A stretch of DNA of 64,000 nt from Taklimakanibacter deserti (GTDB lineage: Bacteria; Pseudomonadota; Alphaproteobacteria; Rhizobiales; Aestuariivirgaceae), in NCBI GenBank assembly GCA_003574785.1, contig QORU01000004.1, positions 310,001 through 374,000 of the forward strand, written 5' to 3'. The notes under the pieces are model-generated. The model made no database searches. It saw only the letters and a list, made by a program, of their open reading frames with translations, and was not told the DNA's origin. Numbering within the stretch: position 1 is the stretch's first letter; each line of letters starts with the position of its first letter. Below are positions 1 through 64,000 of the stretch, piece by piece. A program made the position numbers and the translations under genes.

Positions 1-1000
1 TGTAGCGCGAGGCAGCGTAAGCAAAGGCGAAATAGACCGCGGCCGTCACCGCATAGGCCTCGTGATAGAAGCCGAGCCACTGCGTGTCGGTCGTGGCTAC
101 CCGCGCGGTGTTGAGGAAATCGAAGAGCCCGATGACGCTCACCAGCGAGGTGTCGAGGAAGATGCCGATGCCGAGCGTCACGAAGGCCGGAATGACCGCG
201 CGGAAGGCCTGCGGCAGGACCACCAGGCGCAGCGTCCGGGCCGCCGACAGGCCGAGCGATTGCGCCGCCTCATATTGGCCGTTGGGGACCGCCTCCAGTC
301 CGGCCCGGACGATCTCGGCGATATAGGCCGAGACGAACAAGATGAGCGCCACCTGGACGCGCAGCAGCTTGTCGATCGAGGCGCCGGCCGGCAGCATCAG
401 CGGGAACAGCAGGGTCGAGACATAGAGCACGGCGATGATGGGGACGCCGCGCATCGCCTCGATGAAGCCGATCGAGAGCATGCGCACGCCCCCCATCCGT
501 GAGCGCCGGCCGAGGGCGAGCAGGACGCCGAGCGGAAACGCTCCGGCAAAGCCCAGGACGGCGAGCAGCAAGGTCAGCGGAAAGCCGCCCCAGAGCTGGG
601 TCGAGATCGACGAGCCGGAGATCCAGCCGGACATGAGAACGATGGCCGAAACGATCGACAGGAGCCAGAGCGTCAAAAGCTGCCGATGCCAGAAGCGCGG
701 TATGGCGGTTGCGACCACCGGCAGCGCGATGAGGAGTGTCGCGGTGATGGCCTGCCACTGGCGCTCGCGCGGATAGAGGCCGAAAAGCATGAAGCGGAAT
801 TTTTCGCCGATGAAGGCCCAGCAGGCGCCGGTGCCGGCGGCACAGGTCTCGGCCGTTCCCGTCCAGGTCGCATCGATGAGCGCCCATCGCAGGAGCGGCA
901 CGGCGATCAGCACCAGTGCGGCCGAGACGGCGACGGTGATGGCGGCATTGAGCGGCGTGCCGAAGAACTGCCGGGCGAGCGGCTTCGATTGATCGATCAT
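1..1000 (-). CDS. aapM: General L-amino acid ABC transporter permease AapM (partial, C-terminus beyond left edge)
   Basis: This is an inner-membrane permease of the polar amino-acid transporter AapJQMP. The frame is open from an ATG at 998-1000 to the window edge, giving about 333 residues. It shows several hydrophobic segments and a C-terminal EAA loop (EAAQSLGLSAARTLRLVVLPQA), the contact site for the ATPase AapP, followed by VTLGIGIFLDTSLVSVIGLFD. It starts 4 bases after aapQ stops, so the two are probably cotranslated. The long periplasmic region between the first and second hydrophobic segments is typical of AapM. aapP is expected just outside the window. Confidence 0.9.
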   Translation of the reverse strand, partial: MIDQSKPLARQFFGTPLNAAITVAVSAALVLIAVPLLRWALIDATWTGTAETCAAGTGACWAFIGEKFRFMLFGLYPRERQWQAITATLLIALPVVATAIPRFWHRQLLTLWLLSIVSAIVLMSGWISGSSISTQLWGGFPLTLLLAVLGFAGAFPLGVLLALGRRSRMGGVRMLSIGFIEAMRGVPIIAVLYVSTLLFPLMLPAGASIDKLLRVQVALILFVSAYIAEIVRAGLEAVPNGQYEAAQSLGLSAARTLRLVVLPQAFRAVIPAFVTLGIGIFLDTSLVSVIGLFDFLNTARVATTDTQWLGFYHEAYAVTAAVYFAFAYAASRY

Positions 1001-1004
1001 GGCG

Positions 1005-2180
1005 TCAGCGGGTGATGAGGGCGTGGCGGGCGTGATAATGGTTCATCAGCAGCGACACCGTGAGGTTGATGGAGAGATAGATCGCCATCATGATCAGGAT
1101 CGCCTCCAGCGCCTGGCCGGTCTGGTTGGCCGTCGTGTTGATGATGCTGACCAGGTCCGGATAGCCGATGGCGACGGCGAGGCTCGAATTCTTGGTGAGG
1201 CTCAGATAGTTGGAGGTGAGGAGCGGGATCATGATGCGGAGCGCCTGCGGCAGCACGATGAGCCTGAGGATCTGGCCCTGATGCAGGCCCATGGCGCGCG
1301 CCGCCTCCGCTTGCCCGTTGGGCACGGCCTCTATGCCGCTGCGCACGATCTCGGCGATGCCGGCCGAGGCATTGATGGCGAGCCCGAACAGGAGGGCGGC
1401 GAATTCAGGCGTGCTGGATAGCCCGCCCGTGACATTGAAGCCTTTCCTTTCCGGCCACTCGATGGTGAGGCCGCCGGCGAACGCGACCAGCACGAGCCCC
1501 GCCAACGCGGCAAGCAGCAACATGATCCGCCCCTTCAGCCTTTGGCGCGGATTGTCCTTCAGGCGATGACTGAGCAAAAGCCAGCAACCCCCGAGAATGA
1601 CTCCGAAAATGGCAAGGGCGACAGTCCAGCCGCCGGTCGCCGAGGTGAGCGACGGCAGGAACACGCCGCGATTGCTGAACAGCACGCCGGGCAGCGGCTC
1701 GAAGGCGCGGCGGATGGCCGGCAGGGACTGGACCGTGGCGCTCCAGAAGAAGAGTTGTAAGAGGAGCGGCGTGTTGCGGACCGCCTCGACATAGGCCTTG
1801 ACCAGACCGGCAAGCAGCGGATTGCCGGAGAGCCGCGCTATGCCGAGCATCAGGCCCAGCGCCGTCGCGAAGACGCAACCTGCGAAAGAGGCCATGAGGG
1901 TGTTGAGGGCGCCGACCAGGATGGCGCGGCCAAAGCTCATTTGCGAGGAATAGGCGATCAGGCTCTCGCCGATCTCGAAATTGGCCGGCCGCCAGAGGAA
2001 GCCGAAGCCCGGCGTGATCCCGACGCGGTCCATATTGCTGATCAGGTTGTGGCCGAGATAGGCTGCGAACGCGATCAGGACGGCGAGACCGCCGAGCTGC
2101 AGCAGTGGCTTTTGGCCGAGCCAGGCACGAAAAGATGAAAGACCGGGCGGTGCACCGCCCGGTCGCCCCCTCGATGACAT
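1005..2180 (-). CDS. aapQ: General L-amino acid ABC transporter permease AapQ
   Basis: This is the partner permease of AapM, about 391 residues. It has a first membrane segment near residues 30-50, the HisM/GlnP-type permease core in the C-terminal half, and an EAA loop (EAARAMGLHQGQILRLIVLPQA) before the last membrane segments. The ATG at 2180 is preferred. A GTG at 2195 in the same frame, 2 bases from the aapJ stop, would add five residues. Neither has a good ribosome-binding site. The first codons run through a perfect palindrome at 2141-2164. Order and spacing (aapJ, aapQ, aapM) are those of known aap operons. Confidence 0.9.
   Translation of the reverse strand: MSSRGRPGGAPPGLSSFRAWLGQKPLLQLGGLAVLIAFAAYLGHNLISNMDRVGITPGFGFLWRPANFEIGESLIAYSSQMSFGRAILVGALNTLMASFAGCVFATALGLMLGIARLSGNPLLAGLVKAYVEAVRNTPLLLQLFFWSATVQSLPAIRRAFEPLPGVLFSNRGVFLPSLTSATGGWTVALAIFGVILGGCWLLLSHRLKDNPRQRLKGRIMLLLAALAGLVLVAFAGGLTIEWPERKGFNVTGGLSSTPEFAALLFGLAINASAGIAEIVRSGIEAVPNGQAEAARAMGLHQGQILRLIVLPQALRIMIPLLTSNYLSLTKNSSLAVAIGYPDLVSIINTTANQTGQALEAILIMMAIYLSINLTVSLLMNHYHARHALITR
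2141..2164 (-). other. Perfect 24-nt palindrome at the aapJ/aapQ junction
   Basis: Positions 2141-2164 are an exact palindrome (GACCGGGCGG, TGCA, CCGCCCGGTC) that would form a GC-rich hairpin in the aap transcript, followed on the sense strand by TTTCATCTTTTC. It lies 34-57 bases after the aapJ stop and inside the first codons of aapQ. It may be an mRNA-stability hairpin or partial terminator that keeps aapJ message above the permease level. The sequence is certain; the function is inferred. Confidence 0.6.
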
Positions 2181-2197
2181 GAAAGCCCGCGGCACGA

Positions 2198-3241
2198 TCA
2201 GCGGAACGGCGGCGAATAGAGCAGGCCGCCCTGGGTCCAGGGCTGGTTATAGCCGCGCTCGAAGCCGACCGGCGTCGCCTTGCCGATATTGCGCTCGAAG
2301 ATCTCGCCGTAATTGCCGACCGCCTTGATGATGTTATAGGCGAATTTGGGATCGAGGCCGATCGCTTCGCCGAGCGAGGGATCAGTGCCGAGGAAGCGCT
2401 TGATCGCCGGATCCTCGCTCGCAAGGAAGCTGTCGACATTGTCCTTGGTGATGCCGAGCTCTTCCGCCTGGATCGTCGCATAGACCGTCCAGTTGACGAT
2501 CTCGAGCCACTCGTCGTCGCCGCCGCGGATAGCCGGCACCAGCGGCTCCTTGGAGAGGCGCTCGGGCAGCAGCACATACTCGTCGGGTTTCGCGAGCTGG
2601 GTGCGCTTGATGGCGAGATCGGAGGCGTCCTGCGTCAGGGCGTCGACGCGGCCGGTGTCGAGCGCCTGGATGAATTCCTTCGTGTCCTCGATGACCACCG
2701 GCTTGAAGGTCTTCTTGGTCTTGCGGAAGAAGTCGGCGATGTTGAGCTCACCGGTGGTGCCGCTCTGGATGCCGATGGTGGCGCCGTCGAGATCGGTACC
2801 CTTGCTGACGCCGAGCGACTTGTTCACCAGGAGGCCCTGCCCGTCATAGAAGACGACCGGGCCGAAATGGAAGCCGAGCTTGAAGGCGCGGGTGATGGTC
2901 TGGGTGACGCCGGACAGGAGGATGTCGAACTCGCCCGCTTGCAACGCCGGCAGGCGCTGCTGCGGCGAGGAGGAGGTGAACTCCGCCTTCTCCGGATCGT
3001 TGAAGACCGTGACCGCGAGCGCCCGGCCGAAATCGACGAAGAAGCCGTTCCAGCGGCCATTGCTGTCGGGCGCGAAGAAGCCCGGCGACGTGCCGACGCC
3101 CACCTTGATCGTGCCGCGCGCCTTGATCTTTTCCAAGGTCTCGCCGGCAAAGGCAGTGGAGCCGAGGGCGAGGCTCAAGCCTGCCGTCAACGCGGCGAGT
3201 CCCGCCGCGCGTGCAAAATTCCGTGTGATCGATGCCAACAT
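2198..3241 (-). CDS. aapJ: General L-amino acid-binding periplasmic protein AapJ
   Basis: This is the periplasmic receptor of the Aap system, 347 residues, a usual length. Residues 1-32 form a Sec signal peptide ending GSTAFA before GETLEKIKARG. The mature protein opens with the family phrase KARGTIKVGVGTSPGFFAP and contains IGIQSGTTGELNIADFFR and VDALTQDASDLA, typical of polar amino-acid-binding proteins (SBP_bac_3). It is first in the aap operon; 533 bases without a confident gene separate it from kdpD, so its promoter should lie there. Confidence 0.93.
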   Translation of the reverse strand: MLASITRNFARAAGLAALTAGLSLALGSTAFAGETLEKIKARGTIKVGVGTSPGFFAPDSNGRWNGFFVDFGRALAVTVFNDPEKAEFTSSSPQQRLPALQAGEFDILLSGVTQTITRAFKLGFHFGPVVFYDGQGLLVNKSLGVSKGTDLDGATIGIQSGTTGELNIADFFRKTKKTFKPVVIEDTKEFIQALDTGRVDALTQDASDLAIKRTQLAKPDEYVLLPERLSKEPLVPAIRGGDDEWLEIVNWTVYATIQAEELGITKDNVDSFLASEDPAIKRFLGTDPSLGEAIGLDPKFAYNIIKAVGNYGEIFERNIGKATPVGFERGYNQPWTQGGLLYSPPFR

Positions 3242-3774
3242 GTCCCATTTTCCTTTCGCATCGCATCGCCGGCGCTGGCGTCAAGTGCGGCGGCCGGCTG
3301 CGTTGAGGCAAATGGGTAAACCGAGAGCCGACGCCGCAACCATTGAGGTTTTCGGCATCGCGGAATGAGAAATACTAAACCCGGTCTTGAGCCAGGGAGC
3401 CTCGAAGCCAACTTCCCTCTTGCTATCGCGGGCCAAGCCGTGGGATTTGGGAAATATCAGCGTGAGAAACTATGTATCGGAAGTCACGGCAGCATGCGGA
3501 CACTAGCGAGCTTCAAAAAACATAAGACTTTGAATGCGGGCGATAGGAAATCTTGCAATGCTGGAAACGATCAATGACGGTCCCGCGAATTCCCTGCTTT
3601 TCCCTGCTCCGACGCGCTAACTTATTGGTATTGCTTGAGCGAGATTCTTTTTTTCAAAATTCCCTGAAAATCCCTGCAAATCCCTGAATCCGGGTCTCCA
3701 CCGACCTCGATGGCCCATGAGAATTGTTCCCTTCTCCAATCCTTTTACCGCCCGATCCGGGACCGGCGTGAGCT
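3242..3774. other. Intergenic region between aapJ and kdpD, no gene seen
   Basis: These 533 bases lie upstream of aapJ and downstream of kdpD on the same strand. Short open frames occur but none has a convincing start or protein-like composition. It is AT-richer than its surroundings, so it probably holds the aap promoter, though I cannot place -35/-10 boxes. No kdpE gene or remnant is visible where it would be expected. It contains a phased TCCCTG repeat at 3591-3686. Confidence 0.6.
3591..3686 (+). repeat. Phased TCCCTG repeat
   Basis: TCCCTG begins at 3591, 3601, 3661, 3671 and 3681. The copies form two clusters with exact 10-base spacing, and the clusters are offset by 70 bases, so all five copies share one helical face. 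A T-rich run (TTCTTTTTTTCAAAAT) lies between them. The positions are read directly; a protein-binding role is a guess. Confidence 0.6.
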
Positions 3775-6447
3775 TCAAGCCTTGCCCTCGCCCGCCGGCA
3801 GCGGCAGGCGGATGGTGATGCGTGTGCCGCGCCCGCTCTCGGTCGGACTTGCCGCGCTGATGCTGCCGCCCAAGGCCGTGATGATGCCGCGGCAGATGGC
3901 GAGGCCGAGGCCGACGCCGGCGCCGCGCCCGTCATCCTGCTTCACCCGGTAGAACTTGTCGAAGACGCGCTCGAGATCTTGCGGAGGTATCCCCTGCCCT
4001 TCATCGCTCACCGAAACGACGATCTCGGATCCATATCGGTTGGCGGTCACCTTCGTGGGCGTTCCGGCCGAAGAATATTTGTTGGCATTGTCGAAGAGGT
4101 TGAACATGACCTGCTCGAGGAGCGCAGCATCGCCATGGACGAGTGGCAGGCCCGCCTCGATGGTGATCTCGATCGTGCGCTCGGGCCAGGCGGCGCGCGC
4201 CCGCGCCGCCGCCGCCCTGACGACATCGCCGAGATCGACCCAGTCGCGCTTGATCTCGAGATGAGGGCCTTCGATGCGCGTCATGTCGAGGAGATTGGTC
4301 ACGAAGCGCGACATGCGCCGCGTCTCCTCCTCGATCGCGGCAAGGAGCTCGTCACGGGCTTCGCCCGGCATCTTGCCGCCGAGGCTCCTGAGGCTGGTCA
4401 CGGATCCGAGGATGGTCGCGAGCGGCGTGCGCAGGTCATGCGAGATCGAGGACAGCAAGGCCGAGCGCAGGCGCTCGCTCTCGGCCGCGGCCTCGGCGCG
4501 GGCTGCGTCGCCGACCAGCAGCGTGCGCTCGATCGCGATCGTCGTCTGGTCGATGAGCGCTTCGACGACACGCTCGTCCTCGGCCGAAAGCCCGTCGGCG
4601 CCGGGCCTCAAGCCGATCACGCCGACGACGCCGCGCGGCGTCGTGAGCGGCCGGAACATGAAATGCGCATTGGGCAGCGTCGTCGTCCTGAGGCCCGCGG
4701 GCTCGCGGTGCGTGAGCGCCCAGCGCGCCGCCGTCCATTCGCTGGCGCCCATCGTGTCCTCGGGCGGAAACGCGGCCTTGATGACGAGTTCGCCGTCTTC
4801 GGCAAGGAGCACGATCGTCTCGCCCTTGATCGCGGATGCCGTCTGCGAAGCGACCGCCCACAGGACGTCGTCGAGCGTCGCGGTCCCTGAGAGCTTGCGC
4901 GAGAAGTCGAACAGCATCTGGGTCTGGAAGATGCGCCGGCCGGCGGCGTCCGACTGCTCGCGCACCCGGCCCGAAAGCCCGCCGGTAATGATGGCGACCA
5001 GCAGGAAGACGGTGAGCGCCAGGAGCTCATGCGGGCTGGCGACGGTGAATGTATAGGTGGGCTCGATGAAGAAGAAATTGTAGGTGAAGAAGGAGAGTAT
5101 GGACGCGATGAGCGCGCTGCCGGTGCCGAAGCGGTTGGCGCAGAGCAGAACCGCGGCGAGGAAGAACATGGAGATCGCCGGCGCCTTCAGCCAGTTCGCG
5201 TGCAACGTGTAAAGACCGAGACCGACCGCCAGCGCCACCGCGCCCAGAGCGGCGAAAAGTGCTGCGGCCTGGATCATCGGGCGCGGCCAGCGGAAGAACG
5301 GCACCTTGCCCTTGGGCGGCGTCACGATGTGGATGGCGATGCCTTCCGCCTGCTTGGTGATCTCGTCCGACAGCGACCGTCCGAAGAGCCGTTTCAGCCA
5401 CGAAGCGCGCGAACGGCCGAGCACGATCTGGGTGATGTTCTGGCGCTTGGCATAGCGCAGGACCTCACTCGGAAGGTCGCGCGCCGAAAGCCGCGAGATG
5501 TCGGCGCCGAGCCGGGCGGCGAGCTTCAGCGCCTCCTCGACGCGCCTGACCGAGTCCGGATCGCGCGGCTCGCGCCCGATGTGGTCGAGATGGGCCGCGA
5601 CCCAGCCGGCATTGAGCCCGCTGGCGAGGCGGCTCGCGGCCCGGATGACGGTCTGCGATTGGAGATCGGGTCCGACGCAGACCAGGATGCGCTCCGCCGT
5701 CGGCCACGGTCCTTCGATGGCGTTCTGGCGCAGATAATCGACCATCTCGTCATCGACGCGGTCGGCGGTACGCCGGAGCGCCAGTTCGCGCAAGGCCGTG
5801 AGATTGCCGGGCTTGAAGAAATTGTCGGCGGCGCGGCGCGCATTCTCCGGCAGATAGACCTTGCCGTCCTTCAGTCGCGCCAGCAATTCATCGGGCGTGA
5901 TGTCGACCACGACGACTTCCTCGGCCTTCTCGATGACCGTGTCCGGCACCACTTCCCGCACGGTGATGCCGGTGATGCCCGAAACGACGTCCGACAGGCT
6001 CTCGACATGCTGGATATTGAGCGCCGTCCATACATCGATGCCGGCATTGAGCAGCTCCTCGACATCCTGGAAGCGCTTGGGATGCCGGCTGTCGGGCGCG
6101 TTGGTGTGGGCGAGCTCGTCGACGATGATGAGGTCGGGCCGCCTCGCCAGCGCGGCATCGACATCGAACTCCATGAGGGTGCGGCCCTTATAGGCGACCG
6201 GCCGGCGCGGCAGGACCTCGAGCCCTTCGAGAAGGGCCGCGGTATCGGCCCGGCCATGGGTCTCGACGAGCCCCACCACCACGTCGCGCCCCTCCGCCTT
6301 GAGGCGCCTCGCCCCCGACAGCATGGCGTAGGTCTTGCCGACGCCCGGCGATGCGCCGAGAAAGACCTTGAGCTTGCCGCGCGCGCCCTTCCCGGCGAGC
6401 TTCAACAGCGCATCGGGTGACGGACGCAGTTCAGGGTCTTGCGGCAT
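3775..6447 (-). CDS. kdpD: Osmosensitive K+ channel sensor histidine kinase KdpD
   Basis: This is the membrane histidine kinase that senses K+ limitation and signals to KdpE; 890 residues, full length. The N-terminal KdpD domain has Walker A GASPGVGKT at residues 31-39 and the phrase LIIVDELAHTNAPDSRHPKR. A universal-stress-like domain follows (about 250-370), then four membrane segments (about 395-500), a GAF-like region, the HisKA box SSISHDLRTPLATILGS with the phospho-accepting His, and HATPase motifs NLFDNANKYS and DEGQGIPP. It starts 13 bases after kdpC. It is the last kdp gene here; no response regulator follows. Confidence 0.96.
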   Translation of the reverse strand: MPQDPELRPSPDALLKLAGKGARGKLKVFLGASPGVGKTYAMLSGARRLKAEGRDVVVGLVETHGRADTAALLEGLEVLPRRPVAYKGRTLMEFDVDAALARRPDLIIVDELAHTNAPDSRHPKRFQDVEELLNAGIDVWTALNIQHVESLSDVVSGITGITVREVVPDTVIEKAEEVVVVDITPDELLARLKDGKVYLPENARRAADNFFKPGNLTALRELALRRTADRVDDEMVDYLRQNAIEGPWPTAERILVCVGPDLQSQTVIRAASRLASGLNAGWVAAHLDHIGREPRDPDSVRRVEEALKLAARLGADISRLSARDLPSEVLRYAKRQNITQIVLGRSRASWLKRLFGRSLSDEITKQAEGIAIHIVTPPKGKVPFFRWPRPMIQAAALFAALGAVALAVGLGLYTLHANWLKAPAISMFFLAAVLLCANRFGTGSALIASILSFFTYNFFFIEPTYTFTVASPHELLALTVFLLVAIITGGLSGRVREQSDAAGRRIFQTQMLFDFSRKLSGTATLDDVLWAVASQTASAIKGETIVLLAEDGELVIKAAFPPEDTMGASEWTAARWALTHREPAGLRTTTLPNAHFMFRPLTTPRGVVGVIGLRPGADGLSAEDERVVEALIDQTTIAIERTLLVGDAARAEAAAESERLRSALLSSISHDLRTPLATILGSVTSLRSLGGKMPGEARDELLAAIEEETRRMSRFVTNLLDMTRIEGPHLEIKRDWVDLGDVVRAAAARARAAWPERTIEITIEAGLPLVHGDAALLEQVMFNLFDNANKYSSAGTPTKVTANRYGSEIVVSVSDEGQGIPPQDLERVFDKFYRVKQDDGRGAGVGLGLAICRGIITALGGSISAASPTESGRGTRITIRLPLPAGEGKA

Positions 6448-6460
6448 TTGAACCTATGTT

Positions 6461-7030
6461 CTACCCGGGTGCCACGGCGTCAAGGGCCCTGTTGAGCTCG
6501 AGCACATTGACGCGCGGCTCGCCGAAAATACCCAGCACGGGCTTTTTTACCTGCGCCTCGACCAGGGCCTTGACCTTGTCCTCGGGGATACCGCGCGCCT
6601 TGGCGATGCGGCTCGCCTGGATGAGCGCGTAGGCCGGCGATATGTCGGGATCGAGGCCGCTGCCCGAGCTCGTGACCGAGTCGGCCGGGAGCGACGAAAC
6701 GCCATCCGCCGCTTTCAGTCGCTGGGCATCGGCGGCGATCCGGTCGAGAAGCTTCTTCGACGTCGGGCCGAGATTGGCGCCGGAGGAGGCGCCGGCGTCA
6801 TAGCCCGCGCCTGCGGCCGAAATACGCGGCCAGAAATATTTGTCGGCGGCGAAGCTCTGGCCGATGAGCTCGGAGCCGCGCACGACATTGTTGTCGACGA
6901 CGAGGCTGCCATTGGCGCTCGACGGGAACAGGAGCTGCGCGCCGCCGGTCATGGCAAAGGGGTAGACGATCCCCGTCACAAACATGAGGAAGGCGAACAG
7001 GACGAGACAAGGACGCAGTTGCGAAAGCAT
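6461..7030 (-). CDS. kdpC: K+-transporting ATPase subunit C KdpC
   Basis: This is the single-pass subunit that stabilises the KdpFABC complex and aids ATP binding; 189 residues, normal length. One N-terminal membrane helix is followed by a soluble domain with the family phrases GSELIGQSF, YFWPRISAAG, SGANLGPTS, DSVTSSGSGLDPDISPAYA and LNRALD. The gene lies 11 bases after kdpB and 13 before kdpD. Confidence 0.96.
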   Translation of the reverse strand: MLSQLRPCLVLFAFLMFVTGIVYPFAMTGGAQLLFPSSANGSLVVDNNVVRGSELIGQSFAADKYFWPRISAAGAGYDAGASSGANLGPTSKKLLDRIAADAQRLKAADGVSSLPADSVTSSGSGLDPDISPAYALIQASRIAKARGIPEDKVKALVEAQVKKPVLGIFGEPRVNVLELNRALDAVAPG

Positions 7031-7041
7031 GGTCTATTCCT

Positions 7042-9096
7042 TCACACGAGATGCAGGGCCGAGACGACGATGTCGACGACCTTGATGCCGATGAACGGCA
7101 CGATGATGCCGCCCAGGCCATAGATGAGAAGATTGCGGCGCAGGAGCTCGCTCGCACCGACGGCGCGATAGGCGACACCCTTGAGGGCGAGCGGGATGAG
7201 TGCCACGATGATGAGCGCGTTGAAGATCACCGCCGAGAGAATGGCGCTCTCGGGCGAAGCGAGCCCCATGATGTTGAGCGCGCCGAGCTCCGGGTAGGTC
7301 ACGACGAACAGCGCCGGGATGATGGCGAAATATTTGGCGACGTCATTGGCGATCGAGAAGGTGGTGAGCGAGCCCCGCGTCATCAGGAGCTGCTTGCCGA
7401 TCTCCACGATCTCGATGAGCTTGGTGGGATTGGAATCGAGGTCGACCATGTTGCCGGCCTCGCGCGCCGCTTGCGTGCCCGATTGCATGGCGACGCCGAC
7501 ATCGGCCTGCGCCAGCGCCGGCGCGTCATTGGTGCCGTCGCCGCACATGGCGATGAGCCGGCCCTTGGCTTGTTCGGCGCGGATATAGGCGAGTTTGTCC
7601 TCGGGCGTTGCCTCGGCGATGAAGTCGTCGACGCCCGCTTCCGAGGCGATGGCGGCGGCGGTGACAGGGTTGTCGCCCGTCACCATCACCGTCTTGATGC
7701 CCATGTGGCGCAAGGCGTTGAAGCGCTCCTTGATGTCGGACTTGACCACGTCCTTCAAATGGATGACGCCGATGAGCTTGCCGTTCTCGGCGACGGCGAG
7801 CGGCGTGCCGCCGGTGCGCGAGATGCGGTCCACCGCGTCGCGGAAGGCCTGCGGCGCTGCATTGGCGGCGATCTTCACATGCTTGAGCACGGCATCGACG
7901 GCACCTTTGCGGATGATGCGGTCGCCCAGATCGACGCCCGATATGCGGGTGACGGCCGAGAAGGCGATGGGGACCGCCTTGGTGCCGGCAAGCTTCGGCT
8001 CGGCGACGTGATGATTGCCCTTCGCCAGCGCCACGATCGAGCGCCCTTCCGGCGTTTCATCGGCGAGCGAGGCCAAGAGCGATGTCTCGGCAAGCGCCTG
8101 CTCGCTGACGCCGGGCACCGGCAGGAAGGCCGTCGCCAGGCGGTTGCCGAAAGTGATGGTGCCGGTCTTGTCGAGGAGCAGCGTATCGACGTCGCCCGCC
8201 GCTTCGACGGCGCGGCCCGAGGTCGCGATGACATTGAAGCGGATGAGCCGGTCCATGCCGGCGATGCCGATCGCCGACAGGAGGCCGCCGATCGTCGTCG
8301 GGATGAGCGTCACCAGGAGGGCGGCCAGCACGGTGATCGACAGGAAGGTCGCCGAATAGCCGGCAATGCCCCACAGCGACATGACGACGAACATGAAGAT
8401 GAGCGTCATGCCGGCGAGCAGGATCGACAGAGCCAACTCGTTCGGCGTCTTCTGGCGCTCCGCGCCCTCGACCAGCGCGATCATGCGGTCGAGGAAGCTC
8501 GAGCCGGGCGCGGCTGTGACTTTCACCTTGATCCAGTCCGACAGCACGGTCGTGCCGCCGGTAACAGCCGAGCGGTCGCCGCCAGATTCGCGGATGACAG
8601 GTGCGGACTCGCCGGTGATCGCCGATTCGTTCACCGAGGCGATGCCTTCCAGGATCTCGCCGTCGGCGGGGATGACCTCACCGGCCGAAACCATCACCAC
8701 ATCGCCCTGGCGCAGCTCGAGAGCGGAAATCTTCTCGAAGAGATCGTTGCGCTCATCGGGCTGCAGCAGGCGGCGCGCCACCGTGTCGGTGCGGGTGCGG
8801 CGCAGGGCATCGGCCTGCGCCTTGCCCCTGCCCTCGGCCACCGCTTCGGCGAAATTGGCGAAGAGCACGGTGAACCACAGCCAGGCGGCGATTTGCCCTG
8901 AGAACAGGGCGACACCGTTCCCCACGATGAAGTCGCGCAGCCACATGGCCGTCACCAGGGCGGCGACGACGGCGGTGACGAAGATCACCGGGTTGCGGGC
9001 GAGGTGCTTGGGGGAGAGTTTGACAAACGCCTGCTTCATCGCTTCGAGCGTGATCTTGCGATCGAACAGCGAGGGGTTTGCGTGTTTCTTGGACAT
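7042..9096 (-). CDS. kdpB: K+-transporting P-type ATPase subunit B KdpB
   Basis: This is the catalytic ATPase subunit of the high-affinity K+ pump; 684 residues. The actuator motif is [10 protein letters not shown], the phosphorylation loop is [13 protein letters not shown], and the hinge and phosphatase motifs are VMVTGDNP and [18 protein letters not shown]. These are complete for an active P-type ATPase, with membrane segments before, between and after them. It sits 14 bases after kdpA. Confidence 0.97.
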
Positions 9097-9110
9097 GGAG
9101 AAGACTCCGA

Positions 9111-10799
9111 TTAGAAGGTCTTGCCGGCGAGCATGGCGAAGTGCTCGACGATCGGGCCAAGGGCGAGAGCGGGGAAATATTGCAGGCCGCCGAGGATCAA
9201 GATCACGCCGATAAGGAGGCCGATGAAGAGAGCGCCATGCGTGGGGAAGCTGCCGAGCGTGGTCGGAATCTTCTTCTTCGCGGCAAGTGATCCGGCGATT
9301 GCCATCACCGGCACGACATAAGCGAAGCGGCCGAGCGCCATGGCGATGCCGAGGGTGGTGTTGAACCAGGGTGTGTTGGCGTTGAGGCCGGCAAAGGCCG
9401 AGCCGTTGTTGCCGGCGCCCGAGGAGAAGGCATAGAGGATCTCGGAGAGGCCGTGCGGGCCGCTATTGGCGAGACTCGACAGGGCCATGGGCAGCATCGC
9501 CGAGGCGGCGGTGAAGCCCAATATGACGAGCGGCAGGACGAGGATGGCGAGCACCGCCAGCTTCATCTCCTTGGCTTCGATCTTCTTGCCGAGATAATCG
9601 GGCGTGCGGCCGACCATGAGACCGGCGACGAACACGCTGATCAGCGCCATCACGATGATGCCATAGAGGCCGGAGCCGACGCCGCCGGGCAGGATCTCGC
9701 CGAGCTGCATGAGGAACATCGGCACGAGGCCGCCGAGCGGGGTGAGTGCCGCATGCATGGCATTGACCGCGCCGCAGGAGAGGCCCGTCGTCACCGCCAC
9801 ATAGAGGGCGGACATGGCGAGGCCGAAGCGCACTTCCTTGCCTTCCATGTTCGCTACCGAGTCTAATCCGAACTGCGAAAGCAGCGGGTTGCCATAGGCT
9901 TCGGCCCAGTAGACGGCTGCGGCCCCGGCGCCGAGCATAACCAGCATGACGATGAGCAACGCCCTGCCCTGGCGCATGTCGCCGACCATCCGGCCGAACA
10001 TGACCGGCATGGCGGCCGAGACCACCAGCATGGCGAAGATCGACAGATAATTCGACCAGGCATTGGGATTTTCGAAAGGATGCGCGGAATTGGCATTGAA
10101 GAAGCCGCCGCCATTGGTGCCGAGCTGCTTGATCGCTTCCTGGCTCGCCACCGGGCCGAGGGCGATGGCCTGCTTGGCGCCTTCGAGCGTTGTCGCTTCG
10201 ACCGAGCCTTGCAAGGTCTGCGGCACGCCGAGAAGGATGAAGGCCGTAGCGACGATGATCGCCAAAGGCAGCAGCACATAGACGGTCGAGCGCGTGAAAT
10301 CGACCCAGAAATTGCCCAAGGTTTTGGATTCGGAGCGGGCAAAAGCGCGCGTCACCGCGACGGCAAGCGCGATGCCGGTCGCGGCCGAAAGGAAGTTCTG
10401 CACGGTAAGGCCCGCCATTTGCACGAAATGGCTCATCGTCGTCTCGCCGCCATAAGACTGCCAGTTGGTGTTGGCGACGAAGCTCCACGCCGTGTTGAAG
10501 GCGAGATGCTCGCTGGTGCCGGCGAAGCCCCGCGGGTCGAGCGGCAAGTAATATTGCACGCGCTGCAGGAGATAGAGCACGATGAAGCCCAAAAGGTTCA
10601 CCGACAGCATGGCAAGCGTGTAGCTCGCCCAGCTCTGCTCCTTGCGGGCATCGACGCCGGCAACACGATAGAGGCCGCGCTCGAACGCCAGGGGCTCGGC
10701 GCGCGTGAACAATCGCGCCATGCCGATGCCGAGCGGCCAGGCCGCGGCGATGACGATCGCGAAAACGAGAATGATCTGCAGCCAGCCGGCAAGGATCAT
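9111..10799 (-). CDS. kdpA: K+-transporting ATPase subunit A KdpA
   Basis: This is the K+-selective channel-like subunit, 562 residues, with repeated membrane-pore-membrane units and the selectivity-filter phrases [50 protein letters not shown] and [12 protein letters not shown]. The ATG at 10797-10799 follows kdpF by 25 bases. Confidence 0.97.
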
Positions 10800-10824
10800 G
10801 GCATCACCTGATGAGATAGAAGTT

Positions 10825-10914
10825 TCAGAATTTTTCGGGATGGACGAGCGCGTAGACGAGATAGGCGATGAGGCCGCCTGCGACGATCAACCCGATGAAG
10901 GCTTCAGACGTCAT
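10825..10914 (-). CDS. kdpF: K+-transporting ATPase subunit F KdpF
   Basis: This is a 29-residue single-helix peptide ([14 protein letters not shown], then [15 protein letters not shown]). The ending [12 protein letters not shown] closely resembles the YLVYALINAEAF that I recall for E. coli KdpF. It lies between a 27-codon ORF and kdpA and stabilises the KdpABC complex in the membrane. Confidence 0.88.
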
Positions 10915-10925
10915 GGGAATGGCCC

Positions 10926-11009
10926 TCAGATGCGCTCGCACAGGCGCACATAGGCCGCGAGCCCTGCGAAGATGAGAACGCCTAAGCCGAGATAAAGGAT
11001 ATCGAGCAT
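10926..11009 (-). CDS. Small membrane protein upstream of kdpF (27 aa)
   Basis: The ATG at 11009 has an ideal AGGAGG ribosome-binding site eight bases upstream and opens a 27-residue peptide, MLDILYLGLGVLIFAGLAA then YVRLCERI: one hydrophobic helix with a basic tail. Only 11 bases separate its stop from the kdpF start, so it would be the first cistron of the kdp message. I believe similar ORFs precede kdpF in other proteobacteria but cannot name a described function. It could be a Kdp accessory peptide or a leader that helps kdpF translation. Confidence 0.6.
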   Translation of the reverse strand: MLDILYLGLGVLIFAGLAAYVRLCERI

Positions 11010-11079
11010 GATTGCCTCCTTGTCGGAGGCTAGATCGCGCTTAAGGCATCAAAATTCCATTCGTGAAACAGGGGCGCCG

Positions 11080-11096
11080 TATAAGTTTTCCATAAA
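11080..11096 (-). promoter_or_regulatory. Possible KdpE-type binding site
   Basis: On the kdp sense strand this reads TTTATG, five bases, CTTATA. That resembles the E. coli KdpE target as I remember it (TTTATA, five bases, TTTACA). It lies 71-87 bases upstream of the first small ORF start. This is a pattern match only. Confidence 0.35.
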
Positions 11097-11098
11097 GT

Positions 11099-11169
11099 CA
11101 CCCTCGCTCGTGCCCAGTATCCCCTTCTCCCGCTTGCGGGAGAAGGTGCCCGAAGGGCGGATGAGGGTG
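11099..11169. repeat. REP-like palindromic element, short copy
   Basis: An 11-bp-stem hairpin (CCTTCTCCCGC, TT, GCGGGAGAAGG at 11123-11146) is followed by GCCCGAAGGGC, within outer arms CACCCTC (11099) and GAGGGTG (11163). The same core recurs at 40010-40170 and 53706-53936. Here it lies just past the 3' end of the SDR/cupin operon and could act as a transcript end. Confidence 0.75.
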
Positions 11170-11177
11170 TCTTTTAA

Positions 11178-11939
11178 CTAAAACTGAATACCCCGCGTCA
11201 GCGCGCCGTCGATCACCAGGTTGGTCCCCGTGGTGAAGCTCGAAGCCGGGCTCGCCAGGAACACGATGCCGCGGCCGATCTCTTCCGGCGTCGCCATCCG
11301 TCCGGTCGGGTTGAGCGCCAGCGCCTTGCTGAAGAGATCGGGTATGTTCTTCTCTATATGTTCCCACACGCCACCGGCGAAATAGGTGTTGCCGGGCGAG
11401 ACGGCATTGACGCGGATCATCTTGGGCGCAAGCTCGAAAGCCATGCGCTGGGCGTAATGGATGAGCGCCGCCTTGAAGGCGCCATAGGCGGGGCCGGTGA
11501 AATCGACCTCGCGGCCCGAGACCGACGAGACGACGACGATGGAAGGCGACTTGGACTTTTCGAGATAGGGCAGTGCCGCATTGACGGCGCGCACCGTGTG
11601 CAGCATGTCGACCTGGAACTGCTTCTGCCAGGCCTCTTCGCTCTGATCGACCGCGAGTGCCGAGACATTGGCGACCAGGATGTCGATGCCGCCCAGCGCC
11701 GAGGCTGAGGCCGCGATCCAGCTCTCGAGCTCCGCCTTGTTGCTCACATCGATCGCCTGGCCGAAGCTCTTGACCTTCTTCTTGCCGAGATCGGCGACGG
11801 CGGCGTCGACCTCGCCCTTGTTGCGGGCGCAGACCGCGACATTGGCGCCTTCATCGGCGAAGATATCGGCGGCGCGCCGGCCGATGCCTTTCGTTCCGCC
11901 GGTCACCAGCGCGTTCAGTCCTTTGAGGCCAAGATCCAT
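11178..11939 (-). CDS. SDR family NAD(P)-dependent oxidoreductase
   Basis: This is a classical short-chain dehydrogenase of 253 residues. It has the cofactor motif TGGTKGIG near residue 12, the NVSALA region in place of NNAG, catalytic Ser in VVSSVSG, and Tyr and Lys in YGAFK; it ends with the usual DGALTRG tail. The ATG at 11937-11939 is preceded by AGGGAGA; an in-frame extension upstream runs into the cupin gene and is rejected. It is the last gene of the three-SDR/one-cupin cassette, 20 bases after the cupin gene. Substrate unknown. Confidence 0.87.
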   Translation of the reverse strand: MDLGLKGLNALVTGGTKGIGRRAADIFADEGANVAVCARNKGEVDAAVADLGKKKVKSFGQAIDVSNKAELESWIAASASALGGIDILVANVSALAVDQSEEAWQKQFQVDMLHTVRAVNAALPYLEKSKSPSIVVVSSVSGREVDFTGPAYGAFKAALIHYAQRMAFELAPKMIRVNAVSPGNTYFAGGVWEHIEKNIPDLFSKALALNPTGRMATPEEIGRGIVFLASPASSFTTGTNLVIDGALTRGIQF

Positions 11940-11959
11940 GATGCGTCTCCCTTTGAAAT

Positions 11960-12559
11960 CTATGTGGCCGGCGCCAGGCACCAGACGGCGAAGAGCGGTG
12001 TGCTGCCGGATGCCATCGCATGCTTGATATGGGGCGTGTTGTAGAAGCTGCCGCCGATGCTGGGCTCGAACCAGTCGTCCTCGCCTTGCCGGAACCTGCC
12101 CTTCGACAGCACGAGATAGACTTCCTCCGGCGCATGATGGTGATCGGGATAGCGTACGTCCGGAGCGAGCAGGCTGACCCCGACCCAGACATCATCGCGC
12201 GGCTCATAGCCATTCGGGCCGACGATCATCGCATTGGCATGGCCGTCGGTGAAATTGGCGCTGGCCGTCTGATCGGCGCTGGCGCGCCGCGTCCAGGTGA
12301 GATGCGGCTCCAAGGCGGCGAAGGCATCGGCGATCTTCGCCAGCGACGGACCGGCCGCGCGGGCCGTCGTCAGCGCGTCGCCCAGATAGGCGCAGGCCGG
12401 CAATCGGGCCGGCGTTTTCGCCGCGACTGGGCGAGCCCGGTCCAAGGCGTCGAAGACGCGCCACAGGCAGCGCCCGGCGGCCGCTCCCCATTGCCGCTGG
12501 CCGATCTCGCTGCGCAGCGACGCGAGGAAGTCCTGCAGGGCCTCCGGCCGCTCAGCCAT
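11960..12559 (-). CDS. Cupin of the dimethylsulfoniopropionate lyase (DddQ-like) family
   Basis: This is a 199-residue protein with a helical N-terminal part and a C-terminal cupin barrel. The metal-site pattern is H142-x3-E146-x-Y148 then H180, with Y137 eleven residues before Y148. These spacings equal those I recall for the Zn ligands and catalytic tyrosines of DddQ DMSP lyase. The phrases GVSLLAPDVRYPDHHHAPEE and NTPHIKHAM fit the wider DMSP-lyase-like cupin family, many members of which probably act on other substrates. Its ATG overlaps the upstream SDR stop by 8 bases (ATGGCTGA), so they are translationally coupled. No acrylate-pathway gene lies nearby, so DMSP is not assured. Confidence 0.72.
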   Translation of the reverse strand: MAERPEALQDFLASLRSEIGQRQWGAAAGRCLWRVFDALDRARPVAAKTPARLPACAYLGDALTTARAAGPSLAKIADAFAALEPHLTWTRRASADQTASANFTDGHANAMIVGPNGYEPRDDVWVGVSLLAPDVRYPDHHHAPEEVYLVLSKGRFRQGEDDWFEPSIGGSFYNTPHIKHAMASGSTPLFAVWCLAPAT

Positions 12560-13406
12560 TGCGGCCTCCCGGCGGCTCGTTGAGGAACCGCGTGAAGCCC
12601 TCGCCATAGTCCGGATGCCAGCGCGACAAAGGCGGCCGGTTCTCGATGATGTCGCCCGCAGCCCAAGCGATGCGCTTCTCATCGGTCGGGCGCGCCACTT
12701 CATTATCGGGACATAATATATAGAAGTCGCCGCGCTCGAGGCTCGCCAGCATGAAATCGACCGTCTGCTCGGGCGTCCAGGCGCCGGCCGGCTTCTCGCT
12801 GCGACCCTTGGCGGTCAGGCCGGTGAAGACGAAGCCCGGGATCAGGAGATGCGCCTTAAGCTTGCAGTCCTTGAGCGAGCGAAGCTCATGCTGCAGCGCC
12901 TCGGTGAACACCTTCACCCCGGCTTTGGAGACATTATAGGCCGGATCGCCCGGCGGCGTGGTGATGCCCTGTTTCGAACCGGTATTGATGATGAGGCCGG
13001 GCGTGCCTTGCGCGATCATGTTGGGCGCGAAAATGCGCGTGCCGTTGATGACGCCCCACAGATTGACGGCGATCACCTGATCCCAATTGGCATAAGGACC
13101 GAACATCTGGCTGCCGGGCTGGATGCCGGCATTGTTCATCAGCACGTCGATCTGGCCGAAATGATCGCGCACCGTCCGTTCCAGCTTCTTCAGATCCTCT
13201 GGCTCGGCGACGTCGCAAGGCGCCACGATGCAATTATCTGCCGCGGCGAGCGCGCCACTGGCCTGCATCAGCCGCTCCGCATCCTTGTCGGCGATGCAGA
13301 CCTTGAGGCCGCGCTCGAGGAAGCTCTTGGCGGCGGCGAGTCCGATGCCGGACGCGCCGCCGGTGATGACGGCGACATGGCCTTGCTTCAGCGCTTCGAC
13401 GGTCAT
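12552..13406 (-). CDS. SDR family oxidoreductase
   Basis: This is a classical SDR of 284 residues: cofactor loop TGGASGIG near residue 16, NNAGIQPGSQM, catalytic Ser in INTGSKQG, and YNVSK with Tyr and Lys intact. The long C-terminal tail (PPLSRWHPDYGEGFTRFLNE) exceeds the typical 250 residues. It is the second gene of the cassette: it starts 16 bases after the previous SDR and overlaps the cupin start. Substrate unknown. Confidence 0.87.
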   Translation of the reverse strand: MTVEALKQGHVAVITGGASGIGLAAAKSFLERGLKVCIADKDAERLMQASGALAAADNCIVAPCDVAEPEDLKKLERTVRDHFGQIDVLMNNAGIQPGSQMFGPYANWDQVIAVNLWGVINGTRIFAPNMIAQGTPGLIINTGSKQGITTPPGDPAYNVSKAGVKVFTEALQHELRSLKDCKLKAHLLIPGFVFTGLTAKGRSEKPAGAWTPEQTVDFMLASLERGDFYILCPDNEVARPTDEKRIAWAAGDIIENRPPLSRWHPDYGEGFTRFLNEPPGGRNG

Positions 13407-13422
13407 CGGCGGCTCCTTTCCA

Positions 13423-14202
13423 TCACATTACGCCCGGATAGGCGCCGCCGTCGATCAGCAGATTCTGACCCGTGATATAGCCCGCATGCGCCGAACACAG
13501 GAAGGCGCAGGCCTTGCCGAATTCGCGCGGCGTCCCGAAGCGTTTCGCCGGGATGGCCGCCTCTTCCTCGGCCCGGATCTTGTCGATCCCCACACCTTGC
13601 GCCTCTGCCGCCTTGGCGAGCCCGTCATTGAGCCGGCGCGTGTCGAAGGAGCCGGGCAGCAGGAAATTGATCGTGACATTGGCATGCGCCACCGAGCGCG
13701 CCACGCCGGCGAGGAAGCCGGTCAGCCCGAGTCGCGCACCGCTCGACAGATCAAGGCCGGCGATCGGCGCCTTGATCGAGCCCGAGGTGATATTGACGAT
13801 GCGTCCGAAGCGCCGCTCCACCATCTTGTCGATGACCGCCTGGATGAGCTCGATCGGGCTCACCATGTTGTTGATGAGGCCCGCGAGCTGGGCCTCGCGG
13901 TCGATCTGCCGGAAGTCGCGGTAAGGCGGGCCGCCATTATTGTTGACCAGAATATCGACCTGGGGAACGGCACCGAGGATCCTGGCCTGGCCTTCCTTCG
14001 TGCCGACATCGGCAATGACCGGGATGACCTTGGTGCCGGTGCCGGCCTCGATCTCATGCGCCGTTTCCTCTAGCGCCGTCTTGTCGCGGCCATTGACCAC
14101 CAGCGTGCAGCCGGCTTTCGCCAGCTCGAAGGCGCAGCCCTTGCCGAGCCCGCGGCTCGATGCGCAAACAATCGCCGTGCGTCCGGCAATGCCCAGATCC
14201 AT
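13423..14202 (-). CDS. Atypical SDR family protein lacking the YxxxK catalytic pair
   Basis: This is a 259-residue SDR fold with cofactor loop CASSRGLGKG and NNNGGPPYRD in place of NNAG. At the catalytic position the sequence is NITSGSIKAPIAGLDLSSGAR, so Tyr is replaced by Ser and Lys by Arg. I recall a recognisable SDR subgroup with this change. The ATG at 14202 has GGAG seven bases upstream; a second ATG at 14205 is also possible. It is first in the four-gene minus-strand cassette and divergent from urtA. It may be a noncanonical reductase or a ligand-binding SDR. Confidence 0.85.
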   Translation of the reverse strand: MDLGIAGRTAIVCASSRGLGKGCAFELAKAGCTLVVNGRDKTALEETAHEIEAGTGTKVIPVIADVGTKEGQARILGAVPQVDILVNNNGGPPYRDFRQIDREAQLAGLINNMVSPIELIQAVIDKMVERRFGRIVNITSGSIKAPIAGLDLSSGARLGLTGFLAGVARSVAHANVTINFLLPGSFDTRRLNDGLAKAAEAQGVGIDKIRAEEEAAIPAKRFGTPREFGKACAFLCSAHAGYITGQNLLIDGGAYPGVM

Positions 14203-14271
14203 CATCGTCTCCTTTGCGGATGTCGCCCAAAGACTGGGCACATCGAGATCATCCTGCATAACTTTATCGCA

Positions 14272-14309
14272 GTGCAACAATATTAGGCGACCTTGCACCG
14301 ACCGCGCAA
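14272..14309. promoter_or_regulatory. Possible NtrC enhancer half-sites upstream of urtA
   Basis: GTGCAA at 14272 and TTGCACC at 14293 match halves of the NtrC consensus (TTGCACC, spacer, GGTGCAA). The second also forms an imperfect TTGC...GCAA palindrome ending at 14309. They lie about 90-120 bases upstream of the expected sigma-54 start, a normal enhancer distance. The halves are not in the canonical order, so this is tentative. Confidence 0.35.
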
Positions 14310-14369
14310 ATGTCAAATCGCTCAATCACAGCAAGGTCTTGATGAATTTGCAGAAGCAGCCAGGCCAAC

Positions 14370-14384
14370 TGGCACGCAGCTTGC
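14370..14384 (+). promoter_or_regulatory. Sigma-54 (RpoN) promoter of the urt operon
   Basis: The sequence TGGCACGCAGCTTGC matches the RpoN consensus TGGCACG-N4-TTGC exactly in both boxes with correct spacing (GG at 14371-14372, GC at 14383-14384). The start would be near 14396, about 30 bases before the urtA ATG. Urea uptake is commonly under nitrogen control, which fits. Confidence 0.8.
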
Positions 14385-14426
14385 GCTGCGTCGCAATGAC
14401 GGGGCGATAATCATAAGGGGAGACGC

Positions 14427-15737
14427 ATGAACAGACGTGACTTCGTTAGACGGGGCAGAGGACTTCTCGTCGCTGCCGCCATGGGGCCAATGATGCTTGC
14501 CGCCTCACCGGCCTTCGCCGAGGAGACGATCAAGGTCGGCATCCTGCATTCGCTGTCGGGAACCATGGCGATCTCGGAGACGACGCTCAAAGACGTGATG
14601 CTGATGCTCATCGAAGAGCAGAACAAGAAGGGCGGGCTCCTCGGCAAGAAGCTCGAGGCGGTGGTCGTCGATCCGGCGTCCAACTGGCCGCTCTTCGCCG
14701 AGAAGGCGCGCGATCTCCTCGCCAAGGACAAGGTCGCCGCGGTCTTCGGCTGCTGGACCTCGGTGTCGCGCAAGTCGGTGCTGCCGGTGTTCGAGGAGCT
14801 GAACGGCCTCCTCTTCTATCCTGTCCAATATGAGGGCGAGGAAAGCTCCAAGAACGTCTTCTATACCGGGGCCGCGCCGAATCAGCAGGCGATCCCGGCC
14901 GTCGATTATCTGATGAGCGAGGATGGCGGCGCGGTGAAGCGCTGGGTGCTGGCCGGCACCGACTATGTCTATCCGCGCACCACCAACAAGATCCTGGAAG
15001 CCTATCTCAGGGCCAAGGGGGTCGCGGCCGAAGACATCATGATCAACTACACGCCCTTCGGCCATGCCGACTGGCAGACCATCGTCTCCGATATCAAGAA
15101 ATTCGGCTCCGCCGGCAAGAAGACGGCCGTCGTCTCGACCATCAATGGCGATGCCAATGTGCCTTTCTACAAGGAACTGGGCAATCAGGGTGTGAAGGCC
15201 GAGGACATCCCGGTCGTCGCCTTCTCGGTCGGCGAAGAGGAGCTTGCCGGCCTCGATACTGCGCCCCTCGTCGGCCATCTCGCCGCCTGGAACTATTTCC
15301 AGAGCGTCGATGCGCCGATCAATGCCGAATTCATCAAGACCTGGAAGACCTTCATCAAGAACGACAAGCGCGTGACCAACGATCCGATGGAAGCGCATTT
15401 CATCGGCTTCAACATGTGGGTCGAGGCGGTGAAGAAGGCAGGCAGCATCGATCCCGATGCCGTCGGCGACGCGATCATCGGCGTCAGCGTTGCGAACCTC
15501 TCGGGCGGCACCTCGACCATGATGCCGAACCATCACATCACCAAGCCGGTGCTCATTGGCGAGATCCAGGCCGACGGGCAGTTCCAGACCGTCTGGCAGA
15601 CCTCGGGCACCGTCGTCGGCGATGAATGGTCGGACTATCTCGAGGGCTCGAAGGACCTGATCTCCGACTGGCGCAAGCCGCTCGGCTGCGGAAACTTCAA
15701 TGTCGCCACCGGGAAATGTGGCGGCCAGGGCAGTTAA
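14427..15737 (+). CDS. urtA: Urea ABC transporter substrate-binding protein UrtA
   Basis: This is a periplasmic urea receptor of 436 residues, full family length. The N-terminus carries a twin-arginine motif (NRRDFVRR) and a cleavable signal ending ASPAFA at residue 31. UrtA phrases include KVGILHSLSGTMAISETTLKD, FGCWTSVSRKSVLPVFE, GLLFYPVQYEGEESS and NYTPFGHADWQTIV. It is first of urtABCDE, after a sigma-54 promoter and followed by a strong hairpin before urtB. Confidence 0.95.
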   Translation: MNRRDFVRRGRGLLVAAAMGPMMLAASPAFAEETIKVGILHSLSGTMAISETTLKDVMLMLIEEQNKKGGLLGKKLEAVVVDPASNWPLFAEKARDLLAKDKVAAVFGCWTSVSRKSVLPVFEELNGLLFYPVQYEGEESSKNVFYTGAAPNQQAIPAVDYLMSEDGGAVKRWVLAGTDYVYPRTTNKILEAYLRAKGVAAEDIMINYTPFGHADWQTIVSDIKKFGSAGKKTAVVSTINGDANVPFYKELGNQGVKAEDIPVVAFSVGEEELAGLDTAPLVGHLAAWNYFQSVDAPINAEFIKTWKTFIKNDKRVTNDPMEAHFIGFNMWVEAVKKAGSIDPDAVGDAIIGVSVANLSGGTSTMMPNHHITKPVLIGEIQADGQFQTVWQTSGTVVGDEWSDYLEGSKDLISDWRKPLGCGNFNVATGKCGGQGS

Positions 15738-15767
15738 CCCCTTCTCTACTGCCTTGAACCGCACAGA

Positions 15768-15794
15768 GAGGCGGGCTCGTTGAGAGTCCGCCTC
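15768..15794 (+). terminator. Intra-operon hairpin between urtA and urtB
   Basis: An 11-base stem (15768-15778 with 15784-15794; ten Watson-Crick pairs and one G-U) with loop GTTGA is followed by ATTTAA. It sits between urtA and urtB, so it is probably an attenuator or mRNA-stabilising structure rather than a full stop, since urtB-E show no other promoter that I can see. Confidence 0.65.
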
Positions 15795-15817
15795 ATTTAA
15801 CCCGATCCGGAGTGCCA

Positions 15818-17416
15818 ATGACGGGACGCGCCTGGACTGTCGTCATGGGGATCATGCTCTGCATGGTGCTCCTGGCCTCGCGTGGCATGGCCGCGGATCT
15901 TGCGGTCGAGATCAAGGGACTCGACACAGCAAGCTTTCCCCAGAAGGAGAAAGCCATCGCCGCCATTGCCGGGACCGGCGACATGAGGGTCGCCGCGGTC
16001 TTGACGGCGCTCAATGACAACAAGCTTCTGATCCGCAAGAGCGATCGCCTGGTCGTCATCGCGGAAGGCAATGTCATCGAGAATGCCGCGACCGGCGAGG
16101 AGCTGGGCGAGGCTCAAGCAACGGATCTCGACAAGATCGCCATCAACAACAAGATCAGGCGACAGCTCAAGGTGATCCTCGGCAACCTGACCTTGTTCTC
16201 GGACGATCCGGCCGTGCGGCTGAAGGCGGCCCATGACATCTTCCGCTCGCGCGATCTCTCCGCGATGCAGCCCTTGAAGGATGCCTTGGCCAAGGAACAA
16301 GACCCGCGGGTGAAGCTCGTCCTGGAGCAGGTCATGGCAGCCTTGACGCTCGTCTCCGACGCACCCGAAGCGGAAAAGCTTGCTGCCGTCACCATCGTCA
16401 AGGCGCGCGGCGACCAGGATGCGCTGTCCCTCTTGGCATCCGTGGCCGCGGGCTCGGGTCCCGTCGCTCGCGCCGCCACCGAAGCCCTCTCCACCCTCGA
16501 GCGCATGCGGGCATTCTGGGAGGCCGCGCAAAATACCGTCTATGGCTTGAGCCTCGGCTCGGTTCTGCTGCTCGCGGCCATCGGCCTCGCCATCACCTTC
16601 GGCGTGATGGGTGTCATCAACATGGCGCATGGCGAGATGGTGATGATCGGCGCCTATGTGACCTTTCTGGTGCAGGAGATCATGCGCAATTCGGCGCCCT
16701 GGCTGCTCGATCAATCGCTCTTCATCGCCATTCCGCTCGCTTTCCTTATCACCGCTTTCATCGGGATCCTGATCGAGAGAAGCATCATCCGTTTCCTCTA
16801 TGGCCGCGCGCTGGAGACGCTGCTCGCCACTTGGGGCCTTTCGCTGATCCTGCAGCAGGCCATCCGCAGCCTCTTCGGCCCGACCAACCGCGAGGTCGCG
16901 ACACCGTCCTGGATGTCGGGCTCGCTCGAGCTCGGTGGGATCGCTCTTACCGCCAACCGCCTCGCCATCATCGTCTTCGCCCTCATTGTCTTCGTGGGCC
17001 TCCTCGTCATCCTGCGCCACACGCGCTTCGGCCTCGAAATGCGCGCCGTCACCCAGAACCGCCAGATGGCGAGCGCCATGGGCATTCACACCGCCCGCAT
17101 CGATGCCTTGACCTTCGGCCTGGGCTCCGGCATCGCCGGCATAGCCGGCGTGGCGCTCAGCCAGATCGACAATGTCAGCCCCAATCTCGGCCAGTCCTAT
17201 ATCATCGACAGCTTCATGGTCGTCGTCTTCGGCGGTGTCGGCAATCTGTGGGGAACGCTGGTCGCCGCTTTGACGCTCGGCATTGCCAACAAGTTTCTCG
17301 AGCCCTTTGCCGGCGCGGTGCTCGGCAAGATACTCGTCCTTGTCTTCATCATCCTGTTCATCCAGAAGCGGCCGCGCGGCCTGTTCGCGCTCAAAGGCCG
17401 GGCGGTGGAAGCATGA
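15818..17416 (+). CDS. urtB: Urea ABC transporter permease UrtB
   Basis: This is a 532-residue protein with a signal-like N-terminus, a helical extracytoplasmic region of about 200 residues (roughly residues 25-220), then a LIV-type permease with the phrases NMAHGEMVMIGAYVTF and VVVFGGVGNLWGTLVAAL. The long N-terminal extension is typical of UrtB. The ATG at 15818 has GGAG six bases upstream; a GTG at 15812 would add two residues. The stop overlaps the urtC start (ATGA). Confidence 0.94.
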   Translation: MTGRAWTVVMGIMLCMVLLASRGMAADLAVEIKGLDTASFPQKEKAIAAIAGTGDMRVAAVLTALNDNKLLIRKSDRLVVIAEGNVIENAATGEELGEAQATDLDKIAINNKIRRQLKVILGNLTLFSDDPAVRLKAAHDIFRSRDLSAMQPLKDALAKEQDPRVKLVLEQVMAALTLVSDAPEAEKLAAVTIVKARGDQDALSLLASVAAGSGPVARAATEALSTLERMRAFWEAAQNTVYGLSLGSVLLLAAIGLAITFGVMGVINMAHGEMVMIGAYVTFLVQEIMRNSAPWLLDQSLFIAIPLAFLITAFIGILIERSIIRFLYGRALETLLATWGLSLILQQAIRSLFGPTNREVATPSWMSGSLELGGIALTANRLAIIVFALIVFVGLLVILRHTRFGLEMRAVTQNRQMASAMGIHTARIDALTFGLGSGIAGIAGVALSQIDNVSPNLGQSYIIDSFMVVVFGGVGNLWGTLVAALTLGIANKFLEPFAGAVLGKILVLVFIILFIQKRPRGLFALKGRAVEA

Positions 17417-18537
17417 TCGCGAGGCTCTTAGGCAAGGACCGTGGCGTGCTGATCACGCTGGCAGTGATCCTCCTCATCGCCATCCTCGTTCCGGCCCTTC
17501 ATCTGCTGACGCCGCCTGCGAGCCCGATCCACATCCCGGCCTATGCCATGGCGCTCATCGGCAAGTATCTCTGCTATGCGATGCTCGCTTTGTCGCTCGA
17601 CCTCATCTGGGGCTATTGCGGCATATTGAGCCTCGGCCATGGCGCCTTTTTCGCCCTCGGCGGCTATGCCATGGGCATGTATCTGATGCGCCAGATCGGC
17701 AGCCGCGGCGTCTATGGCAATGCGGAGCTGCCGGATTTCATGGTCTTCCTCAACTGGACCGAGTTGCCATGGTACTGGCATGGCTTCGATGGGTTCGCCT
17801 TCACGGCCCTCATGGTGCTGCTCGTCCCGGGCCTGCTCGCCTTTCTCTTCGGCTTCTTCGCCTTCCGTTCGCGCGTGAGCGGCGTCCATCTTTCGATCAT
17901 CACCCAGGCTCTGACTTTCGCCTTGATGCTCGCTTTTTTCCGCAATGACATGGGTTTCGGCGGCAACAACGGCCTCACCGATTTCAAGGACATTCTCGGC
18001 TTCAGCCTGCAATCGAGCGGCACCCGTGCCGCCCTCTTCGCCGCCACCTGCTTGGCGCTCGGCGCAAGCCTCATGCTCAGCCTCGCCATCATCCGCTCGC
18101 GCCTGGGCGCGGTGATGACGGCGATCCGCGATGCCGAGAACCGCACCCGCTTTCTCGGTTATCGGGTCGAGTCCTTCAAGCTCTTTGCCTTCACCGTCTC
18201 GGCTTGCATCGCGGGCCTGGCGGGCGCGCTTTATGTGCCGCAGGTCGGCATCATCAACCCGGGTGAATTCGCGCCCGCCAATTCGATCGAGGCGGTGATC
18301 TGGGCGGCCGTCGGCGGCCGCGGCACATTGTTCGGCCCGATCCTCGGTGCCGTGCTCGTCAATTTCGCCAAGAGCTGGTTCACCAGTGTCCTGCCCGAGC
18401 TGTGGCTGTTCGCGCTGGGCGGCCTCTTCCTCGCGGTGACCCTTTTCCTGCCGAGAGGCCTTGCCGGCCTGTTCGATCGTAAAGCCGCCGGCGGCAAGCA
18501 GCCGGTGCCCGCCGCCCAGCCCGAAGCCGCGGAGTGA
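17413..18537 (+). CDS. urtC: Urea ABC transporter permease UrtC
   Basis: This is a LivM-type permease of 374 residues. It opens with MIARLLGKDRGVLITLAVIL and has YCGILSLGHGAFFALGGYAMG, AIRDAENRTRFLGYRVESFK and VWAAVGGRGTLFGPILGAVL-like phrases near the C-terminus. The ATG at 17413 overlaps the urtB stop; longer upstream readings of this frame lie inside urtB and are not used. It pairs with UrtB to form the channel. Confidence 0.94.
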   Translation: MIARLLGKDRGVLITLAVILLIAILVPALHLLTPPASPIHIPAYAMALIGKYLCYAMLALSLDLIWGYCGILSLGHGAFFALGGYAMGMYLMRQIGSRGVYGNAELPDFMVFLNWTELPWYWHGFDGFAFTALMVLLVPGLLAFLFGFFAFRSRVSGVHLSIITQALTFALMLAFFRNDMGFGGNNGLTDFKDILGFSLQSSGTRAALFAATCLALGASLMLSLAIIRSRLGAVMTAIRDAENRTRFLGYRVESFKLFAFTVSACIAGLAGALYVPQVGIINPGEFAPANSIEAVIWAAVGGRGTLFGPILGAVLVNFAKSWFTSVLPELWLFALGGLFLAVTLFLPRGLAGLFDRKAAGGKQPVPAAQPEAAE

Positions 18538-18540
18538 GAC

Positions 18541-19290
18541 ATGGACAAGGCCGCCAATTCCATCCTCTATCTCGACGACGTCAATGTCAGCTTCGACGGC
18601 TTCAAGGCGCTGAAAGCCCTCTCCCTCATCATCGAGCCGGGCGAGATGCGCGCCGTCATCGGACCGAACGGCGCCGGCAAGACGACGATGATGGACGTCA
18701 TCACCGGCAAAACGCGGCCCGACACGGGGGATGTTCTCTTCGCCGAGACGCGCGATCTGACCCGGCTCGACGAAGCGGCCATTGCCGAGCTCGGCATCGG
18801 CCGCAAATTCCAGAAGCCGAGCGTCTTCGAAAGGCTCACCGTGGCGGAGAACCTGGCGCTGGCGCTCGCCGGCAATCGTTACGTGCGCGAGGCGTTGTTC
18901 TGGCGAATGTCCGCAGGCGAGAGGAACCGTCTCGATGAGCTTCTCGAGATCATCCGGCTCGGCGCGCAGAAGGACATGCTGGCCGCCCGGCTCTCGCACG
19001 GCCAGAAGCAATGGCTCGAGATCGGCATGCTTCTGGCGCAGGAGCCGAAGCTGCTCCTGGTCGACGAGCCTGTCGCCGGCATGACCGACGCCGAGACCGA
19101 GACGACCGCAGCCCTCCTCAAATCCATTGCCGGCGAGCGGTCGGTCATTGTCGTCGAGCATGACATGAGCTTCGTGCGCGAGCTCGGCGTCAAGGTCACG
19201 GTCCTGCATGAGGGCACGGTCCTGGCCGAAGGCTCGCTCGATCATGTGAGCGCCGATGATCGCGTCATCGAGGTGTACCTCGGACGATGA
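18541..19290 (+). CDS. urtD: Urea ABC transporter ATP-binding protein UrtD
   Basis: This is a LivG-type ATPase of 249 residues: Walker A GPNGAGKTT near residue 41, signature SHGQKQWLEIGM (SHGQ replaces SGGQ, usual in UrtD), Walker B LLLVDEPVAGM, and switch His in VVEHDMSFV. It starts 3 bases after urtC and overlaps urtE by 4. Confidence 0.95.
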   Translation: MDKAANSILYLDDVNVSFDGFKALKALSLIIEPGEMRAVIGPNGAGKTTMMDVITGKTRPDTGDVLFAETRDLTRLDEAAIAELGIGRKFQKPSVFERLTVAENLALALAGNRYVREALFWRMSAGERNRLDELLEIIRLGAQKDMLAARLSHGQKQWLEIGMLLAQEPKLLLVDEPVAGMTDAETETTAALLKSIAGERSVIVVEHDMSFVRELGVKVTVLHEGTVLAEGSLDHVSADDRVIEVYLGR

Positions 19291-19988
19291 CAGCCCTTGC
19301 GGTCACCAATCTCGATGTGTTCTACGGCGCCGCCCAGGCGCTGCGCGGCGTATCGCTTAGCGTCGAGACGGGAAAGGTCTGCTGTCTCCTCGGCCGCAAT
19401 GGTGTCGGCAAGACGACGCTTCTGCGCACCATCATCGGTCAGCTCAAGCCGAGGCGCGGCCAGGTCATGCTGGAAGGCCGTGACATCACGGGCCTCAAGC
19501 CCTTCGAACGTGCCAAGAGCGGCATCGCCTATGTGCCGCAGGGCCGCGAGATTTTCCCCTTGCTGACCGTGAAGGAGAATCTCGAAACCGGTTTCGCCCA
19601 TTTGCCGGGAACTCAGCGCAATCTCCCGCCCGAGATCTTCGAGCTGTTTCCGGTCCTCGCCACCATGCTGGGCCGGCGCGGCGGCGACCTTTCCGGCGGC
19701 CAGCAGCAGCAATTGGCGATTGCCCGCGCCCTGGTGATGCGGCCCAAGGTCATCGTGCTCGACGAGCCGACGGAAGGGATACAGCCTTCCATCATCAAGG
19801 ATATCGGGCGCACCATCCGCTTTCTGCGCGAGCGCGGACAAATGGGCATCCTCCTGGTCGAGCAATATTTCGATTTCGCCCATGAGCTCGCCGACACGAT
19901 CGCCGTCATGACCCGAGGCGAGATCGTCGTCTCCGGCGCCGCGGCCGATCTCGAGGCCGCGGCGATCACGCGTCATCTCACGATCTGA
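19287..19988 (+). CDS. urtE: Urea ABC transporter ATP-binding protein UrtE
   Basis: This is a LivF-type ATPase of 233 residues with Walker A GRNGVGKTTLLR, signature LSGGQQQQLAIARAL, Walker B VIVLDEPTEGIQPSIIKDIG and LLVEQYFDFA. The phrases LDEPTEGIQPSII and EQYFDFA are diagnostic of UrtE. It ends the urt operon; no urease gene follows. Confidence 0.95.
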   Translation: MTALAVTNLDVFYGAAQALRGVSLSVETGKVCCLLGRNGVGKTTLLRTIIGQLKPRRGQVMLEGRDITGLKPFERAKSGIAYVPQGREIFPLLTVKENLETGFAHLPGTQRNLPPEIFELFPVLATMLGRRGGDLSGGQQQQLAIARALVMRPKVIVLDEPTEGIQPSIIKDIGRTIRFLRERGQMGILLVEQYFDFAHELADTIAVMTRGEIVVSGAAADLEAAAITRHLTI

Positions 19989-19998
19989 CAGCGCAGGC

Positions 19999-21261
19999 TC
20001 AGCCGCTGCTCTCCTCCAGCGCTGTCCCATCGGCAGCTCCCGTCGCCTCGCTGCCCAGGCGCAGCCGGTGGCCATCGAGGTCCTCGACATTCATCTCGCG
20101 CAGACCCCAGGGGAAATTGGTGGGCGCCTGGCGGATGATCGCGCCACTCTTCTTATAATCGTCGTGTAGCGCATCGACGTCATTGATGAAGATCGAGATC
20201 CATGTGCCGGAAGCGCCTTGCGCGCCTTCGCAAAGGAAAATCCGGACCGAGTCGCGGAAGACGCAGCCGAAAGTGGGTGGCGTGCCCCAGTCCCATTCCT
20301 TGTGGAAACCGAGCTTGTCCACATAATAGGCGATAGCGGCGGGGACATTCTTCACATTGAGGATCGGCACGGCGGAGTCGAAACGGTTCTCGCTCTGCTC
20401 GGTCGGATGAGCACCGGCCTTCACCAGATAGTCTGCGATCCGCCTGTCCGTCTTCGCCGAGGCGTGATTGAGCGGCGTCCTGCCGCGGTCATCCTTGGCG
20501 TGGGGATCGGCCCCGAGCTCGAGAAGCAGGTCCACCATCTCCGGCCGGTTCTTGCACACGGCGAAATGCAAGGGCATGCGGCGATTCTCGAAACGGCTCA
20601 TCTGTTGGCCGAGCACTCTTCTGTCCTTCGCGACAAGGCTGCGCAGCAGATCGGCGCGGTCGAGCGCGATCGCGGCAAAAATCGTCGGCCTGGCGCCATG
20701 CGCCAGCAGATAGTCGGCAACGTCCCGATTGATCCTCTGAAAACTCGTCGCCCAGCCGATCACATTCATTTCGTGATCGTCGCCCTCGCCGTCGACATCG
20801 CCGCCCACGGCGATGAGGCGCTTCACGACATCGAGATGTCCCCCGCTCGCCGCCCAATGCAACGCATAGGCCTTGTCGAACTTATCGCGCCGGTTCACGT
20901 CGAAGCCGAGCCTGAGCAGCAGATTCACGCAATCGAGATGGCCGCCCTGCGCGGCAAGATGCAGAAGCGGCATGCTCCATTGCCCGCCGGTGATCGCGAT
21001 CTTGGCCGGATGCTCGGCGAGCAGGCGCTCGAGCTCGCTTGCTTTGCCATTCACCGTCGCAGCGATGATCTGGCCGTCGATGCTCACCTTGTCGACATGC
21101 GCCTTGAGCGCGCGCCAGCTCGCAAAGCCATAGTCACGCGCAAGGGCGAGCTGGGCTTCATGCAGCTTGGCGTCCGGATTGCCGGCGCGCAATGCCTTGA
21201 GCCGCTGCTTGGCGGTCTTCTTCAGCCAATCGAGATCGGGTTGTGCGGGAAGCGTCGTCAT
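19999..21261 (-). CDS. Ankyrin-repeat protein fused to a C-terminal VOC (glyoxalase/bleomycin-resistance) domain
   Basis: This is 420 residues in three parts. Residues 1-55 resemble the helical leader seen before bacterial ankyrin arrays (LKKTAKQRLKAL, ARDYGFASWRALKAHV). Residues 60-300 hold about six ankyrin repeats, such as MPLLHLAAQGGHLDCVNLLL and RTPLNHASAKTDRRIADYL. Residues 315-405 form a VOC domain (PILNVKNVPAAIAYYVDKLG, NVEDLDGHRLRLG). The ATG at 21261 has AAGGTG upstream. It converges with urtE and stands alone. Function unknown; both domains are cytoplasmic. Confidence 0.85.
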   Translation of the reverse strand: MTTLPAQPDLDWLKKTAKQRLKALRAGNPDAKLHEAQLALARDYGFASWRALKAHVDKVSIDGQIIAATVNGKASELERLLAEHPAKIAITGGQWSMPLLHLAAQGGHLDCVNLLLRLGFDVNRRDKFDKAYALHWAASGGHLDVVKRLIAVGGDVDGEGDDHEMNVIGWATSFQRINRDVADYLLAHGARPTIFAAIALDRADLLRSLVAKDRRVLGQQMSRFENRRMPLHFAVCKNRPEMVDLLLELGADPHAKDDRGRTPLNHASAKTDRRIADYLVKAGAHPTEQSENRFDSAVPILNVKNVPAAIAYYVDKLGFHKEWDWGTPPTFGCVFRDSVRIFLCEGAQGASGTWISIFINDVDALHDDYKKSGAIIRQAPTNFPWGLREMNVEDLDGHRLRLGSEATGAADGTALEESSG

Positions 21262-21530
21262 TGAACACCTTCTTTCATGAGGCCCGCTGTCCGCGGCTCG
21301 GGCCGGAAAGAAGATGTGGATCACATCGAAGATGGAGGCGGGTTCAACCCTTCACGCGGACCGTCGGTCGCCTGCACGACCGTGCCCAGACTAAAGGCAA
21401 GCAATAGCGAAAGTCAAACAGGACCTTCCCGCGTTCGCTATTCGCACGTGCTGCGGACAATCTGTTCATATGCTAAGGAAATGGCGGGGTGCCCGTGAAT
21501 CGTAGAAAAGAGATAGGGGAGAGGAACATC

Positions 21531-22652
21531 ATGCAGCGCATCAAATTCATCGACAGAATGGCTTCAGGAAAGCTCAGTCGCCGTGCCATGTTGCGTGGGG
21601 CCAGCGCCTTCGGCGTCGGCCTTGTCGTGCTGCCGCGCTTGCCGCAGGCCGCCGAAGTGCTCACTTGCCTCGAATGGGCGGGCTACGACGCGCCCGGTTA
21701 TTTCACGAGCTATGTCGGCAAGCATGGCGGCGCGCCGAATTTCTCGATCTTCTCGGGCGAGGAGGATGCGCTCGCCAAGGTGCTGGCCGGCTTCAAGGCG
21801 GATGTGATGCATCCGTGCAATTATTCGGTGAACCGCTTCGTCGATGCCAAGGTCGCGAGCGAGATCGACACCGCGAAGCTCTCGAACTGGAAAGACGTCT
21901 TTCCCGCTCTGCAGACGGCGAGCGGCGTGGTCATGGGCGGCAAGGTCGTCATGGCGCCTGCCGACTGGGGCAATTCCAGCATTGCCTACCGCACCGACCT
22001 CGTCGATGCCGATTTCGCGAAGAACGAAAGCTGGAGCATTTTCTACGACGACAAATACGCCGGCAAGGTATCCATGACCGACAACGAGGTCGCGATCGCC
22101 ATCGGCATGATGACGACCGGCGCCAAATATGAAGACGCAGCCCAGGTGACCGGCGAGACACTCCTCGCGGCGGCGAAGAATTGGGGCGTCAAGGCGGTGA
22201 AGAACAGCCGCTTCCTGTGGAACGATCCTTCCGAATTGCAACAGGCCTTGGCCTCGGGCGAGGTCGTCGCCGCCTATGCCTGGAACGACGTCTACAGGAA
22301 CGTCAAGCGCGAAGGTGTTCCCATTGCCTATGCCAAGCCCAAGGAAGGCTATTTCACCTGGTTCTGCGGCTTGACGCTGCTCAACACCGGCAAGGCCGAT
22401 CCGGCCCTTGCCTATGATTTCATCGATGCCTGGCTTTCGCCCGAAACCGGCAAGCTCTTGATCGACGAGTCGGGCTATGGCCATGCCAACATCAAATCCT
22501 TCGCGCTCGCCGACAAGCAGGCCGTCGCCGATATGGGGATCACCGATCCGGCCGAGCATATGAAGAACGGCACGCTCTTCATCCAGGTCAGCGATGCCGT
22601 GCAGAGCGAATGGAACAAGGCCTGGGGAGACGTCAAAGCGCTCAAGCAATAG
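21531..22652 (+). CDS. Extracellular solute-binding protein, spermidine/putrescine (PotD/PotF) type
   Basis: This is a 373-residue periplasmic binding protein with a twin-arginine signal (SRRAMLRGASAFG, ending about residue 40 at PQAAE). The mature part has the polyamine-binding layout LEWAGYDAPGYFTSYVGKHG, FKADVMHPCNYSV, WGNSSIAYRTD and VPIAYAKPKEGYFTWFCGL. The ATG at 21531 follows GGGGAGAGG. It is first of four genes. The true ligand could be another cation or amino-acid derivative. Confidence 0.88.
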   Translation: MQRIKFIDRMASGKLSRRAMLRGASAFGVGLVVLPRLPQAAEVLTCLEWAGYDAPGYFTSYVGKHGGAPNFSIFSGEEDALAKVLAGFKADVMHPCNYSVNRFVDAKVASEIDTAKLSNWKDVFPALQTASGVVMGGKVVMAPADWGNSSIAYRTDLVDADFAKNESWSIFYDDKYAGKVSMTDNEVAIAIGMMTTGAKYEDAAQVTGETLLAAAKNWGVKAVKNSRFLWNDPSELQQALASGEVVAAYAWNDVYRNVKREGVPIAYAKPKEGYFTWFCGLTLLNTGKADPALAYDFIDAWLSPETGKLLIDESGYGHANIKSFALADKQAVADMGITDPAEHMKNGTLFIQVSDAVQSEWNKAWGDVKALKQ

Positions 22653-23587
22653 AGCCCGCTTTGCCTCGCCTTCCTTCAACGGCGCCGCCCTGGCTCATCG
22701 GCTATGGCCTCCTGTCGCCCGCGATCGCCATCATGACCGTCATGATGGCGGCACCGCTTCTCGCCATGGTGGTCTTGAGCTTCTGGACCCAGACCGGCTT
22801 CGACATCGACCGCAGCTTCACGCTGGCGAACTACTGGACCCTGGTCGAACCCGCCTCGGAGCCCACTGTCTGGATGGGCGTACCCTTCCCGTTGGAATAT
22901 CCGGTTCCCGCCATCCTGCTGCTCAAATCCATCGTCATGTCGCTCATCATCACCATCGCCGTCATCGCGATGGCCTATCCGATGGCTTATTTCCTGGCCT
23001 TCCGCGTCACGCGCAGCAAGGCCTTGTGGCTCGTGCTCCTGACCATTCCCTTCTGGACGAGCTATCTCCTGCGGGTCTTCGCCTGGAAGATCGTGCTGGG
23101 CTTCAACGGCGCCATCAATTCGGGGCTGAAATCACTCGGCCTCATCGCCGAGCCCCTGTCCTTTCTCCTCTATAATCCGCTGGCGGTGATGATCACGCTT
23201 GTCCATGCCTGGGTCGCCTTCGCCGTCCTGCCGATTTACGTCTCGCTCGAGAAGATCGATCGTTCCCTGCTCGAGGCGGCGACCGATCTGGGCGACAGCC
23301 GGTGGCGGCGCTTCATGCGGGTCACGCTGCCGCTCTCGGCCCCTGGCGCTATTGGTGCCGCCCTTCTCGTCTTCATCCCTACTGTCGCCGACTATGTGAC
23401 GCCGACTCTCGTCGGCGGCCCCGGCGGCACGATGATCGGAAACCTCATCCAGGAGCTGTTCCTCAAGCAGAACAACGCGCCTCTGGGCGCCGCCGTCGCT
23501 TTATGCATGATGCTGACGGTCGGCGCGGCCGTGGCGCTTTTCCTGTGGCTCATAGGCTTCCGCCGGCTCAGATCGCGGACCGGGTGA
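22610..23587 (+). CDS. ABC transporter permease, PotB/PotH type
   Basis: This is a 325-residue permease of the polyamine family with about six membrane segments and an EAA loop (LLEAATDLGDSRWRRFMRVTLPLS), followed by VPTVADYVTPTLVGGPGG-like residues (FIPTVADYVTP). The start is uncertain: the ATG at 22610 overlaps the binding-protein gene by 43 bases, while a TTG at 22661 lies just after that gene's stop. Neither has a strong ribosome-binding site. Confidence 0.9.
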   Translation: MEQGLGRRQSAQAIEPALPRLPSTAPPWLIGYGLLSPAIAIMTVMMAAPLLAMVVLSFWTQTGFDIDRSFTLANYWTLVEPASEPTVWMGVPFPLEYPVPAILLLKSIVMSLIITIAVIAMAYPMAYFLAFRVTRSKALWLVLLTIPFWTSYLLRVFAWKIVLGFNGAINSGLKSLGLIAEPLSFLLYNPLAVMITLVHAWVAFAVLPIYVSLEKIDRSLLEAATDLGDSRWRRFMRVTLPLSAPGAIGAALLVFIPTVADYVTPTLVGGPGGTMIGNLIQELFLKQNNAPLGAAVALCMMLTVGAAVALFLWLIGFRRLRSRTG

Positions 23588-23591
23588 CTGC

Positions 23592-24395
23592 ATGAGATCC
23601 CGATCCCGCCTTCTCTTCTTCTATGCCGCTCTCTTCCTGCTGTTCCTCTATGGCCCGATATTGCTGGCGCCGTTATTCTCCTTCAATGACAGCACCTTCG
23701 CCACCTTCCCGCTCAAGGGCCTGACCTTCCGCCACTATGCCGAGATGGCCCGGAATACCGGCCTCCTCCAGGCCCTGCGCAACAGCCTGATCGTCGCCAC
23801 GGCAACGGCGGTCATCGCCACCGCCGTCAGCCTGCCTGCCGCCATCGCCCTGACGCGTTACAAGCTCCCCGGCGCCGGCGCCATCCTCACCGCCATGTCG
23901 GCGCCGCTCATCATTCCCTCGATCGTCTTCGGCGTGGCGCTTCTCATCATCATCCTGCGCTTCCTCGACCTGGAGCTCAGTTTGTGGACCATCGCCGCGA
24001 GCCATGTCTTCATCTGCATTCCCTTTGCCATGACGGTGCTGATGTCGAGGCTCGAGGGTTTTGACAAAAGCCTCGAGGAGGCATCCCGCGATCTCGGCGA
24101 AGATGCCTGGATGACGTTTTTGCGCGTGACGCTGCCGCTGGCCAAGTCCGGCATCGTTTCGAGCCTGCTGCTCTGCTTCGTCACCTCTTTCGATGAGTTC
24201 GTGCTCGCCTTCTTCCTGTCCGGTACCGAGCCGACTTTGCCGGTCTATCTGTTCGGCCAATTGCGCTTTCCCAACAAGCTCCCCGGCATGCTGGCGCTCG
24301 GATCCACTATCCTCTTCTTCTCGGGCCTCATCGTGATACTGGCCGAGATCCTGCGCCGCCGCGGCGTCCAGTCCAATTCCCCGGGAGACATCTGA
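23592..24395 (+). CDS. ABC transporter permease, PotC/PotI type
   Basis: This is a 267-residue permease with six predicted membrane segments, [19 protein letters not shown] after the first, and the EAA loop [20 protein letters not shown]. It starts 4 bases after the partner permease and ends one base before the ATPase gene. It forms the heterodimeric channel with the preceding protein. Confidence 0.92.
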
Positions 24396-24396
24396 C

Positions 24397-25488
24397 ATGG
24401 CTGAGAGTGGCGGCGATGTGATCGATATCCGTGGCGTCTCCAAGCATTTCGGCACGGTGGCGGCCGTCGACGGCGTCTCCTTCTCGATCAAGCGCGGTGA
24501 GTTCTTCTCTCTCCTCGGCCCATCGGGCTGCGGCAAGACCACTCTCCTGCGCATGCTGGCGGGCTTCGAGCATCCGACCCTAGGCGAGATCCTCATCGAC
24601 AGCCTGCCGATGACCCATGTGCCGGCTAACAAGCGCCCCACCAACATGGTGTTCCAGAGCTACGCCATCTTTCCGCATCTGAATGTCGAGGAGAATGTCG
24701 GCTATGGCCTGAGGAACCGTAGGATGAGCAAGGACGAGATCCGCGCCAGCGTTGCCGCGGCCCTCGAACTGGTGAAGCTCGGTGGATTGGGCAAGCGCGG
24801 CGCGCATCAGCTTTCCGGCGGCCAGCGCCAGCGCGTGGCGCTCGCCCGCGCCTTGGTCTGCCGGCCCAAGGTGCTGCTGCTCGATGAACCCTTGGGCGCC
24901 CTCGACAAGAAGCTGCGCGAGGAGATGCAGCTCGAACTGCGCCAGTTGCAGCGCAATGTCGGCATCACTTTCGTATTCGTGACGCATGACCAGGAGGAGG
25001 CGCTGACGCTGTCGGACCGCATCGCCGTCATGTCGTCCGGCAAGGTATTGCAGATCGCACGCTCGAACGATCTTTATGAGAACCCGAATTGCCGCGAGGT
25101 GGCCGAGTTCATCGGCAACATGAACCTGTTCGAAGGCAAGGTCGCTTCCTTCTCGCAAGGCAAGGCCGCGATCGACACGACCGCCGGCCGGTTCGTGGCC
25201 CCGACGGCGCAGCCGCTCACGACGGGCGTGCCGGTCTATCTCGCCGTGCGCCCTGAGAAGCTGATGCTCTCGGTCGAAAAGCCGGCAGCGGATGTCAATG
25301 CGGTCAAAGGCCGGATCATGGCCGAGACCTATCTCGGCGCTCGCCGCCAGTTTCTCGTGAAGCTCGACAGCCAGGCGAAACCGGTCACAGTTTCGCAGCA
25401 GATCTCGGGAGCTGAATCGCATGTCCCGGCGAGCGGCGAAGTCTGGGTTGCCTGGTCTCCGCCGCTCGGCCGGCTTCTGACGGAATAG
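24397..25488 (+). CDS. ABC transporter ATP-binding protein, PotA/PotG type
   Basis: This is a 363-residue ATPase: Walker [21 protein letters not shown], signature [15 protein letters not shown], Walker [20 protein letters not shown], switch [15 protein letters not shown], and a C-terminal TOBE domain (about 265-360) typical of polyamine importers. It converges on choX with one base between the stops. Confidence 0.93.
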
Positions 25489-25489
25489 C

Positions 25490-26428
25490 TTAGAGGCCGA
25501 GCTTCGTTTTGACCGCCGCTGCGGCGTCACCGCCATCGAAAGTCGTAACCCCGGCAAGCCAGGGCGTGACGGCATCGGGATGCTTCTTCAGCCACTCGCT
25601 CGCCGCCGCCTTGGGATCCTTGCCTTCATCGAGGATGGCGCCCATCATCTCGTTCTCCATATCGAGCGTGAAGCGCAGATTGGCGGCGAGCTTCGCCGCA
25701 TTGGGACATTCCGTCCCATAGCCGCTGCGGATATTGGTGAGCACCTCGGCGCCGCCGTAATTGGGACCGAAATAGGCGTCACCGCCCGAGAGATAGTCGA
25801 TCTTGAAGCGGGTGTTCATCGGATGCGGCGCCCAGCCCAGGAACACGATCCACTTCTCCGCTTTGACCGCGCGCTCCACCTCGGCCAGCATCCCCTGCTC
25901 GGACGATTCGACCACCTCCCAACCCTTCAGGCCGAAATCGCCTTTGCCGATCATGTCGAGGATCATCCGGTTGCCGTTGTTGCCGGGCTCGATGCCATAG
26001 ATCTTCTTCTCGAAGCGGTCGGGGAATTTCTGCAGATCGGCGAAATCCTTGACCCCGGCATCGGCGACATATTTCGGCACCGCGAAAGTATATTTGGCGC
26101 CGGTCAGATTGGTCGCCACGACCTCGATCGACTTGTCGTCGAGATAGGGCTTGCGGTCGGCTTCCATGCTGGGCTGCCAGTCGCCCAGATAGACATCGAC
26201 ATCCTTGTTCTTCATGCTCGCATAGGTGACCGGGATCGACAGCACCTGCGTCTCCGGACTGTAGCCCAGCGCTTCCAGGATGACCGAGGCGGTGGCGGTG
26301 GTCGCGGTGATGTCGGTCCAGCCGACATCGGAGAAGCGCACCTTCTTGCAGGTTTCGCTCTCGGCGGCCAGCGCATGGCTGGCGCAGAGGAGGCTCAATC
26401 CGGCGCAGGCAAATAGAAGTCTCTGCAT
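25490..26428 (-). CDS. choX: Choline ABC transporter substrate-binding protein ChoX (orphan)
   Basis: This is a 312-residue periplasmic protein with a Sec signal peptide (residues 1-21, ending SHALA). It matches remembered rhizobial ChoX phrases: CKKVRFSDVGWTDITATTAT, VDVYLGDWQPSMEAD, KIYGIEPGNNGNRMI, VESSEQGMLAEVERA and FFGPNYGG-like YFGPNYGGAEVLTN. ChoX binds choline with high affinity for the ChoWV permease/ATPase. No choW or choV is in the window. It is the last gene of a seven-gene minus-strand run from acxA. Confidence 0.88.
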   Translation of the reverse strand: MQRLLFACAGLSLLCASHALAAESETCKKVRFSDVGWTDITATTATASVILEALGYSPETQVLSIPVTYASMKNKDVDVYLGDWQPSMEADRKPYLDDKSIEVVATNLTGAKYTFAVPKYVADAGVKDFADLQKFPDRFEKKIYGIEPGNNGNRMILDMIGKGDFGLKGWEVVESSEQGMLAEVERAVKAEKWIVFLGWAPHPMNTRFKIDYLSGGDAYFGPNYGGAEVLTNIRSGYGTECPNAAKLAANLRFTLDMENEMMGAILDEGKDPKAAASEWLKKHPDAVTPWLAGVTTFDGGDAAAAVKTKLGL

Positions 26429-26452
26429 GTTTCTCTCCCTAGTTGTTGTTTG

Positions 26453-27280
26453 CTACCAGAGTGCACCCCCGGTGATCTGGATATTCTCCGCGGTAATGCC
26501 GCGCGCTGCATCGCTGCACAGGAAGGCGGCCAGCGCCGCGATCTCCTGCGGCTGGATGATCCGCTGCTGCGGATTCTGTTGGGCGATATCGGCCATTGCC
26601 TCTTCCAGCGTCCGTCCCTTGCCCTCGCGCGCGACGACCTGGGCCACATTGCGGCGCATGAGCTCGGTCTCGACCCAGGTCGGGCTGATCATCACGCAAG
26701 CGACGCCATGCGGCGCCCCTTCCAGCGCCACGCAGCGCGTGAGGCCGAGCAGGCCGGACTTGGAGGCGCAATAAGCCGGATTGTCCTTCCAGCCGACCGT
26801 TGCCGCGGTCGAGCCGATGTTGATGATGCGGCCCCAATGGCGCCCGATCATGCCCGGCAGGAGCTTGCGCGTCATGCGGAAGGCGCCATTGAGATTGGTG
26901 TCGATGATCTTGAGCCACAGCTCGTCCGAATGGCCCGAGACCGGCTGCTCGGCAGTCGTGCCCGCGGCATTCACCAGTATGTCCGCTGGCCCGCAGGCTT
27001 TGTCGGCGGCGGCGATGAACTCATCGATCACCTTAAGGTCACGCACATCGAGATGACCGGCGAAGACCTTGGCGCCAAAATCCTGCAGCGTCTCGCGGAC
27101 CGCGGTGATCTCTTGCGGATCCGGATAGGCCGCGGCATCGCCCCGCCGCCCGCTCGCTTCACTGACATAGGAGCCGACGGCGACATGGGCCCCGGCCTCC
27201 GCCAAAGCCTTGGCGATTTCGAGCCCCTGTCCCGTCAGCCCGCCGGTGATGACGGCGCTGCGCCCCTGCAGCGGCTTCAT
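26453..27280 (-). CDS. SDR family oxidoreductase
   Basis: This is a classical SDR of 275 residues: TGGLTGQG cofactor loop near residue 12, NAAGTTAE, catalytic INIGSTAA and YCASK, and the tail ENIQITGGALW. An insertion near residues 40-60 (SEASGRRGDAAAYPDP) lengthens the region after strand 2, which usually decides cofactor preference. It sits between a binding-protein gene and choX, 7 and 24 bases apart. It may oxidise an alcohol freed by the sulfatase in this cluster; that is inference. Confidence 0.87.
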   Translation of the reverse strand: MKPLQGRSAVITGGLTGQGLEIAKALAEAGAHVAVGSYVSEASGRRGDAAAYPDPQEITAVRETLQDFGAKVFAGHLDVRDLKVIDEFIAAADKACGPADILVNAAGTTAEQPVSGHSDELWLKIIDTNLNGAFRMTRKLLPGMIGRHWGRIINIGSTAATVGWKDNPAYCASKSGLLGLTRCVALEGAPHGVACVMISPTWVETELMRRNVAQVVAREGKGRTLEEAMADIAQQNPQQRIIQPQEIAALAAFLCSDAARGITAENIQITGGALW

Positions 27281-27287
27281 GCCGTCC

Positions 27288-28868
27288 TCATGCGAACCAC
27301 CAGCGTTGCGCGATCTTCATGCCGTCGACATCGTAATTCGGCGCGACCGGGCCATGCGCGAGCTTGTCGGAATGGACATTGACCAGGTTGTTGAACATGA
27401 GAACGAGCGCGCCGCCATCCTCGGCCACGAGGTTCTGCAGTTCGGCATACATCCCCGCGCGCTTGTTGGCGTCGAGTTCCGAGCGCGCCGCCGCCAGCAT
27501 CTTGTCGAAACCCGCATTCGACCAGAAGGTGTCGTTCCAGGCCGCACCCGTGACATAGGCCGTCGTGAACATGGCATCGGCCGTCGTGCGGCCGTTCCAA
27601 TAGCAGAAGCACCAGGGCTTCTTCAGCCAGACATTGGACCAGTAGCCGTCATTGGGCTCACGCACCACGTTGATGTCGATGCCGGCCTTGGCCGCCTGCT
27701 CCTTCATCAGCAGCGCCGAATCGACGGCGCCGGCAAAGGCGGCATCGGCGGTCGAGAGGTCGACCGCCAGGGATTGCAGCCCTGCCGCCTTCAAGTGGAA
27801 TTTAGCCTTGTCCGGATCGTAGGCATGCTGCTCCTTCGGATCCGCATGGAAGGGCACGCCCTTGGCGAGCGGGTTGTCGTTGCCGATGGTCCCGTGGCCG
27901 AGCAGGATCTTGTTCACCAGCTCCTGGCGGTCGACGGCATATTTGAGCGCCAGCCGCACATTCTTGTCGTTGAAGGGCGCCACGGTGCAGTTCATCGGCG
28001 CCGTGTAATGCGCGAATCCGGCGATCTCCGAGACCACGACGCCCGGATTTCTCTGCAGCATGGGCAGCGTCTTGAGGTCGGCGCGGTCGGCGAAATCGAT
28101 CTCGCCGGTGATGAGCGCGTTCATGCGCGCCGCGACATCGATGATGGACAGGACCTCGATCTCGTCGAAATAAGTCTGCCCGTGATAATTGGCGTAGCGC
28201 TTGCCTTCAAAGCGCGCGCCGGGCTCGTAGCGCGATTTCACATAAGGTCCGGTGCCGATGCCGGACTCCCAGTCGACCTTGCCGTCGGCGGCCGGCATGA
28301 TCGGGATATGGAAGTCATAGGTCACGAAGGGAAAGTCGGCATTGCCGTTGGACAGCGTGAACACCACCGTGTCCTTGCCATCGGCCTTCACCTCGGTGAG
28401 ATCGGCCAGCAGGGGCTTCGCCGCCGACTTGGAGTCGGCGCCCAGATGATATTGGAACGACGCGACCACGTCATTGGCATCGACGCTCTTGCCATTGTGG
28501 AACTCCACACCTTTGCGCAGCTTGAACACCCACTGTTTCGCATCGGGTGAGGATTCGAAGCTCTCGGCGAGATCGGGAACGATCGTGCCGTCCGCCGTGA
28601 CGTCGGTCAGGCTCGAGCGCAAGGCGCCCCAGGCGACGACCTGGTTGAACGTATCGGGAATGCTGCCGGGATCGAGCGTGTCATTGGTGGAACCGCTGCC
28701 GAGCCCCATGCGGAACCGCCCGCCCTTCTTGGGCTCGGCCCGCGCCATGGCGGTGAACAGGCCCTCGGCCGCGGCCACTGTGATGCCGGCGGCGATAGCC
28801 TGCTGGATGAATTCGCGCCGCGACAGGCGGCGTGTTCTGGTGAGCGTCTTCAACCGGTCAAGCGTCAT
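27288..28868 (-). CDS. ABC transporter substrate-binding protein, peptide/nickel (SBP_bac_5) family
   Basis: This is a 526-residue periplasmic protein with a twin-arginine motif (LSRREFIQQ) and signal ending MARAE. Family phrases include FRMGLGSGSTNDTLDPGS, WVFKLRKGVEFHNGKSVDAND and VRLALKYAVDRQELVNKIL. The ATG at 28868 follows AGGAGG. No permease or ATPase gene accompanies it, so it must use a transporter encoded elsewhere. Despite the family name, members bind many organic solutes. Confidence 0.9.
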   Translation of the reverse strand: MTLDRLKTLTRTRRLSRREFIQQAIAAGITVAAAEGLFTAMARAEPKKGGRFRMGLGSGSTNDTLDPGSIPDTFNQVVAWGALRSSLTDVTADGTIVPDLAESFESSPDAKQWVFKLRKGVEFHNGKSVDANDVVASFQYHLGADSKSAAKPLLADLTEVKADGKDTVVFTLSNGNADFPFVTYDFHIPIMPAADGKVDWESGIGTGPYVKSRYEPGARFEGKRYANYHGQTYFDEIEVLSIIDVAARMNALITGEIDFADRADLKTLPMLQRNPGVVVSEIAGFAHYTAPMNCTVAPFNDKNVRLALKYAVDRQELVNKILLGHGTIGNDNPLAKGVPFHADPKEQHAYDPDKAKFHLKAAGLQSLAVDLSTADAAFAGAVDSALLMKEQAAKAGIDINVVREPNDGYWSNVWLKKPWCFCYWNGRTTADAMFTTAYVTGAAWNDTFWSNAGFDKMLAAARSELDANKRAGMYAELQNLVAEDGGALVLMFNNLVNVHSDKLAHGPVAPNYDVDGMKIAQRWWFA

Positions 28869-28896
28869 CTGTTTCCTCCTGTTGTCTGTCGTTGAC

Positions 28897-30414
28897 TCAA
28901 TCGCGCAGTAAATCTCTCTGTTCGGCTTCATGATAGGACCGCGAGCCCCGGTAATAGCGCTTGGAGGCGTCCTGCCAGGGCTGGTAGTCCCAGGGCGTGA
29001 CCTCGCCGACTTTAAGCGCCTGATAGACCAGGCGCCGCCGGCGCTGGCTGCGGACGATCTCGTCCTTGAGCTTGCCCAGATCCCAGCGCCGCGCCAGTTC
29101 GGCGCGGAAATCGGCGATCACCGGCGCATAGGCCGGATCCGCCGCAAGATCGGCGATCTCGTCGGGATCCTGCTCCATGTCGAAGAGCTGCGGCGGATCA
29201 TGCTCGACGAAAGTGAACTTGTAGCGGCCCTTGCGGATCAGCACATAAGGGGCCGCGACCCCTTCCGACATGAGCTCGCTCACGGCGACGCGGTCCGCAT
29301 CGTCCGCCGTGAACAGCGGCAGCAGGCTCTGGCCGTCGGGCGGGTCGGGATAGCCCGGCCAATTGTCGCCGGCGGCGATCTCGACCAGGGTCGGCAGGAT
29401 GTCGACCAGCGAGCAATTGGCCTTGATGCGGTGCGCCTTGCTGATGCCAGGCCCCGCCATGATCAGCGGCACGCGCGCCGACCAGTCATAGAAGCTCATC
29501 TTGTACCAGAGGCCGCGCTCGCCGATCATGTCGCCGTGATCGGCGCAGAAGATCACGATCGTGTCGTCCAAGAGCTTCGAGCGCCGCAGGGCGTCGATCA
29601 CCTCGCCGATCCGCTCGTCGACATAGGAGATGCTGCCATAATAGGCATGCCGCGCGGTGCGCACGTCCTCCTCGGTGATGCCGATATCGCCGCGGTCATA
29701 TTGCTCATAGAGGCGCCGGCTGTGCGGATCGCGCTTCTCCGGCGGAATGAAGGGCACGCGCGGCAGGTCGATCTCGTCATGGCGATAGAGGTCGTAGAAG
29801 CGCTTCGGCGTGACATAGGGATCATGCGGATGGGTGAAGGAGCTCACCAGCAGGAAGGGCCGCTTGTCGGGATCGCGCGCCAGGTCGAAAATCCAGCGCG
29901 AGGCGCTATAGGCGACTTCCTCGTCATAATCCTGCTGCAGCGAGCGTTCGGCTATCCCTGAATTCTTGACATTCTTCATGTCGTGGAACCAGTCCATGGT
30001 GCGCCATGGATCGTCCCAATCCGCCGTCCAGTTGAAATCCGAGGGACAGATGTCGGTGGTGACGCGCTCCTCGAAGCCGTGCAGCTGGTCCGGCCCGATA
30101 AAATGCATCTTGCCGGAAAGGCAGGTGCGATAGCCGAGAAGGCGCAGATAATGCGCGAAGGTCGGGATGTCCGAAGGCAGCTGCGCGGCATTGTCCCAGG
30201 CCCCGATGGTGGAGCAGAGCCGCCCGGTCATGAAGGCAAGCCGCGCCGGCGCGCAGAGCGGGAAGTTCGAATAGAAATTCTCGAACACCGTCCCGCGTCC
30301 GGCGATCCCGTCGATATGGGGAGATTTGACCAAAGAGTGACCATAGGCCGCGAGCGCCCGCGCGCTCATCTGATCGACCATCAGGATGAGGATATTGGGC
30401 CGTGCCTTGGTCAT
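28897..30414 (-). CDS. betC: Sulfatase of the choline-sulfatase (BetC) type
   Basis: This is a 505-residue arylsulfatase-fold hydrolase. The active-site motif is C54-A-P-A-R58, where Cys54 would mature to formylglycine. Metal-site phrases are ILILMVDQM and CADHGDMIGERGLWYKMSFYD; the phrase SGKMHFIGPDQLHGFEERVT is close to BetC as I remember it. BetC splits choline-O-sulfate into choline and sulfate in the cytoplasm. The gene has AAGGAG before its ATG and lies 14 bases after acxC. The presence of choX in the same run supports choline sulfate, but other sulfate esters are possible. Confidence 0.8.
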   Translation of the reverse strand: MTKARPNILILMVDQMSARALAAYGHSLVKSPHIDGIAGRGTVFENFYSNFPLCAPARLAFMTGRLCSTIGAWDNAAQLPSDIPTFAHYLRLLGYRTCLSGKMHFIGPDQLHGFEERVTTDICPSDFNWTADWDDPWRTMDWFHDMKNVKNSGIAERSLQQDYDEEVAYSASRWIFDLARDPDKRPFLLVSSFTHPHDPYVTPKRFYDLYRHDEIDLPRVPFIPPEKRDPHSRRLYEQYDRGDIGITEEDVRTARHAYYGSISYVDERIGEVIDALRRSKLLDDTIVIFCADHGDMIGERGLWYKMSFYDWSARVPLIMAGPGISKAHRIKANCSLVDILPTLVEIAAGDNWPGYPDPPDGQSLLPLFTADDADRVAVSELMSEGVAAPYVLIRKGRYKFTFVEHDPPQLFDMEQDPDEIADLAADPAYAPVIADFRAELARRWDLGKLKDEIVRSQRRRRLVYQALKVGEVTPWDYQPWQDASKRYYRGSRSYHEAEQRDLLRD

Positions 30415-30428
30415 GCGCTCTCCTTGTT

Positions 30429-30923
30429 CTAGGGGTCCTTAAGCGGTTTCTTCAGCCAGTCGCGATAGAAGCCCTCGAGATCGGGCTCGAAATCATGCAC
30501 GATCGGATAGCCCGGCGCCGCCGCCTCGACCTCATGCAAAGTGCCGCAGCTCGGACAGATGAATTCGCGGATCTCCATCCATTGGGGATCGGGAATGTCG
30601 CTGTTCGGATAGATCTCGGCCAGCGCTGTCTCGCTGTTGCGGACATGGATATGCGCTGCAAGCTTCCAATTCTTGCGGTAGTCGCCGAAGCAATGGCCGC
30701 ATTCGCATTTCGTCACCCGTTCCTCGCCGCTCTGGCAGATGAACAGATGGTCACTGATCGGCAGCAGGATGGGGTCCTTCCAGCGCACACGGTCCTGCAA
30801 CACCGCCACATAGGTGAAGAAGCGGGTGTCGTCCTTATAGGCGCTCATGATCCGCTTGGTCTGGCGCCAGGGCAGCGTGCCGGCCACGAGATCGCTGATG
30901 ACGTCCTTGCTGTATGAGGTCAT
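30429..30923 (-). CDS. acxC: Acetone carboxylase gamma subunit
   Basis: This is a 164-residue protein with two zinc-knuckle-like CxxC pairs: CECGHC around residue 73 and CPSCGT around residue 121. Phrases CECGHCFGDYRKNWKLAAH, AEIYPNSDIPDPQWMEIREF and PGYPIVHDFEPDLEGFY match my memory of AcxC. This subunit distinguishes acetone carboxylases from simple hydantoinases and oxoprolinases. It starts 4 bases after the alpha-subunit gene. Confidence 0.87.
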   Translation of the reverse strand: MTSYSKDVISDLVAGTLPWRQTKRIMSAYKDDTRFFTYVAVLQDRVRWKDPILLPISDHLFICQSGEERVTKCECGHCFGDYRKNWKLAAHIHVRNSETALAEIYPNSDIPDPQWMEIREFICPSCGTLHEVEAAAPGYPIVHDFEPDLEGFYRDWLKKPLKDP

Positions 30924-30927
30924 GGGC

Positions 30928-33123
30928 CTACTCCGCCGCCAGGGTGAATTGGGGATCGAGCTGCCAGAAGTCGCGGAACTCCCTGGCGAAGCGCGGTGAG
31001 AGCTTCATGGCGCTGGCATACATCTTGCGCACTTCCGGCGCGAAATCCTGATCCGCTACGCGCTTGCGCTCAGCAGCGATCCACGCCGTCACCGGCACCG
31101 CCTTCTCGAGCCGGGCCTTGCGCATCTGGGCGCGGCGCTCATTCGTCGCCTTGAGATCGGCGACCGGATAGCCGTCATCGTCGTCTTTCAGGATGATGCC
31201 GAAGACCTGCTCCGCCGCCTCGCGCGTGAGGAAGCCGTTCTCGACGTCCGATGCGGTCTTGACCGGATCGCGCTCCAGCACATCGCCATAGCCGCCGCCG
31301 CCATTATAGGAATGGGTGAAGATATCGCCCGATTTGTGCGGAGCGGTGATATAGGGTCCTTCGACGATCTCATGCTTGCCGCCGATGCGCTTTTCGAGCT
31401 CGGACTTATGCGGATCGGTGCCCGGCGCATGCGCCAGCGGCAGCCTTTTCTCGGCCAGCTCCTGGATATTGGAATTCCGCACCACGCGGTGCTTCTGGCA
31501 GGTGGGTGCGGGATAGCCGCCGCACATGCCGGCATTATCGAAGACGCGCGAGGAATGTTCCGAGGTGACGAGGCGCAGATGCGCCGTCTTGTTGATGAGC
31601 CAGGTCGAGACGAAGGAGCATCCGCCGCGATATTTGCCGGCGCCGCCCGAATTGGCAACGATGGAACGGCCGATATAGACCATCGGCATGTTCTGTTCCC
31701 AGATCTCGATATTGCCCATGTCGGATTCGGGATTCCAGCCGACATAGGCGGTATCGAGCCCGTCCTTGATGGCAAGCGCGCCCGAGCCCGCCGCCGCGCA
31801 TTCGAAATGGGCCATGCCGAAGGGCGTGCCATACTGGCTCTGACCGCCCATCTCGATCATCGGGCTGTTGACCTGGCCGACGAACACTTCCTCGATGAAG
31901 CCGCGGGCCAGGAAGCCGCGCGACAAGAGGCGCTGGAACACGCCATAGGCGGGCAGCAGCAGCGCCCAGGAGGTCGCGGTCGCCACCATTTCATTGTCGG
32001 GATTGGTCCAGGTGCCCTCGGGCAGCTTGAGCTCGGTCGCCATCCAGGCACCGTCATTCACCAGGCCCTCGAAGTTCATATGCTGGGTCAAGGTCACGAA
32101 CATGCCGCCATCCATGCCGGCGGGCGTGCAGTTCATCGAATGGTAGCCCCAGGGCTGGGTGCCCTCGAAATCCATGGTGATCTTGCCGTCGGTCGTGATC
32201 TCCATCTCGATCGGCATGTTGTAGAGCCAGTTCGGATCGCCGAGCGGCTGGAAGCCCGGCTTGCCCTCGGTGACATGGCCGTAGAAAGTATGGCCGCGAT
32301 ATTTGCCGGGCACGGTGAGCTGGCGCGTGCGGGCAAGCTGGGCGCGGCGCCCCTCTTCGATGAACTCCTTCGACACCCGCATCCAGTAATCGAGTCCGAC
32401 TTCCTCGATCAGGCTTTTGACACTTTCGCGCATATCGATGCAGGACGCGACCTTGGCCTTCTCGTCCAGCACCCAATAGATCGGCATGCGCAGATTGCGC
32501 TCGCAGCGGATGATGTAGTCGCGGCGCAGTTCGTCATTCTCGCCGACCTTCTCGGCGCAGACGAAGAGCCCCTCGGTGAAGCGCTCCTGGGCCAGGCACA
32601 CATCGCCGCCCGGCGTAATGCCGCCCGCTTCGAGCTCATGGCAGACGGCGCCTGCCCAGCCAACGAGCTTGCCTTCATGGAAGATCGGCACGACGTCCAT
32701 GACGTCCGGCACCTGCACCGTACCGATGAAGGCATCGTTATTGGCGAAGATGTCGCCGTCGCGGATGCCGGGATTGTCCTCATAGCCGTTGCGGATCATC
32801 CATTTGATGAAGCGGCTCATGGTGTGGACATGGACCATGATGCCGTTGGAAAGCGCTATGGCATCGCCTTCCGGCGTATAGATCGCGACCACCATCTCGC
32901 CCACTTCGCGCACGCCGGGCGATGCCGAGATGCGCCGCGCCATCTCGCGCGCCGAGACGCAGAAAGCCCGGAGCTTGGTGTGCAGCGTCTCGAATTTGAG
33001 CGGGTCGCGGGCGCGCAGTTCGAGCTTGGTGATGCCGTCGTAGCAGCCCGTCTCCTCCATCAGCCGCTCGGAGTCGATGAGCCGTTCACGCAGGCGCGAA
33101 GGAGAAGCTGGCCGGTTCAACAT
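30928..33123 (-). CDS. acxB: Acetone carboxylase alpha subunit (hydantoinase B family)
   Basis: This is a 731-residue HyuB-type subunit. The N-terminal part has SNGIMVHVHTMSRFIKWMI and GDIFANNDAFIGTVQVPDV; the centre has HSMNCTPAGMDGGMF; the C-terminal third has YNGGGGYGDVLERDP, the usual glycine-rich HyuB motif. The ATG at 33123 has GGAGAG upstream. In known complexes it forms an alpha2-beta2-gamma2 enzyme that carboxylates acetone to acetoacetate using ATP and bicarbonate. It starts 10 bases after acxA. Confidence 0.88.
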   Translation of the reverse strand: MLNRPASPSRLRERLIDSERLMEETGCYDGITKLELRARDPLKFETLHTKLRAFCVSAREMARRISASPGVREVGEMVVAIYTPEGDAIALSNGIMVHVHTMSRFIKWMIRNGYEDNPGIRDGDIFANNDAFIGTVQVPDVMDVVPIFHEGKLVGWAGAVCHELEAGGITPGGDVCLAQERFTEGLFVCAEKVGENDELRRDYIIRCERNLRMPIYWVLDEKAKVASCIDMRESVKSLIEEVGLDYWMRVSKEFIEEGRRAQLARTRQLTVPGKYRGHTFYGHVTEGKPGFQPLGDPNWLYNMPIEMEITTDGKITMDFEGTQPWGYHSMNCTPAGMDGGMFVTLTQHMNFEGLVNDGAWMATELKLPEGTWTNPDNEMVATATSWALLLPAYGVFQRLLSRGFLARGFIEEVFVGQVNSPMIEMGGQSQYGTPFGMAHFECAAAGSGALAIKDGLDTAYVGWNPESDMGNIEIWEQNMPMVYIGRSIVANSGGAGKYRGGCSFVSTWLINKTAHLRLVTSEHSSRVFDNAGMCGGYPAPTCQKHRVVRNSNIQELAEKRLPLAHAPGTDPHKSELEKRIGGKHEIVEGPYITAPHKSGDIFTHSYNGGGGYGDVLERDPVKTASDVENGFLTREAAEQVFGIILKDDDDGYPVADLKATNERRAQMRKARLEKAVPVTAWIAAERKRVADQDFAPEVRKMYASAMKLSPRFAREFRDFWQLDPQFTLAAE

Positions 33124-33133
33124 GGGTCTCTCC

Positions 33134-35263
33134 TTAAGCGTGGCTGTAGTGAAGAAGGGTCCACTCATCGATCGTCACCCGATCCTTTGGATGGACGACG
33201 AGCGTGGTAGCGGGATGTTCGATGATGGCTGGGCCGATGACCTCATGGCCCGGCTGCAGAAGGTCCATCTCATAGAGATCGGCTTTGTGCCAGCGCCCGC
33301 CGATATAGGCTTCGCGCACGCCCTTGTGGGCGGATGCCGGATCGGACTTGCCCATCGGCCGCTTGACCAGCACCGGCTTCACCTTGTCGGCGGTCGCGAT
33401 CAGGCCGAGCTCGGTGATCGAGAAGCCGGCTTCGCCATAGCGCGAGACGCGGTGATTGACCTTGGCATAGACGGTTTCGAATTCGGCGATCACGCGGCGC
33501 ATGTCGTCGGCCGATGTGACCGCGGCCAAAGGCGCCATCACCTCGACATCCTCGAGCTGGCCGGTATAGCGCATCATGAGGAAGGGCGTGGTCGTGATCT
33601 TCGCGCGCGCATGACCGTCGGCGATCATTTCCTCGACCGCGGCCTTGGTGAGATCGGCCCAGACCGTGCTCACCCGGGCGCCGAAGGCTTCGAGCGCCGC
33701 ATCGTCCGCTTTCGCCTGAATGTCGATCTGGGTCGAGACCGAGTGGCGGCGCATGTAATCGGCCGTGGTGCAGCCGAAGGCCGAGAAGGCGGCGGCGAAC
33801 TGGAAGGTGATGATGTCGCGGAAGCCGATGCCGCGCGAGCAGCCGGCGAGGTGCAAGGGGCCCGAGCCGCCATAGGAGAGAAGCGTGAATTCGGAAGGAT
33901 GGATGCCCTGCCCCGAGATCACCCGGCGCAGCGCGTTGTTGGCGTCGGTCTCGAGCATGTTGATCATGCCCTCGGCCGCCTCTTCGAGGCCGACGCCAAG
34001 TATGTCGGCGCATTTCTGCTTGAAGGCCTGGCGCGCCTTCTCGACCTTGAGCTTGACCTTGCCGCCGAGGAAGTAATCCGGATTGAGGCGGCCCAGTATG
34101 GCGTCGCAATCGGCGATGGTGGGCTCGGTGCCACCCTTGTCGAAGCAGATGGGCCCCGGATCGGAGCCGGCGCTTTCGGGACCGAGGCTTACTTTCCGGG
34201 TCAGGGGATCGACTTTGAGGATCATGCCGGCACCGGCGCCGATCGTGTCGAGATGGAGCGTCGGCACATTGAGCTTGAAGCGGTCCATCAGGGGCTCGTT
34301 CTCGATCCGCGTCTGGCCGCGGGTGATGACGCCCATGTCGAAGGAAGTGCCGCCCATGTCGGAGCAGATGAGCGAGTCGTTGCCGATGAGCTTGCCGACA
34401 TAGGCGGCCCCCAATATCCCGCCGATGGGGCCTGAGATCATCGTCTCATGCAGCCGCGGATGGTTGATCGAGGTCAGGCCGCCGAAGGACAGCAAGGTCT
34501 GCACGCCGTATTTGAAGCCATATTTGCGCGAGGCGTCCTCGATGCCCTTGAGCTGGCGGCGTCCGCGCGAGGTGGCATAGGCCTCGATCAGCACGCTGTT
34601 GAGCCGCGACTGCTCGCGGATGACCGGGCGCACCTGGTGGCTGGCATAGACCAGGATGTCGGCTTTGGCTTTGGCGATCTCGTCGCGGCAGATCTCGGCG
34701 ATGCGCCTCTCATGCGCCGGATTGACATGCGAGAAGATGGTCATGATGCAGATCGCCTCGACCTTGTCGCGGATCAGCGCTTGCGCGGCCTCGACCACCT
34801 CATGCTCATAGAGGGGAAGGACGACATCGCCGAACTGGTCGATGCGCTCGGTGACGCCATGGGTGCGGCGCCGCGGCACCAGGGCGTCGGGATGGTGATG
34901 GGTTACGGCATGGAGCCGGTCGGCATAGGAATAGTCGGCCCAGGCCTGAAGCCCGCGGCCCATCAGGATCATGTCCTCGAGGCCCTTGGTGGTGATGAGG
35001 CCGAGCTTGCGTCCCGTGCGCGACAGGAGCGTGTTGATCATGCCGGTGCCCGAATAGAGGACGACATTCACGCCCGAGAACAGGTCGTCGAGCGAGATGC
35101 CCCAGGCCTCGGCCGCATCCGCCGCTGAGGCGATGAAGCCTTCCGCCTCGTCGCGCGGTGTCGTCGCCGACTTGCCGATCTTGAAATGTCCGTGCTGGTC
35201 GACAAGAATGGTATCGGTCATGGTGCCCCCGGCATCGATGCCGATCACGATGGGATTTTCCAT
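33134..35263 (-). CDS. acxA: Acetone carboxylase beta subunit (hydantoinase A family)
   Basis: This is a 709-residue HyuA-type ATP-binding subunit. The N-terminal motif is GIDAGGTMTDTILVDQHG. Later come YSGTGMINTLLSRTGRK, LVPRRRTHGVTERID, SDMGGTSFDMGVITRG and LLSYGGSGPLHLAGCSRGIG, all in the order I recall for AcxA. The ATG at 35263 has GGAG nine bases upstream. It is first in the seven-gene run and divergent from a LuxR-type regulator. Confidence 0.88.
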   Translation of the reverse strand: MENPIVIGIDAGGTMTDTILVDQHGHFKIGKSATTPRDEAEGFIASAADAAEAWGISLDDLFSGVNVVLYSGTGMINTLLSRTGRKLGLITTKGLEDMILMGRGLQAWADYSYADRLHAVTHHHPDALVPRRRTHGVTERIDQFGDVVLPLYEHEVVEAAQALIRDKVEAICIMTIFSHVNPAHERRIAEICRDEIAKAKADILVYASHQVRPVIREQSRLNSVLIEAYATSRGRRQLKGIEDASRKYGFKYGVQTLLSFGGLTSINHPRLHETMISGPIGGILGAAYVGKLIGNDSLICSDMGGTSFDMGVITRGQTRIENEPLMDRFKLNVPTLHLDTIGAGAGMILKVDPLTRKVSLGPESAGSDPGPICFDKGGTEPTIADCDAILGRLNPDYFLGGKVKLKVEKARQAFKQKCADILGVGLEEAAEGMINMLETDANNALRRVISGQGIHPSEFTLLSYGGSGPLHLAGCSRGIGFRDIITFQFAAAFSAFGCTTADYMRRHSVSTQIDIQAKADDAALEAFGARVSTVWADLTKAAVEEMIADGHARAKITTTPFLMMRYTGQLEDVEVMAPLAAVTSADDMRRVIAEFETVYAKVNHRVSRYGEAGFSITELGLIATADKVKPVLVKRPMGKSDPASAHKGVREAYIGGRWHKADLYEMDLLQPGHEVIGPAIIEHPATTLVVHPKDRVTIDEWTLLHYSHA

Positions 35264-35328
35264 GGCCAGACACTCCATTGGTCTTGATTTCGGGCGTCAG
35301 GCTATTGGCCGAGGGGGAGAAGCGCCAT

Positions 35329-36153
35329 ATGCCAAAAGACACAATGACGGCCGGGCCGAGCGAGGCTCGAATGGATGACGTTATGGCCGACTTCTGGCAA
35401 AGCCTGGCGGAGGCGATCGCGGCGACCGGCAGCGCGGAGCATGTCGATCGCCTGATCGATGTCATCGGCTCGGCCGTTGCCCATGACCTCATCACCGTCA
35501 CGCGCTATTCGGCGACGAGCAAGCCCGAATTCGTCAAGCATCGGCGCTTTTCCGACGAAATGGTCCGCCGCTATCTCGAAAGCTACTATGTCTACGACCC
35601 CTTCTATGCCCGCTGGCGCGAACGGCGGCAGCTCGGCATCGTGCCGCTCAAGCATCTGGCAGACGAGGATCTGAAGCGCGGCAAATATATTGCCGAATTC
35701 CTGGCCCAGTCGGAGATCTGCGATGAGGTCGGCATCCTGCTCGAGGACGGCGGCGACTGGTGCCTGGGGATTTTCCTCGACCGTGCACATCAGCCCTTCA
35801 AGGATGCCGAGATCGCCCTCCTGGTGCAGCGGCTCCCCGTCTTCGCCGCTCTGCATGCCCTGGACATCAAATCGCGCCAACCGGATTTCCGGCGGACCAC
35901 GGCGCCTTTGGGCAAAGGTGGCGCGCCGCAGCGCGAACCGCGTATTCCGGAGGGTCTGTGGCCCGAGCTTTCCGCACGCGAGAAGGAGCTCGCCGAGCTC
36001 ATCTTGAGCGGGCATCCCACCGCGACGATCGCCGAGCGCCTCGGCATCACTGTCGGCACCGTCAAAAACCACCGAAGGCGCATCTATGAGAAGCTCGACA
36101 TCACCACCGAGCGCGAGATGTTCCTGCAGTTCTTCCAGTATCAGGCCGGATAG
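35329..36153 (+). CDS. LuxR-family transcriptional regulator
   Basis: This is a 274-residue protein from the ATG at 35329 (GGGAG upstream). The N-terminal 170 residues have an alpha-beta sensor-like layout with YYVYDPFYARWRERR, resembling autoinducer-binding/GAF-like domains of LuxR-type solos. The C-terminal HTH reads LSAREKELAELILSGHPTAT then IAERLGITVGTVKNHRRRIY. It is divergent from acxA across 65 bases, so it probably controls the acx run. No luxI gene is present; the ligand is unknown. Confidence 0.86.
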   Translation: MPKDTMTAGPSEARMDDVMADFWQSLAEAIAATGSAEHVDRLIDVIGSAVAHDLITVTRYSATSKPEFVKHRRFSDEMVRRYLESYYVYDPFYARWRERRQLGIVPLKHLADEDLKRGKYIAEFLAQSEICDEVGILLEDGGDWCLGIFLDRAHQPFKDAEIALLVQRLPVFAALHALDIKSRQPDFRRTTAPLGKGGAPQREPRIPEGLWPELSAREKELAELILSGHPTATIAERLGITVGTVKNHRRRIYEKLDITTEREMFLQFFQYQAG

Positions 36154-36156
36154 GGT

Positions 36157-36762
36157 TCATGTCTCAGTGCGGCGGTCATGCGCGTGCCCGGCGAGCGCTC
36201 CGGAGAGGCGCCTCGTCACCTCGACCATCAGGTCGGGCGTATTGCGATCGAGCCCATAGACCCATTCCGGAAAATTGAGCGGCTTCTGCACGGCCCAGAT
36301 TTCGTCATGCCGGTCGGGAGACAGGATTTTCGCCGGATCGCCGACGGCCACCCAGCCGATCGGCACCATGGCGCCGGCCTCGAGTCGCGTCCGCAAATGC
36401 ACGATGGCATGCACGCGTATCTCCGATCCTGCCCCCACTTGTGCGCCGTGGAAGATCGCAGCCCCGGTCGCGACGAAGACTTGGGCACCGAGCACCGCGC
36501 CCGTGACATGGGCATTGGGGCCGATCAAGCAATGATCGCCGATGCTGCAAGGGTGGCGCGGGCTCGCCCTCACCACCGCATTCTCCATGACGATGCAGTA
36601 CTGGCCGATCGTGATGGTGCCTCCGCCCTCCCCGACGATGCGGGCGCCATGCATCACACGTGCGCCCGGCCCGACCGTTACATCGCCACAGATCGTCGCG
36701 TCGGGCGCGACCCAGGCCGACGGGTCGACTTGCGGAGATTTGCCGGCATGTTCGATCAACAT
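36157..36762 (-). CDS. Gamma-carbonic-anhydrase-like hexapeptide-repeat protein
   Basis: This is a 201-residue left-handed beta-helix protein. Hexapeptide turns run through residues 10-130 (PSAWVAPDATICGDVTVGPG, IGDHCLIGPNAHVTGAVLG), with His residues at positions resembling the Zn ligands of gamma-class carbonic anhydrases. GWVAVGDPAKIL is also typical. The ATG is preceded by AAAGGAAACG. It converges with the LuxR-type gene (3 bases apart). Enzymatic activity cannot be read from sequence. Confidence 0.8.
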   Translation of the reverse strand: MLIEHAGKSPQVDPSAWVAPDATICGDVTVGPGARVMHGARIVGEGGGTITIGQYCIVMENAVVRASPRHPCSIGDHCLIGPNAHVTGAVLGAQVFVATGAAIFHGAQVGAGSEIRVHAIVHLRTRLEAGAMVPIGWVAVGDPAKILSPDRHDEIWAVQKPLNFPEWVYGLDRNTPDLMVEVTRRLSGALAGHAHDRRTET

Positions 36763-36811
36763 CGTTCGTTTCCTTTACGTGGGGGCATGCATGCCCTCGC
36801 GGCCAATAGCT

Positions 36812-37168
36812 TTACCCTTTCAATATCCTTTCGATATCCCTTTCAAATACCCTTTCAATAGGGTTGCGTCGGGCTTTTTCGTGAGAGAGCTTGATAGCCA
36901 TCATGACGGCCCGCTCGAAGTCGGGCGAGCGCTTGCGCGCAGGGATGTCGAGCGCGCTTACCGCAGGCCGCAGGAAGCCCGCTTTGTGGCGCAGCAGTGG
37001 GGCCTCCCGGCAACAGGCGCTGAGCTCATGCAAGATCGTCAGGATGGTTTCGACGATAGTGGTGAAGAACGCCGCGATCGTCGCCGCGTTCAAGGCGTTC
37101 TGGTCATGTGACGGTTCCATTTTGGGGAGCGAATTAAAAAGCAACGTGCCCGGATCAAGTCGGGCCAT
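36812..37168 (-). CDS. Hypothetical protein, doubtful
   Basis: A 118-residue frame reads from an ATG at 37168; a second ATG lies at 37120. It has a hydrophobic stretch (AATIAAFFTTIVETILTILH) and a charged C-terminus (RRNPIERVFERDIERILKG) encoded partly by the tandem repeat. Neither start has a good ribosome-binding site, and the first codons overlap a palindromic repeat. I do not recognise it; it may be repeat-derived noise. Confidence 0.3.
   Translation of the reverse strand: MARLDPGTLLFNSLPKMEPSHDQNALNAATIAAFFTTIVETILTILHELSACCREAPLLRHKAGFLRPAVSALDIPARKRSPDFERAVMMAIKLSHEKARRNPIERVFERDIERILKG
36814..36862. repeat. Tandem CCCTTTCAATAT-type microrepeat
   Basis: Four imperfect copies of an 11-13 base unit (ACCCTTTCAATAT, CCTTTCGATAT, CCCTTTCAAAT, ACCCTTTCAATAG) occur in a row. 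The run is AT-rich against its surroundings and overlaps the 3' end of the doubtful ORF. Confidence 0.6.
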
Positions 37169-37181
37169 GAACTTCGGGCAC
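37146..37181. repeat. Short palindromic repeat (GTGCCCG...CGGGCAC)
   Basis: GTGCCCG at 37146 can pair either with CGGGC at 37161 or with CGGGCAC at 37175, enclosing GATCAAGT. CCCGGATCAAG-type palindromes are common intergenic repeats in alphaproteobacteria as I remember them. Confidence 0.4.
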
Positions 37182-37298
37182 ACTTTCCAATTCTGATATT
37201 TTCCAAACTACGCTTTGGCCCGCGATGTCAAGGGCAGCGCTTCAGGGGGCAGAGTCCTGTTGCTGTTTGCTCTATCAAATCGCTTCCTGTATGACGTT

Positions 37299-37318
37299 AG
37301 TAAGGTCACTTAACTTAC
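37299..37318 (+). promoter_or_regulatory. Probable ROK-regulator operator, autoregulatory copy
   Basis: The sequence AGTAAGGTCA CTTAACTTAC lies 11 bases before the ROK gene start and matches 13 of 20 positions with 38558-38577 upstream of the sugar-binding-protein gene. Both contain an imperfect GT(T/A)A...TAAC dyad. Function is inferred from position and repetition. Confidence 0.5.
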
Positions 37319-37328
37319 AAGGTATCGC

Positions 37329-38498
37329 GTGAAATCAGCCACGCTCAGCGAAACCGACATCCGTGCCGGATTCACCGCGAGCGCCCGCGCGGTGTTCCGC
37401 AAGCTGTTCGCCGACGGCCCGGCGACGCGGCCTCAGCTCTGTGCGGCGCTCGATCTGTCGCGTCCGACCATGTCGTCTTCGATCGCCGAGCTCGACCGCG
37501 TCTTCTATGTCGAGAAGATCGGCGAGATTCAGGGCGCTCTCGGCCGCAAGGCCGGCATGTACAGGCTGGGTCCGGGGGCGGGCCATGTCATCGCGGTCGA
37601 TGCGGGCTCGACCCATGTGCGCCTCAGGGTCTCGACCCTCGACAAGCGCTTGCTGCATCATCGCGTGTATCGTCTCGCCTCCCACCAGCGGCAATTGAGT
37701 GACGAGATCAGCCAGGCGGTGGCGGATGAGGTCGAAGCGGCGCGCGCCTTGACCGAGAAGAGCTGGGGCAAGTTGCGGGCGCTCGGCATAGCGCTTCCTT
37801 CGCGCGTGGTGGCGGACGAGGCGCAAAAGGCCGAGACTGGCCAGGAACGGCTCTTCAGCCATTTTACGCCGCCCAAAGGCATTCCCCTGCTGCTCGAGAA
37901 CAATGTGAATTGCGCCGCGATCGCCGAGCAAAGCCACGGCATCGCCAAAGGCCGCAGCGATTTCGCCTATGTGCAGATCGGGGTGAAGATCGGCGCCGGC
38001 CTGGTGCTGGGCGGAAGGCTCATCCGCGGCAAGAGTGGCGGGGCGGGCGAGATCAGCCACCTCCCCTATCCCTGGGCGCCGGGCCTCACGCCCGAAAATG
38101 TCGCGCTCGAGAATTATATCGGCGCCGATGCGCTCCTCGCCCGCGTGAAGGCCGCCTGGCCGAAGCGCGGCAAGCCGCCCGCGGACACGGCGGAGCTCTT
38201 CGCCCTCGCCGAGCAAGGCAATGAAGCGGCCCTCGATCATGTCCGCCGGCATGCCGAGGATGTCGGCGCCATCGTCGCCGCCTGTGTCGGGCTCATCGAT
38301 CCGGGGCTCATCGTGCTGGGCGGCGGCATTGGCGGCAATGCGCTGATGCTGCCCTTGATCCGCGCGACGGTGAACCGGCTGAGCTATCCGACCGAGATCG
38401 CTGCGAGCGTGCTCGGGCCCGATGCCACGGTTCTCGGCATCGAGAAGATCGCCGCCGACCACGCCTGCGAGCTGCTCGTCGGTTCCCTTCCGGCCTGA
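37329..38498 (+). CDS. ROK-family transcriptional regulator
   Basis: This is a 389-residue protein from a GTG start with CAAGG nine bases upstream. Residues 15-75 form a winged helix (RPQLCAALDLSRPTMSSSIA, then QGALGRKAGMYRL); residues 85-380 form the ROK sugar-binding fold (GHVIAVDAGSTHVRLRVS, QIGVKIGAGLVLGGRLIRGK, GLIVLGGGIGGNALM). The Cys-rich zinc loop usual after GEISH in ROK proteins is absent (HLPYPWAPGLTPEN follows). It heads an amino-sugar-type uptake cluster and probably represses it. Confidence 0.88.
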   Translation: MKSATLSETDIRAGFTASARAVFRKLFADGPATRPQLCAALDLSRPTMSSSIAELDRVFYVEKIGEIQGALGRKAGMYRLGPGAGHVIAVDAGSTHVRLRVSTLDKRLLHHRVYRLASHQRQLSDEISQAVADEVEAARALTEKSWGKLRALGIALPSRVVADEAQKAETGQERLFSHFTPPKGIPLLLENNVNCAAIAEQSHGIAKGRSDFAYVQIGVKIGAGLVLGGRLIRGKSGGAGEISHLPYPWAPGLTPENVALENYIGADALLARVKAAWPKRGKPPADTAELFALAEQGNEAALDHVRRHAEDVGAIVAACVGLIDPGLIVLGGGIGGNALMLPLIRATVNRLSYPTEIAASVLGPDATVLGIEKIAADHACELLVGSLPA

Positions 38499-38557
38499 TC
38501 CCGTTACCTGTCGGCACATGCGAAAGACGATTTGCCCCTTGCGCATCCTATTTTGTT

Positions 38558-38577
38558 TGTTAAGCTGCCTAACTTAA
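38558..38577 (+). promoter_or_regulatory. Probable ROK-regulator operator before the sugar ABC operon
   Basis: The sequence TGTTAAGCTG CCTAACTTAA contains the dyad GTTAAG-CTG-CCTAAC. It lies 73-92 bases upstream of the binding-protein ATG and resembles the site in front of the regulator gene. Confidence 0.5.
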
Positions 38578-38649
38578 TGAGGCCGCGGCGTCGGGAGCTC
38601 GGATGCCGGCATTCGGCGTTGAACCCATGAGCTATCACGGGAGGTTTTA

Positions 38650-39930
38650 ATGACAAGAAAAACGATGCGTTGGGCGGGCAAGGCGTCGCTGATGGCGCTT
38701 GCCCTTGTTATGACCATGGGCGGCGCGCGCGCCGAGGACCCGGTCACCCTCGAATACTGGGTCTATTCCGATTTCGCTCAAGGAGAGGCGCTCAAGCTGC
38801 AGCAGGCCTTCATTGAGGAGTTCAAGGCCAAACATCCCAATGTCACGATCAACATCACCGGCAAGGGCGATGACGACCTGACCACGGGCCAGGTCACGGG
38901 CGCGGCGAGCGGCACGCTTCCCGATGTATTCATGAACGGCGTCGCGGTCGGGGCCCAACTCGTCGAAGCGGGCGCTCTCAACAACATCTATGCCGACTTC
39001 ATGGCCATGCCGCAGGACTATCGCGACAGCTTCGACCCGGCCCTGATCGCCATGTGCACGCCCAAGCCCGACACTATGTATTGCCTGCCCTATACCGGCT
39101 ATGGCTCCTTCATGTTCCGCAACCTGACGGTGCTCGAGGAAGCCGGCATCGATCCCGCGAAACCGATCAAGGACTGGGCCGACTGGCTCTCGCAGATGGA
39201 GAAGATAAAAGCCAAGGGCAAATTCGCCGTGCCCGACCAGACGCAGACCTGGCAGTCGATCGTCGATACCTATGCCGGCGTCGCCACCAAAGATGAATGG
39301 GGCGTCGATTTCGCCGCCAAGAAGACGAAGATCAATCCGGAGAAATATGCGCAAGCCCTCCAGATGTTCGTCGATATGAAGCCCTATAACAGCGGCACCA
39401 GCCGCAACGACCAGGCGACCAAGGACCTGTTCATCTCGAACCAGCTCGCCTTCCATCTGGTCGGCCCGTGGGTCAATCCGACCTATGCCGAGGCCGCCAA
39501 GACGTCGGGGCTCAAATATGATTTCGTGCTCTCGCCCGGCAAGACGGAAGGCGATTATGCCGGCATCAAGGGCTATGAGTTCATCGGCGTGGCGCCCGGC
39601 AAGAATGCCAAGCTCGCTTTCGAATTCGCAAGCTATGTCACCGCGAAGGAGCAGATGCTGCGCTGGGCCAAGCTCTTGTCGCGCTATAATGCGAGCGCTG
39701 CTGCCATGAGCGATCCCTCGCTCGCCGGCGATCCCTTGATCGCCATCACCAACAAGGCCGCCGCCAAGGCGATCGACGGCATGCCGCCCTATTTCGTCGG
39801 CGCCTATCCGAACTGCTATCGCTCGATCCTGGGCGACAATGCCCAGGCCGCGGCCGACGGCAGCATCACGCCGGCAGATGGCGCGAAAGAGCTGGTGAGC
39901 GAGCTCAACGAGTGCCTTGCGGGGAATTGA
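38650..39930 (+). CDS. Sugar ABC transporter substrate-binding protein (family 1)
   Basis: This is a 426-residue periplasmic receptor with a Sec signal ending GGARAE near residue 28. Mature phrases VTLEYWVYSDFAQGEALKLQ, GTLPDVFMNGV and YCLPYTGYGSFMFRN fit the maltose/oligosaccharide (SBP_bac_1) family. The ATG follows GGGAGG. A REP-like element separates it from the permeases. Neighbouring kinase and SIS genes suggest an amino-sugar ligand. Confidence 0.9.
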   Translation: MTRKTMRWAGKASLMALALVMTMGGARAEDPVTLEYWVYSDFAQGEALKLQQAFIEEFKAKHPNVTINITGKGDDDLTTGQVTGAASGTLPDVFMNGVAVGAQLVEAGALNNIYADFMAMPQDYRDSFDPALIAMCTPKPDTMYCLPYTGYGSFMFRNLTVLEEAGIDPAKPIKDWADWLSQMEKIKAKGKFAVPDQTQTWQSIVDTYAGVATKDEWGVDFAAKKTKINPEKYAQALQMFVDMKPYNSGTSRNDQATKDLFISNQLAFHLVGPWVNPTYAEAAKTSGLKYDFVLSPGKTEGDYAGIKGYEFIGVAPGKNAKLAFEFASYVTAKEQMLRWAKLLSRYNASAAAMSDPSLAGDPLIAITNKAAAKAIDGMPPYFVGAYPNCYRSILGDNAQAAADGSITPADGAKELVSELNECLAGN

Positions 39931-40009
39931 CACAGATCCCCTCTCCCCCTGCGGGGGACACGGCTGTCGCATATGAGGATTTACAATACGCGAGACATCT
40001 CCAGAATTT

Positions 40010-40170
40010 CCCCCTCTCCCGTTGCGAAGCGATGGGAGAGGGTGCCCGAAGGGCGGGTGAGGGCTCTTTGTCTCGGCAGGGGATACTCATTGAGATCGTT
40101 GAACGCTGCACGAAAGAGCCCTCATCCGGCCTTCGGCCACCTTCTCCCACGCTGTGCGCGGGAGAAGGGA
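40010..40170. repeat. REP-like composite palindromic element between binding-protein and permease genes
   Basis: There are two facing arms. The left has CCCTCTCCCGTTGCGAAGCG-ATGGGAGAGGG then GCCCGAAGGGCGGGTGAGGG; the right has GAGCCCTCATCCGGCCTTCG and a CTTCTCCC...GGGAGAAG hairpin. GGGCTCTTTG and CGAAAGAGCCC at the inner ends can pair with each other. A closely similar element lies at 53706-53936 at the equivalent junction of another ABC operon; a short relative lies at 11099. A smaller CCCCCTGCGGGGG hairpin precedes it near 39945. Confidence 0.8.
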
Positions 40171-40211
40171 AACGATGGAGGAGCTTCAGTGATAGTCAAA
40201 CACTGCGCTGC

Positions 40212-41099
40212 ATGATCGAGAAGAAGCACATACCGCACCTTCTGATGGTGGCGCCCTTCATGCTGCTCTTCGCGGTATTCTTCCTCTATCCGATCGCGAG
40301 CGGCTTCTTCTACAGCTTCTTCGACTGGAACGCGACGACGTCTCGGCACTTCGTGGGTCTTGGCAACTACCAGAAAATCATTGCCTCGCGCGACTTCAGC
40401 AAGGCAATGTGGAATCTCTCGACCTACATCGTCATCACCGTGCCGCTCGGCATCGTGACCGCCTTCTGCCTGGCGCTCCTCGTCAACAGCTTCAGAGGCT
40501 TCTGGTCGAACTTCTTCCGCAGCGTCTACTTCATGCCGGTCATCCTGCCGATGTTCCTGGCGGCCACCATCTGGCGCTGGATCTACACGCCGAATTTCGG
40601 CCTCCTCAACATGATCCGCGGCTGGTTCGGCCTGCCGTCGGTGCAGTTCCTCAACGATACCTCGACGATGCTCTATTCGCTGATCGCCGTCGATGTCTGG
40701 GTCTCGGCCGGCTTCAACATGGTCATCATCCTGGCCGGCCTCAAGAACATTCCCGCCCAGTATTACGAGGCAGCGCGGCTCGACGGCGCCAACAAGCTGC
40801 AGGAGGTGTTCCACGTCACCATCCCGATGCTCTACCCCGTGCTGTTCTTCGTCACCACCTATGGCGTGATCTCGGCGCTCCAGGTCTTCGATATGCCCTG
40901 GCTTCTCGCCGGCTCCTCCTTCTCCGACTATGGCGGGCGCCAGAAGGCCCTGCTCTTCCCGGTGATGGACATGATGGGCCGAGGCTTTGGCGAGCTCAAA
41001 TTCGGCCAGGCCTCGGCCTATGGCTTCATCCTCACCGCCATCATCGTGCTGGTGACCGCCGCCATGTTCGTCTTCCGCCGCAAGGACTACGACCGATGA
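40212..41099 (+). CDS. Sugar ABC transporter permease, MalF type
   Basis: This is a 295-residue permease from the ATG at 40212 (MIEKKHIPHLLMVAPFMLLF), with six membrane segments and the EAA loop YYEAARLDGANKLQEVFHVT. Upstream in-frame codons run through the repeat element, so they are excluded. No close ribosome-binding site is seen; a GGAGGAG lies about 27 bases upstream. It overlaps the next permease by ATGA. Confidence 0.92.
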   Translation: MIEKKHIPHLLMVAPFMLLFAVFFLYPIASGFFYSFFDWNATTSRHFVGLGNYQKIIASRDFSKAMWNLSTYIVITVPLGIVTAFCLALLVNSFRGFWSNFFRSVYFMPVILPMFLAATIWRWIYTPNFGLLNMIRGWFGLPSVQFLNDTSTMLYSLIAVDVWVSAGFNMVIILAGLKNIPAQYYEAARLDGANKLQEVFHVTIPMLYPVLFFVTTYGVISALQVFDMPWLLAGSSFSDYGGRQKALLFPVMDMMGRGFGELKFGQASAYGFILTAIIVLVTAAMFVFRRKDYDR

Positions 41100-41926
41100 G
41101 CCTCTCCGCCTGGACAGTGCTCAAATGGATCGTCGCGATCCTGATCACGATCGTCGCAGTCTTCCCCATCGTCTGGATGGTGAACGTCGTCTTTGCCGAG
41201 CCCGGCATTCCCGTCTCCATCAATCCGCGGCTCTTCCCGACATCATTCAGCTCCGGCATTGCCAAGATCCAGATGATATTCACCGAGACGCCCTATTTGC
41301 GGGCCTATTTCGTCTCCATCGCCTATGCCCTGCTGACGATCGTCGGCGTGATCCTGGTCGGCTCCATGGCCGCCTTCGAATTCGCGCTCTTCGATTTCCC
41401 GGGCAAGAGCTGGATGTTCGCCATCGTCATGCTGTCGCTGATGGTGCCGACGGCGGTGACGCTCATCCCGACCTATCTCCTCACCGCCGATCTGGGCTGG
41501 CTCAACACCATGCAGGGCCTCGTCGTACCGGGCCTCGCTTCCGCCTTCGGCCTCTTCCTGCTGATCCAGTTCATGAAGTCGTTGCCAAAGGAGATGATCG
41601 AGGCGGCGCGGCTCGACGGCGCCAATCATTTCCAGATCTATTGGCATATCGCCTTGCCGCTGTCGCGCAATGCGCTGGTAACGCTTGCCATCCTCACTTT
41701 CATGAAGACCTGGGGCAATTTCATCTGGCCGTTGATCGTGGCGCCGAGCCCGCAACTCTATACCGTGGGCCAGGTGGTCGGCCTCTTCAACGCGCCCTTC
41801 TCGCATGTGACGGTCGATGTGGTCATGACCGCCAATCTCCTGGCGGCATTGCCACCTCTCATCTTCTTTCTCCTCTTCCAGAGGCAGATCGTCGAAGGCA
41901 TCGCCATGTCGGGGACCAAGGGATAG
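41096..41926 (+). CDS. Sugar ABC transporter permease, MalG type
   Basis: This is a 276-residue permease starting MSLSAWTVLKWIVAIL, with the EAA loop MIEAARLDGANHFQIYWHIA and NFIWPLIV near the C-terminus. The start overlaps the stop of the partner permease. No ATPase gene accompanies the pair, so the importer probably borrows a UgpC/MsmX-like ATPase from elsewhere. Confidence 0.92.
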   Translation: MSLSAWTVLKWIVAILITIVAVFPIVWMVNVVFAEPGIPVSINPRLFPTSFSSGIAKIQMIFTETPYLRAYFVSIAYALLTIVGVILVGSMAAFEFALFDFPGKSWMFAIVMLSLMVPTAVTLIPTYLLTADLGWLNTMQGLVVPGLASAFGLFLLIQFMKSLPKEMIEAARLDGANHFQIYWHIALPLSRNALVTLAILTFMKTWGNFIWPLIVAPSPQLYTVGQVVGLFNAPFSHVTVDVVMTANLLAALPPLIFFLLFQRQIVEGIAMSGTKG

Positions 41927-41961
41927 CCGGAACAGACAACAAGAGCAGCCGGAGACGTGAA

Positions 41962-42879
41962 GTGACTGTATTGCGCGTAGGGATCGATATTGGCGGCACC
42001 AAGACGCATATGCGTGCGGCCGGCGCCGGCGCTCCCGCTGATCTCATCCTTCCGACAAATGACTGGCGGGTGCGCGAGTGGGAGAAGGATGCCATATCTC
42101 TCTTGGAGTTTGTCCGGCGTTTCGCCGGCAAGGACGATATCGCCGCCCTGGCGATCGGCGCGCATGGCTGCGACAGCCAAGCCGAATGTGATGCGTTCGA
42201 GCGGGCGCTGGCGCAGCATGCTTCGTTCCCGGTCCGGGTGGTCAACGATGCCGAGCTCCTGCCGGCGGCGCTCGGCCTCGAGCACGAGATCGGCCTGGTC
42301 GCGGGCACGGGCTCGATCGCCGTCTGCCGCTCGCCCGCGACCGGCATGCTGGTGGCGGGCGGCTGGGGCTGGGTGATCGGCGATGAAGGAAGCTCGGCGG
42401 GCCTCGTGCGCGAGGCGGCGCGCGCCATCAGCCTCCATATCGACAAGGGCGGAGCCGAGGACGAGCCTCTGATCAACGCGCTCATCGCCTCGCTCGGCAT
42501 CGACAATGCCGGCCGCATCGGCCGCGCCATCGTCAAGCCGGGCGGTGCCGCGGAGCTCGGGCGCCACGCTTATGCTGTGTTCGAGGCGGAAAAACAGGGC
42601 TCGCTGCTGGCGCGCCAGGTCATCATCGAGGGCGCCCGGCATCTCGTCGATCTGGTAGCGCGCCTCAAGGCCAATGGCGCTCAGGCGACGATCGTCGTCG
42701 CGGGCGGCGGCGTCATCGCCGGCCAGCCGCGCCTGGCCGATGCTTTCCTCGACGAACTCGCCCGGCGTTTCAACGGCGAGGTGACCGGGCGGATCTTCGC
42801 ACGATCGCCGGTCGAGGGCGCCTGCCGCCTCGCCGAGGACCTCTCCCCCGACCTGAGTAAACTGGAAAGACAATCATGA
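41962..42879 (+). CDS. BadF/BadG-type ATPase, probable N-acetylglucosamine-kinase-like sugar kinase
   Basis: This is 305 residues from a GTG with GGAG seven bases upstream. It has an actin-like ATPase fold: phosphate-1 motif GIDIGGTKTHMRAAG, GTGSIAVCRS, GGWGWVIGDEGSSAGLVREA and VVAGGGVIAG. This family includes eukaryotic-type N-acetylglucosamine kinases and bacterial amino-sugar kinases. It sits between the permeases and an SIS gene, with ATGA overlap to the latter. Substrate inferred. Confidence 0.85.
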   Translation: MTVLRVGIDIGGTKTHMRAAGAGAPADLILPTNDWRVREWEKDAISLLEFVRRFAGKDDIAALAIGAHGCDSQAECDAFERALAQHASFPVRVVNDAELLPAALGLEHEIGLVAGTGSIAVCRSPATGMLVAGGWGWVIGDEGSSAGLVREAARAISLHIDKGGAEDEPLINALIASLGIDNAGRIGRAIVKPGGAAELGRHAYAVFEAEKQGSLLARQVIIEGARHLVDLVARLKANGAQATIVVAGGGVIAGQPRLADAFLDELARRFNGEVTGRIFARSPVEGACRLAEDLSPDLSKLERQS

Positions 42880-43880
42880 GCTATCGTTCGACCATCGCCC
42901 GCCAACCGGAATCGATCGCCGCCTGCCTTGCGGCGGCGCAGGCCGAGGTCGCAACCCTCGATCTTGAAGGGCTGGCCTCCGGCCAGATCGCCGTCACAGG
43001 CATCGGCGCGAGCTTCGCTGCCGCGACCGTGATCGCCGGCGAACTGATGCGCCGCGGCCGGCGCGCGGTCGCCATGCGCTCCGTCGACCTGATCGATGCG
43101 AAGGATGCGGCGGACGCCATCATCGCCCTGTCGCATCGTGGCCGCAGCGTCGAAACGGTGGACTCGCTCAAAGCCCAAGCCACGGCAGCGAAGCTCGCCA
43201 TCACCAATGACGGAGCGAGCCCTCTGGCCCAGGTCGCGGACCGTCATATCCGTCTCGACAATGGATCGGACGCGACGCCGTCGAGCACCGGCTATACCGG
43301 AACGCTCGCCGCGGCGGCGGTTCTCGCCGAACGTTTATGCGGCGCGACCGCCACGGACTGGCAGGGTCTGCCGGGGACGGTCTCTGAAACCCTGGCCCGC
43401 GCCCAAGAAAAAATGCCGCGCCTCGGCAAGCTGTTCAAGGATCGCCGCGCCATCGATTGCGTCGGCGCCTGCTCGTCGTTCGGCACCGCCGATGGCGCAT
43501 CCCTCCTCATTCGCGAGGCGGCGCGCATCCCGGCCGCAGCCACCGACACGCGCCATTACCTGCATGGGCCGATGGAGGCGATGGACGATCGCACCGGCGT
43601 GGTCGTCTTCGGCGACGGGCGCGAGGTGGAGCTGGCGCGGCAGTTGAACAAGATCGGCTGTCCGGCGCTCCTCGTCACGGCGAATCCGGATGTGGAGGAT
43701 GAAGGCCTGCTCACCGTCATCCAAGTGCCGGCTCAGGAGAACCGCATCGTCCGTGGCATCATCGACATTCTTTCAGCCCAGCTCCTGGCGTCCGAGCTTT
43801 CGGATGCGGCTGGCCTCACCGACACGAAATTCCGCTATCCGCAAACCGATACGAAGCTGAAGCCCACAACCGCGAGCTAA
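42876..43880 (+). CDS. SIS-domain sugar isomerase/deaminase-like protein
   Basis: This is a 334-residue protein with two SIS domains, resembling AgaS and the GlmS isomerase half: opening YRSTIARQPESIAACLAAAQ, ITGIGASFAAATVIAGEL-like residues near 45-60, IALSHRGRSVETVDSL, and HGPMEAMDDRTGVVVFGDGR in the second half. It is the last gene of the ROK-linked operon. The likely role is isomerisation or deamination of the phosphorylated amino sugar made by the preceding kinase. Confidence 0.85.
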   Translation: MSYRSTIARQPESIAACLAAAQAEVATLDLEGLASGQIAVTGIGASFAAATVIAGELMRRGRRAVAMRSVDLIDAKDAADAIIALSHRGRSVETVDSLKAQATAAKLAITNDGASPLAQVADRHIRLDNGSDATPSSTGYTGTLAAAAVLAERLCGATATDWQGLPGTVSETLARAQEKMPRLGKLFKDRRAIDCVGACSSFGTADGASLLIREAARIPAAATDTRHYLHGPMEAMDDRTGVVVFGDGREVELARQLNKIGCPALLVTANPDVEDEGLLTVIQVPAQENRIVRGIIDILSAQLLASELSDAAGLTDTKFRYPQTDTKLKPTTAS

Positions 43881-43884
43881 AAGT

Positions 43885-43913
43885 GGTCCGCTTGCCTTTC
43901 GCAAAAGGGGACC
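43885..43913 (+). terminator. Possible hairpin terminator after the SIS gene
   Basis: GGTCC at 43885 and GGACC ending at 43913 enclose CCTTT and AAAGG, which can pair as an inner stem. There is no T-run after it, so a terminator function is weakly supported. Confidence 0.3.
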
Positions 43914-43972
43914 TTACTCCCGCAAGGCTCATTGGGCACAGTGACGGCCGTTGAACCACGGCGGAGATTGAC

Positions 43973-44656
43973 GTGCCCGATATTGCGCCTGCGAGCGACC
44001 TGTCGAACTGGCAAGGTGTGTCGCGTCCCGAACGCGTGGTCCTGGACGGGCGCTATGCGCGCCTCGAGCCTTTGGACCCGGTGCGGCACGGCGCCGATCT
44101 CCTGGCCTCGGGCCGGGCGCCCGGCGCCGAAGACCGGTTTCGCTATCTTTTCGAGGAGCCGCCGACCGACAAGGCCGCCTTCACGGCTTGGCTCGAAAAA
44201 ATCGCGGCCTCGCCGGATCCGATGTTCTATGCCGTCATCGACAAGAGCACCGGCCGGGCGGAAGGCCGCCAGGCGCTGATGCGCATCGATCCCGTCCACG
44301 GCGTGATCGAGGTCGGCAACATCCTCTGGGGTCCTAAGATCGCGCGCACCCGTGTGGCCACCGAAGCGCTCTATCTCTTTGCCGGCCATGCCTTCGACAC
44401 CCTCGGCCATCGCCGCTTCGAATGGAAATGCAACAATCTCAACGAGCCGTCGAAGCGGGCGGCCTTGCGCTTCGGCTTCGCTTTCGAAGGCGTCTTCCGC
44501 CAGCATATGGTCACCAAGGGCAAGAACCGCGACACGGCGTGGTTCGCCATGACCGACCGGGATTGGCCCGTACTCAAGGCCGGTTACGAGAAATGGCTCG
44601 ATCCCGCGAACTTCGACGCGAACGGGCAGCAGCTGGCCAGGCTCGCGCTATCATGA
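43973..44656 (+). CDS. GNAT-family N-acetyltransferase
   Basis: This is 227 residues from a GTG with GGAG upstream. It has a RimJ/RimL-like acetyltransferase fold: RYARLEPLDPVRHGADLL, GRQALMRIDPVHGVIEVGNI and the C-terminal FEWKCNNLNEPSKRAALRFG with FEGVFRQHMVTKGKNRDTAW. These phrases are typical of GNATs that modify proteins or small amines. It overlaps the 3' end of the following minus-strand gene by 6 bases. Confidence 0.87.
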   Translation: MPDIAPASDLSNWQGVSRPERVVLDGRYARLEPLDPVRHGADLLASGRAPGAEDRFRYLFEEPPTDKAAFTAWLEKIAASPDPMFYAVIDKSTGRAEGRQALMRIDPVHGVIEVGNILWGPKIARTRVATEALYLFAGHAFDTLGHRRFEWKCNNLNEPSKRAALRFGFAFEGVFRQHMVTKGKNRDTAWFAMTDRDWPVLKAGYEKWLDPANFDANGQQLARLALS

Positions 44657-45487
44657 TGCCTTGGCGATGCGGAAGCCCTCGATCTCGCGCAAGGTTGGGA
44701 ATTGCGCCCAGCGCTCGGAGTCATGAAGGATGACGAGGCGTTTTAGATCGCCGCCGATCTCGCTATTGATGCGGTCCATCGTCTTGAGCTGTTCCCATAT
44801 GCTCCCGACCCCATTGGCGAGCGGCACATAGACACCGTCATGCTTGTGGCCGGTGAGGTTGCGCGCTCCATAGACACAGTCGCCCGATACGACCAGGCGC
44901 CCGCGCCCCGTTTCCAGGATGACGAATTGCTGGCCGAGCGTATGGCCTTCGCCAAATCGCACATGGATGCCGGGGAGGACGTCGTCGCGATCGCCATCGA
45001 GCAGCGTCAGGCGATGCTCGACCGACGCATCGAACGCATTGCGCAGATCGTCGGGGTTGATGATGGCGGTCAGGAAGCCGAATTTGGGCGGCAGCGCCAT
45101 CGCCTCTATCCAGGAGAGGATCTCGCGCTTCTGGATCCAGATATGCGCTTTGGGGAATTTTCCGATCGAGCCCATATGGTCGAAATGCGCATGCGAGACG
45201 ATGATGTCGGTCACCTGCTCCGGGCCGACGCCGAGCTCGGCCAGCATCCTGAGCGGTGATATCCAATGAGGAATGCCGAATCTGACGCTCATCTCCTCGC
45301 CGATCCCCTCGCGCATGAAGCCCGTGTCGATGAGCGCGATCCGCTCGCCCCGCCGCGCCATGACGAAGGAAAACGGAAGATCGATGACGCCCGCGTCATG
45401 GGCACCATTGATCAGCCCATCCACGGGCTGGTCCTTGGAGCGGGCAAACTCGATGACATAGACGTCCCAATGCGGCGCATCCGCCAT
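44651..45487 (-). CDS. Metallo-beta-lactamase-fold hydrolase, N-acyl-homoserine-lactonase-like
   Basis: This is 278 residues with the dinuclear metal motif H99-x-H101-x-D103-H104, a later GEGHTLGQQFV His, and VVSGDCVYGARN with the bridging Asp. This layout fits AHL-lactonase-type enzymes, which also include other lactonases. It lies 12 bases after the permease gene of a ribose-type ABC operon, so a sugar-lactone substrate is as plausible as a quorum signal. Confidence 0.85.
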   Translation of the reverse strand: MADAPHWDVYVIEFARSKDQPVDGLINGAHDAGVIDLPFSFVMARRGERIALIDTGFMREGIGEEMSVRFGIPHWISPLRMLAELGVGPEQVTDIIVSHAHFDHMGSIGKFPKAHIWIQKREILSWIEAMALPPKFGFLTAIINPDDLRNAFDASVEHRLTLLDGDRDDVLPGIHVRFGEGHTLGQQFVILETGRGRLVVSGDCVYGARNLTGHKHDGVYVPLANGVGSIWEQLKTMDRINSEIGGDLKRLVILHDSERWAQFPTLREIEGFRIAKAS

Positions 45488-45499
45488 GCATAGCCTCCT

Positions 45500-46495
45500 T
45501 CAGTTTTCGGCCATCTGGCGGCCGAGGCTCGACAGGCCGACCGCGACGATGAGAATGGCACCTTGGAAGATATATTGTGAATAGGTCGGCGCGCCGAAGA
45601 TATTGAGTCCGTTGAAGCCGAAGGCGATGATGAGGGCGCCGACGAAGGTGCCGATGATATGGAATTCGCCGTCGCGCAAGGTCGCCGAGCCGAGGAAGAC
45701 GGCGGCGAAGGCCGTCAGCAGATAGCTGTCGGCCGCACTCGTCGTGCCGCTGCCGAGACGCGATGCGAGGAGAATGCCGGTCAGCGCCGCGCATATCCCT
45801 GAGACGACGAAGCCGAGGATCTTGATGCGGTCGACATTGACGCCGGCGAGCCGCGCCGCGGCGGCATTGCCGCCGACGGCCTGGATCTCCTGGCCGATGG
45901 CGCTCTTTTCGACGATAAGCCACAGCCCGCCCAGCACCACCGCCATGATGACGATGTTGTTGGGAATGCCGGCGAGCCATCGGCCGAGCGAGATCTGCAG
46001 AAAGGCCTCCGGCACGCCGGCGACGATCGGCGCTCCGCCGGAATAGGCAAAGGAGAGGCCGGTAAGAATGGTGCCGACGCCAAGGGTCGCGATCACCGAA
46101 TTGACCTTGATCTTGGTGACGATCAACCCGTTGACGAGGCCGATCAGCGCCCCGGCCAGGAGGATGAGCACGATCGCCGCCGGAATGGGCAGGCCGTTGC
46201 GGACGATGAGCCCGGTGACGAGGATGCCATGCAGGCTCGCGGCAAATCCGATCGACAGATCGAGCTCGCCGATGATCACGGCCATGGTGAGCCCGCCCGC
46301 GATGATCATCGCAAGCGACGCCTGGTTGATGACATTGGTGAAGTTTCCGAGCGTCGGGAAGGCCTTGGGCGACAGGATCGAGAAAGCGAGGATCATCGCC
46401 ACGAGCCCGACGATGGTGGCGTAACGCGCGAAGATGCCGAGCGCCTGTTTGGTCGATGGCGACATGCGGCGGTTGGTCAGGACAATGTCGGTCAT
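45500..46495 (-). CDS. Sugar ABC transporter permease, RbsC type
   Basis: This is a 331-residue permease with about nine membrane segments and the family phrases GGLTMAVIIGELDLSIGFAA, GLVNGLIVTKIKVNSVIATL and AVFLGSATLRDGEFHIIGTF. A single permease would form the homodimeric channel. It sits 12 bases after the ATPase gene. Confidence 0.92.
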   Translation of the reverse strand: MTDIVLTNRRMSPSTKQALGIFARYATIVGLVAMILAFSILSPKAFPTLGNFTNVINQASLAMIIAGGLTMAVIIGELDLSIGFAASLHGILVTGLIVRNGLPIPAAIVLILLAGALIGLVNGLIVTKIKVNSVIATLGVGTILTGLSFAYSGGAPIVAGVPEAFLQISLGRWLAGIPNNIVIMAVVLGGLWLIVEKSAIGQEIQAVGGNAAAARLAGVNVDRIKILGFVVSGICAALTGILLASRLGSGTTSAADSYLLTAFAAVFLGSATLRDGEFHIIGTFVGALIIAFGFNGLNIFGAPTYSQYIFQGAILIVAVGLSSLGRQMAEN

Positions 46496-46507
46496 GCGCT
46501 TTTCTCC

Positions 46508-48046
46508 TTACGCAGCCTTGTCGGCATAGCTTGCGGCAACGATCGATGAGCGCGAGATGCCTTGCCCTTCGAGCTCGGCGACGATGCGGCCGTCGGCCAT
46601 GACCAGGACGCGGTCGCAGAGATCGGGCAATTCGTCGGACTCGGACGAGATCACCAGGACGGCCATGCCCTTGCCGGCAAGCGCGCGGATCAGCCTATGG
46701 ATCTCGGCGCGGGCGCCAATGTCGACGCCGCGCGTCGGCTCGTCGAGAATGAGGATTTGCGGCGCGCGCCTGAGCCAGCGGCCGATGACGACCTTTTGCT
46801 GGTTTCCGCCGGAAAGCCGTCCGACCGGCGCGTTGATGCCCGCGGTCTTGATGGCGAGCTCGCGCACCGTGTCCTGCGCCAATTGGTTGCGCTTCTTCGC
46901 GCTGATCACCGGCAGCGCCGATGAAAAACACAGGCTCGCGAGATTGGCGAGCGAGAGATTGAAGGCGACGCTCTTGGTGAGAAGCAGGCCTTCGGCCCGC
47001 CGCTCCTCCGGAACCAGCCCGATGCCGGCCCTGAAGGCATCCGTCGAATGGCGCGGCGCGAAAGCCTTGCCATTCATCGTCATGGCGCCGGAATCGATGC
47101 GGTCGGCGCCATAGACGAGGCGCGCCAGCTCGCTGCGCCCGGAACCAACGAGGCCGCCAATGCCCAGCACTTCGCCCTGATGCAGCGTGAAGGATACGCC
47201 ATTGACCTTCGGCTGGCGCGTGAGGCCCGACACCGACAGGACCGGCGCACCTTTGGCGCTCTTACGCTCGATCGACGGGGCCGAAGCCTCGCTATGGCCG
47301 ACGATGGCCTCGACCAGCATCTCGCGGCTGAGCTTGGCCCGCTCATGGCAGGCGACCGAGGCGCCATCGCGGAAGACGCTGACGCGCTGGCAGAGGCTGA
47401 GTATCTCGCTCAAGCGGTGCGACACATAAAGGACGGCGACGCCCGACGCGGCAAGATCCCTGATGATGGCGAACAGCCGCTCGCATTCGCTGGCCGAGAG
47501 CGAGGCCGTCGGCTCGTCCATGACGATGAGGCGCGCTTTGTGGACCAAAGCGCGGCAGATGCTGACCAGCCAGCTTTCCGCCGTCGACAGGTGGCGCACT
47601 TTCACATCGAGAGGCACTCTGAGGCCGACCCTCTCCGCGATCGGCTTCACATCACCGGCGATCGCCGGCCAGTCGACCAGCCCGAAACGCGTCTTCTTGG
47701 GCAAGCCCAGCATGATGTTCTCGATGACCGTCATCGTCGGTACCAGCGCCAGGTCCTGATGGATGAAGCTCATGCCGAGCTGGCTCGCGCGATGTGGGGT
47801 CTCGATCGAGACCCGAGTGCCGTCGATGCGTATCTCGCCGCCATCCGGCTGGACGAGGCCGGCGAGGACACGGATCAGCGTCGACTTGCCGGCGCCATTG
47901 GCGCCGACAAGACCATGCACTTCCCCGTTTCTGACCTCGATCGAGACGCCTTTCAGCGCCTGGGCGCCGCCAAACGCCTTGCTGATGCTTGCAGCCGACA
48001 GGAACGGCCGTGCCGCCGATGCTCCCGCATGAGAACTATCAAACAT
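46508..48046 (-). CDS. Sugar ABC transporter ATP-binding protein, RbsA type
   Basis: This is 512 residues with two ATPase domains. The first has GANGAGKSTLIRVLAGLVQP, SFIHQDLALVPTM and VMDEPTASLSASECERLF. The second has the degenerate P-loop GGLVGSGRSELARLVYG, LSGGNQQKVVIGRWL and LILDEPTRGVDIGARAE, as usual for RbsA. The ATG at 48046 is chosen because the longer in-frame reading overlaps the binding-protein gene. It lies 25 bases after that gene. Confidence 0.92.
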   Translation of the reverse strand: MFDSSHAGASAARPFLSAASISKAFGGAQALKGVSIEVRNGEVHGLVGANGAGKSTLIRVLAGLVQPDGGEIRIDGTRVSIETPHRASQLGMSFIHQDLALVPTMTVIENIMLGLPKKTRFGLVDWPAIAGDVKPIAERVGLRVPLDVKVRHLSTAESWLVSICRALVHKARLIVMDEPTASLSASECERLFAIIRDLAASGVAVLYVSHRLSEILSLCQRVSVFRDGASVACHERAKLSREMLVEAIVGHSEASAPSIERKSAKGAPVLSVSGLTRQPKVNGVSFTLHQGEVLGIGGLVGSGRSELARLVYGADRIDSGAMTMNGKAFAPRHSTDAFRAGIGLVPEERRAEGLLLTKSVAFNLSLANLASLCFSSALPVISAKKRNQLAQDTVRELAIKTAGINAPVGRLSGGNQQKVVIGRWLRRAPQILILDEPTRGVDIGARAEIHRLIRALAGKGMAVLVISSESDELPDLCDRVLVMADGRIVAELEGQGISRSSIVAASYADKAA

Positions 48047-48071
48047 CGCGGCAGGCACTCTCCCTCGATCT

Positions 48072-49016
48072 CTACTTGATGGCGTCCGGATGATCCTTGA
48101 GGAACTGCTCGACGGTGTCCTTGGTGACGACGACGGCGGGGACCTCGGCGGCCTTGGGCTGCCAGCCGTCACCGGCCTTTTTGATCTCGTCCAGCATCTT
48201 CACCATGTTGTAGCCTTCGGAAAAGCTGTCCTGCCAGGCGGTCGCCGTCATATGGCCGTTCTTGATGTTCTCGAGCGCCTGGGCATTGCCGTTGATGCCA
48301 TAGACCTTCACATCGTCGCGTCCCTGGGCGCGCAGCGATCCGATGGCGCCGATGGCAGGATCGTCCCAGCAGCCCCAGATGGCAAGCGCCTCATCGCCTT
48401 GCGGATGCGAGGTGAGCCAGGCATTGGCATATTGCGCCCCGTCCTCGAAATAGCCAGGTATGCGCACTTCGTTCTTGGTGACGGTGATGTCGGGATGCTT
48501 CTTGAGAATCTCGTCCATCACTACTTCGCGGTTCCGGCAGACTTCGCCGGTGCGATAGGTGAGTGCCAAGAGGCCGCCCTTGCCCTTCATCTCTTCGACC
48601 ATCATCTCGACGATCGGCGTCGCCATCGGTCCGCCCGAGCCATTGGTGGCGGCAACCGTACCGCCGAGGCCCCCACCCCAGGTGACGACGGGAATGCCGG
48701 CACTCTTCGCCGCATCGAGCCCGGCGCCGATCGAGGACACTGGAAACACCATGTCGATGATCGCGTGGGCGCCGCGCTGGGCAAAATTCTGGATACCGGC
48801 GTTGGCCTGGTCGGCACTGCCGGCGGCGTCGATGACCGACACTTCCCAGCCGAGCTCGCCTGCGGCTTTCTCGGCACCTTTGATGTAGCGCACATTGTTC
48901 GCTTCGGTCGCCGCGATCGACACGATGCCGATCAGCGGCTTGTCGGCCGCCGCCAGATGAGCCGTTCCCCATCCCAGGCCCAAGGCAAAGGCGCACAGAG
49001 CAATCGTCTGTCTCAT
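48072..49016 (-). CDS. Sugar ABC transporter substrate-binding protein, ribose/LacI-type fold
   Basis: This is a 314-residue periplasmic protein with a Sec signal ending HLAAA near residue 24. Mature phrases are IGIVSIAATEANNVRYIKGA, DAAGSADQANAGIQNFAQRG and WGCWDDPAIGAIGSLRAQGR, a type-I periplasmic sugar-binding fold. It heads the minus-strand operon of binding protein, ATPase, permease and hydrolase, divergent from lacI with a palindrome at 49053-49071 between them. Confidence 0.9.
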   Translation of the reverse strand: MRQTIALCAFALGLGWGTAHLAAADKPLIGIVSIAATEANNVRYIKGAEKAAGELGWEVSVIDAAGSADQANAGIQNFAQRGAHAIIDMVFPVSSIGAGLDAAKSAGIPVVTWGGGLGGTVAATNGSGGPMATPIVEMMVEEMKGKGGLLALTYRTGEVCRNREVVMDEILKKHPDITVTKNEVRIPGYFEDGAQYANAWLTSHPQGDEALAIWGCWDDPAIGAIGSLRAQGRDDVKVYGINGNAQALENIKNGHMTATAWQDSFSEGYNMVKMLDEIKKAGDGWQPKAAEVPAVVVTKDTVEQFLKDHPDAIK

Positions 49017-49052
49017 TTTATCCTCCCATACGGCTATCGTTATTGAGTCAGC

Positions 49053-49071
49053 AAACGTTACCTAACCGTTT
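49053..49071. promoter_or_regulatory. Probable LacI-family operator
   Basis: AAACG-TTACCTAAC-CGTTT has inverted AAACG/CGTTT arms, typical of LacI-family operators. It lies 37 bases upstream of the binding-protein start and about 100 upstream of the LacI gene. TAAACGATTAG at 49151 may be a second, weaker half-site just before the regulator. Confidence 0.5.
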
Positions 49072-49172
49072 CGATAGAATTCCCGATCCATCGACGGCGA
49101 TCAAGCAATATTTTGCCTAGACAAGCCATTTTTAATCGGCACAATGCAGCTAAACGATTAGTTGAGTGGATG

Positions 49173-50210
49173 ATGGCAACGATCAGGGATGTCGCGAAGG
49201 CTGCCGGAGTATCCACAGCGACCGTCTCGGCCGTTGTGAATGACTCAGCCTATGTGAGCCCCGAGCTCAGGGCCCGCGTCGAGGCCGCCGTGCGCGAGCT
49301 CAACTATGCGCCCTCCATGGTGGCGCGAAACCTGAAGCGCGGCAGAAGCCAGCTCATCGCCATTGTCGTCGCGGATCTGGCCAACCCGTTCTTCAGCCGC
49401 ATGGTTTGCCTTGCCGAGGCCGCCGCCGCGGCCTGGGGCTACTCGCTTGTCGTCTTCAACAGCGACGAGAAGCCGGAAGCCGAGAAAGGTATCCTGTCGC
49501 GCATCCGCATGCTGTCCTGCGACGGCATCGTGCTGGTGCCGGTCGGCGAGACGGCGCCGCCCATGCGCGATCAAGGCGGCAAGGCCATACCCACCGTGAT
49601 GTTCGGCCGCACCGTCGACGACCGCCGCTCCGACACAGTGACGATCGACAATGTCTCGGCCGGGCGCCAGGCCACGAATTATCTGCTCGATCTCGGCCAC
49701 CGCCGGATCGGCTCGATCACCGGCCCCTTGCAGCTCACGACCGGGCGCGGACGCCATGACGGGATGATGCAGGCCTTGCACGCGCGGAATGTGACACCGC
49801 TTCCCCATCACATCCGCTCCGGCGAATTCCGCGAAGGCACGGCCTATTCCGTGGCGCGCGAGATATTGGAGGGCAAGGACCGTCCGACCGCTCTCTATGT
49901 CGCCAATGGCGTGATGGCCTTGGGACTGATGCGCGCTTTGTCCGATCTGGGCCTCCGATGCCCGGAGGATATTTCGATCGCCTCCACCGACACCATTCCC
50001 GGCATCGGCGGCTTGCGCCCGCGCCTCACCCGCACCGAGCATCCGCTGGGCGACATGGTCAACGAGGCCTTCCGGCTCCTTCTCGACCGGATCACCAACG
50101 GCATGCCGCCCGCACCGCGCAATGTCGTGTTCCAGCCCACTCTCGTCGTCGGCGAAAGCTGCGCGCCGGTGCTGTCGCATGTCATTCCCGGCGTACCAGC
50201 CACTTCATGA
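49173..50210 (+). CDS. LacI-family transcriptional regulator
   Basis: This is a 345-residue repressor: HTH MATIRDVAKAAGVSTATVSA, hinge ELNYAPSMVARNLKRGRS, then a periplasmic-binding-like sensor with IVVADLANPFFSRMVCLAEA and SIASTDTIPGIGGLRPRLTR. The ATG at 49173 fits family starts; 49170 is also ATG. It is divergent from the ribose-type operon it probably controls. Its 3' end overlaps the opposing MaoC gene by 29 bases. Confidence 0.93.
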   Translation: MATIRDVAKAAGVSTATVSAVVNDSAYVSPELRARVEAAVRELNYAPSMVARNLKRGRSQLIAIVVADLANPFFSRMVCLAEAAAAAWGYSLVVFNSDEKPEAEKGILSRIRMLSCDGIVLVPVGETAPPMRDQGGKAIPTVMFGRTVDDRRSDTVTIDNVSAGRQATNYLLDLGHRRIGSITGPLQLTTGRGRHDGMMQALHARNVTPLPHHIRSGEFREGTAYSVAREILEGKDRPTALYVANGVMALGLMRALSDLGLRCPEDISIASTDTIPGIGGLRPRLTRTEHPLGDMVNEAFRLLLDRITNGMPPAPRNVVFQPTLVVGESCAPVLSHVIPGVPATS

Positions 50211-50625
50211 TGTGGATGGCAGCGGCAACCACTTCCCCTTGCTCGTTCAGCACCTCGACCGTGGCCGTGGTCCGGCTTTTCTCGATTTCACAGCCCGTGA
50301 CGGCATAGGTCACCGTGATCGTATCGCCGATGAACACCGGCTTCAGGAACCTGACCCGGTCATAGCCGAGCGAGACGGGATAGAAGCCCGCATCATCGCC
50401 CGTAATTTTTTCGGCGATCATGGTCGAGGCGCGCGACATATAGCCGACCAGCAAGGCGCCATGCGCGATGCGCCTCCCATACTGTGTTTGGCGCATGAAC
50501 TGCTCATCGACATGGTTCGGCGCGAAGTCGCCGGTAATGCCGGCAAAGAGATAGACATCGCTTTCCGACACCGTCTTGCGGAAGGAGACGCGCTGCCCGA
50601 CCGCGGCCTCGAGCTCCTTTTCCAT
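50182..50625 (-). CDS. MaoC-family (R)-hydratase-like protein
   Basis: This is a 147-residue hot-dog-fold protein with the hydratase motif FAGITGDFAPNHVDEQFMRQ (Asp and His catalytic) and GRRIAHGALLVGYMSR. It probably hydrates an enoyl-CoA. It sits 2 bases after the acyl-CoA dehydrogenase gene, whose product it could use directly. Confidence 0.88.
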   Translation of the reverse strand: MEKELEAAVGQRVSFRKTVSESDVYLFAGITGDFAPNHVDEQFMRQTQYGRRIAHGALLVGYMSRASTMIAEKITGDDAGFYPVSLGYDRVRFLKPVFIGDTITVTYAVTGCEIEKSRTTATVEVLNEQGEVVAAAIHIMKWLVRRE

Positions 50626-50627
50626 CG

Positions 50628-51776
50628 TCAGGCCTTCAGCAACTCGCGCGCGATGATCGTGCGCTGGATCTGGTTGGTGCCTTCATAGATCTGGGTGATC
50701 TTGGCATCGCGATAGAGCCGCTCCACTTCGAAGCCGCGGATATAGCCCGAGCCGCCGAAAACCTGCACCGCATTGGCGGCGTGCTGGACGGCGATATCGC
50801 CGGCGAAGCATTTGGCGATGGCGCAGTCCATCGTGGCGGGAAGACCCGCATCCATCGTCATGGCGGCGCGCTGCACCAAAGCGCGCGCCGCGGTGATGTC
50901 CTTCTTCATGTCGGCGAGCAGCCATTGCAGCCCCTGGTTCTCGACGATCGCCTTGCCGAACTGCTTGCGCGTCCGCGCATAGTCGACCGCGGCCTCGAGC
51001 CCCGCTTGCGCGATGCCGATGGCGAGCGCTGCGATGCCGATGCGCCCCTTGTCGAGCACGCTCATCATGATGTGGAAGCCGCGGTTGAGCTGGCCCAGAA
51101 GCGCATCCTCGGCCAACGCCACCTCGTCGAAATGAAGCGCCCCGACCGGCGAGGCGCGCTGGCCCATCTTCTTTTCCTTCTTGCCGCGCGAGACGCCTTT
51201 GGCGCCGAGATCGACGATGAAGATCGACATGCCGCGATTGCCGGCTTGTGGATCGGTGCGCGCCAGCACATAGGCGAAATCGGCGACAGGCGCATTGTGG
51301 ATCCACATCTTGGTGCCGGAGAGCCGGAAGCCCGCACCGTCGCGCCGGGCTGTCGTCTTGATACCCGACACATCGGTGCCGGCCTCGGCTTCGGTGATGC
51401 AATAGGCGACGCGCTTGCGCGCGGCGAGCACGTCGCCCAGATACTTCGCGCGCTGCGCTGCGCTGCCATGAGCGGAAAGCAGCGTGCCGATGAGCTCGAC
51501 CAGGCCGCATTGATCGGCGATCGAGGCATAGCCGCGCGACAGTTCTTCCATCACCAGCGCATAGGAAAGCGTATCGAGCCCGGCGCCGCCATAATCGGCC
51601 GGGACCGTGATGCCGAACAGGCCGAGGCTTGCCATCTCCTCATAGAGATCGGCGGGGAAGGCTTCGCTCTCATCGAGGTCGGCCGCGCGCGGGCGTATGC
51701 GGTCATCGGCGAAGCGCCGCGCCGTTTCGCCGATCTGCGCATAGACATCGGCCTCGAGCCGGGGGGTCAGGATCAT
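50628..51776 (-). CDS. Acyl-CoA dehydrogenase
   Basis: This is a 382-residue flavoprotein: YGGAGLDTLSYALVMEELSR, substrate/FAD phrases YCITEAEAGTDVSGIKTTAR and KMWIHNAPVADFAYVLART, then QVFGGSGYIRGFEVERLYRD and IYEGTNQIQRTIIARELL near the C-terminus. All signature regions are intact. Its ATG overlaps the tetR stop (ATGA). Substrate chain type cannot be told. Confidence 0.94.
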   Translation of the reverse strand: MILTPRLEADVYAQIGETARRFADDRIRPRAADLDESEAFPADLYEEMASLGLFGITVPADYGGAGLDTLSYALVMEELSRGYASIADQCGLVELIGTLLSAHGSAAQRAKYLGDVLAARKRVAYCITEAEAGTDVSGIKTTARRDGAGFRLSGTKMWIHNAPVADFAYVLARTDPQAGNRGMSIFIVDLGAKGVSRGKKEKKMGQRASPVGALHFDEVALAEDALLGQLNRGFHIMMSVLDKGRIGIAALAIGIAQAGLEAAVDYARTRKQFGKAIVENQGLQWLLADMKKDITAARALVQRAAMTMDAGLPATMDCAIAKCFAGDIAVQHAANAVQVFGGSGYIRGFEVERLYRDAKITQIYEGTNQIQRTIIARELLKA

Positions 51777-52441
51777 GGCATCCTCCGCACCAGCCTCAGG
51801 ATCGTCTCGAGATTGAAGGCAAGGCGGGCTTCGAGATTCTCGGGCGCCATGAAATCGCGGTCGAACAGGATCGAGCCGGTGAAGCGGTTGGTGAGATAAT
51901 AATAGCCGATGGCCGCGATGGTGATGTTGAGCTGCACCGGATCGATGTTTTCGCGGAACTCGCCGGCGGCCACGCCGCGATCGAGGATCGATTTCACCAT
52001 CGGCACGAATTTCCCGCTCACCTTGCGCAAGGCCTCCGACGTCTTGAGATGCCGGGCACGATGCAGGTTGGCGCTGTTGACGAGCGACAGGAATTCGGGA
52101 TGTTCGAGATAATAGCTCCAGGTGAAGCGCACCAGGGTTGTGAGCGCCTCGGTCGGCTTAAGCGCGTCGAGATTGAGCCTCTGCTCGGCGGCGCGGATAT
52201 CGGCATAGGCCGCTTCGAGCACCGCGGTGAACAGCAATTCCTTGCTGCCGAAATAATGATAGATCATGCGCTGGTTGGATTTGGAGCGCCTGGCGATCTC
52301 ATCCACCCTGGCGCCGCCCAGGCCTTTGCGGCCGAACTCGGCGGTGGCGGCGGCGAGGATCCGCTTACGCGTCAGATCCGCATCGCGCGGCCGAGGCGCC
52401 GGCCGGCTCGCCGCGGCGGCCTCAGCGGTTGGCGTAATCAT
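51773..52441 (-). CDS. TetR-family transcriptional regulator
   Basis: This is 222 residues; the HTH lies in residues 30-75 (RILAAATAEFGRKGLGGARV, then NQRMIYHYFGSKELLF). The ATG at 52441 has AGGA eight bases upstream; the longer GTG start at 52465 is less likely. It is first in the operon with the acyl-CoA dehydrogenase and MaoC genes and divergent from a sugar ABC operon. A motif in the divergent gap recurs at 59437. Confidence 0.92.
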   Translation of the reverse strand: MITPTAEAAAASRPAPRPRDADLTRKRILAAATAEFGRKGLGGARVDEIARRSKSNQRMIYHYFGSKELLFTAVLEAAYADIRAAEQRLNLDALKPTEALTTLVRFTWSYYLEHPEFLSLVNSANLHRARHLKTSEALRKVSGKFVPMVKSILDRGVAAGEFRENIDPVQLNITIAAIGYYYLTNRFTGSILFDRDFMAPENLEARLAFNLETILRLVRRMP

Positions 52442-52530
52442 CGATAACATCCTGTAACAAAACACTTATTTCAAGCATCGCCGTCCTGGGCGCTGGTCTT
52501 CAGCAGCGCCTTGACTCCATCGTAGAATGC

Positions 52531-52550
52531 AGTAACTATTTAGTGCAGTA
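52531..52550 (+). promoter_or_regulatory. Probable TetR-type operator in the tetR/ABC divergent gap
   Basis: AGTAACTATT TAGTGCAGTA contains the dyad ACTA-TT-TAGT and lies within direct repeats TGCAGTAA at 52528 and 52544. It matches 16 of 20 positions with 59437-59456. Position beside tetR suggests its binding site. Confidence 0.55.
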
Positions 52551-52573
52551 AAGCAAGAAATGGGAGGATTGGA

Positions 52574-53674
52574 ATGACTGCCGGGAAACCGTATTCGTCT
52601 TTATTGAAGCCGCGTCTCGATCGCCGTTCTGTGTTGAAGGGAGCCCTGGGTGCCGCCGCTGTGGGCAGCCTGGGAAGCGCCTTCCCGATGCCGGCCATCG
52701 CCCAGGAGACGACCTGGACTCTCGCCAACTCCATGCGCTCGGTCGCCAATCCCTATCATGCGACCTTCGCCAAGGGCGGCGAGGAGTTCGCCAAGACGAT
52801 CGGCGCCAAATATGAGACGCTGGTCACCGAGGGCAATTCCGAGAAGGGCATTTCCGACATCAAGGCCCTGCTCCAGCGCACCGGCGGCAAGCTCATCCTC
52901 AATGTCGATCCCAACGACTCGCCCGATGCCCGCGTCATCGTCGAGGAAGTGAAGAAGGCGGGCGGCTTCGTCGTCACGCAATGGAACAAGCCGGACGATC
53001 TCCACCCCTGGGACTTCGACCCGAACTACGTGGCGCATATGTCCTTTGACGGCGTGCCGACGGCGGAAGCGATCGCCACCGAGCTGTTCAACGCTTTCGG
53101 CGGCGAAGGCGGCATCGTGGCCTTGGGCGGCATCCTCTCCAACGTGCCCGCCATCGAGCGCAAGCTCGGCCTCGACAACGCCATCGCCAAGACCAACGGC
53201 AAGGTGAAGCTGCTCGACTTCCAGCCGGCCGACTGGAACGAGCAGAAGGCTTTCGACATCACCCAGGCCTGGATCACGCGCTTCGGCGATGAGATCAAGG
53301 GCATCTTCGCCGCCAATGACGGCATGGGCATGGGTGCGCTCGAGGCTTTGCGCCAGAACAGCCTCGCCGGGAAGGTGCCGGTCGTCGGCATCGACGGCAT
53401 CGATGCCGCGGTCAAGGCGATCGAGGCAGGCGAGTTCGCCGGCACGGTCGCCTGGGATCCCTTGTGGACGGGCGGCATGGGGCTAGCCATCCCCTACGCC
53501 CACGTCACCGGCAAGATCGACATCACCAAGGAGCCCAAGGAACATCGCGAGTTCTACGGCACCGGCATCATCGTCACCAAGGCGACGGTCGCCGATTACA
53601 AGGCCAATCCGCCCAAGGTCGATTTCAACGACCTGTGGGGCAAATCGACTGGCCAGATCCAGTATCGCAGCTGA
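52574..53674 (+). CDS. Sugar ABC transporter substrate-binding protein, ribose type
   Basis: This is 366 residues with a twin-arginine signal (LDRRSVLKGALGAAA, ending PAIAQE near residue 45). The mature part has TWTLANSMRSVANPYHATFA, ILNVDPNDSPDARVIVEEVK and GIFAANDGMGMGALEALRQN, a type-I sugar-binding fold. The ATG follows GGGAGGATTGG. It heads an operon with permease, ATPase, permease and peptidase. Confidence 0.9.
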   Translation: MTAGKPYSSLLKPRLDRRSVLKGALGAAAVGSLGSAFPMPAIAQETTWTLANSMRSVANPYHATFAKGGEEFAKTIGAKYETLVTEGNSEKGISDIKALLQRTGGKLILNVDPNDSPDARVIVEEVKKAGGFVVTQWNKPDDLHPWDFDPNYVAHMSFDGVPTAEAIATELFNAFGGEGGIVALGGILSNVPAIERKLGLDNAIAKTNGKVKLLDFQPADWNEQKAFDITQAWITRFGDEIKGIFAANDGMGMGALEALRQNSLAGKVPVVGIDGIDAAVKAIEAGEFAGTVAWDPLWTGGMGLAIPYAHVTGKIDITKEPKEHREFYGTGIIVTKATVADYKANPPKVDFNDLWGKSTGQIQYRS

Positions 53675-53705
53675 ACGTGTTACACGTAGCAAACATCTAA
53701 CCAGT

Positions 53706-53936
53706 TCCCCCTCTCCCGTTGCGAAGCAATGGGAGAGGGTGGCCGACCTTGCTCCGCCGAAGCGAGGAAACTATGCTCCGCCGAAACGAAGCTTGAGCTT
53801 CGCGAAGGCGAGAGGCCGGGTGAGGGCTCTTTGCCTCAGCAGGGAATACTCGTTGAGGTCAGAGTGCAATTGCACGAAAGAGCCCTCATCCGCCCTTCGG
53901 GCACCTTCTCCCACGCTGATGCGCGGGAGAAGGGGG
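53706..53936. repeat. REP-like composite palindromic element between binding-protein and permease genes
   Basis: It has the same two-arm design as 40010-40170: CCCTCTCCCGTTGCGAAGCA-ATGGGAGAGGG at the left, GGGTGAGGGCTCTTTG and ACGAAAGAGCCCTCATCC inside, and CCTTCTCCC...GGGAGAAGG at the right. This copy carries about 60 extra bases in the left arm (GCTCCGCCGAA twice, and GAAGCTTGAGCTTCG). Just beyond its right end, GGGAGAGGG supplies the ribosome-binding site of the permease. Confidence 0.8.
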
Positions 53937-53961
53937 AAACCTTGTGGGAGAGGGAAAGCGT

Positions 53962-54939
53962 TTGAGGACTGCTGCTTCGTTGAATGGCGGCCTTTTCGCG
54001 CAATGGCGCAAATGGGCACCGCTCGCGGTGCTCCTGGCGCTGTGCATCCTCATCAGCCTGTTCAACGGCAATTTCCTCACCCTCGGAAATTTCATCCGCC
54101 TGCTCAATTCCGCCGCCATCCCGCTCGTGCTGTGCATGGGCGCTACCTTCATCATCCTGATGGGGAGCATCGATCTCTCCGTCGAAGGCATCGTCGCCTT
54201 GACGGCGGTGATGGCGAGCCTTCTCGTCGCCAATGATATCAGCCCTTACGCCATCGGCCTCTTCGCCGTTCCGATCGCCGTCGCGGCGGGCGGCGCCATG
54301 GGCTTCCTCAATGGCCTCTTGCATGTGAAGCTCAAGACGCCCTCCTTCATGACGACCTTGGGCGTGGGCTTCGCCGGGGTCGGCATCGCCATGGCCGTGC
54401 TTGCCGGCGACACGGTGCGCATATCCGACCAGACCTTCCGCTTTCTCTCGCTCGGCCGCTTCTTCGGCGTGCCGATGGCGGTATGGATCGCGCTCTTGGC
54501 CGTAGCCTGCGCCTTTGTCATCCAGGAGCGCACACGACTCGGCCGTTGGCTCTATGCCATTGGCACCGACGAGGTGACGGCCCGCCATGCCGGCATCCCG
54601 ATCGAGCGCACCCGCATCGTCATCTTCACCGTCGCCGGCTTGTTCTATGGCTTGGGCGGCGTGCTGTCGGCGGCGCAATTCGGCCAGGGCCACGCGCTCA
54701 TCAGCCAGGGCCGCCTCTTCACCACCATCACCGCCGTGGTCGTCGGCGGCACCGCGCTTTCGGGCGGCGTCGGCTCGGTGCTCAATTCCGTCATCGGGGT
54801 GCTGATCGTCGTCGTGCTCTCCAACGGCCTGGTGCTCATGGGCGTCGAGCCGTATGTGCAGCAGGGCGTGCAGGGCCTTCTCATCATCGCCGCCGTGGCG
54901 CTCGCCCTCGACCGCTCGCGTCTCGATGTGGTGAAGTGA
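53962..54939 (+). CDS. Sugar ABC transporter permease, RbsC type (first of two)
   Basis: This is a permease of about 325 residues with RbsC-family phrases LCMGATFIILMGSIDLSVEG, FLNGLLHVKLKTPSFMTTLG and GGTALSGGVGSVLNSVIGVL. A TTG at 53962 with GGAGAGGG eight bases upstream is the best start; a GTG at 53944 in frame is the alternative. The stop overlaps the ATPase start (TGATG). Together with the permease at 56452 it may form a heterodimeric channel. Confidence 0.9.
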   Translation: MRTAASLNGGLFAQWRKWAPLAVLLALCILISLFNGNFLTLGNFIRLLNSAAIPLVLCMGATFIILMGSIDLSVEGIVALTAVMASLLVANDISPYAIGLFAVPIAVAAGGAMGFLNGLLHVKLKTPSFMTTLGVGFAGVGIAMAVLAGDTVRISDQTFRFLSLGRFFGVPMAVWIALLAVACAFVIQERTRLGRWLYAIGTDEVTARHAGIPIERTRIVIFTVAGLFYGLGGVLSAAQFGQGHALISQGRLFTTITAVVVGGTALSGGVGSVLNSVIGVLIVVVLSNGLVLMGVEPYVQQGVQGLLIIAAVALALDRSRLDVVK

Positions 54940-56450
54940 TGCAGCCTGTCCTCGAACTGCGCCAAGTCTCGAAATCCTTTCCGGGGGTGAAGGCTCTCGA
55001 CAATGTGTCCATGGCCATCGGCAAGGGCGAGGTCTTGGGGCTGATCGGTGAGAACGGCGCCGGCAAGTCGTCTTTGCTCAAGGTGCTGAACGGCATCTAC
55101 CAACCCGATGAAGGCGAGCTGCGCGTCAATGGACTGCCGGTGAAAATTACCTCGCCGCGGCGCGCCTTCGATTCGGGTATCGCCATGGTGTTCCAGGAGC
55201 AATCCATCCTGCCGACGCTCACGGTCGCCGAGAACATCTTCCTGGGCCGCGAAGAGGAATTCATCCGCTATGGGCTCATCTCCAAGGCGCGCATGAACGA
55301 GGCGGCGGCCGTCGAATTGGCGAAGGTCCGGCTCGACTGCCATCCGGCGACGCGCTCGGCCGATCTCTCCTTCGCCGACCGCCAGATGGTCGAGATCGCC
55401 AAGGCGCTCTCCCTCGACAGCCGCATCAAGGGCGACATCACCATCCTGCTCGACGAGCCGACCTCGGTGCTCGAGAAGAAGGAGGTCGACCTCCTGTTCG
55501 AGATCGTGAAGGACCTGAAGCAGCGCGCCTCCATCGTCTTCATCTCGCATCGCCTCGAAGAGGTGCTCGAGATCTCCGACCGCGTCCATGTCATGCGCGA
55601 CGGCAAGGTGGTGAAGGAGCTCGCTGCCGGGGAGGCGACGGTCAAGGACCTGCATCAGCATATGGTCGGCCGCCAGCTGCATCATGAATATTACCGCGAG
55701 GCGCGCCAGGCTCGAGCCTCCGCCAAGGCCGTCCTCGAATGCCGCGATCTCGGCAAGGACGGCGCCTTCCGGAATATCAGCTTTGCGCTGCATGAAGGCG
55801 AGATCATCGGCATTGCCGGGGTGATCGGCTCGGGCCGCGAGGACCTCGCCCGCTGTCTCGCGGGCCACGTGCCCGCCGATGAGGGAACGCTTGCCGTGAA
55901 TGGCGGGGCCGTCCGGTTCAGCGCCGCTCATGACGCGACCGCCAAGGGCATCGGGCTTTTGCCGAGTGAGCGCAAGATCGAAGGCCAGGTCGCGGTCTTC
56001 AGCGTCGCCGAGAACATGACGCTCGCCGCACTGCCCAAATTCGTTTCAGGCGGCATCATTCGTTTCGATGCCGAGCGCGCCGTCGCCCGGGACTGGATCG
56101 GCCGGCTCAAGATCAAGACGCCGTCCACCGCCACGATGGTGGGCAGCCTGTCCGGCGGCAACCAGCAGAAGGTGGTCCTCGCCAAGTGGCGCATCGCGGG
56201 GGTGAGGGTGCTGATCCTCGACCATCCGACGCGCGGCATCGATGTCGGCGCCAAGGAGGACGTCTATGAGCTCATCCGCGACATGACGGCTGAGGGCCTT
56301 GCCGTCATCCTGCTCGGCGACACGCTCGAGGAGGTGATCGGCCTCTCCAACCGCATCCTGGTGATGCGCGACGGCGAGGTGACCGCCACTTTCGAGGCCC
56401 CGCCCGGCAACAAGCCGGCGCAGGTCGATCTCATCCGGCACATGGTGTGA
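54939..56450 (+). CDS. Sugar ABC transporter ATP-binding protein, RbsA type
   Basis: This is 503 residues with two ATPase domains. The first has GENGAGKSSLLKVLNGIYQP, signature-region LSFADRQMVEIAKAL and Walker B TILLDEPTSVLEKKEVD. The second has GVIGSGREDLARCLAG, LSGGNQQKVVLAKWR and LILDHPTRGIDVGAKED, in which the usual Walker B Glu is His. It sits between two permease genes. Confidence 0.92.
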   Translation: MQPVLELRQVSKSFPGVKALDNVSMAIGKGEVLGLIGENGAGKSSLLKVLNGIYQPDEGELRVNGLPVKITSPRRAFDSGIAMVFQEQSILPTLTVAENIFLGREEEFIRYGLISKARMNEAAAVELAKVRLDCHPATRSADLSFADRQMVEIAKALSLDSRIKGDITILLDEPTSVLEKKEVDLLFEIVKDLKQRASIVFISHRLEEVLEISDRVHVMRDGKVVKELAAGEATVKDLHQHMVGRQLHHEYYREARQARASAKAVLECRDLGKDGAFRNISFALHEGEIIGIAGVIGSGREDLARCLAGHVPADEGTLAVNGGAVRFSAAHDATAKGIGLLPSERKIEGQVAVFSVAENMTLAALPKFVSGGIIRFDAERAVARDWIGRLKIKTPSTATMVGSLSGGNQQKVVLAKWRIAGVRVLILDHPTRGIDVGAKEDVYELIRDMTAEGLAVILLGDTLEEVIGLSNRILVMRDGEVTATFEAPPGNKPAQVDLIRHMV

Positions 56451-56451
56451 C

Positions 56452-57402
56452 ATGACGGAGAAGCACCAGGCCGCGCTCCAGACCTTCCTGCCGCTCATCG
56501 TGCTGGCGGGCCTCGTGCTCGCGGTCGGCGCCTATGATCCGACCTTTTTCTCCATCGGCAATCTGATGACGGTGACCGCCGATACCATGACGCTGTTCCT
56601 CATGGCGTCGGGCGTCACCATCGTCATCATGATGGGCGGCATCGACCTCTCGGTGCAGGCGGTGGCTTCGATGACGAGCTGCATCCTTGCCGCCTACTTG
56701 CAGCATTACGGCGTCCTCGCCATTCCCTTGGCCGTGCTGGGCGGCATGATCGCCGGCTTTGCCGGCGGCATCGTATCGACCAGGCTGCGCATCCCGTCCT
56801 TCATCGCGACGCTCGCGGTGAGCGGTGTCGTGACCAGCGCCGGCTATTGGTTCTCGGGCACGCGCTCCATCAACATCCCGGCCGAATTGCGCGACAGCTA
56901 TCTCGGCTGGGCGGTCGGCGACACGCTGGGCGTGCCGCATGAGATCTGGGTCGGCGCCTTCTTTCTCATCCTGCTCAGCGCCATCCTGCAATTGACGCCT
57001 TTCGGCCGGCTGGTGCGCGGCATCGGCGCCCAGGAGCGCGCGGTCATCGCCTCCGGCATCAATGTCGAGCGCACCAAGATCCTGGGCTACACGCTCTCCG
57101 GCACCATGGCCGGCATTGCCGGCATCGTCATGGCGGCCCGATTGGGCTCGGGCTCGCCGACCTTGGCCAGCGAATTCCTGCTGCCGGCCATCGCCTCGAT
57201 CGTCGTCGGCGGCACCGCCATCACCGGCGGCGTCGGCTCGATCTGGCGCACCTTCGTAGGCGCACTCATCGTCCAGGTGGTGCGCATCGGCATGACCTTC
57301 ATGGGCGTCTCGGTCTTCGCCCAGCAGATCGTCTTCGGCTTCATCCTGGTGGCCGCGGTCGCCATCACCATGGACCGTGCTAAGGTCCTCGTCATCAAAT
57401 AG
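56452..57402 (+). CDS. Sugar ABC transporter permease, RbsC type (second of two)
   Basis: This is a 316-residue permease with MASGVTIVIMMGGIDLSVQA, IVSTRLRIPSFIATLAVSGV and VVGGTAITGGVGSIWRTFVG. It starts one base after the ATPase stop. It is the paralogue of the permease at 53962. Confidence 0.92.
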   Translation: MTEKHQAALQTFLPLIVLAGLVLAVGAYDPTFFSIGNLMTVTADTMTLFLMASGVTIVIMMGGIDLSVQAVASMTSCILAAYLQHYGVLAIPLAVLGGMIAGFAGGIVSTRLRIPSFIATLAVSGVVTSAGYWFSGTRSINIPAELRDSYLGWAVGDTLGVPHEIWVGAFFLILLSAILQLTPFGRLVRGIGAQERAVIASGINVERTKILGYTLSGTMAGIAGIVMAARLGSGSPTLASEFLLPAIASIVVGGTAITGGVGSIWRTFVGALIVQVVRIGMTFMGVSVFAQQIVFGFILVAAVAITMDRAKVLVIK

Positions 57403-57412
57403 GATGACTCGG

Positions 57413-58381
57413 ATGAAGACGGCTTTCTTCGCGGCAATGCTGGTCATCGCATTGGCATTGCTTGCGCTCTACTGGATTACGACTCAGCCGCTGGTGCGGC
57501 CGATAGCGCTGACCGCACCTTCGGTGTCGGTTGAGCGTCTGCAAGCTCATGTACGGATGCTGAGCCAGACCTTGCATCCGCGCAGCATCGAGAACCTGGC
57601 GAATCTGGAAGCCGCGGCCGACTATATAAGCAAGGAGTTCACCGCTTCCGGCGGCAGTGTCGGCGACCAATGGTTCGAAGACCAAAGCGAAAAGTTTCGC
57701 AATGTGATCGCCCGCTTCGGTCCCGACGAGGGACCGCTCTTGGTCATCGGCGCCCATTACGATTCATTCGAGGCGACGCCCGGCGCCGATGACAATGCCA
57801 GCGGAGTCGCCGGCCTGATCGAGCTGGCCCATCTGCTCGGCCGCCACCCTCCGCTCCGGCCGGTCGAGCTCGTCGCCTATACGACGGAGGAGCCACCGCA
57901 TTTCCGCAATGAGTCGATGGGAAGCGCCCAGCATGCGCGATCGCTCAGGGCCGTCGGCCGCGAGGTCTCGCTCATGCTCTCGCTTGAGATGATCGGCTGG
58001 TTCGATGACACGCCGGACAGCCAGGCCTATCCCCTTCCCGGCATGAGCCTCCTCTATTCCGACCGGGGCGATTTCATCGCCATCATCGGCCGCTTCGGCG
58101 ATTGGGCGCAGGCCCGCAAGGCGAAAGCGGCGATGCTGGGCGCAAGCGACCTGCCGGCATTCTCGATGAACACCTCGGTCTTGATTCCGGGCGTCGACCT
58201 CTCAGACCATCGCAGCTACTGGAACGAGGGCTATCCTGCGCTCATGATCACCGACACGGCCTTCTACCGCAACCCGCATTATCACGGGGCCGGTGATACC
58301 TATGACAAGCTCGACTACCGTCGGATGGCGCAAGTGGTGCAAGGGGTGTTCGCCGTGGTTCAATCCTATTCAGGCCGGTGA
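57413..58381 (+). CDS. M28-family metallopeptidase, membrane-anchored or secreted
   Basis: This is 322 residues from the ATG at 57413 (AGGA eight bases upstream); an ATG at 57404 is also in frame. One N-terminal hydrophobic helix (FFAAMLVIALALLALYWI) acts as signal or anchor. The di-zinc site is complete: GAHYDSFEATPGADDNASG (His, Asp), TTEEPPHF (Glu pair), LEMIGWFDD (Asp/Glu region) and YHGAGDTYDKL (His). M28 enzymes are aminopeptidases or glutaminyl cyclase relatives. It is last in the sugar ABC operon and converges on the next gene with no gap. Confidence 0.87.
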   Translation: MKTAFFAAMLVIALALLALYWITTQPLVRPIALTAPSVSVERLQAHVRMLSQTLHPRSIENLANLEAAADYISKEFTASGGSVGDQWFEDQSEKFRNVIARFGPDEGPLLVIGAHYDSFEATPGADDNASGVAGLIELAHLLGRHPPLRPVELVAYTTEEPPHFRNESMGSAQHARSLRAVGREVSLMLSLEMIGWFDDTPDSQAYPLPGMSLLYSDRGDFIAIIGRFGDWAQARKAKAAMLGASDLPAFSMNTSVLIPGVDLSDHRSYWNEGYPALMITDTAFYRNPHYHGAGDTYDKLDYRRMAQVVQGVFAVVQSYSGR

Positions 58382-59395
58382 TCAGGGCGTCGGCGCGTCC
58401 TCACGCAGAAGCCGCGCTTGCTTCAGCTCCTGCCAGAACTCGCTTGGGACCGGATGGCCGATCCAGGCGATATTCTGCTCCATTTGCGCGACGGTGCGCG
58501 TTCCCGGCACATGTACGGCGATGGCCGGATGGGCAAGCAGGAACTGCAAGGCCGCCGCCGGCAGCGGCACCTTGTGGCGGGCGCAGACCACTTCGATCTG
58601 CGCGACCTTCTCCATGATCGGCTGCGGTGCCGGCGCATAATTATATTTGGCGCCGGGGACGGCGCCAGTCGCGAGGATGCCGCTATTGAGCCCGCCGCCG
58701 ATGACGACCGCCGCATTGCGCTTCTCGCAAAGCGGCAGGAACGCGTCGAGCGATTCCTGCTCGAGCAGCGTGTAGCGCCCGGCGAGGAGGAAGCAGTCGA
58801 AGTCGCCCTGCTTCAGCGCCTCGTGGCAGACCTGCCATTCATTGACGCCGACCCCGATCGCCTTGACGACGCCCTCCTCGCGCAGCTTGAGCAGTGCCCG
58901 ATAGCAGCCTTTCATGGCCTCCTTGAAATAGATGGCCTGCTGCTTGGCGCCGTGCGTGAACACGTCACAATCATGGATGAAGGCGATGTCGATCCGCTCG
59001 ATCGCCATGCGCTGCAGCGTGTTTTCGAGCGAGCGCATGGCGCCGTCATAGGAATAGTCGAATTCGATCGCGAAGGGGGCCGCATCGACCCAGGGCGCAA
59101 AATCGATGCTTTCGCGGGGCGCAGGCTGCAGCAGCCGTCCGACCTTGGAGGAGACGACATAATCCTTGCGGTTCTTCCAGCGCAGCGCCTGGCCCAGGCG
59201 CAATTCCGAAAGCCCGTGGCCGTAGAGCGGCGCCGTGTCGAAATAGCGGATGCCCGCGGCCCAGGCCCGTTCGATCATGGCGGCCGCCGTCTCCTCGCTG
59301 ATCGGTTTCAGGAAATTGCCGATCGGTGCCGCACCGAACCCCATGTCGGTGACGGTGAGATCGGCGCGCCCGAATTTGCGCTGCTTGATGGCCAT
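58382..59395 (-). CDS. Aldo/keto reductase, aldose/pyridoxal dehydrogenase-like
   Basis: This is 337 residues: GFGAAPIGNFLKPISEE, catalytic Asp and Tyr in YFDTAPLYGHGLSELRLG, Lys in VVSSKVGRLL and His in IAFIHDCDVFTHG. This form resembles D-threo-aldose (L-fucose) dehydrogenases and pyridoxal 4-dehydrogenase. An operator-like motif lies 42 bases upstream, shared with the tetR/ABC gap, so it may belong to that sugar regulon. Confidence 0.9.
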   Translation of the reverse strand: MAIKQRKFGRADLTVTDMGFGAAPIGNFLKPISEETAAAMIERAWAAGIRYFDTAPLYGHGLSELRLGQALRWKNRKDYVVSSKVGRLLQPAPRESIDFAPWVDAAPFAIEFDYSYDGAMRSLENTLQRMAIERIDIAFIHDCDVFTHGAKQQAIYFKEAMKGCYRALLKLREEGVVKAIGVGVNEWQVCHEALKQGDFDCFLLAGRYTLLEQESLDAFLPLCEKRNAAVVIGGGLNSGILATGAVPGAKYNYAPAPQPIMEKVAQIEVVCARHKVPLPAAALQFLLAHPAIAVHVPGTRTVAQMEQNIAWIGHPVPSEFWQELKQARLLREDAPTP

Positions 59396-59436
59396 CTTTG
59401 CCGGTCCTCCTGCTTCCCTCTCTCCACGCTAGTGTA

Positions 59437-59456
59437 AGTAACTAGATGGTGCAATA
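59437..59456 (+). promoter_or_regulatory. Second copy of the TetR-type operator motif
   Basis: AGTAACTAGA TGGTGCAATA matches 16 of 20 positions with 52531-52550. It lies between the GMC gene stop and the aldo/keto reductase start, as a promoter-proximal operator for the latter would. Confidence 0.5.
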
Positions 59457-59474
59457 GGAACCGGTTTACTGCGG

Positions 59475-61031
59475 CTACTTTGCGCCCGCCGCCATCGCCT
59501 GGCGCGCGAAGGTCTCGGCAATGGCGAGGATAGCGGCGTGGATCGGGCCCGCCGTCAGGCTCGGGATGACCGACCCGTCGACGATATGGAGATTGTCCAA
59601 TCCCCTGAGCTTCAGATCGGCATCGACCACCGAGCGCTGGTCGCGCCCCATGCGGCACGTGCCGCAGGGATGATGATGGGTGATGGCGGCCTCGGCGATG
59701 AAGCGATCGATGTCCGCCTGTGTCGCGAGCGGACCAGGCAGCACTTCGCGCTCGCGCCAATCATCGAGTTCGGGCCGGTGACCGATCTCGCGCGCGGCGG
59801 CAAGCGCCTTGCGGAACAGGCCGCGGTCGTGCTCGGTCTGCAGATAGGCCGGATCGATGCGCAGCCGGTCGCTAGGCTCCGGCCCCGTTACGCTGAGGCT
59901 GCCGCGGCTCGTGGGATTGGTCACGCCGAAGAGAAGCGAATAGGCCGTTCCGGCAGCCATCGGCGTGAAGCGCTCCGATACGATCGGCGCGATGCCACAG
60001 CCGACGACGATCTCCGGACGCCCGCCGCCTGAGAAATCGCCTTCATGCATATAGGCCATGGACTCGGAATGCTGCAGCCTCGACGCCGGCACTGCGCGCC
60101 GCGCGGCATAGAGATTGCCCGCCCCCAGCAAGTGATCCTGCAGATTGCGGCCGAGATCCGGCGCGGCGATCCGGCAGGCGATGCCGGCTTCGGTAAGGAC
60201 ATCGGCCGGCCCTATCCCTGAGCGCATGAGCAGCGCCGGGCTTTCGATCGCCCCGGCACTGAGGATGACCAGGTCCGCCGCGATCTCGGCGGGCCCGTCC
60301 GGGCCAGTCGCTTCCAGCGCCGCGACGCGGCTTCCCGCAAGCTTCAGGCGCCGGACGAGAACGCCTTGGAGGATCGACAAATTTTTCCGCTGGCGCACCG
60401 CAGGCGTCAGCCAGGCATCCGCCACGGTCACGCGCCGGCCGTCGCGGATGGTGAGCGCGTTCGGCGTCACGCCGACCATTTCACCGGTGTTGTGACCGGA
60501 GATCCGCGGCAGGCCAAGTGCCGCCCCCGCCGCGATGAAGGCGCGTGCGACGGGACTTACTTCTTCATCCGGCAGAAGCACCGGCAGCGGCCCGCCTTTG
60601 CCATGCACGCCGTCGCCGCCGAGACTGTGGTCCTCGATCGCCATGAAGACCGGCAGAAGCCCTTCCCAGCTCCAGCGCGCATCGCCGGTCGCCTCGACCC
60701 AAGCGGCGAAGTCCGCCGGATGGCCGCGCATATGGCCCATGGCATGAAGGCAGCTCGACCCGCCCAGCACGCGCCCGCGGGGCCAGGCATGGCTGCGCCC
60801 GGCCGTGCCGGCTTGCGGCTCGGTGCGATAACTCCAGTCGTAGTCGCGCCCCTGCAACAACGGCCATGCCGCAGGCTTCCAGATGTCGGGATCGGTGGGC
60901 TCGCCGCCGGCTTCGATCAGCGCCACCTGGCGCGCCGGGTCCTCGCTGAGGCGGGCGGCAAGCAAAGCGCCGGCGGAGCCGCCGCCGACGATCGCCACAT
61001 CATACCGAATCGTCGGACTGCCGCTTGTCAT
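59475..61031 (-). CDS. GMC-family FAD-dependent oxidoreductase
   Basis: This is a 518-residue alcohol oxidase/choline-dehydrogenase-like flavoprotein: FAD motif DVAIVGGGSAGALLAARLSE, GMC signature GRVLGGSSCLHAMGHMRGHP, VILSAGAIESPALLMRSGIG, and the catalytic His region ITHHHPCGTCRMG with VVDADLKLRGLDNLHIVDGS. The ATG at 61031 is preferred; a TTG at 61064 abuts the stop of the preceding gene and would add 11 residues. Substrate alcohol unknown. Confidence 0.92.
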   Translation of the reverse strand: MTSGSPTIRYDVAIVGGGSAGALLAARLSEDPARQVALIEAGGEPTDPDIWKPAAWPLLQGRDYDWSYRTEPQAGTAGRSHAWPRGRVLGGSSCLHAMGHMRGHPADFAAWVEATGDARWSWEGLLPVFMAIEDHSLGGDGVHGKGGPLPVLLPDEEVSPVARAFIAAGAALGLPRISGHNTGEMVGVTPNALTIRDGRRVTVADAWLTPAVRQRKNLSILQGVLVRRLKLAGSRVAALEATGPDGPAEIAADLVILSAGAIESPALLMRSGIGPADVLTEAGIACRIAAPDLGRNLQDHLLGAGNLYAARRAVPASRLQHSESMAYMHEGDFSGGGRPEIVVGCGIAPIVSERFTPMAAGTAYSLLFGVTNPTSRGSLSVTGPEPSDRLRIDPAYLQTEHDRGLFRKALAAAREIGHRPELDDWREREVLPGPLATQADIDRFIAEAAITHHHPCGTCRMGRDQRSVVDADLKLRGLDNLHIVDGSVIPSLTAGPIHAAILAIAETFARQAMAAGAK

Positions 61032-61064
61032 CACCGGCCATATCGCCGTCTTGGCACGGCCCAA

Positions 61065-62804
61065 TCAATAGCCGATGGCTTCTCCGGCCAGAGCGCGGCT
61101 GTCGATCGCGCCATTATAGCGCGCACCGCCCCCCTTCCCGATCTCGCCCAGGCTTTCGCCGCCGACCAATATGCCGGCGGCTTGGCCCCAGACCTTGCCT
61201 TCCGCGGCGATGTCGAGCTTGTAGCCCATCTGGCTCAGCATCTTCAGCGTGTCGGGCGAGAGCCCATGGTTCTCGACATAGACCGTGTCGGGCAGCCATT
61301 GGTGATGGATGCGCGGCGCATCGATCGCCTCCCTTATGTCCATGCCATGGTCGATGACATTGATGATGGCCTCGAGCGTGATGGTGATGATGCGCGAGCC
61401 GCCCGGGCTGCCGATGACCATGAACGGCTTGCCGTCCTTGGAGACGATGGTCGGGCTCATCGAGGAGAGCGGCGTCTTCAAAGGTGCGATGGCATTCGCC
61501 TCGCCCTGCACCAGGCCATAGAGATTGGGAACGCCGGGCTTCTGGGTGAAGTCGTCCATCTCGTTGTTGAGCAATATGCCGGTGCCGTCGGCGACGACGC
61601 CGGCGCCGAAGGAGCCGTTCAGCGTATAAGTGACGGCGACCGCATTGCCGGCATCGTCGATGATCGAATAATGCGTGGTCTCCTTGCTCTCGCCGAAATC
61701 CTTGGGTTTCAGATCCTTGGAGACGCCGGCCCGGTATCGGTCGATCTTGTCGCGGATCTCGGCTGCATAGGTCTTGTCGGTGATCTTCCCGACCGGGTTC
61801 TCGACGAAGGCCGGATCGCCCAGCGCCGAATTGCGGTCGACATAGGCGAAGCGCATTGCCTCGACCATCAGATGGACGGTGTCGGCCGAGCCGAAGCCCA
61901 GATGGGAGATCGGATAGCCCTCGAGCACATTCAGGATCTCGCAGATGATGAGGCCGCCCGAGCTCGGCGGCGGCGAGGAGACGATGTCGAAGCCCCGGTA
62001 GTTGCACGTAACGGGTGCCAGCTCGCGCACTTTATATTGCTCGAAATCGGGCTTCGCCAGGATGCCGCCTTTGGCCGCGCTCGCTTTGACGATCTGATCG
62101 GCGATGGCGCCCTTGTAGAAAGCATCAGGCCCCTTCTCCGAGATTCGCGCAAGCGACGCGGCGAGATCGGCCTGGACCAGCCGGTCGCCCGCGCCATAGG
62201 GCTTGCCGTCCGCCTTGATGAAGATCGCCGCCGCCGCCTTGTCCGCTGCGAGCCGCTTGGCGCCGCCCGCGAGGATCGTGGCGTCGCCCTGCCCCAGCAC
62301 GAAGCCGTCCTTGGCCAGGCGGATGGCGGGCTCGAGCACTTGCTGGCGGGTGAGCGTGCCATATTTCTCGCGCGCCATTTCGAAGCCCGCCACCGATCCC
62401 GGCACGCCGACCGCGAGATAGCCATCGAGGCTCGCCCCCTTGATCGGATTGCCGTCCTTGTCGAGATACATGTCCTTGGTCGCGGCCAAGGGCGCCCTTT
62501 CGCGGAAATCGAGGAAGGTCGACTTGCCGTCCTTGAAGCGGATGGTCATGAAGCCGCCGCCCCCGATATTGCCGGCCGAGGGATAGACGACCGCCAGCGC
62601 ATAGCCGACGGCGACCGCGGCATCGATCGAATTGCCGCCTTTCTTCAGCACCTCGACGCCGATCTCGGAGGCGAGACGCTGCGCCGTCACCACCATGCCA
62701 TGCTCGCCCTTCACCGGCGCCGGTGAGGCGGCGAAGCTCTCGGCGGCAATGGACAAAATGAAACCGAAGCTGATGACGACGGTTCTCAGGCGCATCATGG
62801 GCAT
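61065..62804 (-). CDS. ggt: Gamma-glutamyltransferase
   Basis: This is a 580-residue periplasmic Ntn-hydrolase precursor with signal peptide (residues 1-26, ending SFAAS). The autocleavage site is in ESKETTHYSIID, with T376 as the likely nucleophile. Other family phrases are GGGGFMTIRFKDGKSTFLDF, SSPPPSSGGLIICEILNVLE and SMSPTIVSKDGKPFMVIGSP. The ATG at 62804 follows GGGGAAG. It cleaves and transfers gamma-glutamyl groups, for example from glutathione. Confidence 0.94.
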   Translation of the reverse strand: MPMMRLRTVVISFGFILSIAAESFAASPAPVKGEHGMVVTAQRLASEIGVEVLKKGGNSIDAAVAVGYALAVVYPSAGNIGGGGFMTIRFKDGKSTFLDFRERAPLAATKDMYLDKDGNPIKGASLDGYLAVGVPGSVAGFEMAREKYGTLTRQQVLEPAIRLAKDGFVLGQGDATILAGGAKRLAADKAAAAIFIKADGKPYGAGDRLVQADLAASLARISEKGPDAFYKGAIADQIVKASAAKGGILAKPDFEQYKVRELAPVTCNYRGFDIVSSPPPSSGGLIICEILNVLEGYPISHLGFGSADTVHLMVEAMRFAYVDRNSALGDPAFVENPVGKITDKTYAAEIRDKIDRYRAGVSKDLKPKDFGESKETTHYSIIDDAGNAVAVTYTLNGSFGAGVVADGTGILLNNEMDDFTQKPGVPNLYGLVQGEANAIAPLKTPLSSMSPTIVSKDGKPFMVIGSPGGSRIITITLEAIINVIDHGMDIREAIDAPRIHHQWLPDTVYVENHGLSPDTLKMLSQMGYKLDIAAEGKVWGQAAGILVGGESLGEIGKGGGARYNGAIDSRALAGEAIGY

Positions 62805-62983
62805 GATCGCTTCCCCTTGGATCAATCTATAGTGCCGTCCAGCCCTATTCTCCACCGGCCGTGGCGGAAGCGCGATATATTTCTGAAGCCTTGCGATTTT
62901 CGCTGGCATTTCCTGGCGTTCTGGATTTAGATGACGTTGCGTCAATACACAAAGTGCCACTGAACCATTCAAGGAGCATTTTG

Positions 62984-63298
62984 ATGAGATTGTTGACCCG
63001 TCAAATCTCGATCCTGCTGTTTTTGGGCGCGGCTCCGATGGCCGCTCATGGCGCAGAGCCCTTGAGCAAATCGGACTCATCCACGGTCAAGATCGAGAGA
63101 ATCGGCACTCTGGGCCTGGAGAAAGCGCAGAAAGGCGATGGCGCGATCGCGATCTTCACGCCGCTCGAGGCAAAGGTGATCACCTGCAGCGGCTCATGCG
63201 GTGGCCAGCCCGTCGGAAGCTGGACATGCCCCGCCGACCAGAGCTGCTCGCTCGATTGCACGACGAACCCGCCGACCAGGTCCTGCTATACGCCATAA
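62984..63298 (+). CDS. Small secreted cysteine-rich protein
   Basis: This is 104 residues from an ATG with AAGGAG eight bases upstream. Residues 1-24 are a Sec signal peptide (ISILLFLGAAPMAAHGAE). The last 37 residues carry six Cys (CSGSCGGQPVGSWTC, then SCSLDC and SCYTP), suggesting disulfides in the periplasm or outside. I do not recognise a family. Confidence 0.6.
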   Translation: MRLLTRQISILLFLGAAPMAAHGAEPLSKSDSSTVKIERIGTLGLEKAQKGDGAIAIFTPLEAKVITCSGSCGGQPVGSWTCPADQSCSLDCTTNPPTRSCYTP

Positions 63299-63425
63299 GT
63301 GAGAGGCGCCGATGTCCGGCGCGCCGCCACATAAATGTCAAAGGTGCGGGATATATGTGTCGCTCCTGCCCGACAGCCTTCTTGTCGAAACGGCTCAGCG
63401 TTGGGAATCGGTCCGGAGGTCACAC

Positions 63426-64000
63426 GTGCCGATTAAGCTCTTTATATTGGGCGCCGTGCGCTTGCATCGCGACGGATTAGCCCTTCAACTTGAACGCTGT
63501 TCGAATGTGCAGGTCATCGGCACAGGCATGTTGGACGACGCGATACGGTCGCTTCGATCGGTTCCTGCTGATGTTGCATTGCTCGATACGGTCCAGCTTG
63601 AAATCACCGCGGTGGTTGATGCCTTGCGGCAATCGCTCCGGCAGCTCCGGATTGTCGCGATCGGCGTGCGCGAGGTCGAAAGCGAGGTGCTTGCCTGCGC
63701 GGCCGCCGGCGTTGACGGCTACGTGCGGAGGGATGCCGCGGCCGACGAAGTCGTCACCGTTGTTGAAAGCGTCATGCACAACGAACTGATTTGCTCGCCC
63801 AAGGTCGCCGCGTCGCTGTATCATTCGGTTGCTGCGCAGGGCGCCAATGGCGGCGCTGCACTGACGGTTCGCGAGCTTCAGGTCGTCGAGTTGATGGGTC
63901 GCGGCCTATCCAACAAGGAGATCTCCCAAAATCTCCACATCGAGACCTGTACCGCCAAGAATCACGTCCAGAACATATTGCAGAAGCTCGGCGTCCACCG
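63426..64000 (+). CDS. NarL/FixJ-type response regulator (partial, 3' end beyond right edge)
   Basis: It starts at a GTG at 63426 with GGAGG six bases upstream and stays open to the window edge (191 codons). Residues 1-120 form a receiver-like domain with a candidate phospho-acceptor Asp in ADVALLDTVQ. The acidic pair usual after strand 1 is missing (FILGAVRLHRDGLAL), and the conserved Lys is Arg in GYVRRDAAADE. The C-terminal LuxR HTH reads LTVRELQVVELMGRGLSNKE then ISQNLHIETCTAKNHVQNIL. It may be a phosphorylation-independent regulator. Confidence 0.85.
   Translation, partial: MPIKLFILGAVRLHRDGLALQLERCSNVQVIGTGMLDDAIRSLRSVPADVALLDTVQLEITAVVDALRQSLRQLRIVAIGVREVESEVLACAAAGVDGYVRRDAAADEVVTVVESVMHNELICSPKVAASLYHSVAAQGANGGAALTVRELQVVELMGRGLSNKEISQNLHIETCTAKNHVQNILQKLGVH

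Follow-up and report, generated by a model that had tools for sequence, protein, structure and literature searches.

A seven-gene run around an acetone-carboxylase-like enzyme with an altered metal site: a candidate route for a quaternary-ammonium ketone

In the window (the whole 64,000-nucleotide stretch of Taklimakanibacter deserti contig QORU01000004.1 analysed here), genes for an acetone-carboxylase-type enzyme stand beside genes for a sulfatase, a short-chain dehydrogenase (SDR) and two solute-binding proteins. Why should a ketone carboxylase keep company with proteins for choline derivatives? The first-pass annotation offered two answers. Either a sulfate ester or choline derivative is collected, desulfated, oxidised to a ketone and carboxylated to a beta-keto acid, or choline-O-sulfate use and an unrelated ketone route merely share a promoter.

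The gene run, its neighbours and its distribution

The seven genes from acxA to choX (Table 1) are adjacent on the minus strand and are separated by six gaps of 10, 4, 14, 28, 7 and 24 bp. These lengths were obtained with homologue-supported starts for acxB (33123) and the SBP_bac_5 gene (28868); two junctions become 35-bp overlaps if the first start of each ORF is taken. With gaps of 4-28 bp on a single strand, the operon-like layout already recognised in the first-pass annotation was upheld. Consensus scans of the run gave no terminator-like site on the operon strand and a single promoter-like site at 28474, in both cases a count no more than chance.

Table 1. Features of the run and its flanks (window positions)
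Feature	Position	Strand	Basis and remarks
LuxR-type (GerE) regulator, divergent	35371..36153	+	Pfam GerE; start tentative
acxA, HyuA-like nucleotide-binding (beta) subunit	33134..35263	-	Pfam and homology; GxxPGP present
acxB, HyuB-like metal-site (alpha) subunit	30928..33123	-	homology; ligand positions E91/Q152/D155/H177 (counted from ORF start 33168)
acxC, gamma subunit, four Zn cysteines (73, 75, 123, 126)	30429..30923	-	Pfam PF08882
choline-sulfatase-type class I sulfatase, acx-linked group	28897..30414	-	TIGR03417
SBP_bac_5 solute-binding protein, presumed Tat-type signal	27288..28868	-	Pfam
SDR (c2 family), predicted secondary-alcohol dehydrogenase	26453..27280	-	Pfam
choX paralogue, choline-type binding protein	25490..26428	-	TIGR03414; presumed six-residue choline pocket
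convergent ABC transporter: SBP_bac_8, two permeases, PotA-type ATPase	21489..25488	+	possible partner

Beyond what had been annotated before, the run is flanked by a divergent LuxR-type gene and a convergent PotA-type ABC transporter. A divergent LuxR relative also adjoins acxA at most alphaproteobacterial acx loci. In the window its ORF opens at 35278, and the ATG at 35371 would give 260 amino acids, about the size of most relatives' ORFs. A carbonic-anhydrase-like hexapeptide gene (36157-36762) was considered as a bicarbonate supplier and rejected because no matching neighbour cluster was found at the other loci.

A search for synteny in other genomes was rewarded: sulfatase, SDR and acxABC occur together in two Labrys genomes and in a gammaproteobacterial metagenome-assembled genome (MAG). 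The core, consisting of acxABC and the SDR, is shared by Rhizobiales, Rhodobacterales and a single gammaproteobacterial MAG; acxABC by itself is also present in Bacillota and Actinomycetota. A c2-type SDR (at least 50% identity) was found at 73 of 83 acx loci and two SDRs at 24 of them; near the acx genes of one locus (L075) none was found. The sulfatase, treated in the first-pass annotation as part of the core, was present at just 3/83 related loci. Nor does the SBP_bac_5 gene belong to a conserved unit, since a tblastn search of the 83 loci placed no copy within the acx run, and among the loci covered the window alone has one there.

The carboxylase clade and its metal site

Over nearly their full length AcxA, AcxB and AcxC are homologous to the acetone carboxylase subunits of Xanthobacter autotrophicus (600, 556 and 178 bits, respectively), as their family calls implied, and the three subunit types (alpha, beta and gamma) lie next to each other. 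All the same, the reading of them as an ordinary acetone carboxylase was not supported. The carboxylases of the acx loci make up one clade, apart from the true acetone carboxylases, with one metal ligand altered and a different ATP-site motif. The metal site of acetone carboxylase is E89/H150/D153/H175 (PMC5543143), whereas that of the window AcxB is E91/Q152/D155/H177, counted from the ORF start at 33168. At the position of His150, Gln was found in all 83 acx loci and His in all 15 control sequences. The beta subunit carries the ATP-site motif GxxPGP in 82/82 readable acx loci and in none of the eight readable control loci with an E/H/D/H site. It is also carried by six acetophenone-carboxylase-like control loci, which have a D/H/D/H site and two acxA-like genes. 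Nor does the window enzyme match acetophenone carboxylase; its run contains one HyuA-type gene, and all Apc models scored far below their cut-offs.

These changes raise the question of whether the Gln-type enzyme carboxylates at all. It might instead work without a metal, or use ATP to hydrolyse a quaternary-ammonium lactam or ester. A passage of PMC8453981 describes carboxylases, hydantoinases and oxoprolinases as invariably having His at this metal position, and the acx loci have Gln there without exception. Since the change affects a ligand that is essential in caprolactamase, the reaction could be a different one, and GxxPGP is named in that paper as a motif of the caprolactamase family. 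Against this, E, D and the second H of the metal site are retained, and the motif is shared with the acetophenone-carboxylase-like controls. Moreover, the Zn cysteines of the gamma subunit (C74/C76/C124/C127 in acetone carboxylase numbering) are present in the window and in 82/82 readable loci. The gamma subunit is not known outside the carboxylases. On balance we consider a non-carboxylase improbable and continue with a carboxylase of altered metal site.

Carriers, sulfatase and dehydrogenase

ChoX passed TIGR03414 with 482 bits (cut-off 379), in agreement with its earlier family call. It keeps six of six residues that we take to form the choline pocket: the aromatic box W43/W90/Y119/W205 together with D45 and N156. 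The run contains neither choW nor choV, and the nearest transporter is the PotA-type system on the opposite strand. The ATPase of that system clusters loosely with ATPases beside OpuAC-type acx loci, and on this weak evidence the transporter is a possible partner of the run. The family call for the SBP_bac_5 protein was confirmed by Pfam; its SRREFIQ motif is presumably a twin-arginine (Tat) type signal.

A tblastn survey found a ChoX, OpuAC, BCCT or TMAO-permease-like carrier near the carboxylase at 43 of the 83 loci (the TMAO-permease label, like that of GbcA, was given at scores far below its cut-off). By Pfam, OpuAC or BCCT lay within 10 kb of acxC in 13/20 genomes, about 1.06 being expected, and in none of 12 control genomes; the 20 were hand-picked across lineages after their neighbourhoods had been seen, and 43/83 is the unselected figure. 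Labrys and Brevibacterium were without a nearby OpuAC or BCCT. The type of carrier follows lineage: ChoX is found mostly in Rhizobiaceae and Phyllobacteriaceae, OpuAC with ABC genes in Mesorhizobium and Rhodobacteraceae, and BCCT in Bacillota. The common denominator is the substrate class.

This bears on the second answer of the first-pass annotation, namely an ordinary acetone/2-propanol pathway that shares its operon with choline-sulfate genes. In its favour are the nearly full-length homology of all three subunits, an SDR that could be a 2-propanol dehydrogenase, and 30/83 loci, mainly from Mesorhizobium, that have acxABC and SDR with no match to five carrier queries. Yet it is the carboxylase clade, not the sulfatase, that bears the quaternary-ammonium association, and therefore choline-O-sulfate use combined with plain acetone is disfavoured. 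The same carboxylase, with its separate clade, changed ligand and changed ATP motif, adjoins quaternary-ammonium transporters in Pseudomonadota and Bacillota (the case is weaker in Actinomycetota), while the carboxylases of the 12 control genomes do not. We give the acetone pathway little credence. A choline derivative as substrate, in contrast, is supported by the transporters and the choline pockets.

The sulfatase passed the choline-sulfatase equivalog TIGR03417 (689 bits, cut-off 433), so that its family call stands. It keeps the catalytic residues C54, N75, K102, H104, H201 and K309, and the quaternary-ammonium clamp W129/H145/E386 (SmCS numbering) described for choline sulfatase (PMC9063841, PMC5870055) is intact. 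Further choline-site residues, Y123, Y144 and L499, are C, F and Y in four acx-linked sulfatases. With its pocket remodelled in this way, the enzyme may act on an ester whose alcohol exceeds choline in size. No sulfatase of the window type was found in 346 other genomes of Pseudaminobacter's family at E <= 1e-180, a threshold passed by the relatives from Labrys and the gammaproteobacterium. The sulfatases of acx loci are a separate, accessory clade.

Pfam likewise confirmed the SDR. Against the 3-hydroxybutyrate dehydrogenase model it scored 186 bits (cut-off 307), and it has T, A and N at the positions of Q94, H144 and K152, which presumably bind the carboxylate in that enzyme. These residues were absent from all 14 aligned SDR members. 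At the Arg of the 3-hydroxybutyrate dehydrogenase WVRT motif, 13 of the 14 have Glu and one has Asn.

A possible pathway and its known counterparts

We tentatively favour the view, at nearly an even chance, that the run is a catabolic operon for a quaternary-ammonium compound, that the AcxABC clade acts on a trimethylammonium methyl ketone and that the pathway proceeds via trimethylaminoacetone. This view is supported by the gene set, by the separate standing of the carboxylase clade with its altered metal and ATP sites, by the transporters, by the pockets of ChoX and sulfatase and by BKACE in the same genomes. The sequences speak fairly well for the substrate class; which member of it is used, in which direction the SDR works and what is formed are inferred.

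Import of the compound would fall to ChoX, perhaps assisted by the SBP_bac_5 protein, and in this window the choline-sulfatase-type enzyme would desulfate a sulfate ester wherever one is encountered. The SDR would then yield trimethylaminoacetone by oxidising a secondary alcohol, for which beta-methylcholine is the likeliest candidate. With ATP and bicarbonate, AcxABC would carboxylate the methyl group of this ketone, and the product, 4-trimethylammonio-3-oxobutanoate, is identical with 3-dehydrocarnitine. The latter is an intermediate of carnitine breakdown, where betainyl-CoA arises from it through cleavage by a BKACE enzyme. The proposed route would end in the same way, by BKACE, betainyl-CoA and glycine betaine, and would also salvage trimethylaminoacetone arising from decarboxylation. 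Passages of PMC12482172 and PMC5979481 report trimethylaminoacetone as a carnitine product. According to a passage of PMC12482172, which names no enzyme, a Pseudomonas extract converted it to glycine betaine.

BKACE, the family that takes in the 3-dehydrocarnitine cleavage enzyme and whose substrates vary, was found in all 20 hand-picked genomes and on one plasmid record. The background was 23/150 in the Bacillota order and 81/190 in Alphaproteobacteria (one test genome among the positives of each). In the alphaproteobacterial draw, five of six His-type control genomes had BKACE (G047, G053, G062, G182 and G189; not G117), and it adjoins one His-type carboxylase (L132). As a specific marker BKACE is weakened by these figures, and its commonness in controls slightly lowers the odds of trimethylaminoacetone readings. 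A BKACE near the acx genes of locus L056 is disfavoured as a 3-dehydrocarnitine enzyme, for its score clears the cut-off of the 3,5-dioxohexanoate cleavage model. In Lentibacillus BKACE lies within the acx cluster itself, scoring below every NCBIfam cut-off. In all four Bacillota genomes a BKACE gene precedes a carnitine-dehydrogenase-like gene, whose product scores slightly below cut-off, and a thioesterase-like gene.

A different quaternary-ammonium ketone, for instance a trimethylammonium ketone that is longer or bears other substituents, or a dimethylsulfonium counterpart, would suit the remodelled sulfatase, and transporters and pocket residues speak to the head group only. We regard this as unlikely: trimethylaminoacetone is the simplest ketone of its kind, and its carboxylation product is what the four Bacillota gene sets would be expected to handle.

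The pathway via trimethylaminoacetone retains the earlier order of alcohol, ketone and beta-keto acid as a consistent scheme. From the first-pass scheme as a whole, layout, choline derivative, step order and synteny were kept; the sulfatase as core, the SBP_bac_5 gene as part of the unit and the ordinary acetone carboxylase were given up. More tentative is the broader claim that biotin-free carboxylases with Gln for a His metal ligand fix CO2 on trimethylaminoacetone across phyla, taking beta-methylcholine (and its sulfate) by way of 3-dehydrocarnitine to glycine betaine. If this is true, a substrate is gained for a family that databases label 5-oxoprolinase/hydantoinase or acetone carboxylase and that is widespread in Mesorhizobium and Sinorhizobium, among them the laboratory strain S. 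meliloti 1021 with acxABC at 420004-426678 of its pSymB replicon (NC_003078.1). Carnitine and betaine metabolism would acquire a new point of entry, one that fixes CO2, and the onward metabolism of trimethylaminoacetone would have an enzyme. The clade further provides a naturally occurring replacement of His by Gln in a metal site with residues that are essential in a relative, so that the ligand's role can be put directly to the test.

The acetone carboxylase of X. autotrophicus (PDB 5M45, 5SVB, 5SVC) resembles the window enzyme in its three subunits, the gamma Zn cysteines and three of four metal residues. The window clade differs in Gln for His150, GxxPGP in the beta subunit, its separate position, quaternary-ammonium neighbours and an SDR inside the operon. 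GxxPGP may signal a departure from the Xanthobacter enzyme in whether AMP or ADP is formed. Acetophenone carboxylase (Apc; PDB 5L9W) also carboxylates a ketone and belongs to the same superfamily, and Apc-like controls also carry GxxPGP; Apc contains an additional epsilon subunit and a pair of HyuA-type subunits, in contrast to one HyuA-type gene here, and its metal set is given in a passage of PMC8453981 as D/H/D/H, against E/Q/D/H. Choline sulfatase BetC of S. meliloti (SmCS; PDB 6FNY, 7PTH) shares the catalytic residues and clamp with the acx-linked group, which lies beside acx genes and is set apart by Y123C, Y144F, N495G, N498S and L499Y, and by the loss of one residue at 142/143.

The pathway from carnitine to glycine betaine (carnitine dehydrogenase, BKACE and betainyl-CoA thioesterase) would have 3-dehydrocarnitine in common with the proposed route, and genes of its type are found in the same four Bacillota genomes as acx. 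The entry differs, being carnitine oxidation there and methyl-ketone carboxylation here. The epoxypropane/coenzyme M route employs 2-hydroxypropyl-CoM dehydrogenases, which are SDRs, and 2-ketopropyl-CoM carboxylase; a pair of SDRs is likewise present at 24 of the 83 acx loci. There too SDRs turn a charged 2-propanol derivative into a ketone that is then carboxylated, but the carboxylase is unrelated and the handle is a sulfonate, where here it would be trimethylammonium.

The gene run and its conserved core

The first-pass annotation had described a closely spaced, one-strand run of seven genes in the window, and this description was borne out: with starts supported by relatives the intergenic gaps are 10, 4, 14, 28, 7 and 24 bp. 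Past acxA there is a LuxR-type gene in divergent orientation. In a consensus scan no terminator-like sites were found on the operon's strand within the run, and promoter-like sites occurred there at chance level. Judged from the sequence, co-transcription of all seven genes is likely.

Features with their coordinates in the window or in the fetched loci
Source	Position	Strand	Feature
window	35263 to 25490	-	acxA, acxB, acxC, choline-sulfatase-type gene, SBP_bac_5 gene, SDR, choX
window	3775-10799	-	kdpD, P-type ATPase, kdpA (potassium-uptake operon)
window	11178-11981		SDR
window	11960-12703	-	DMSP_lyase-type gene (PF16867, 185 bits)
window	12552-13406		SDR
window	13423-14325		SDR
window	19999-21324	-	ORF joining ankyrin repeats and a glyoxalase-type domain
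window	36157-36762	-	hexapeptide-repeat protein, convergent with the LuxR gene
L056 (acx locus)	20328 onward		Rieske oxygenase
L073 (Lentibacillus sp. CBA3610)	1137-12745 (~11.6 kb)		BKACE, TetR, SDR, OpuAC on one strand; BCCT, acxABC on the other
L083 (acx locus)	7899-8926		acxA in several pieces; possibly disrupted or sequence error
L132 (control, Bacillota genome G424)	near 10382		BKACE-like gene directly adjoining an acetone-type (His) carboxylase
L133 (control)	3498-5540		acxB in several pieces; possibly disrupted or sequence error

On plasmids of S. meliloti and Shinella, the nearest annotated relatives, the order is LuxR (divergent), acxA, acxB, acxC, SDR, choX, with neither a sulfatase nor an SBP_bac_5 gene in between. 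Of 57 plasmid records matched by megablast, 56 (54 Sinorhizobium, 2 Shinella) carry at least 80% of this five-gene run. A scan for AcxB relatives with one genome per species gave 102 places, the best 80 of which were kept and, together with three plasmid loci, form a set of 83. Partners were counted by tblastn with chosen query proteins and floors for identity and coverage; some loci are truncated at contig ends, and a carrier resembling none of the five queries would go undetected. A c2-type SDR was found in 73/83 loci, and a second SDR, whose top NCBIfam model is (R)-specific alcohol dehydrogenase (289 bits vs a cut-off of 400), adjoins the first in 24; in L034, L038 and L083, with two SDRs each, the contig ends soon after. 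Carriers were detected in 43 loci: 25 had an OpuAC-type binding protein (two along with BCCT), 14 had ChoX, two had BCCT alone and two a TMAO-permease-like carrier. Thirty loci had acxABC and the SDR and nothing else queried, and four (L069, L071, L072 and L082) had no queried partner. The joining of acx and sulfatase genes singled out by the first-pass annotation recurs in three loci besides the window (two Labrys, one gammaproteobacterial MAG), but the sulfatase does not belong to the conserved core. From these counts the window represents this core with two local additions.

Other genes of the window deserve mention. The DMSP_lyase-type gene, situated among three SDR genes, is unexpected in a likely rhizobial relative and may encode a non-DMSP enzyme. 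The hexapeptide-repeat protein has gamma carbonic anhydrases as its closest match (62 bits vs a cut-off of 250); a role as bicarbonate supplier is tempting, but the gene is not a shared neighbour in relatives.

A carboxylase clade with an altered metal site

The Mn ligands of the X. autotrophicus acetone carboxylase are alpha-His150, Asp153, His175 and Glu89 (PMC5543143). Full conservation of the corresponding His, Asp and His among related enzymes is stated in a report which also found alanine mutants of the caprolactamase metal site to be inactive (PMC8453981). In contrast to His150 of X. autotrophicus, the present family, with E91, Q152, D155 and H177, carries Gln at this position in all 83 loci (the Glu position is unreadable in L066), which span genera of Alpha- and Gammaproteobacteria, Bacillota and Actinomycetota.

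As controls, PF08882 was searched in 289 Alphaproteobacteria and 299 Bacillota, matching 20 and 8 genomes, respectively. Two of these 28 were centres of the Gln-type family, 14 with weak matches only were excluded, and 12 had strong matches (>100 bits) outside the family; the strong matches included no further Gln-type genome. The 12 genomes, fetched as 14 regions, yielded 15 carboxylase sequences (L133 being read in two pieces), nine of the E/H/D/H and six of the D/H/D/H type, and none of the 15 had Gln at the metal-ligand position. A maximum-likelihood AcxB tree (quick search, SH-aLRT) comprised 39 rows, namely the window, 25 of the 83 loci and 13 His-type sequences; the controls L124 and L133 were omitted. 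One branch (support 99) splits the 26 Gln rows from the 13 His rows, among which the program warns of long branches. The closest row to the window AcxB is Pseudaminobacter salicylatoxidans (89%), which on this comparison makes a host within the Phyllobacteriaceae likely.

The GxxPGP motif, described as the adenosine site (PMC8453981), occurs in the ATP-binding subunit of 82/82 readable Gln-type loci. It is absent from all eight readable E/H/D/H control loci and present in all six D/H/D/H loci, which are acetophenone-carboxylase-like with two acxA-like genes. The changed metal ligand, the separate branch and the differing ATP-site motif argue that the Gln-type enzyme is not a strict acetone carboxylase. 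Since the Zn cysteines of the gamma subunit are kept in 82/82 readable loci, it probably works like one.

Neighbouring carriers and enzymes

In 20 Gln-type genomes acxC was located and OpuAC and BCCT genes were then identified by Pfam model. The genomes were hand-picked across lineages after their neighbourhoods were known and are therefore a non-random sample, in which one genome (G002) stands for the large Mesorhizobium group that has no carrier. An OpuAC or BCCT gene lay within 10 kb of acxC in 13 of the 20 (G001, G003, G004, G005, G008, G009, G010, G011, G012, G014, G016, G017 and G020), against about 1.06 predicted by gene number and genome size (P ~2e-13, treating the genomes as independent and unselected, which is untrue). 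None was found within 10 kb in G002, G006, G007, G013, G015 (short contig) and two Saccharopolyspora genomes, which have instead a permease with TMAO permease as its top model (176 bits vs a cut-off of 690). Among the 12 control genomes none had OpuAC or BCCT near acx (about 0.1 expected); for carrier matches outside the profile-search listing, tblastn was run on the regions fetched. Carriers of different lineages come from unrelated families and have the trimethylammonium class in common, so the neighbours point to a substrate of this class.

In the window ChoX, the choline pocket of the S. meliloti protein is conserved at six of six positions. The four sulfatases linked to acx (from the window, two Labrys genomes and a gammaproteobacterium) group together in a tree (bootstrap 92, SH-aLRT 93, below the level starred by the program), apart from 15 other choline-sulfatase-type sequences that mostly derive from the same 13 genomes; each Labrys genome has one sulfatase of each kind. 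In choline sulfatase a clamp of Trp129, His145 and Glu386 is reported to hold the quaternary ammonium (PMC9063841, PMC5870055). The acx-linked enzymes retain this clamp and the catalytic residues and share Y123C, Y144F, N495G, N498S, L499Y and the loss of one residue at 142/143, although this loss and, in one case, Gly495 also occur in some non-acx-linked sulfatases. A pocket that takes a choline head and has room for more than choline would fit beta-methylcholine sulfate.

The window SDR most resembles 3-hydroxybutyrate dehydrogenases, though it falls below the cut-off of every one of the 25 NCBIfam models listed. The carboxylate-holding residues of 3-hydroxybutyrate dehydrogenase are lacking in 14/14 aligned members, and its WVRT is replaced by WVET (13) or WVNT (1), in keeping with an uncharged or cationic alcohol as substrate.

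A Rieske oxygenase lies near acx in L056 and in three loci of Rhodobacteraceae MAGs (L067, L068 and L070); of the NCBIfam models, glycine betaine monooxygenase GbcA comes closest to it (148 bits vs a cut-off of 670; L070 scanned).

Proposed fate of the product and the carnitine route

In animals, carnitine is converted to beta-methylcholine. Trimethylaminoacetone, which the SDR would form from beta-methylcholine, would be carboxylated by AcxABC to 3-dehydrocarnitine, an intermediate of the carnitine-to-glycine-betaine set. The substrate class is drawn from neighbours and pockets, and the exact substrate from this chemical fit with the carnitine route. One paper reports trimethylaminoacetone in Citrobacter grown on carnitine and mentions that a Pseudomonas extract turned it into glycine betaine (PMC12482172); its formation by decarboxylation of carnitine is mentioned in another (PMC5979481). 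Among the open-licence papers listed on acetone carboxylase in connection with choline, carnitine, quaternary ammonium, betaine or Sinorhizobium, on beta-methylcholine and carnitine, and on trimethylaminoacetone or dehydrocarnitine, no report of such an enzyme appeared; this restriction makes the silence weak evidence of novelty.

BKACE (PF05853), the beta-keto acid cleavage family, was present in all 20 hand-picked Gln-type genomes and the S. meliloti plasmid record, and in one of 14 well-known genomes. In a Bacillota order the background was 23/150 (one being a test genome) vs 4/4 Gln-type genomes. The corresponding figures for Alphaproteobacteria were 81/190 vs 12/12 for the Gln-type genomes G001-G012 (one placed only as Proteobacteria), and since five of six His-type control genomes of that draw also have BKACE, it does not discriminate there. 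The BKACE-like neighbour of the control carboxylase in L132 suggests a possible use of BKACE in other ketone carboxylations as well.

In Lentibacillus the BKACE gene shares a locus with acxABC (L073), its product scoring below every NCBIfam cut-off. Elsewhere in all four Bacillota genomes a BKACE gene is followed by one whose product has L-carnitine dehydrogenase as its top model (368-387 bits vs a cut-off of 414) and by a thioesterase-like gene (one of the four thioesterase-like proteins scanned). These gene sets resemble the known carnitine-to-glycine-betaine set as described in PMC12482172.
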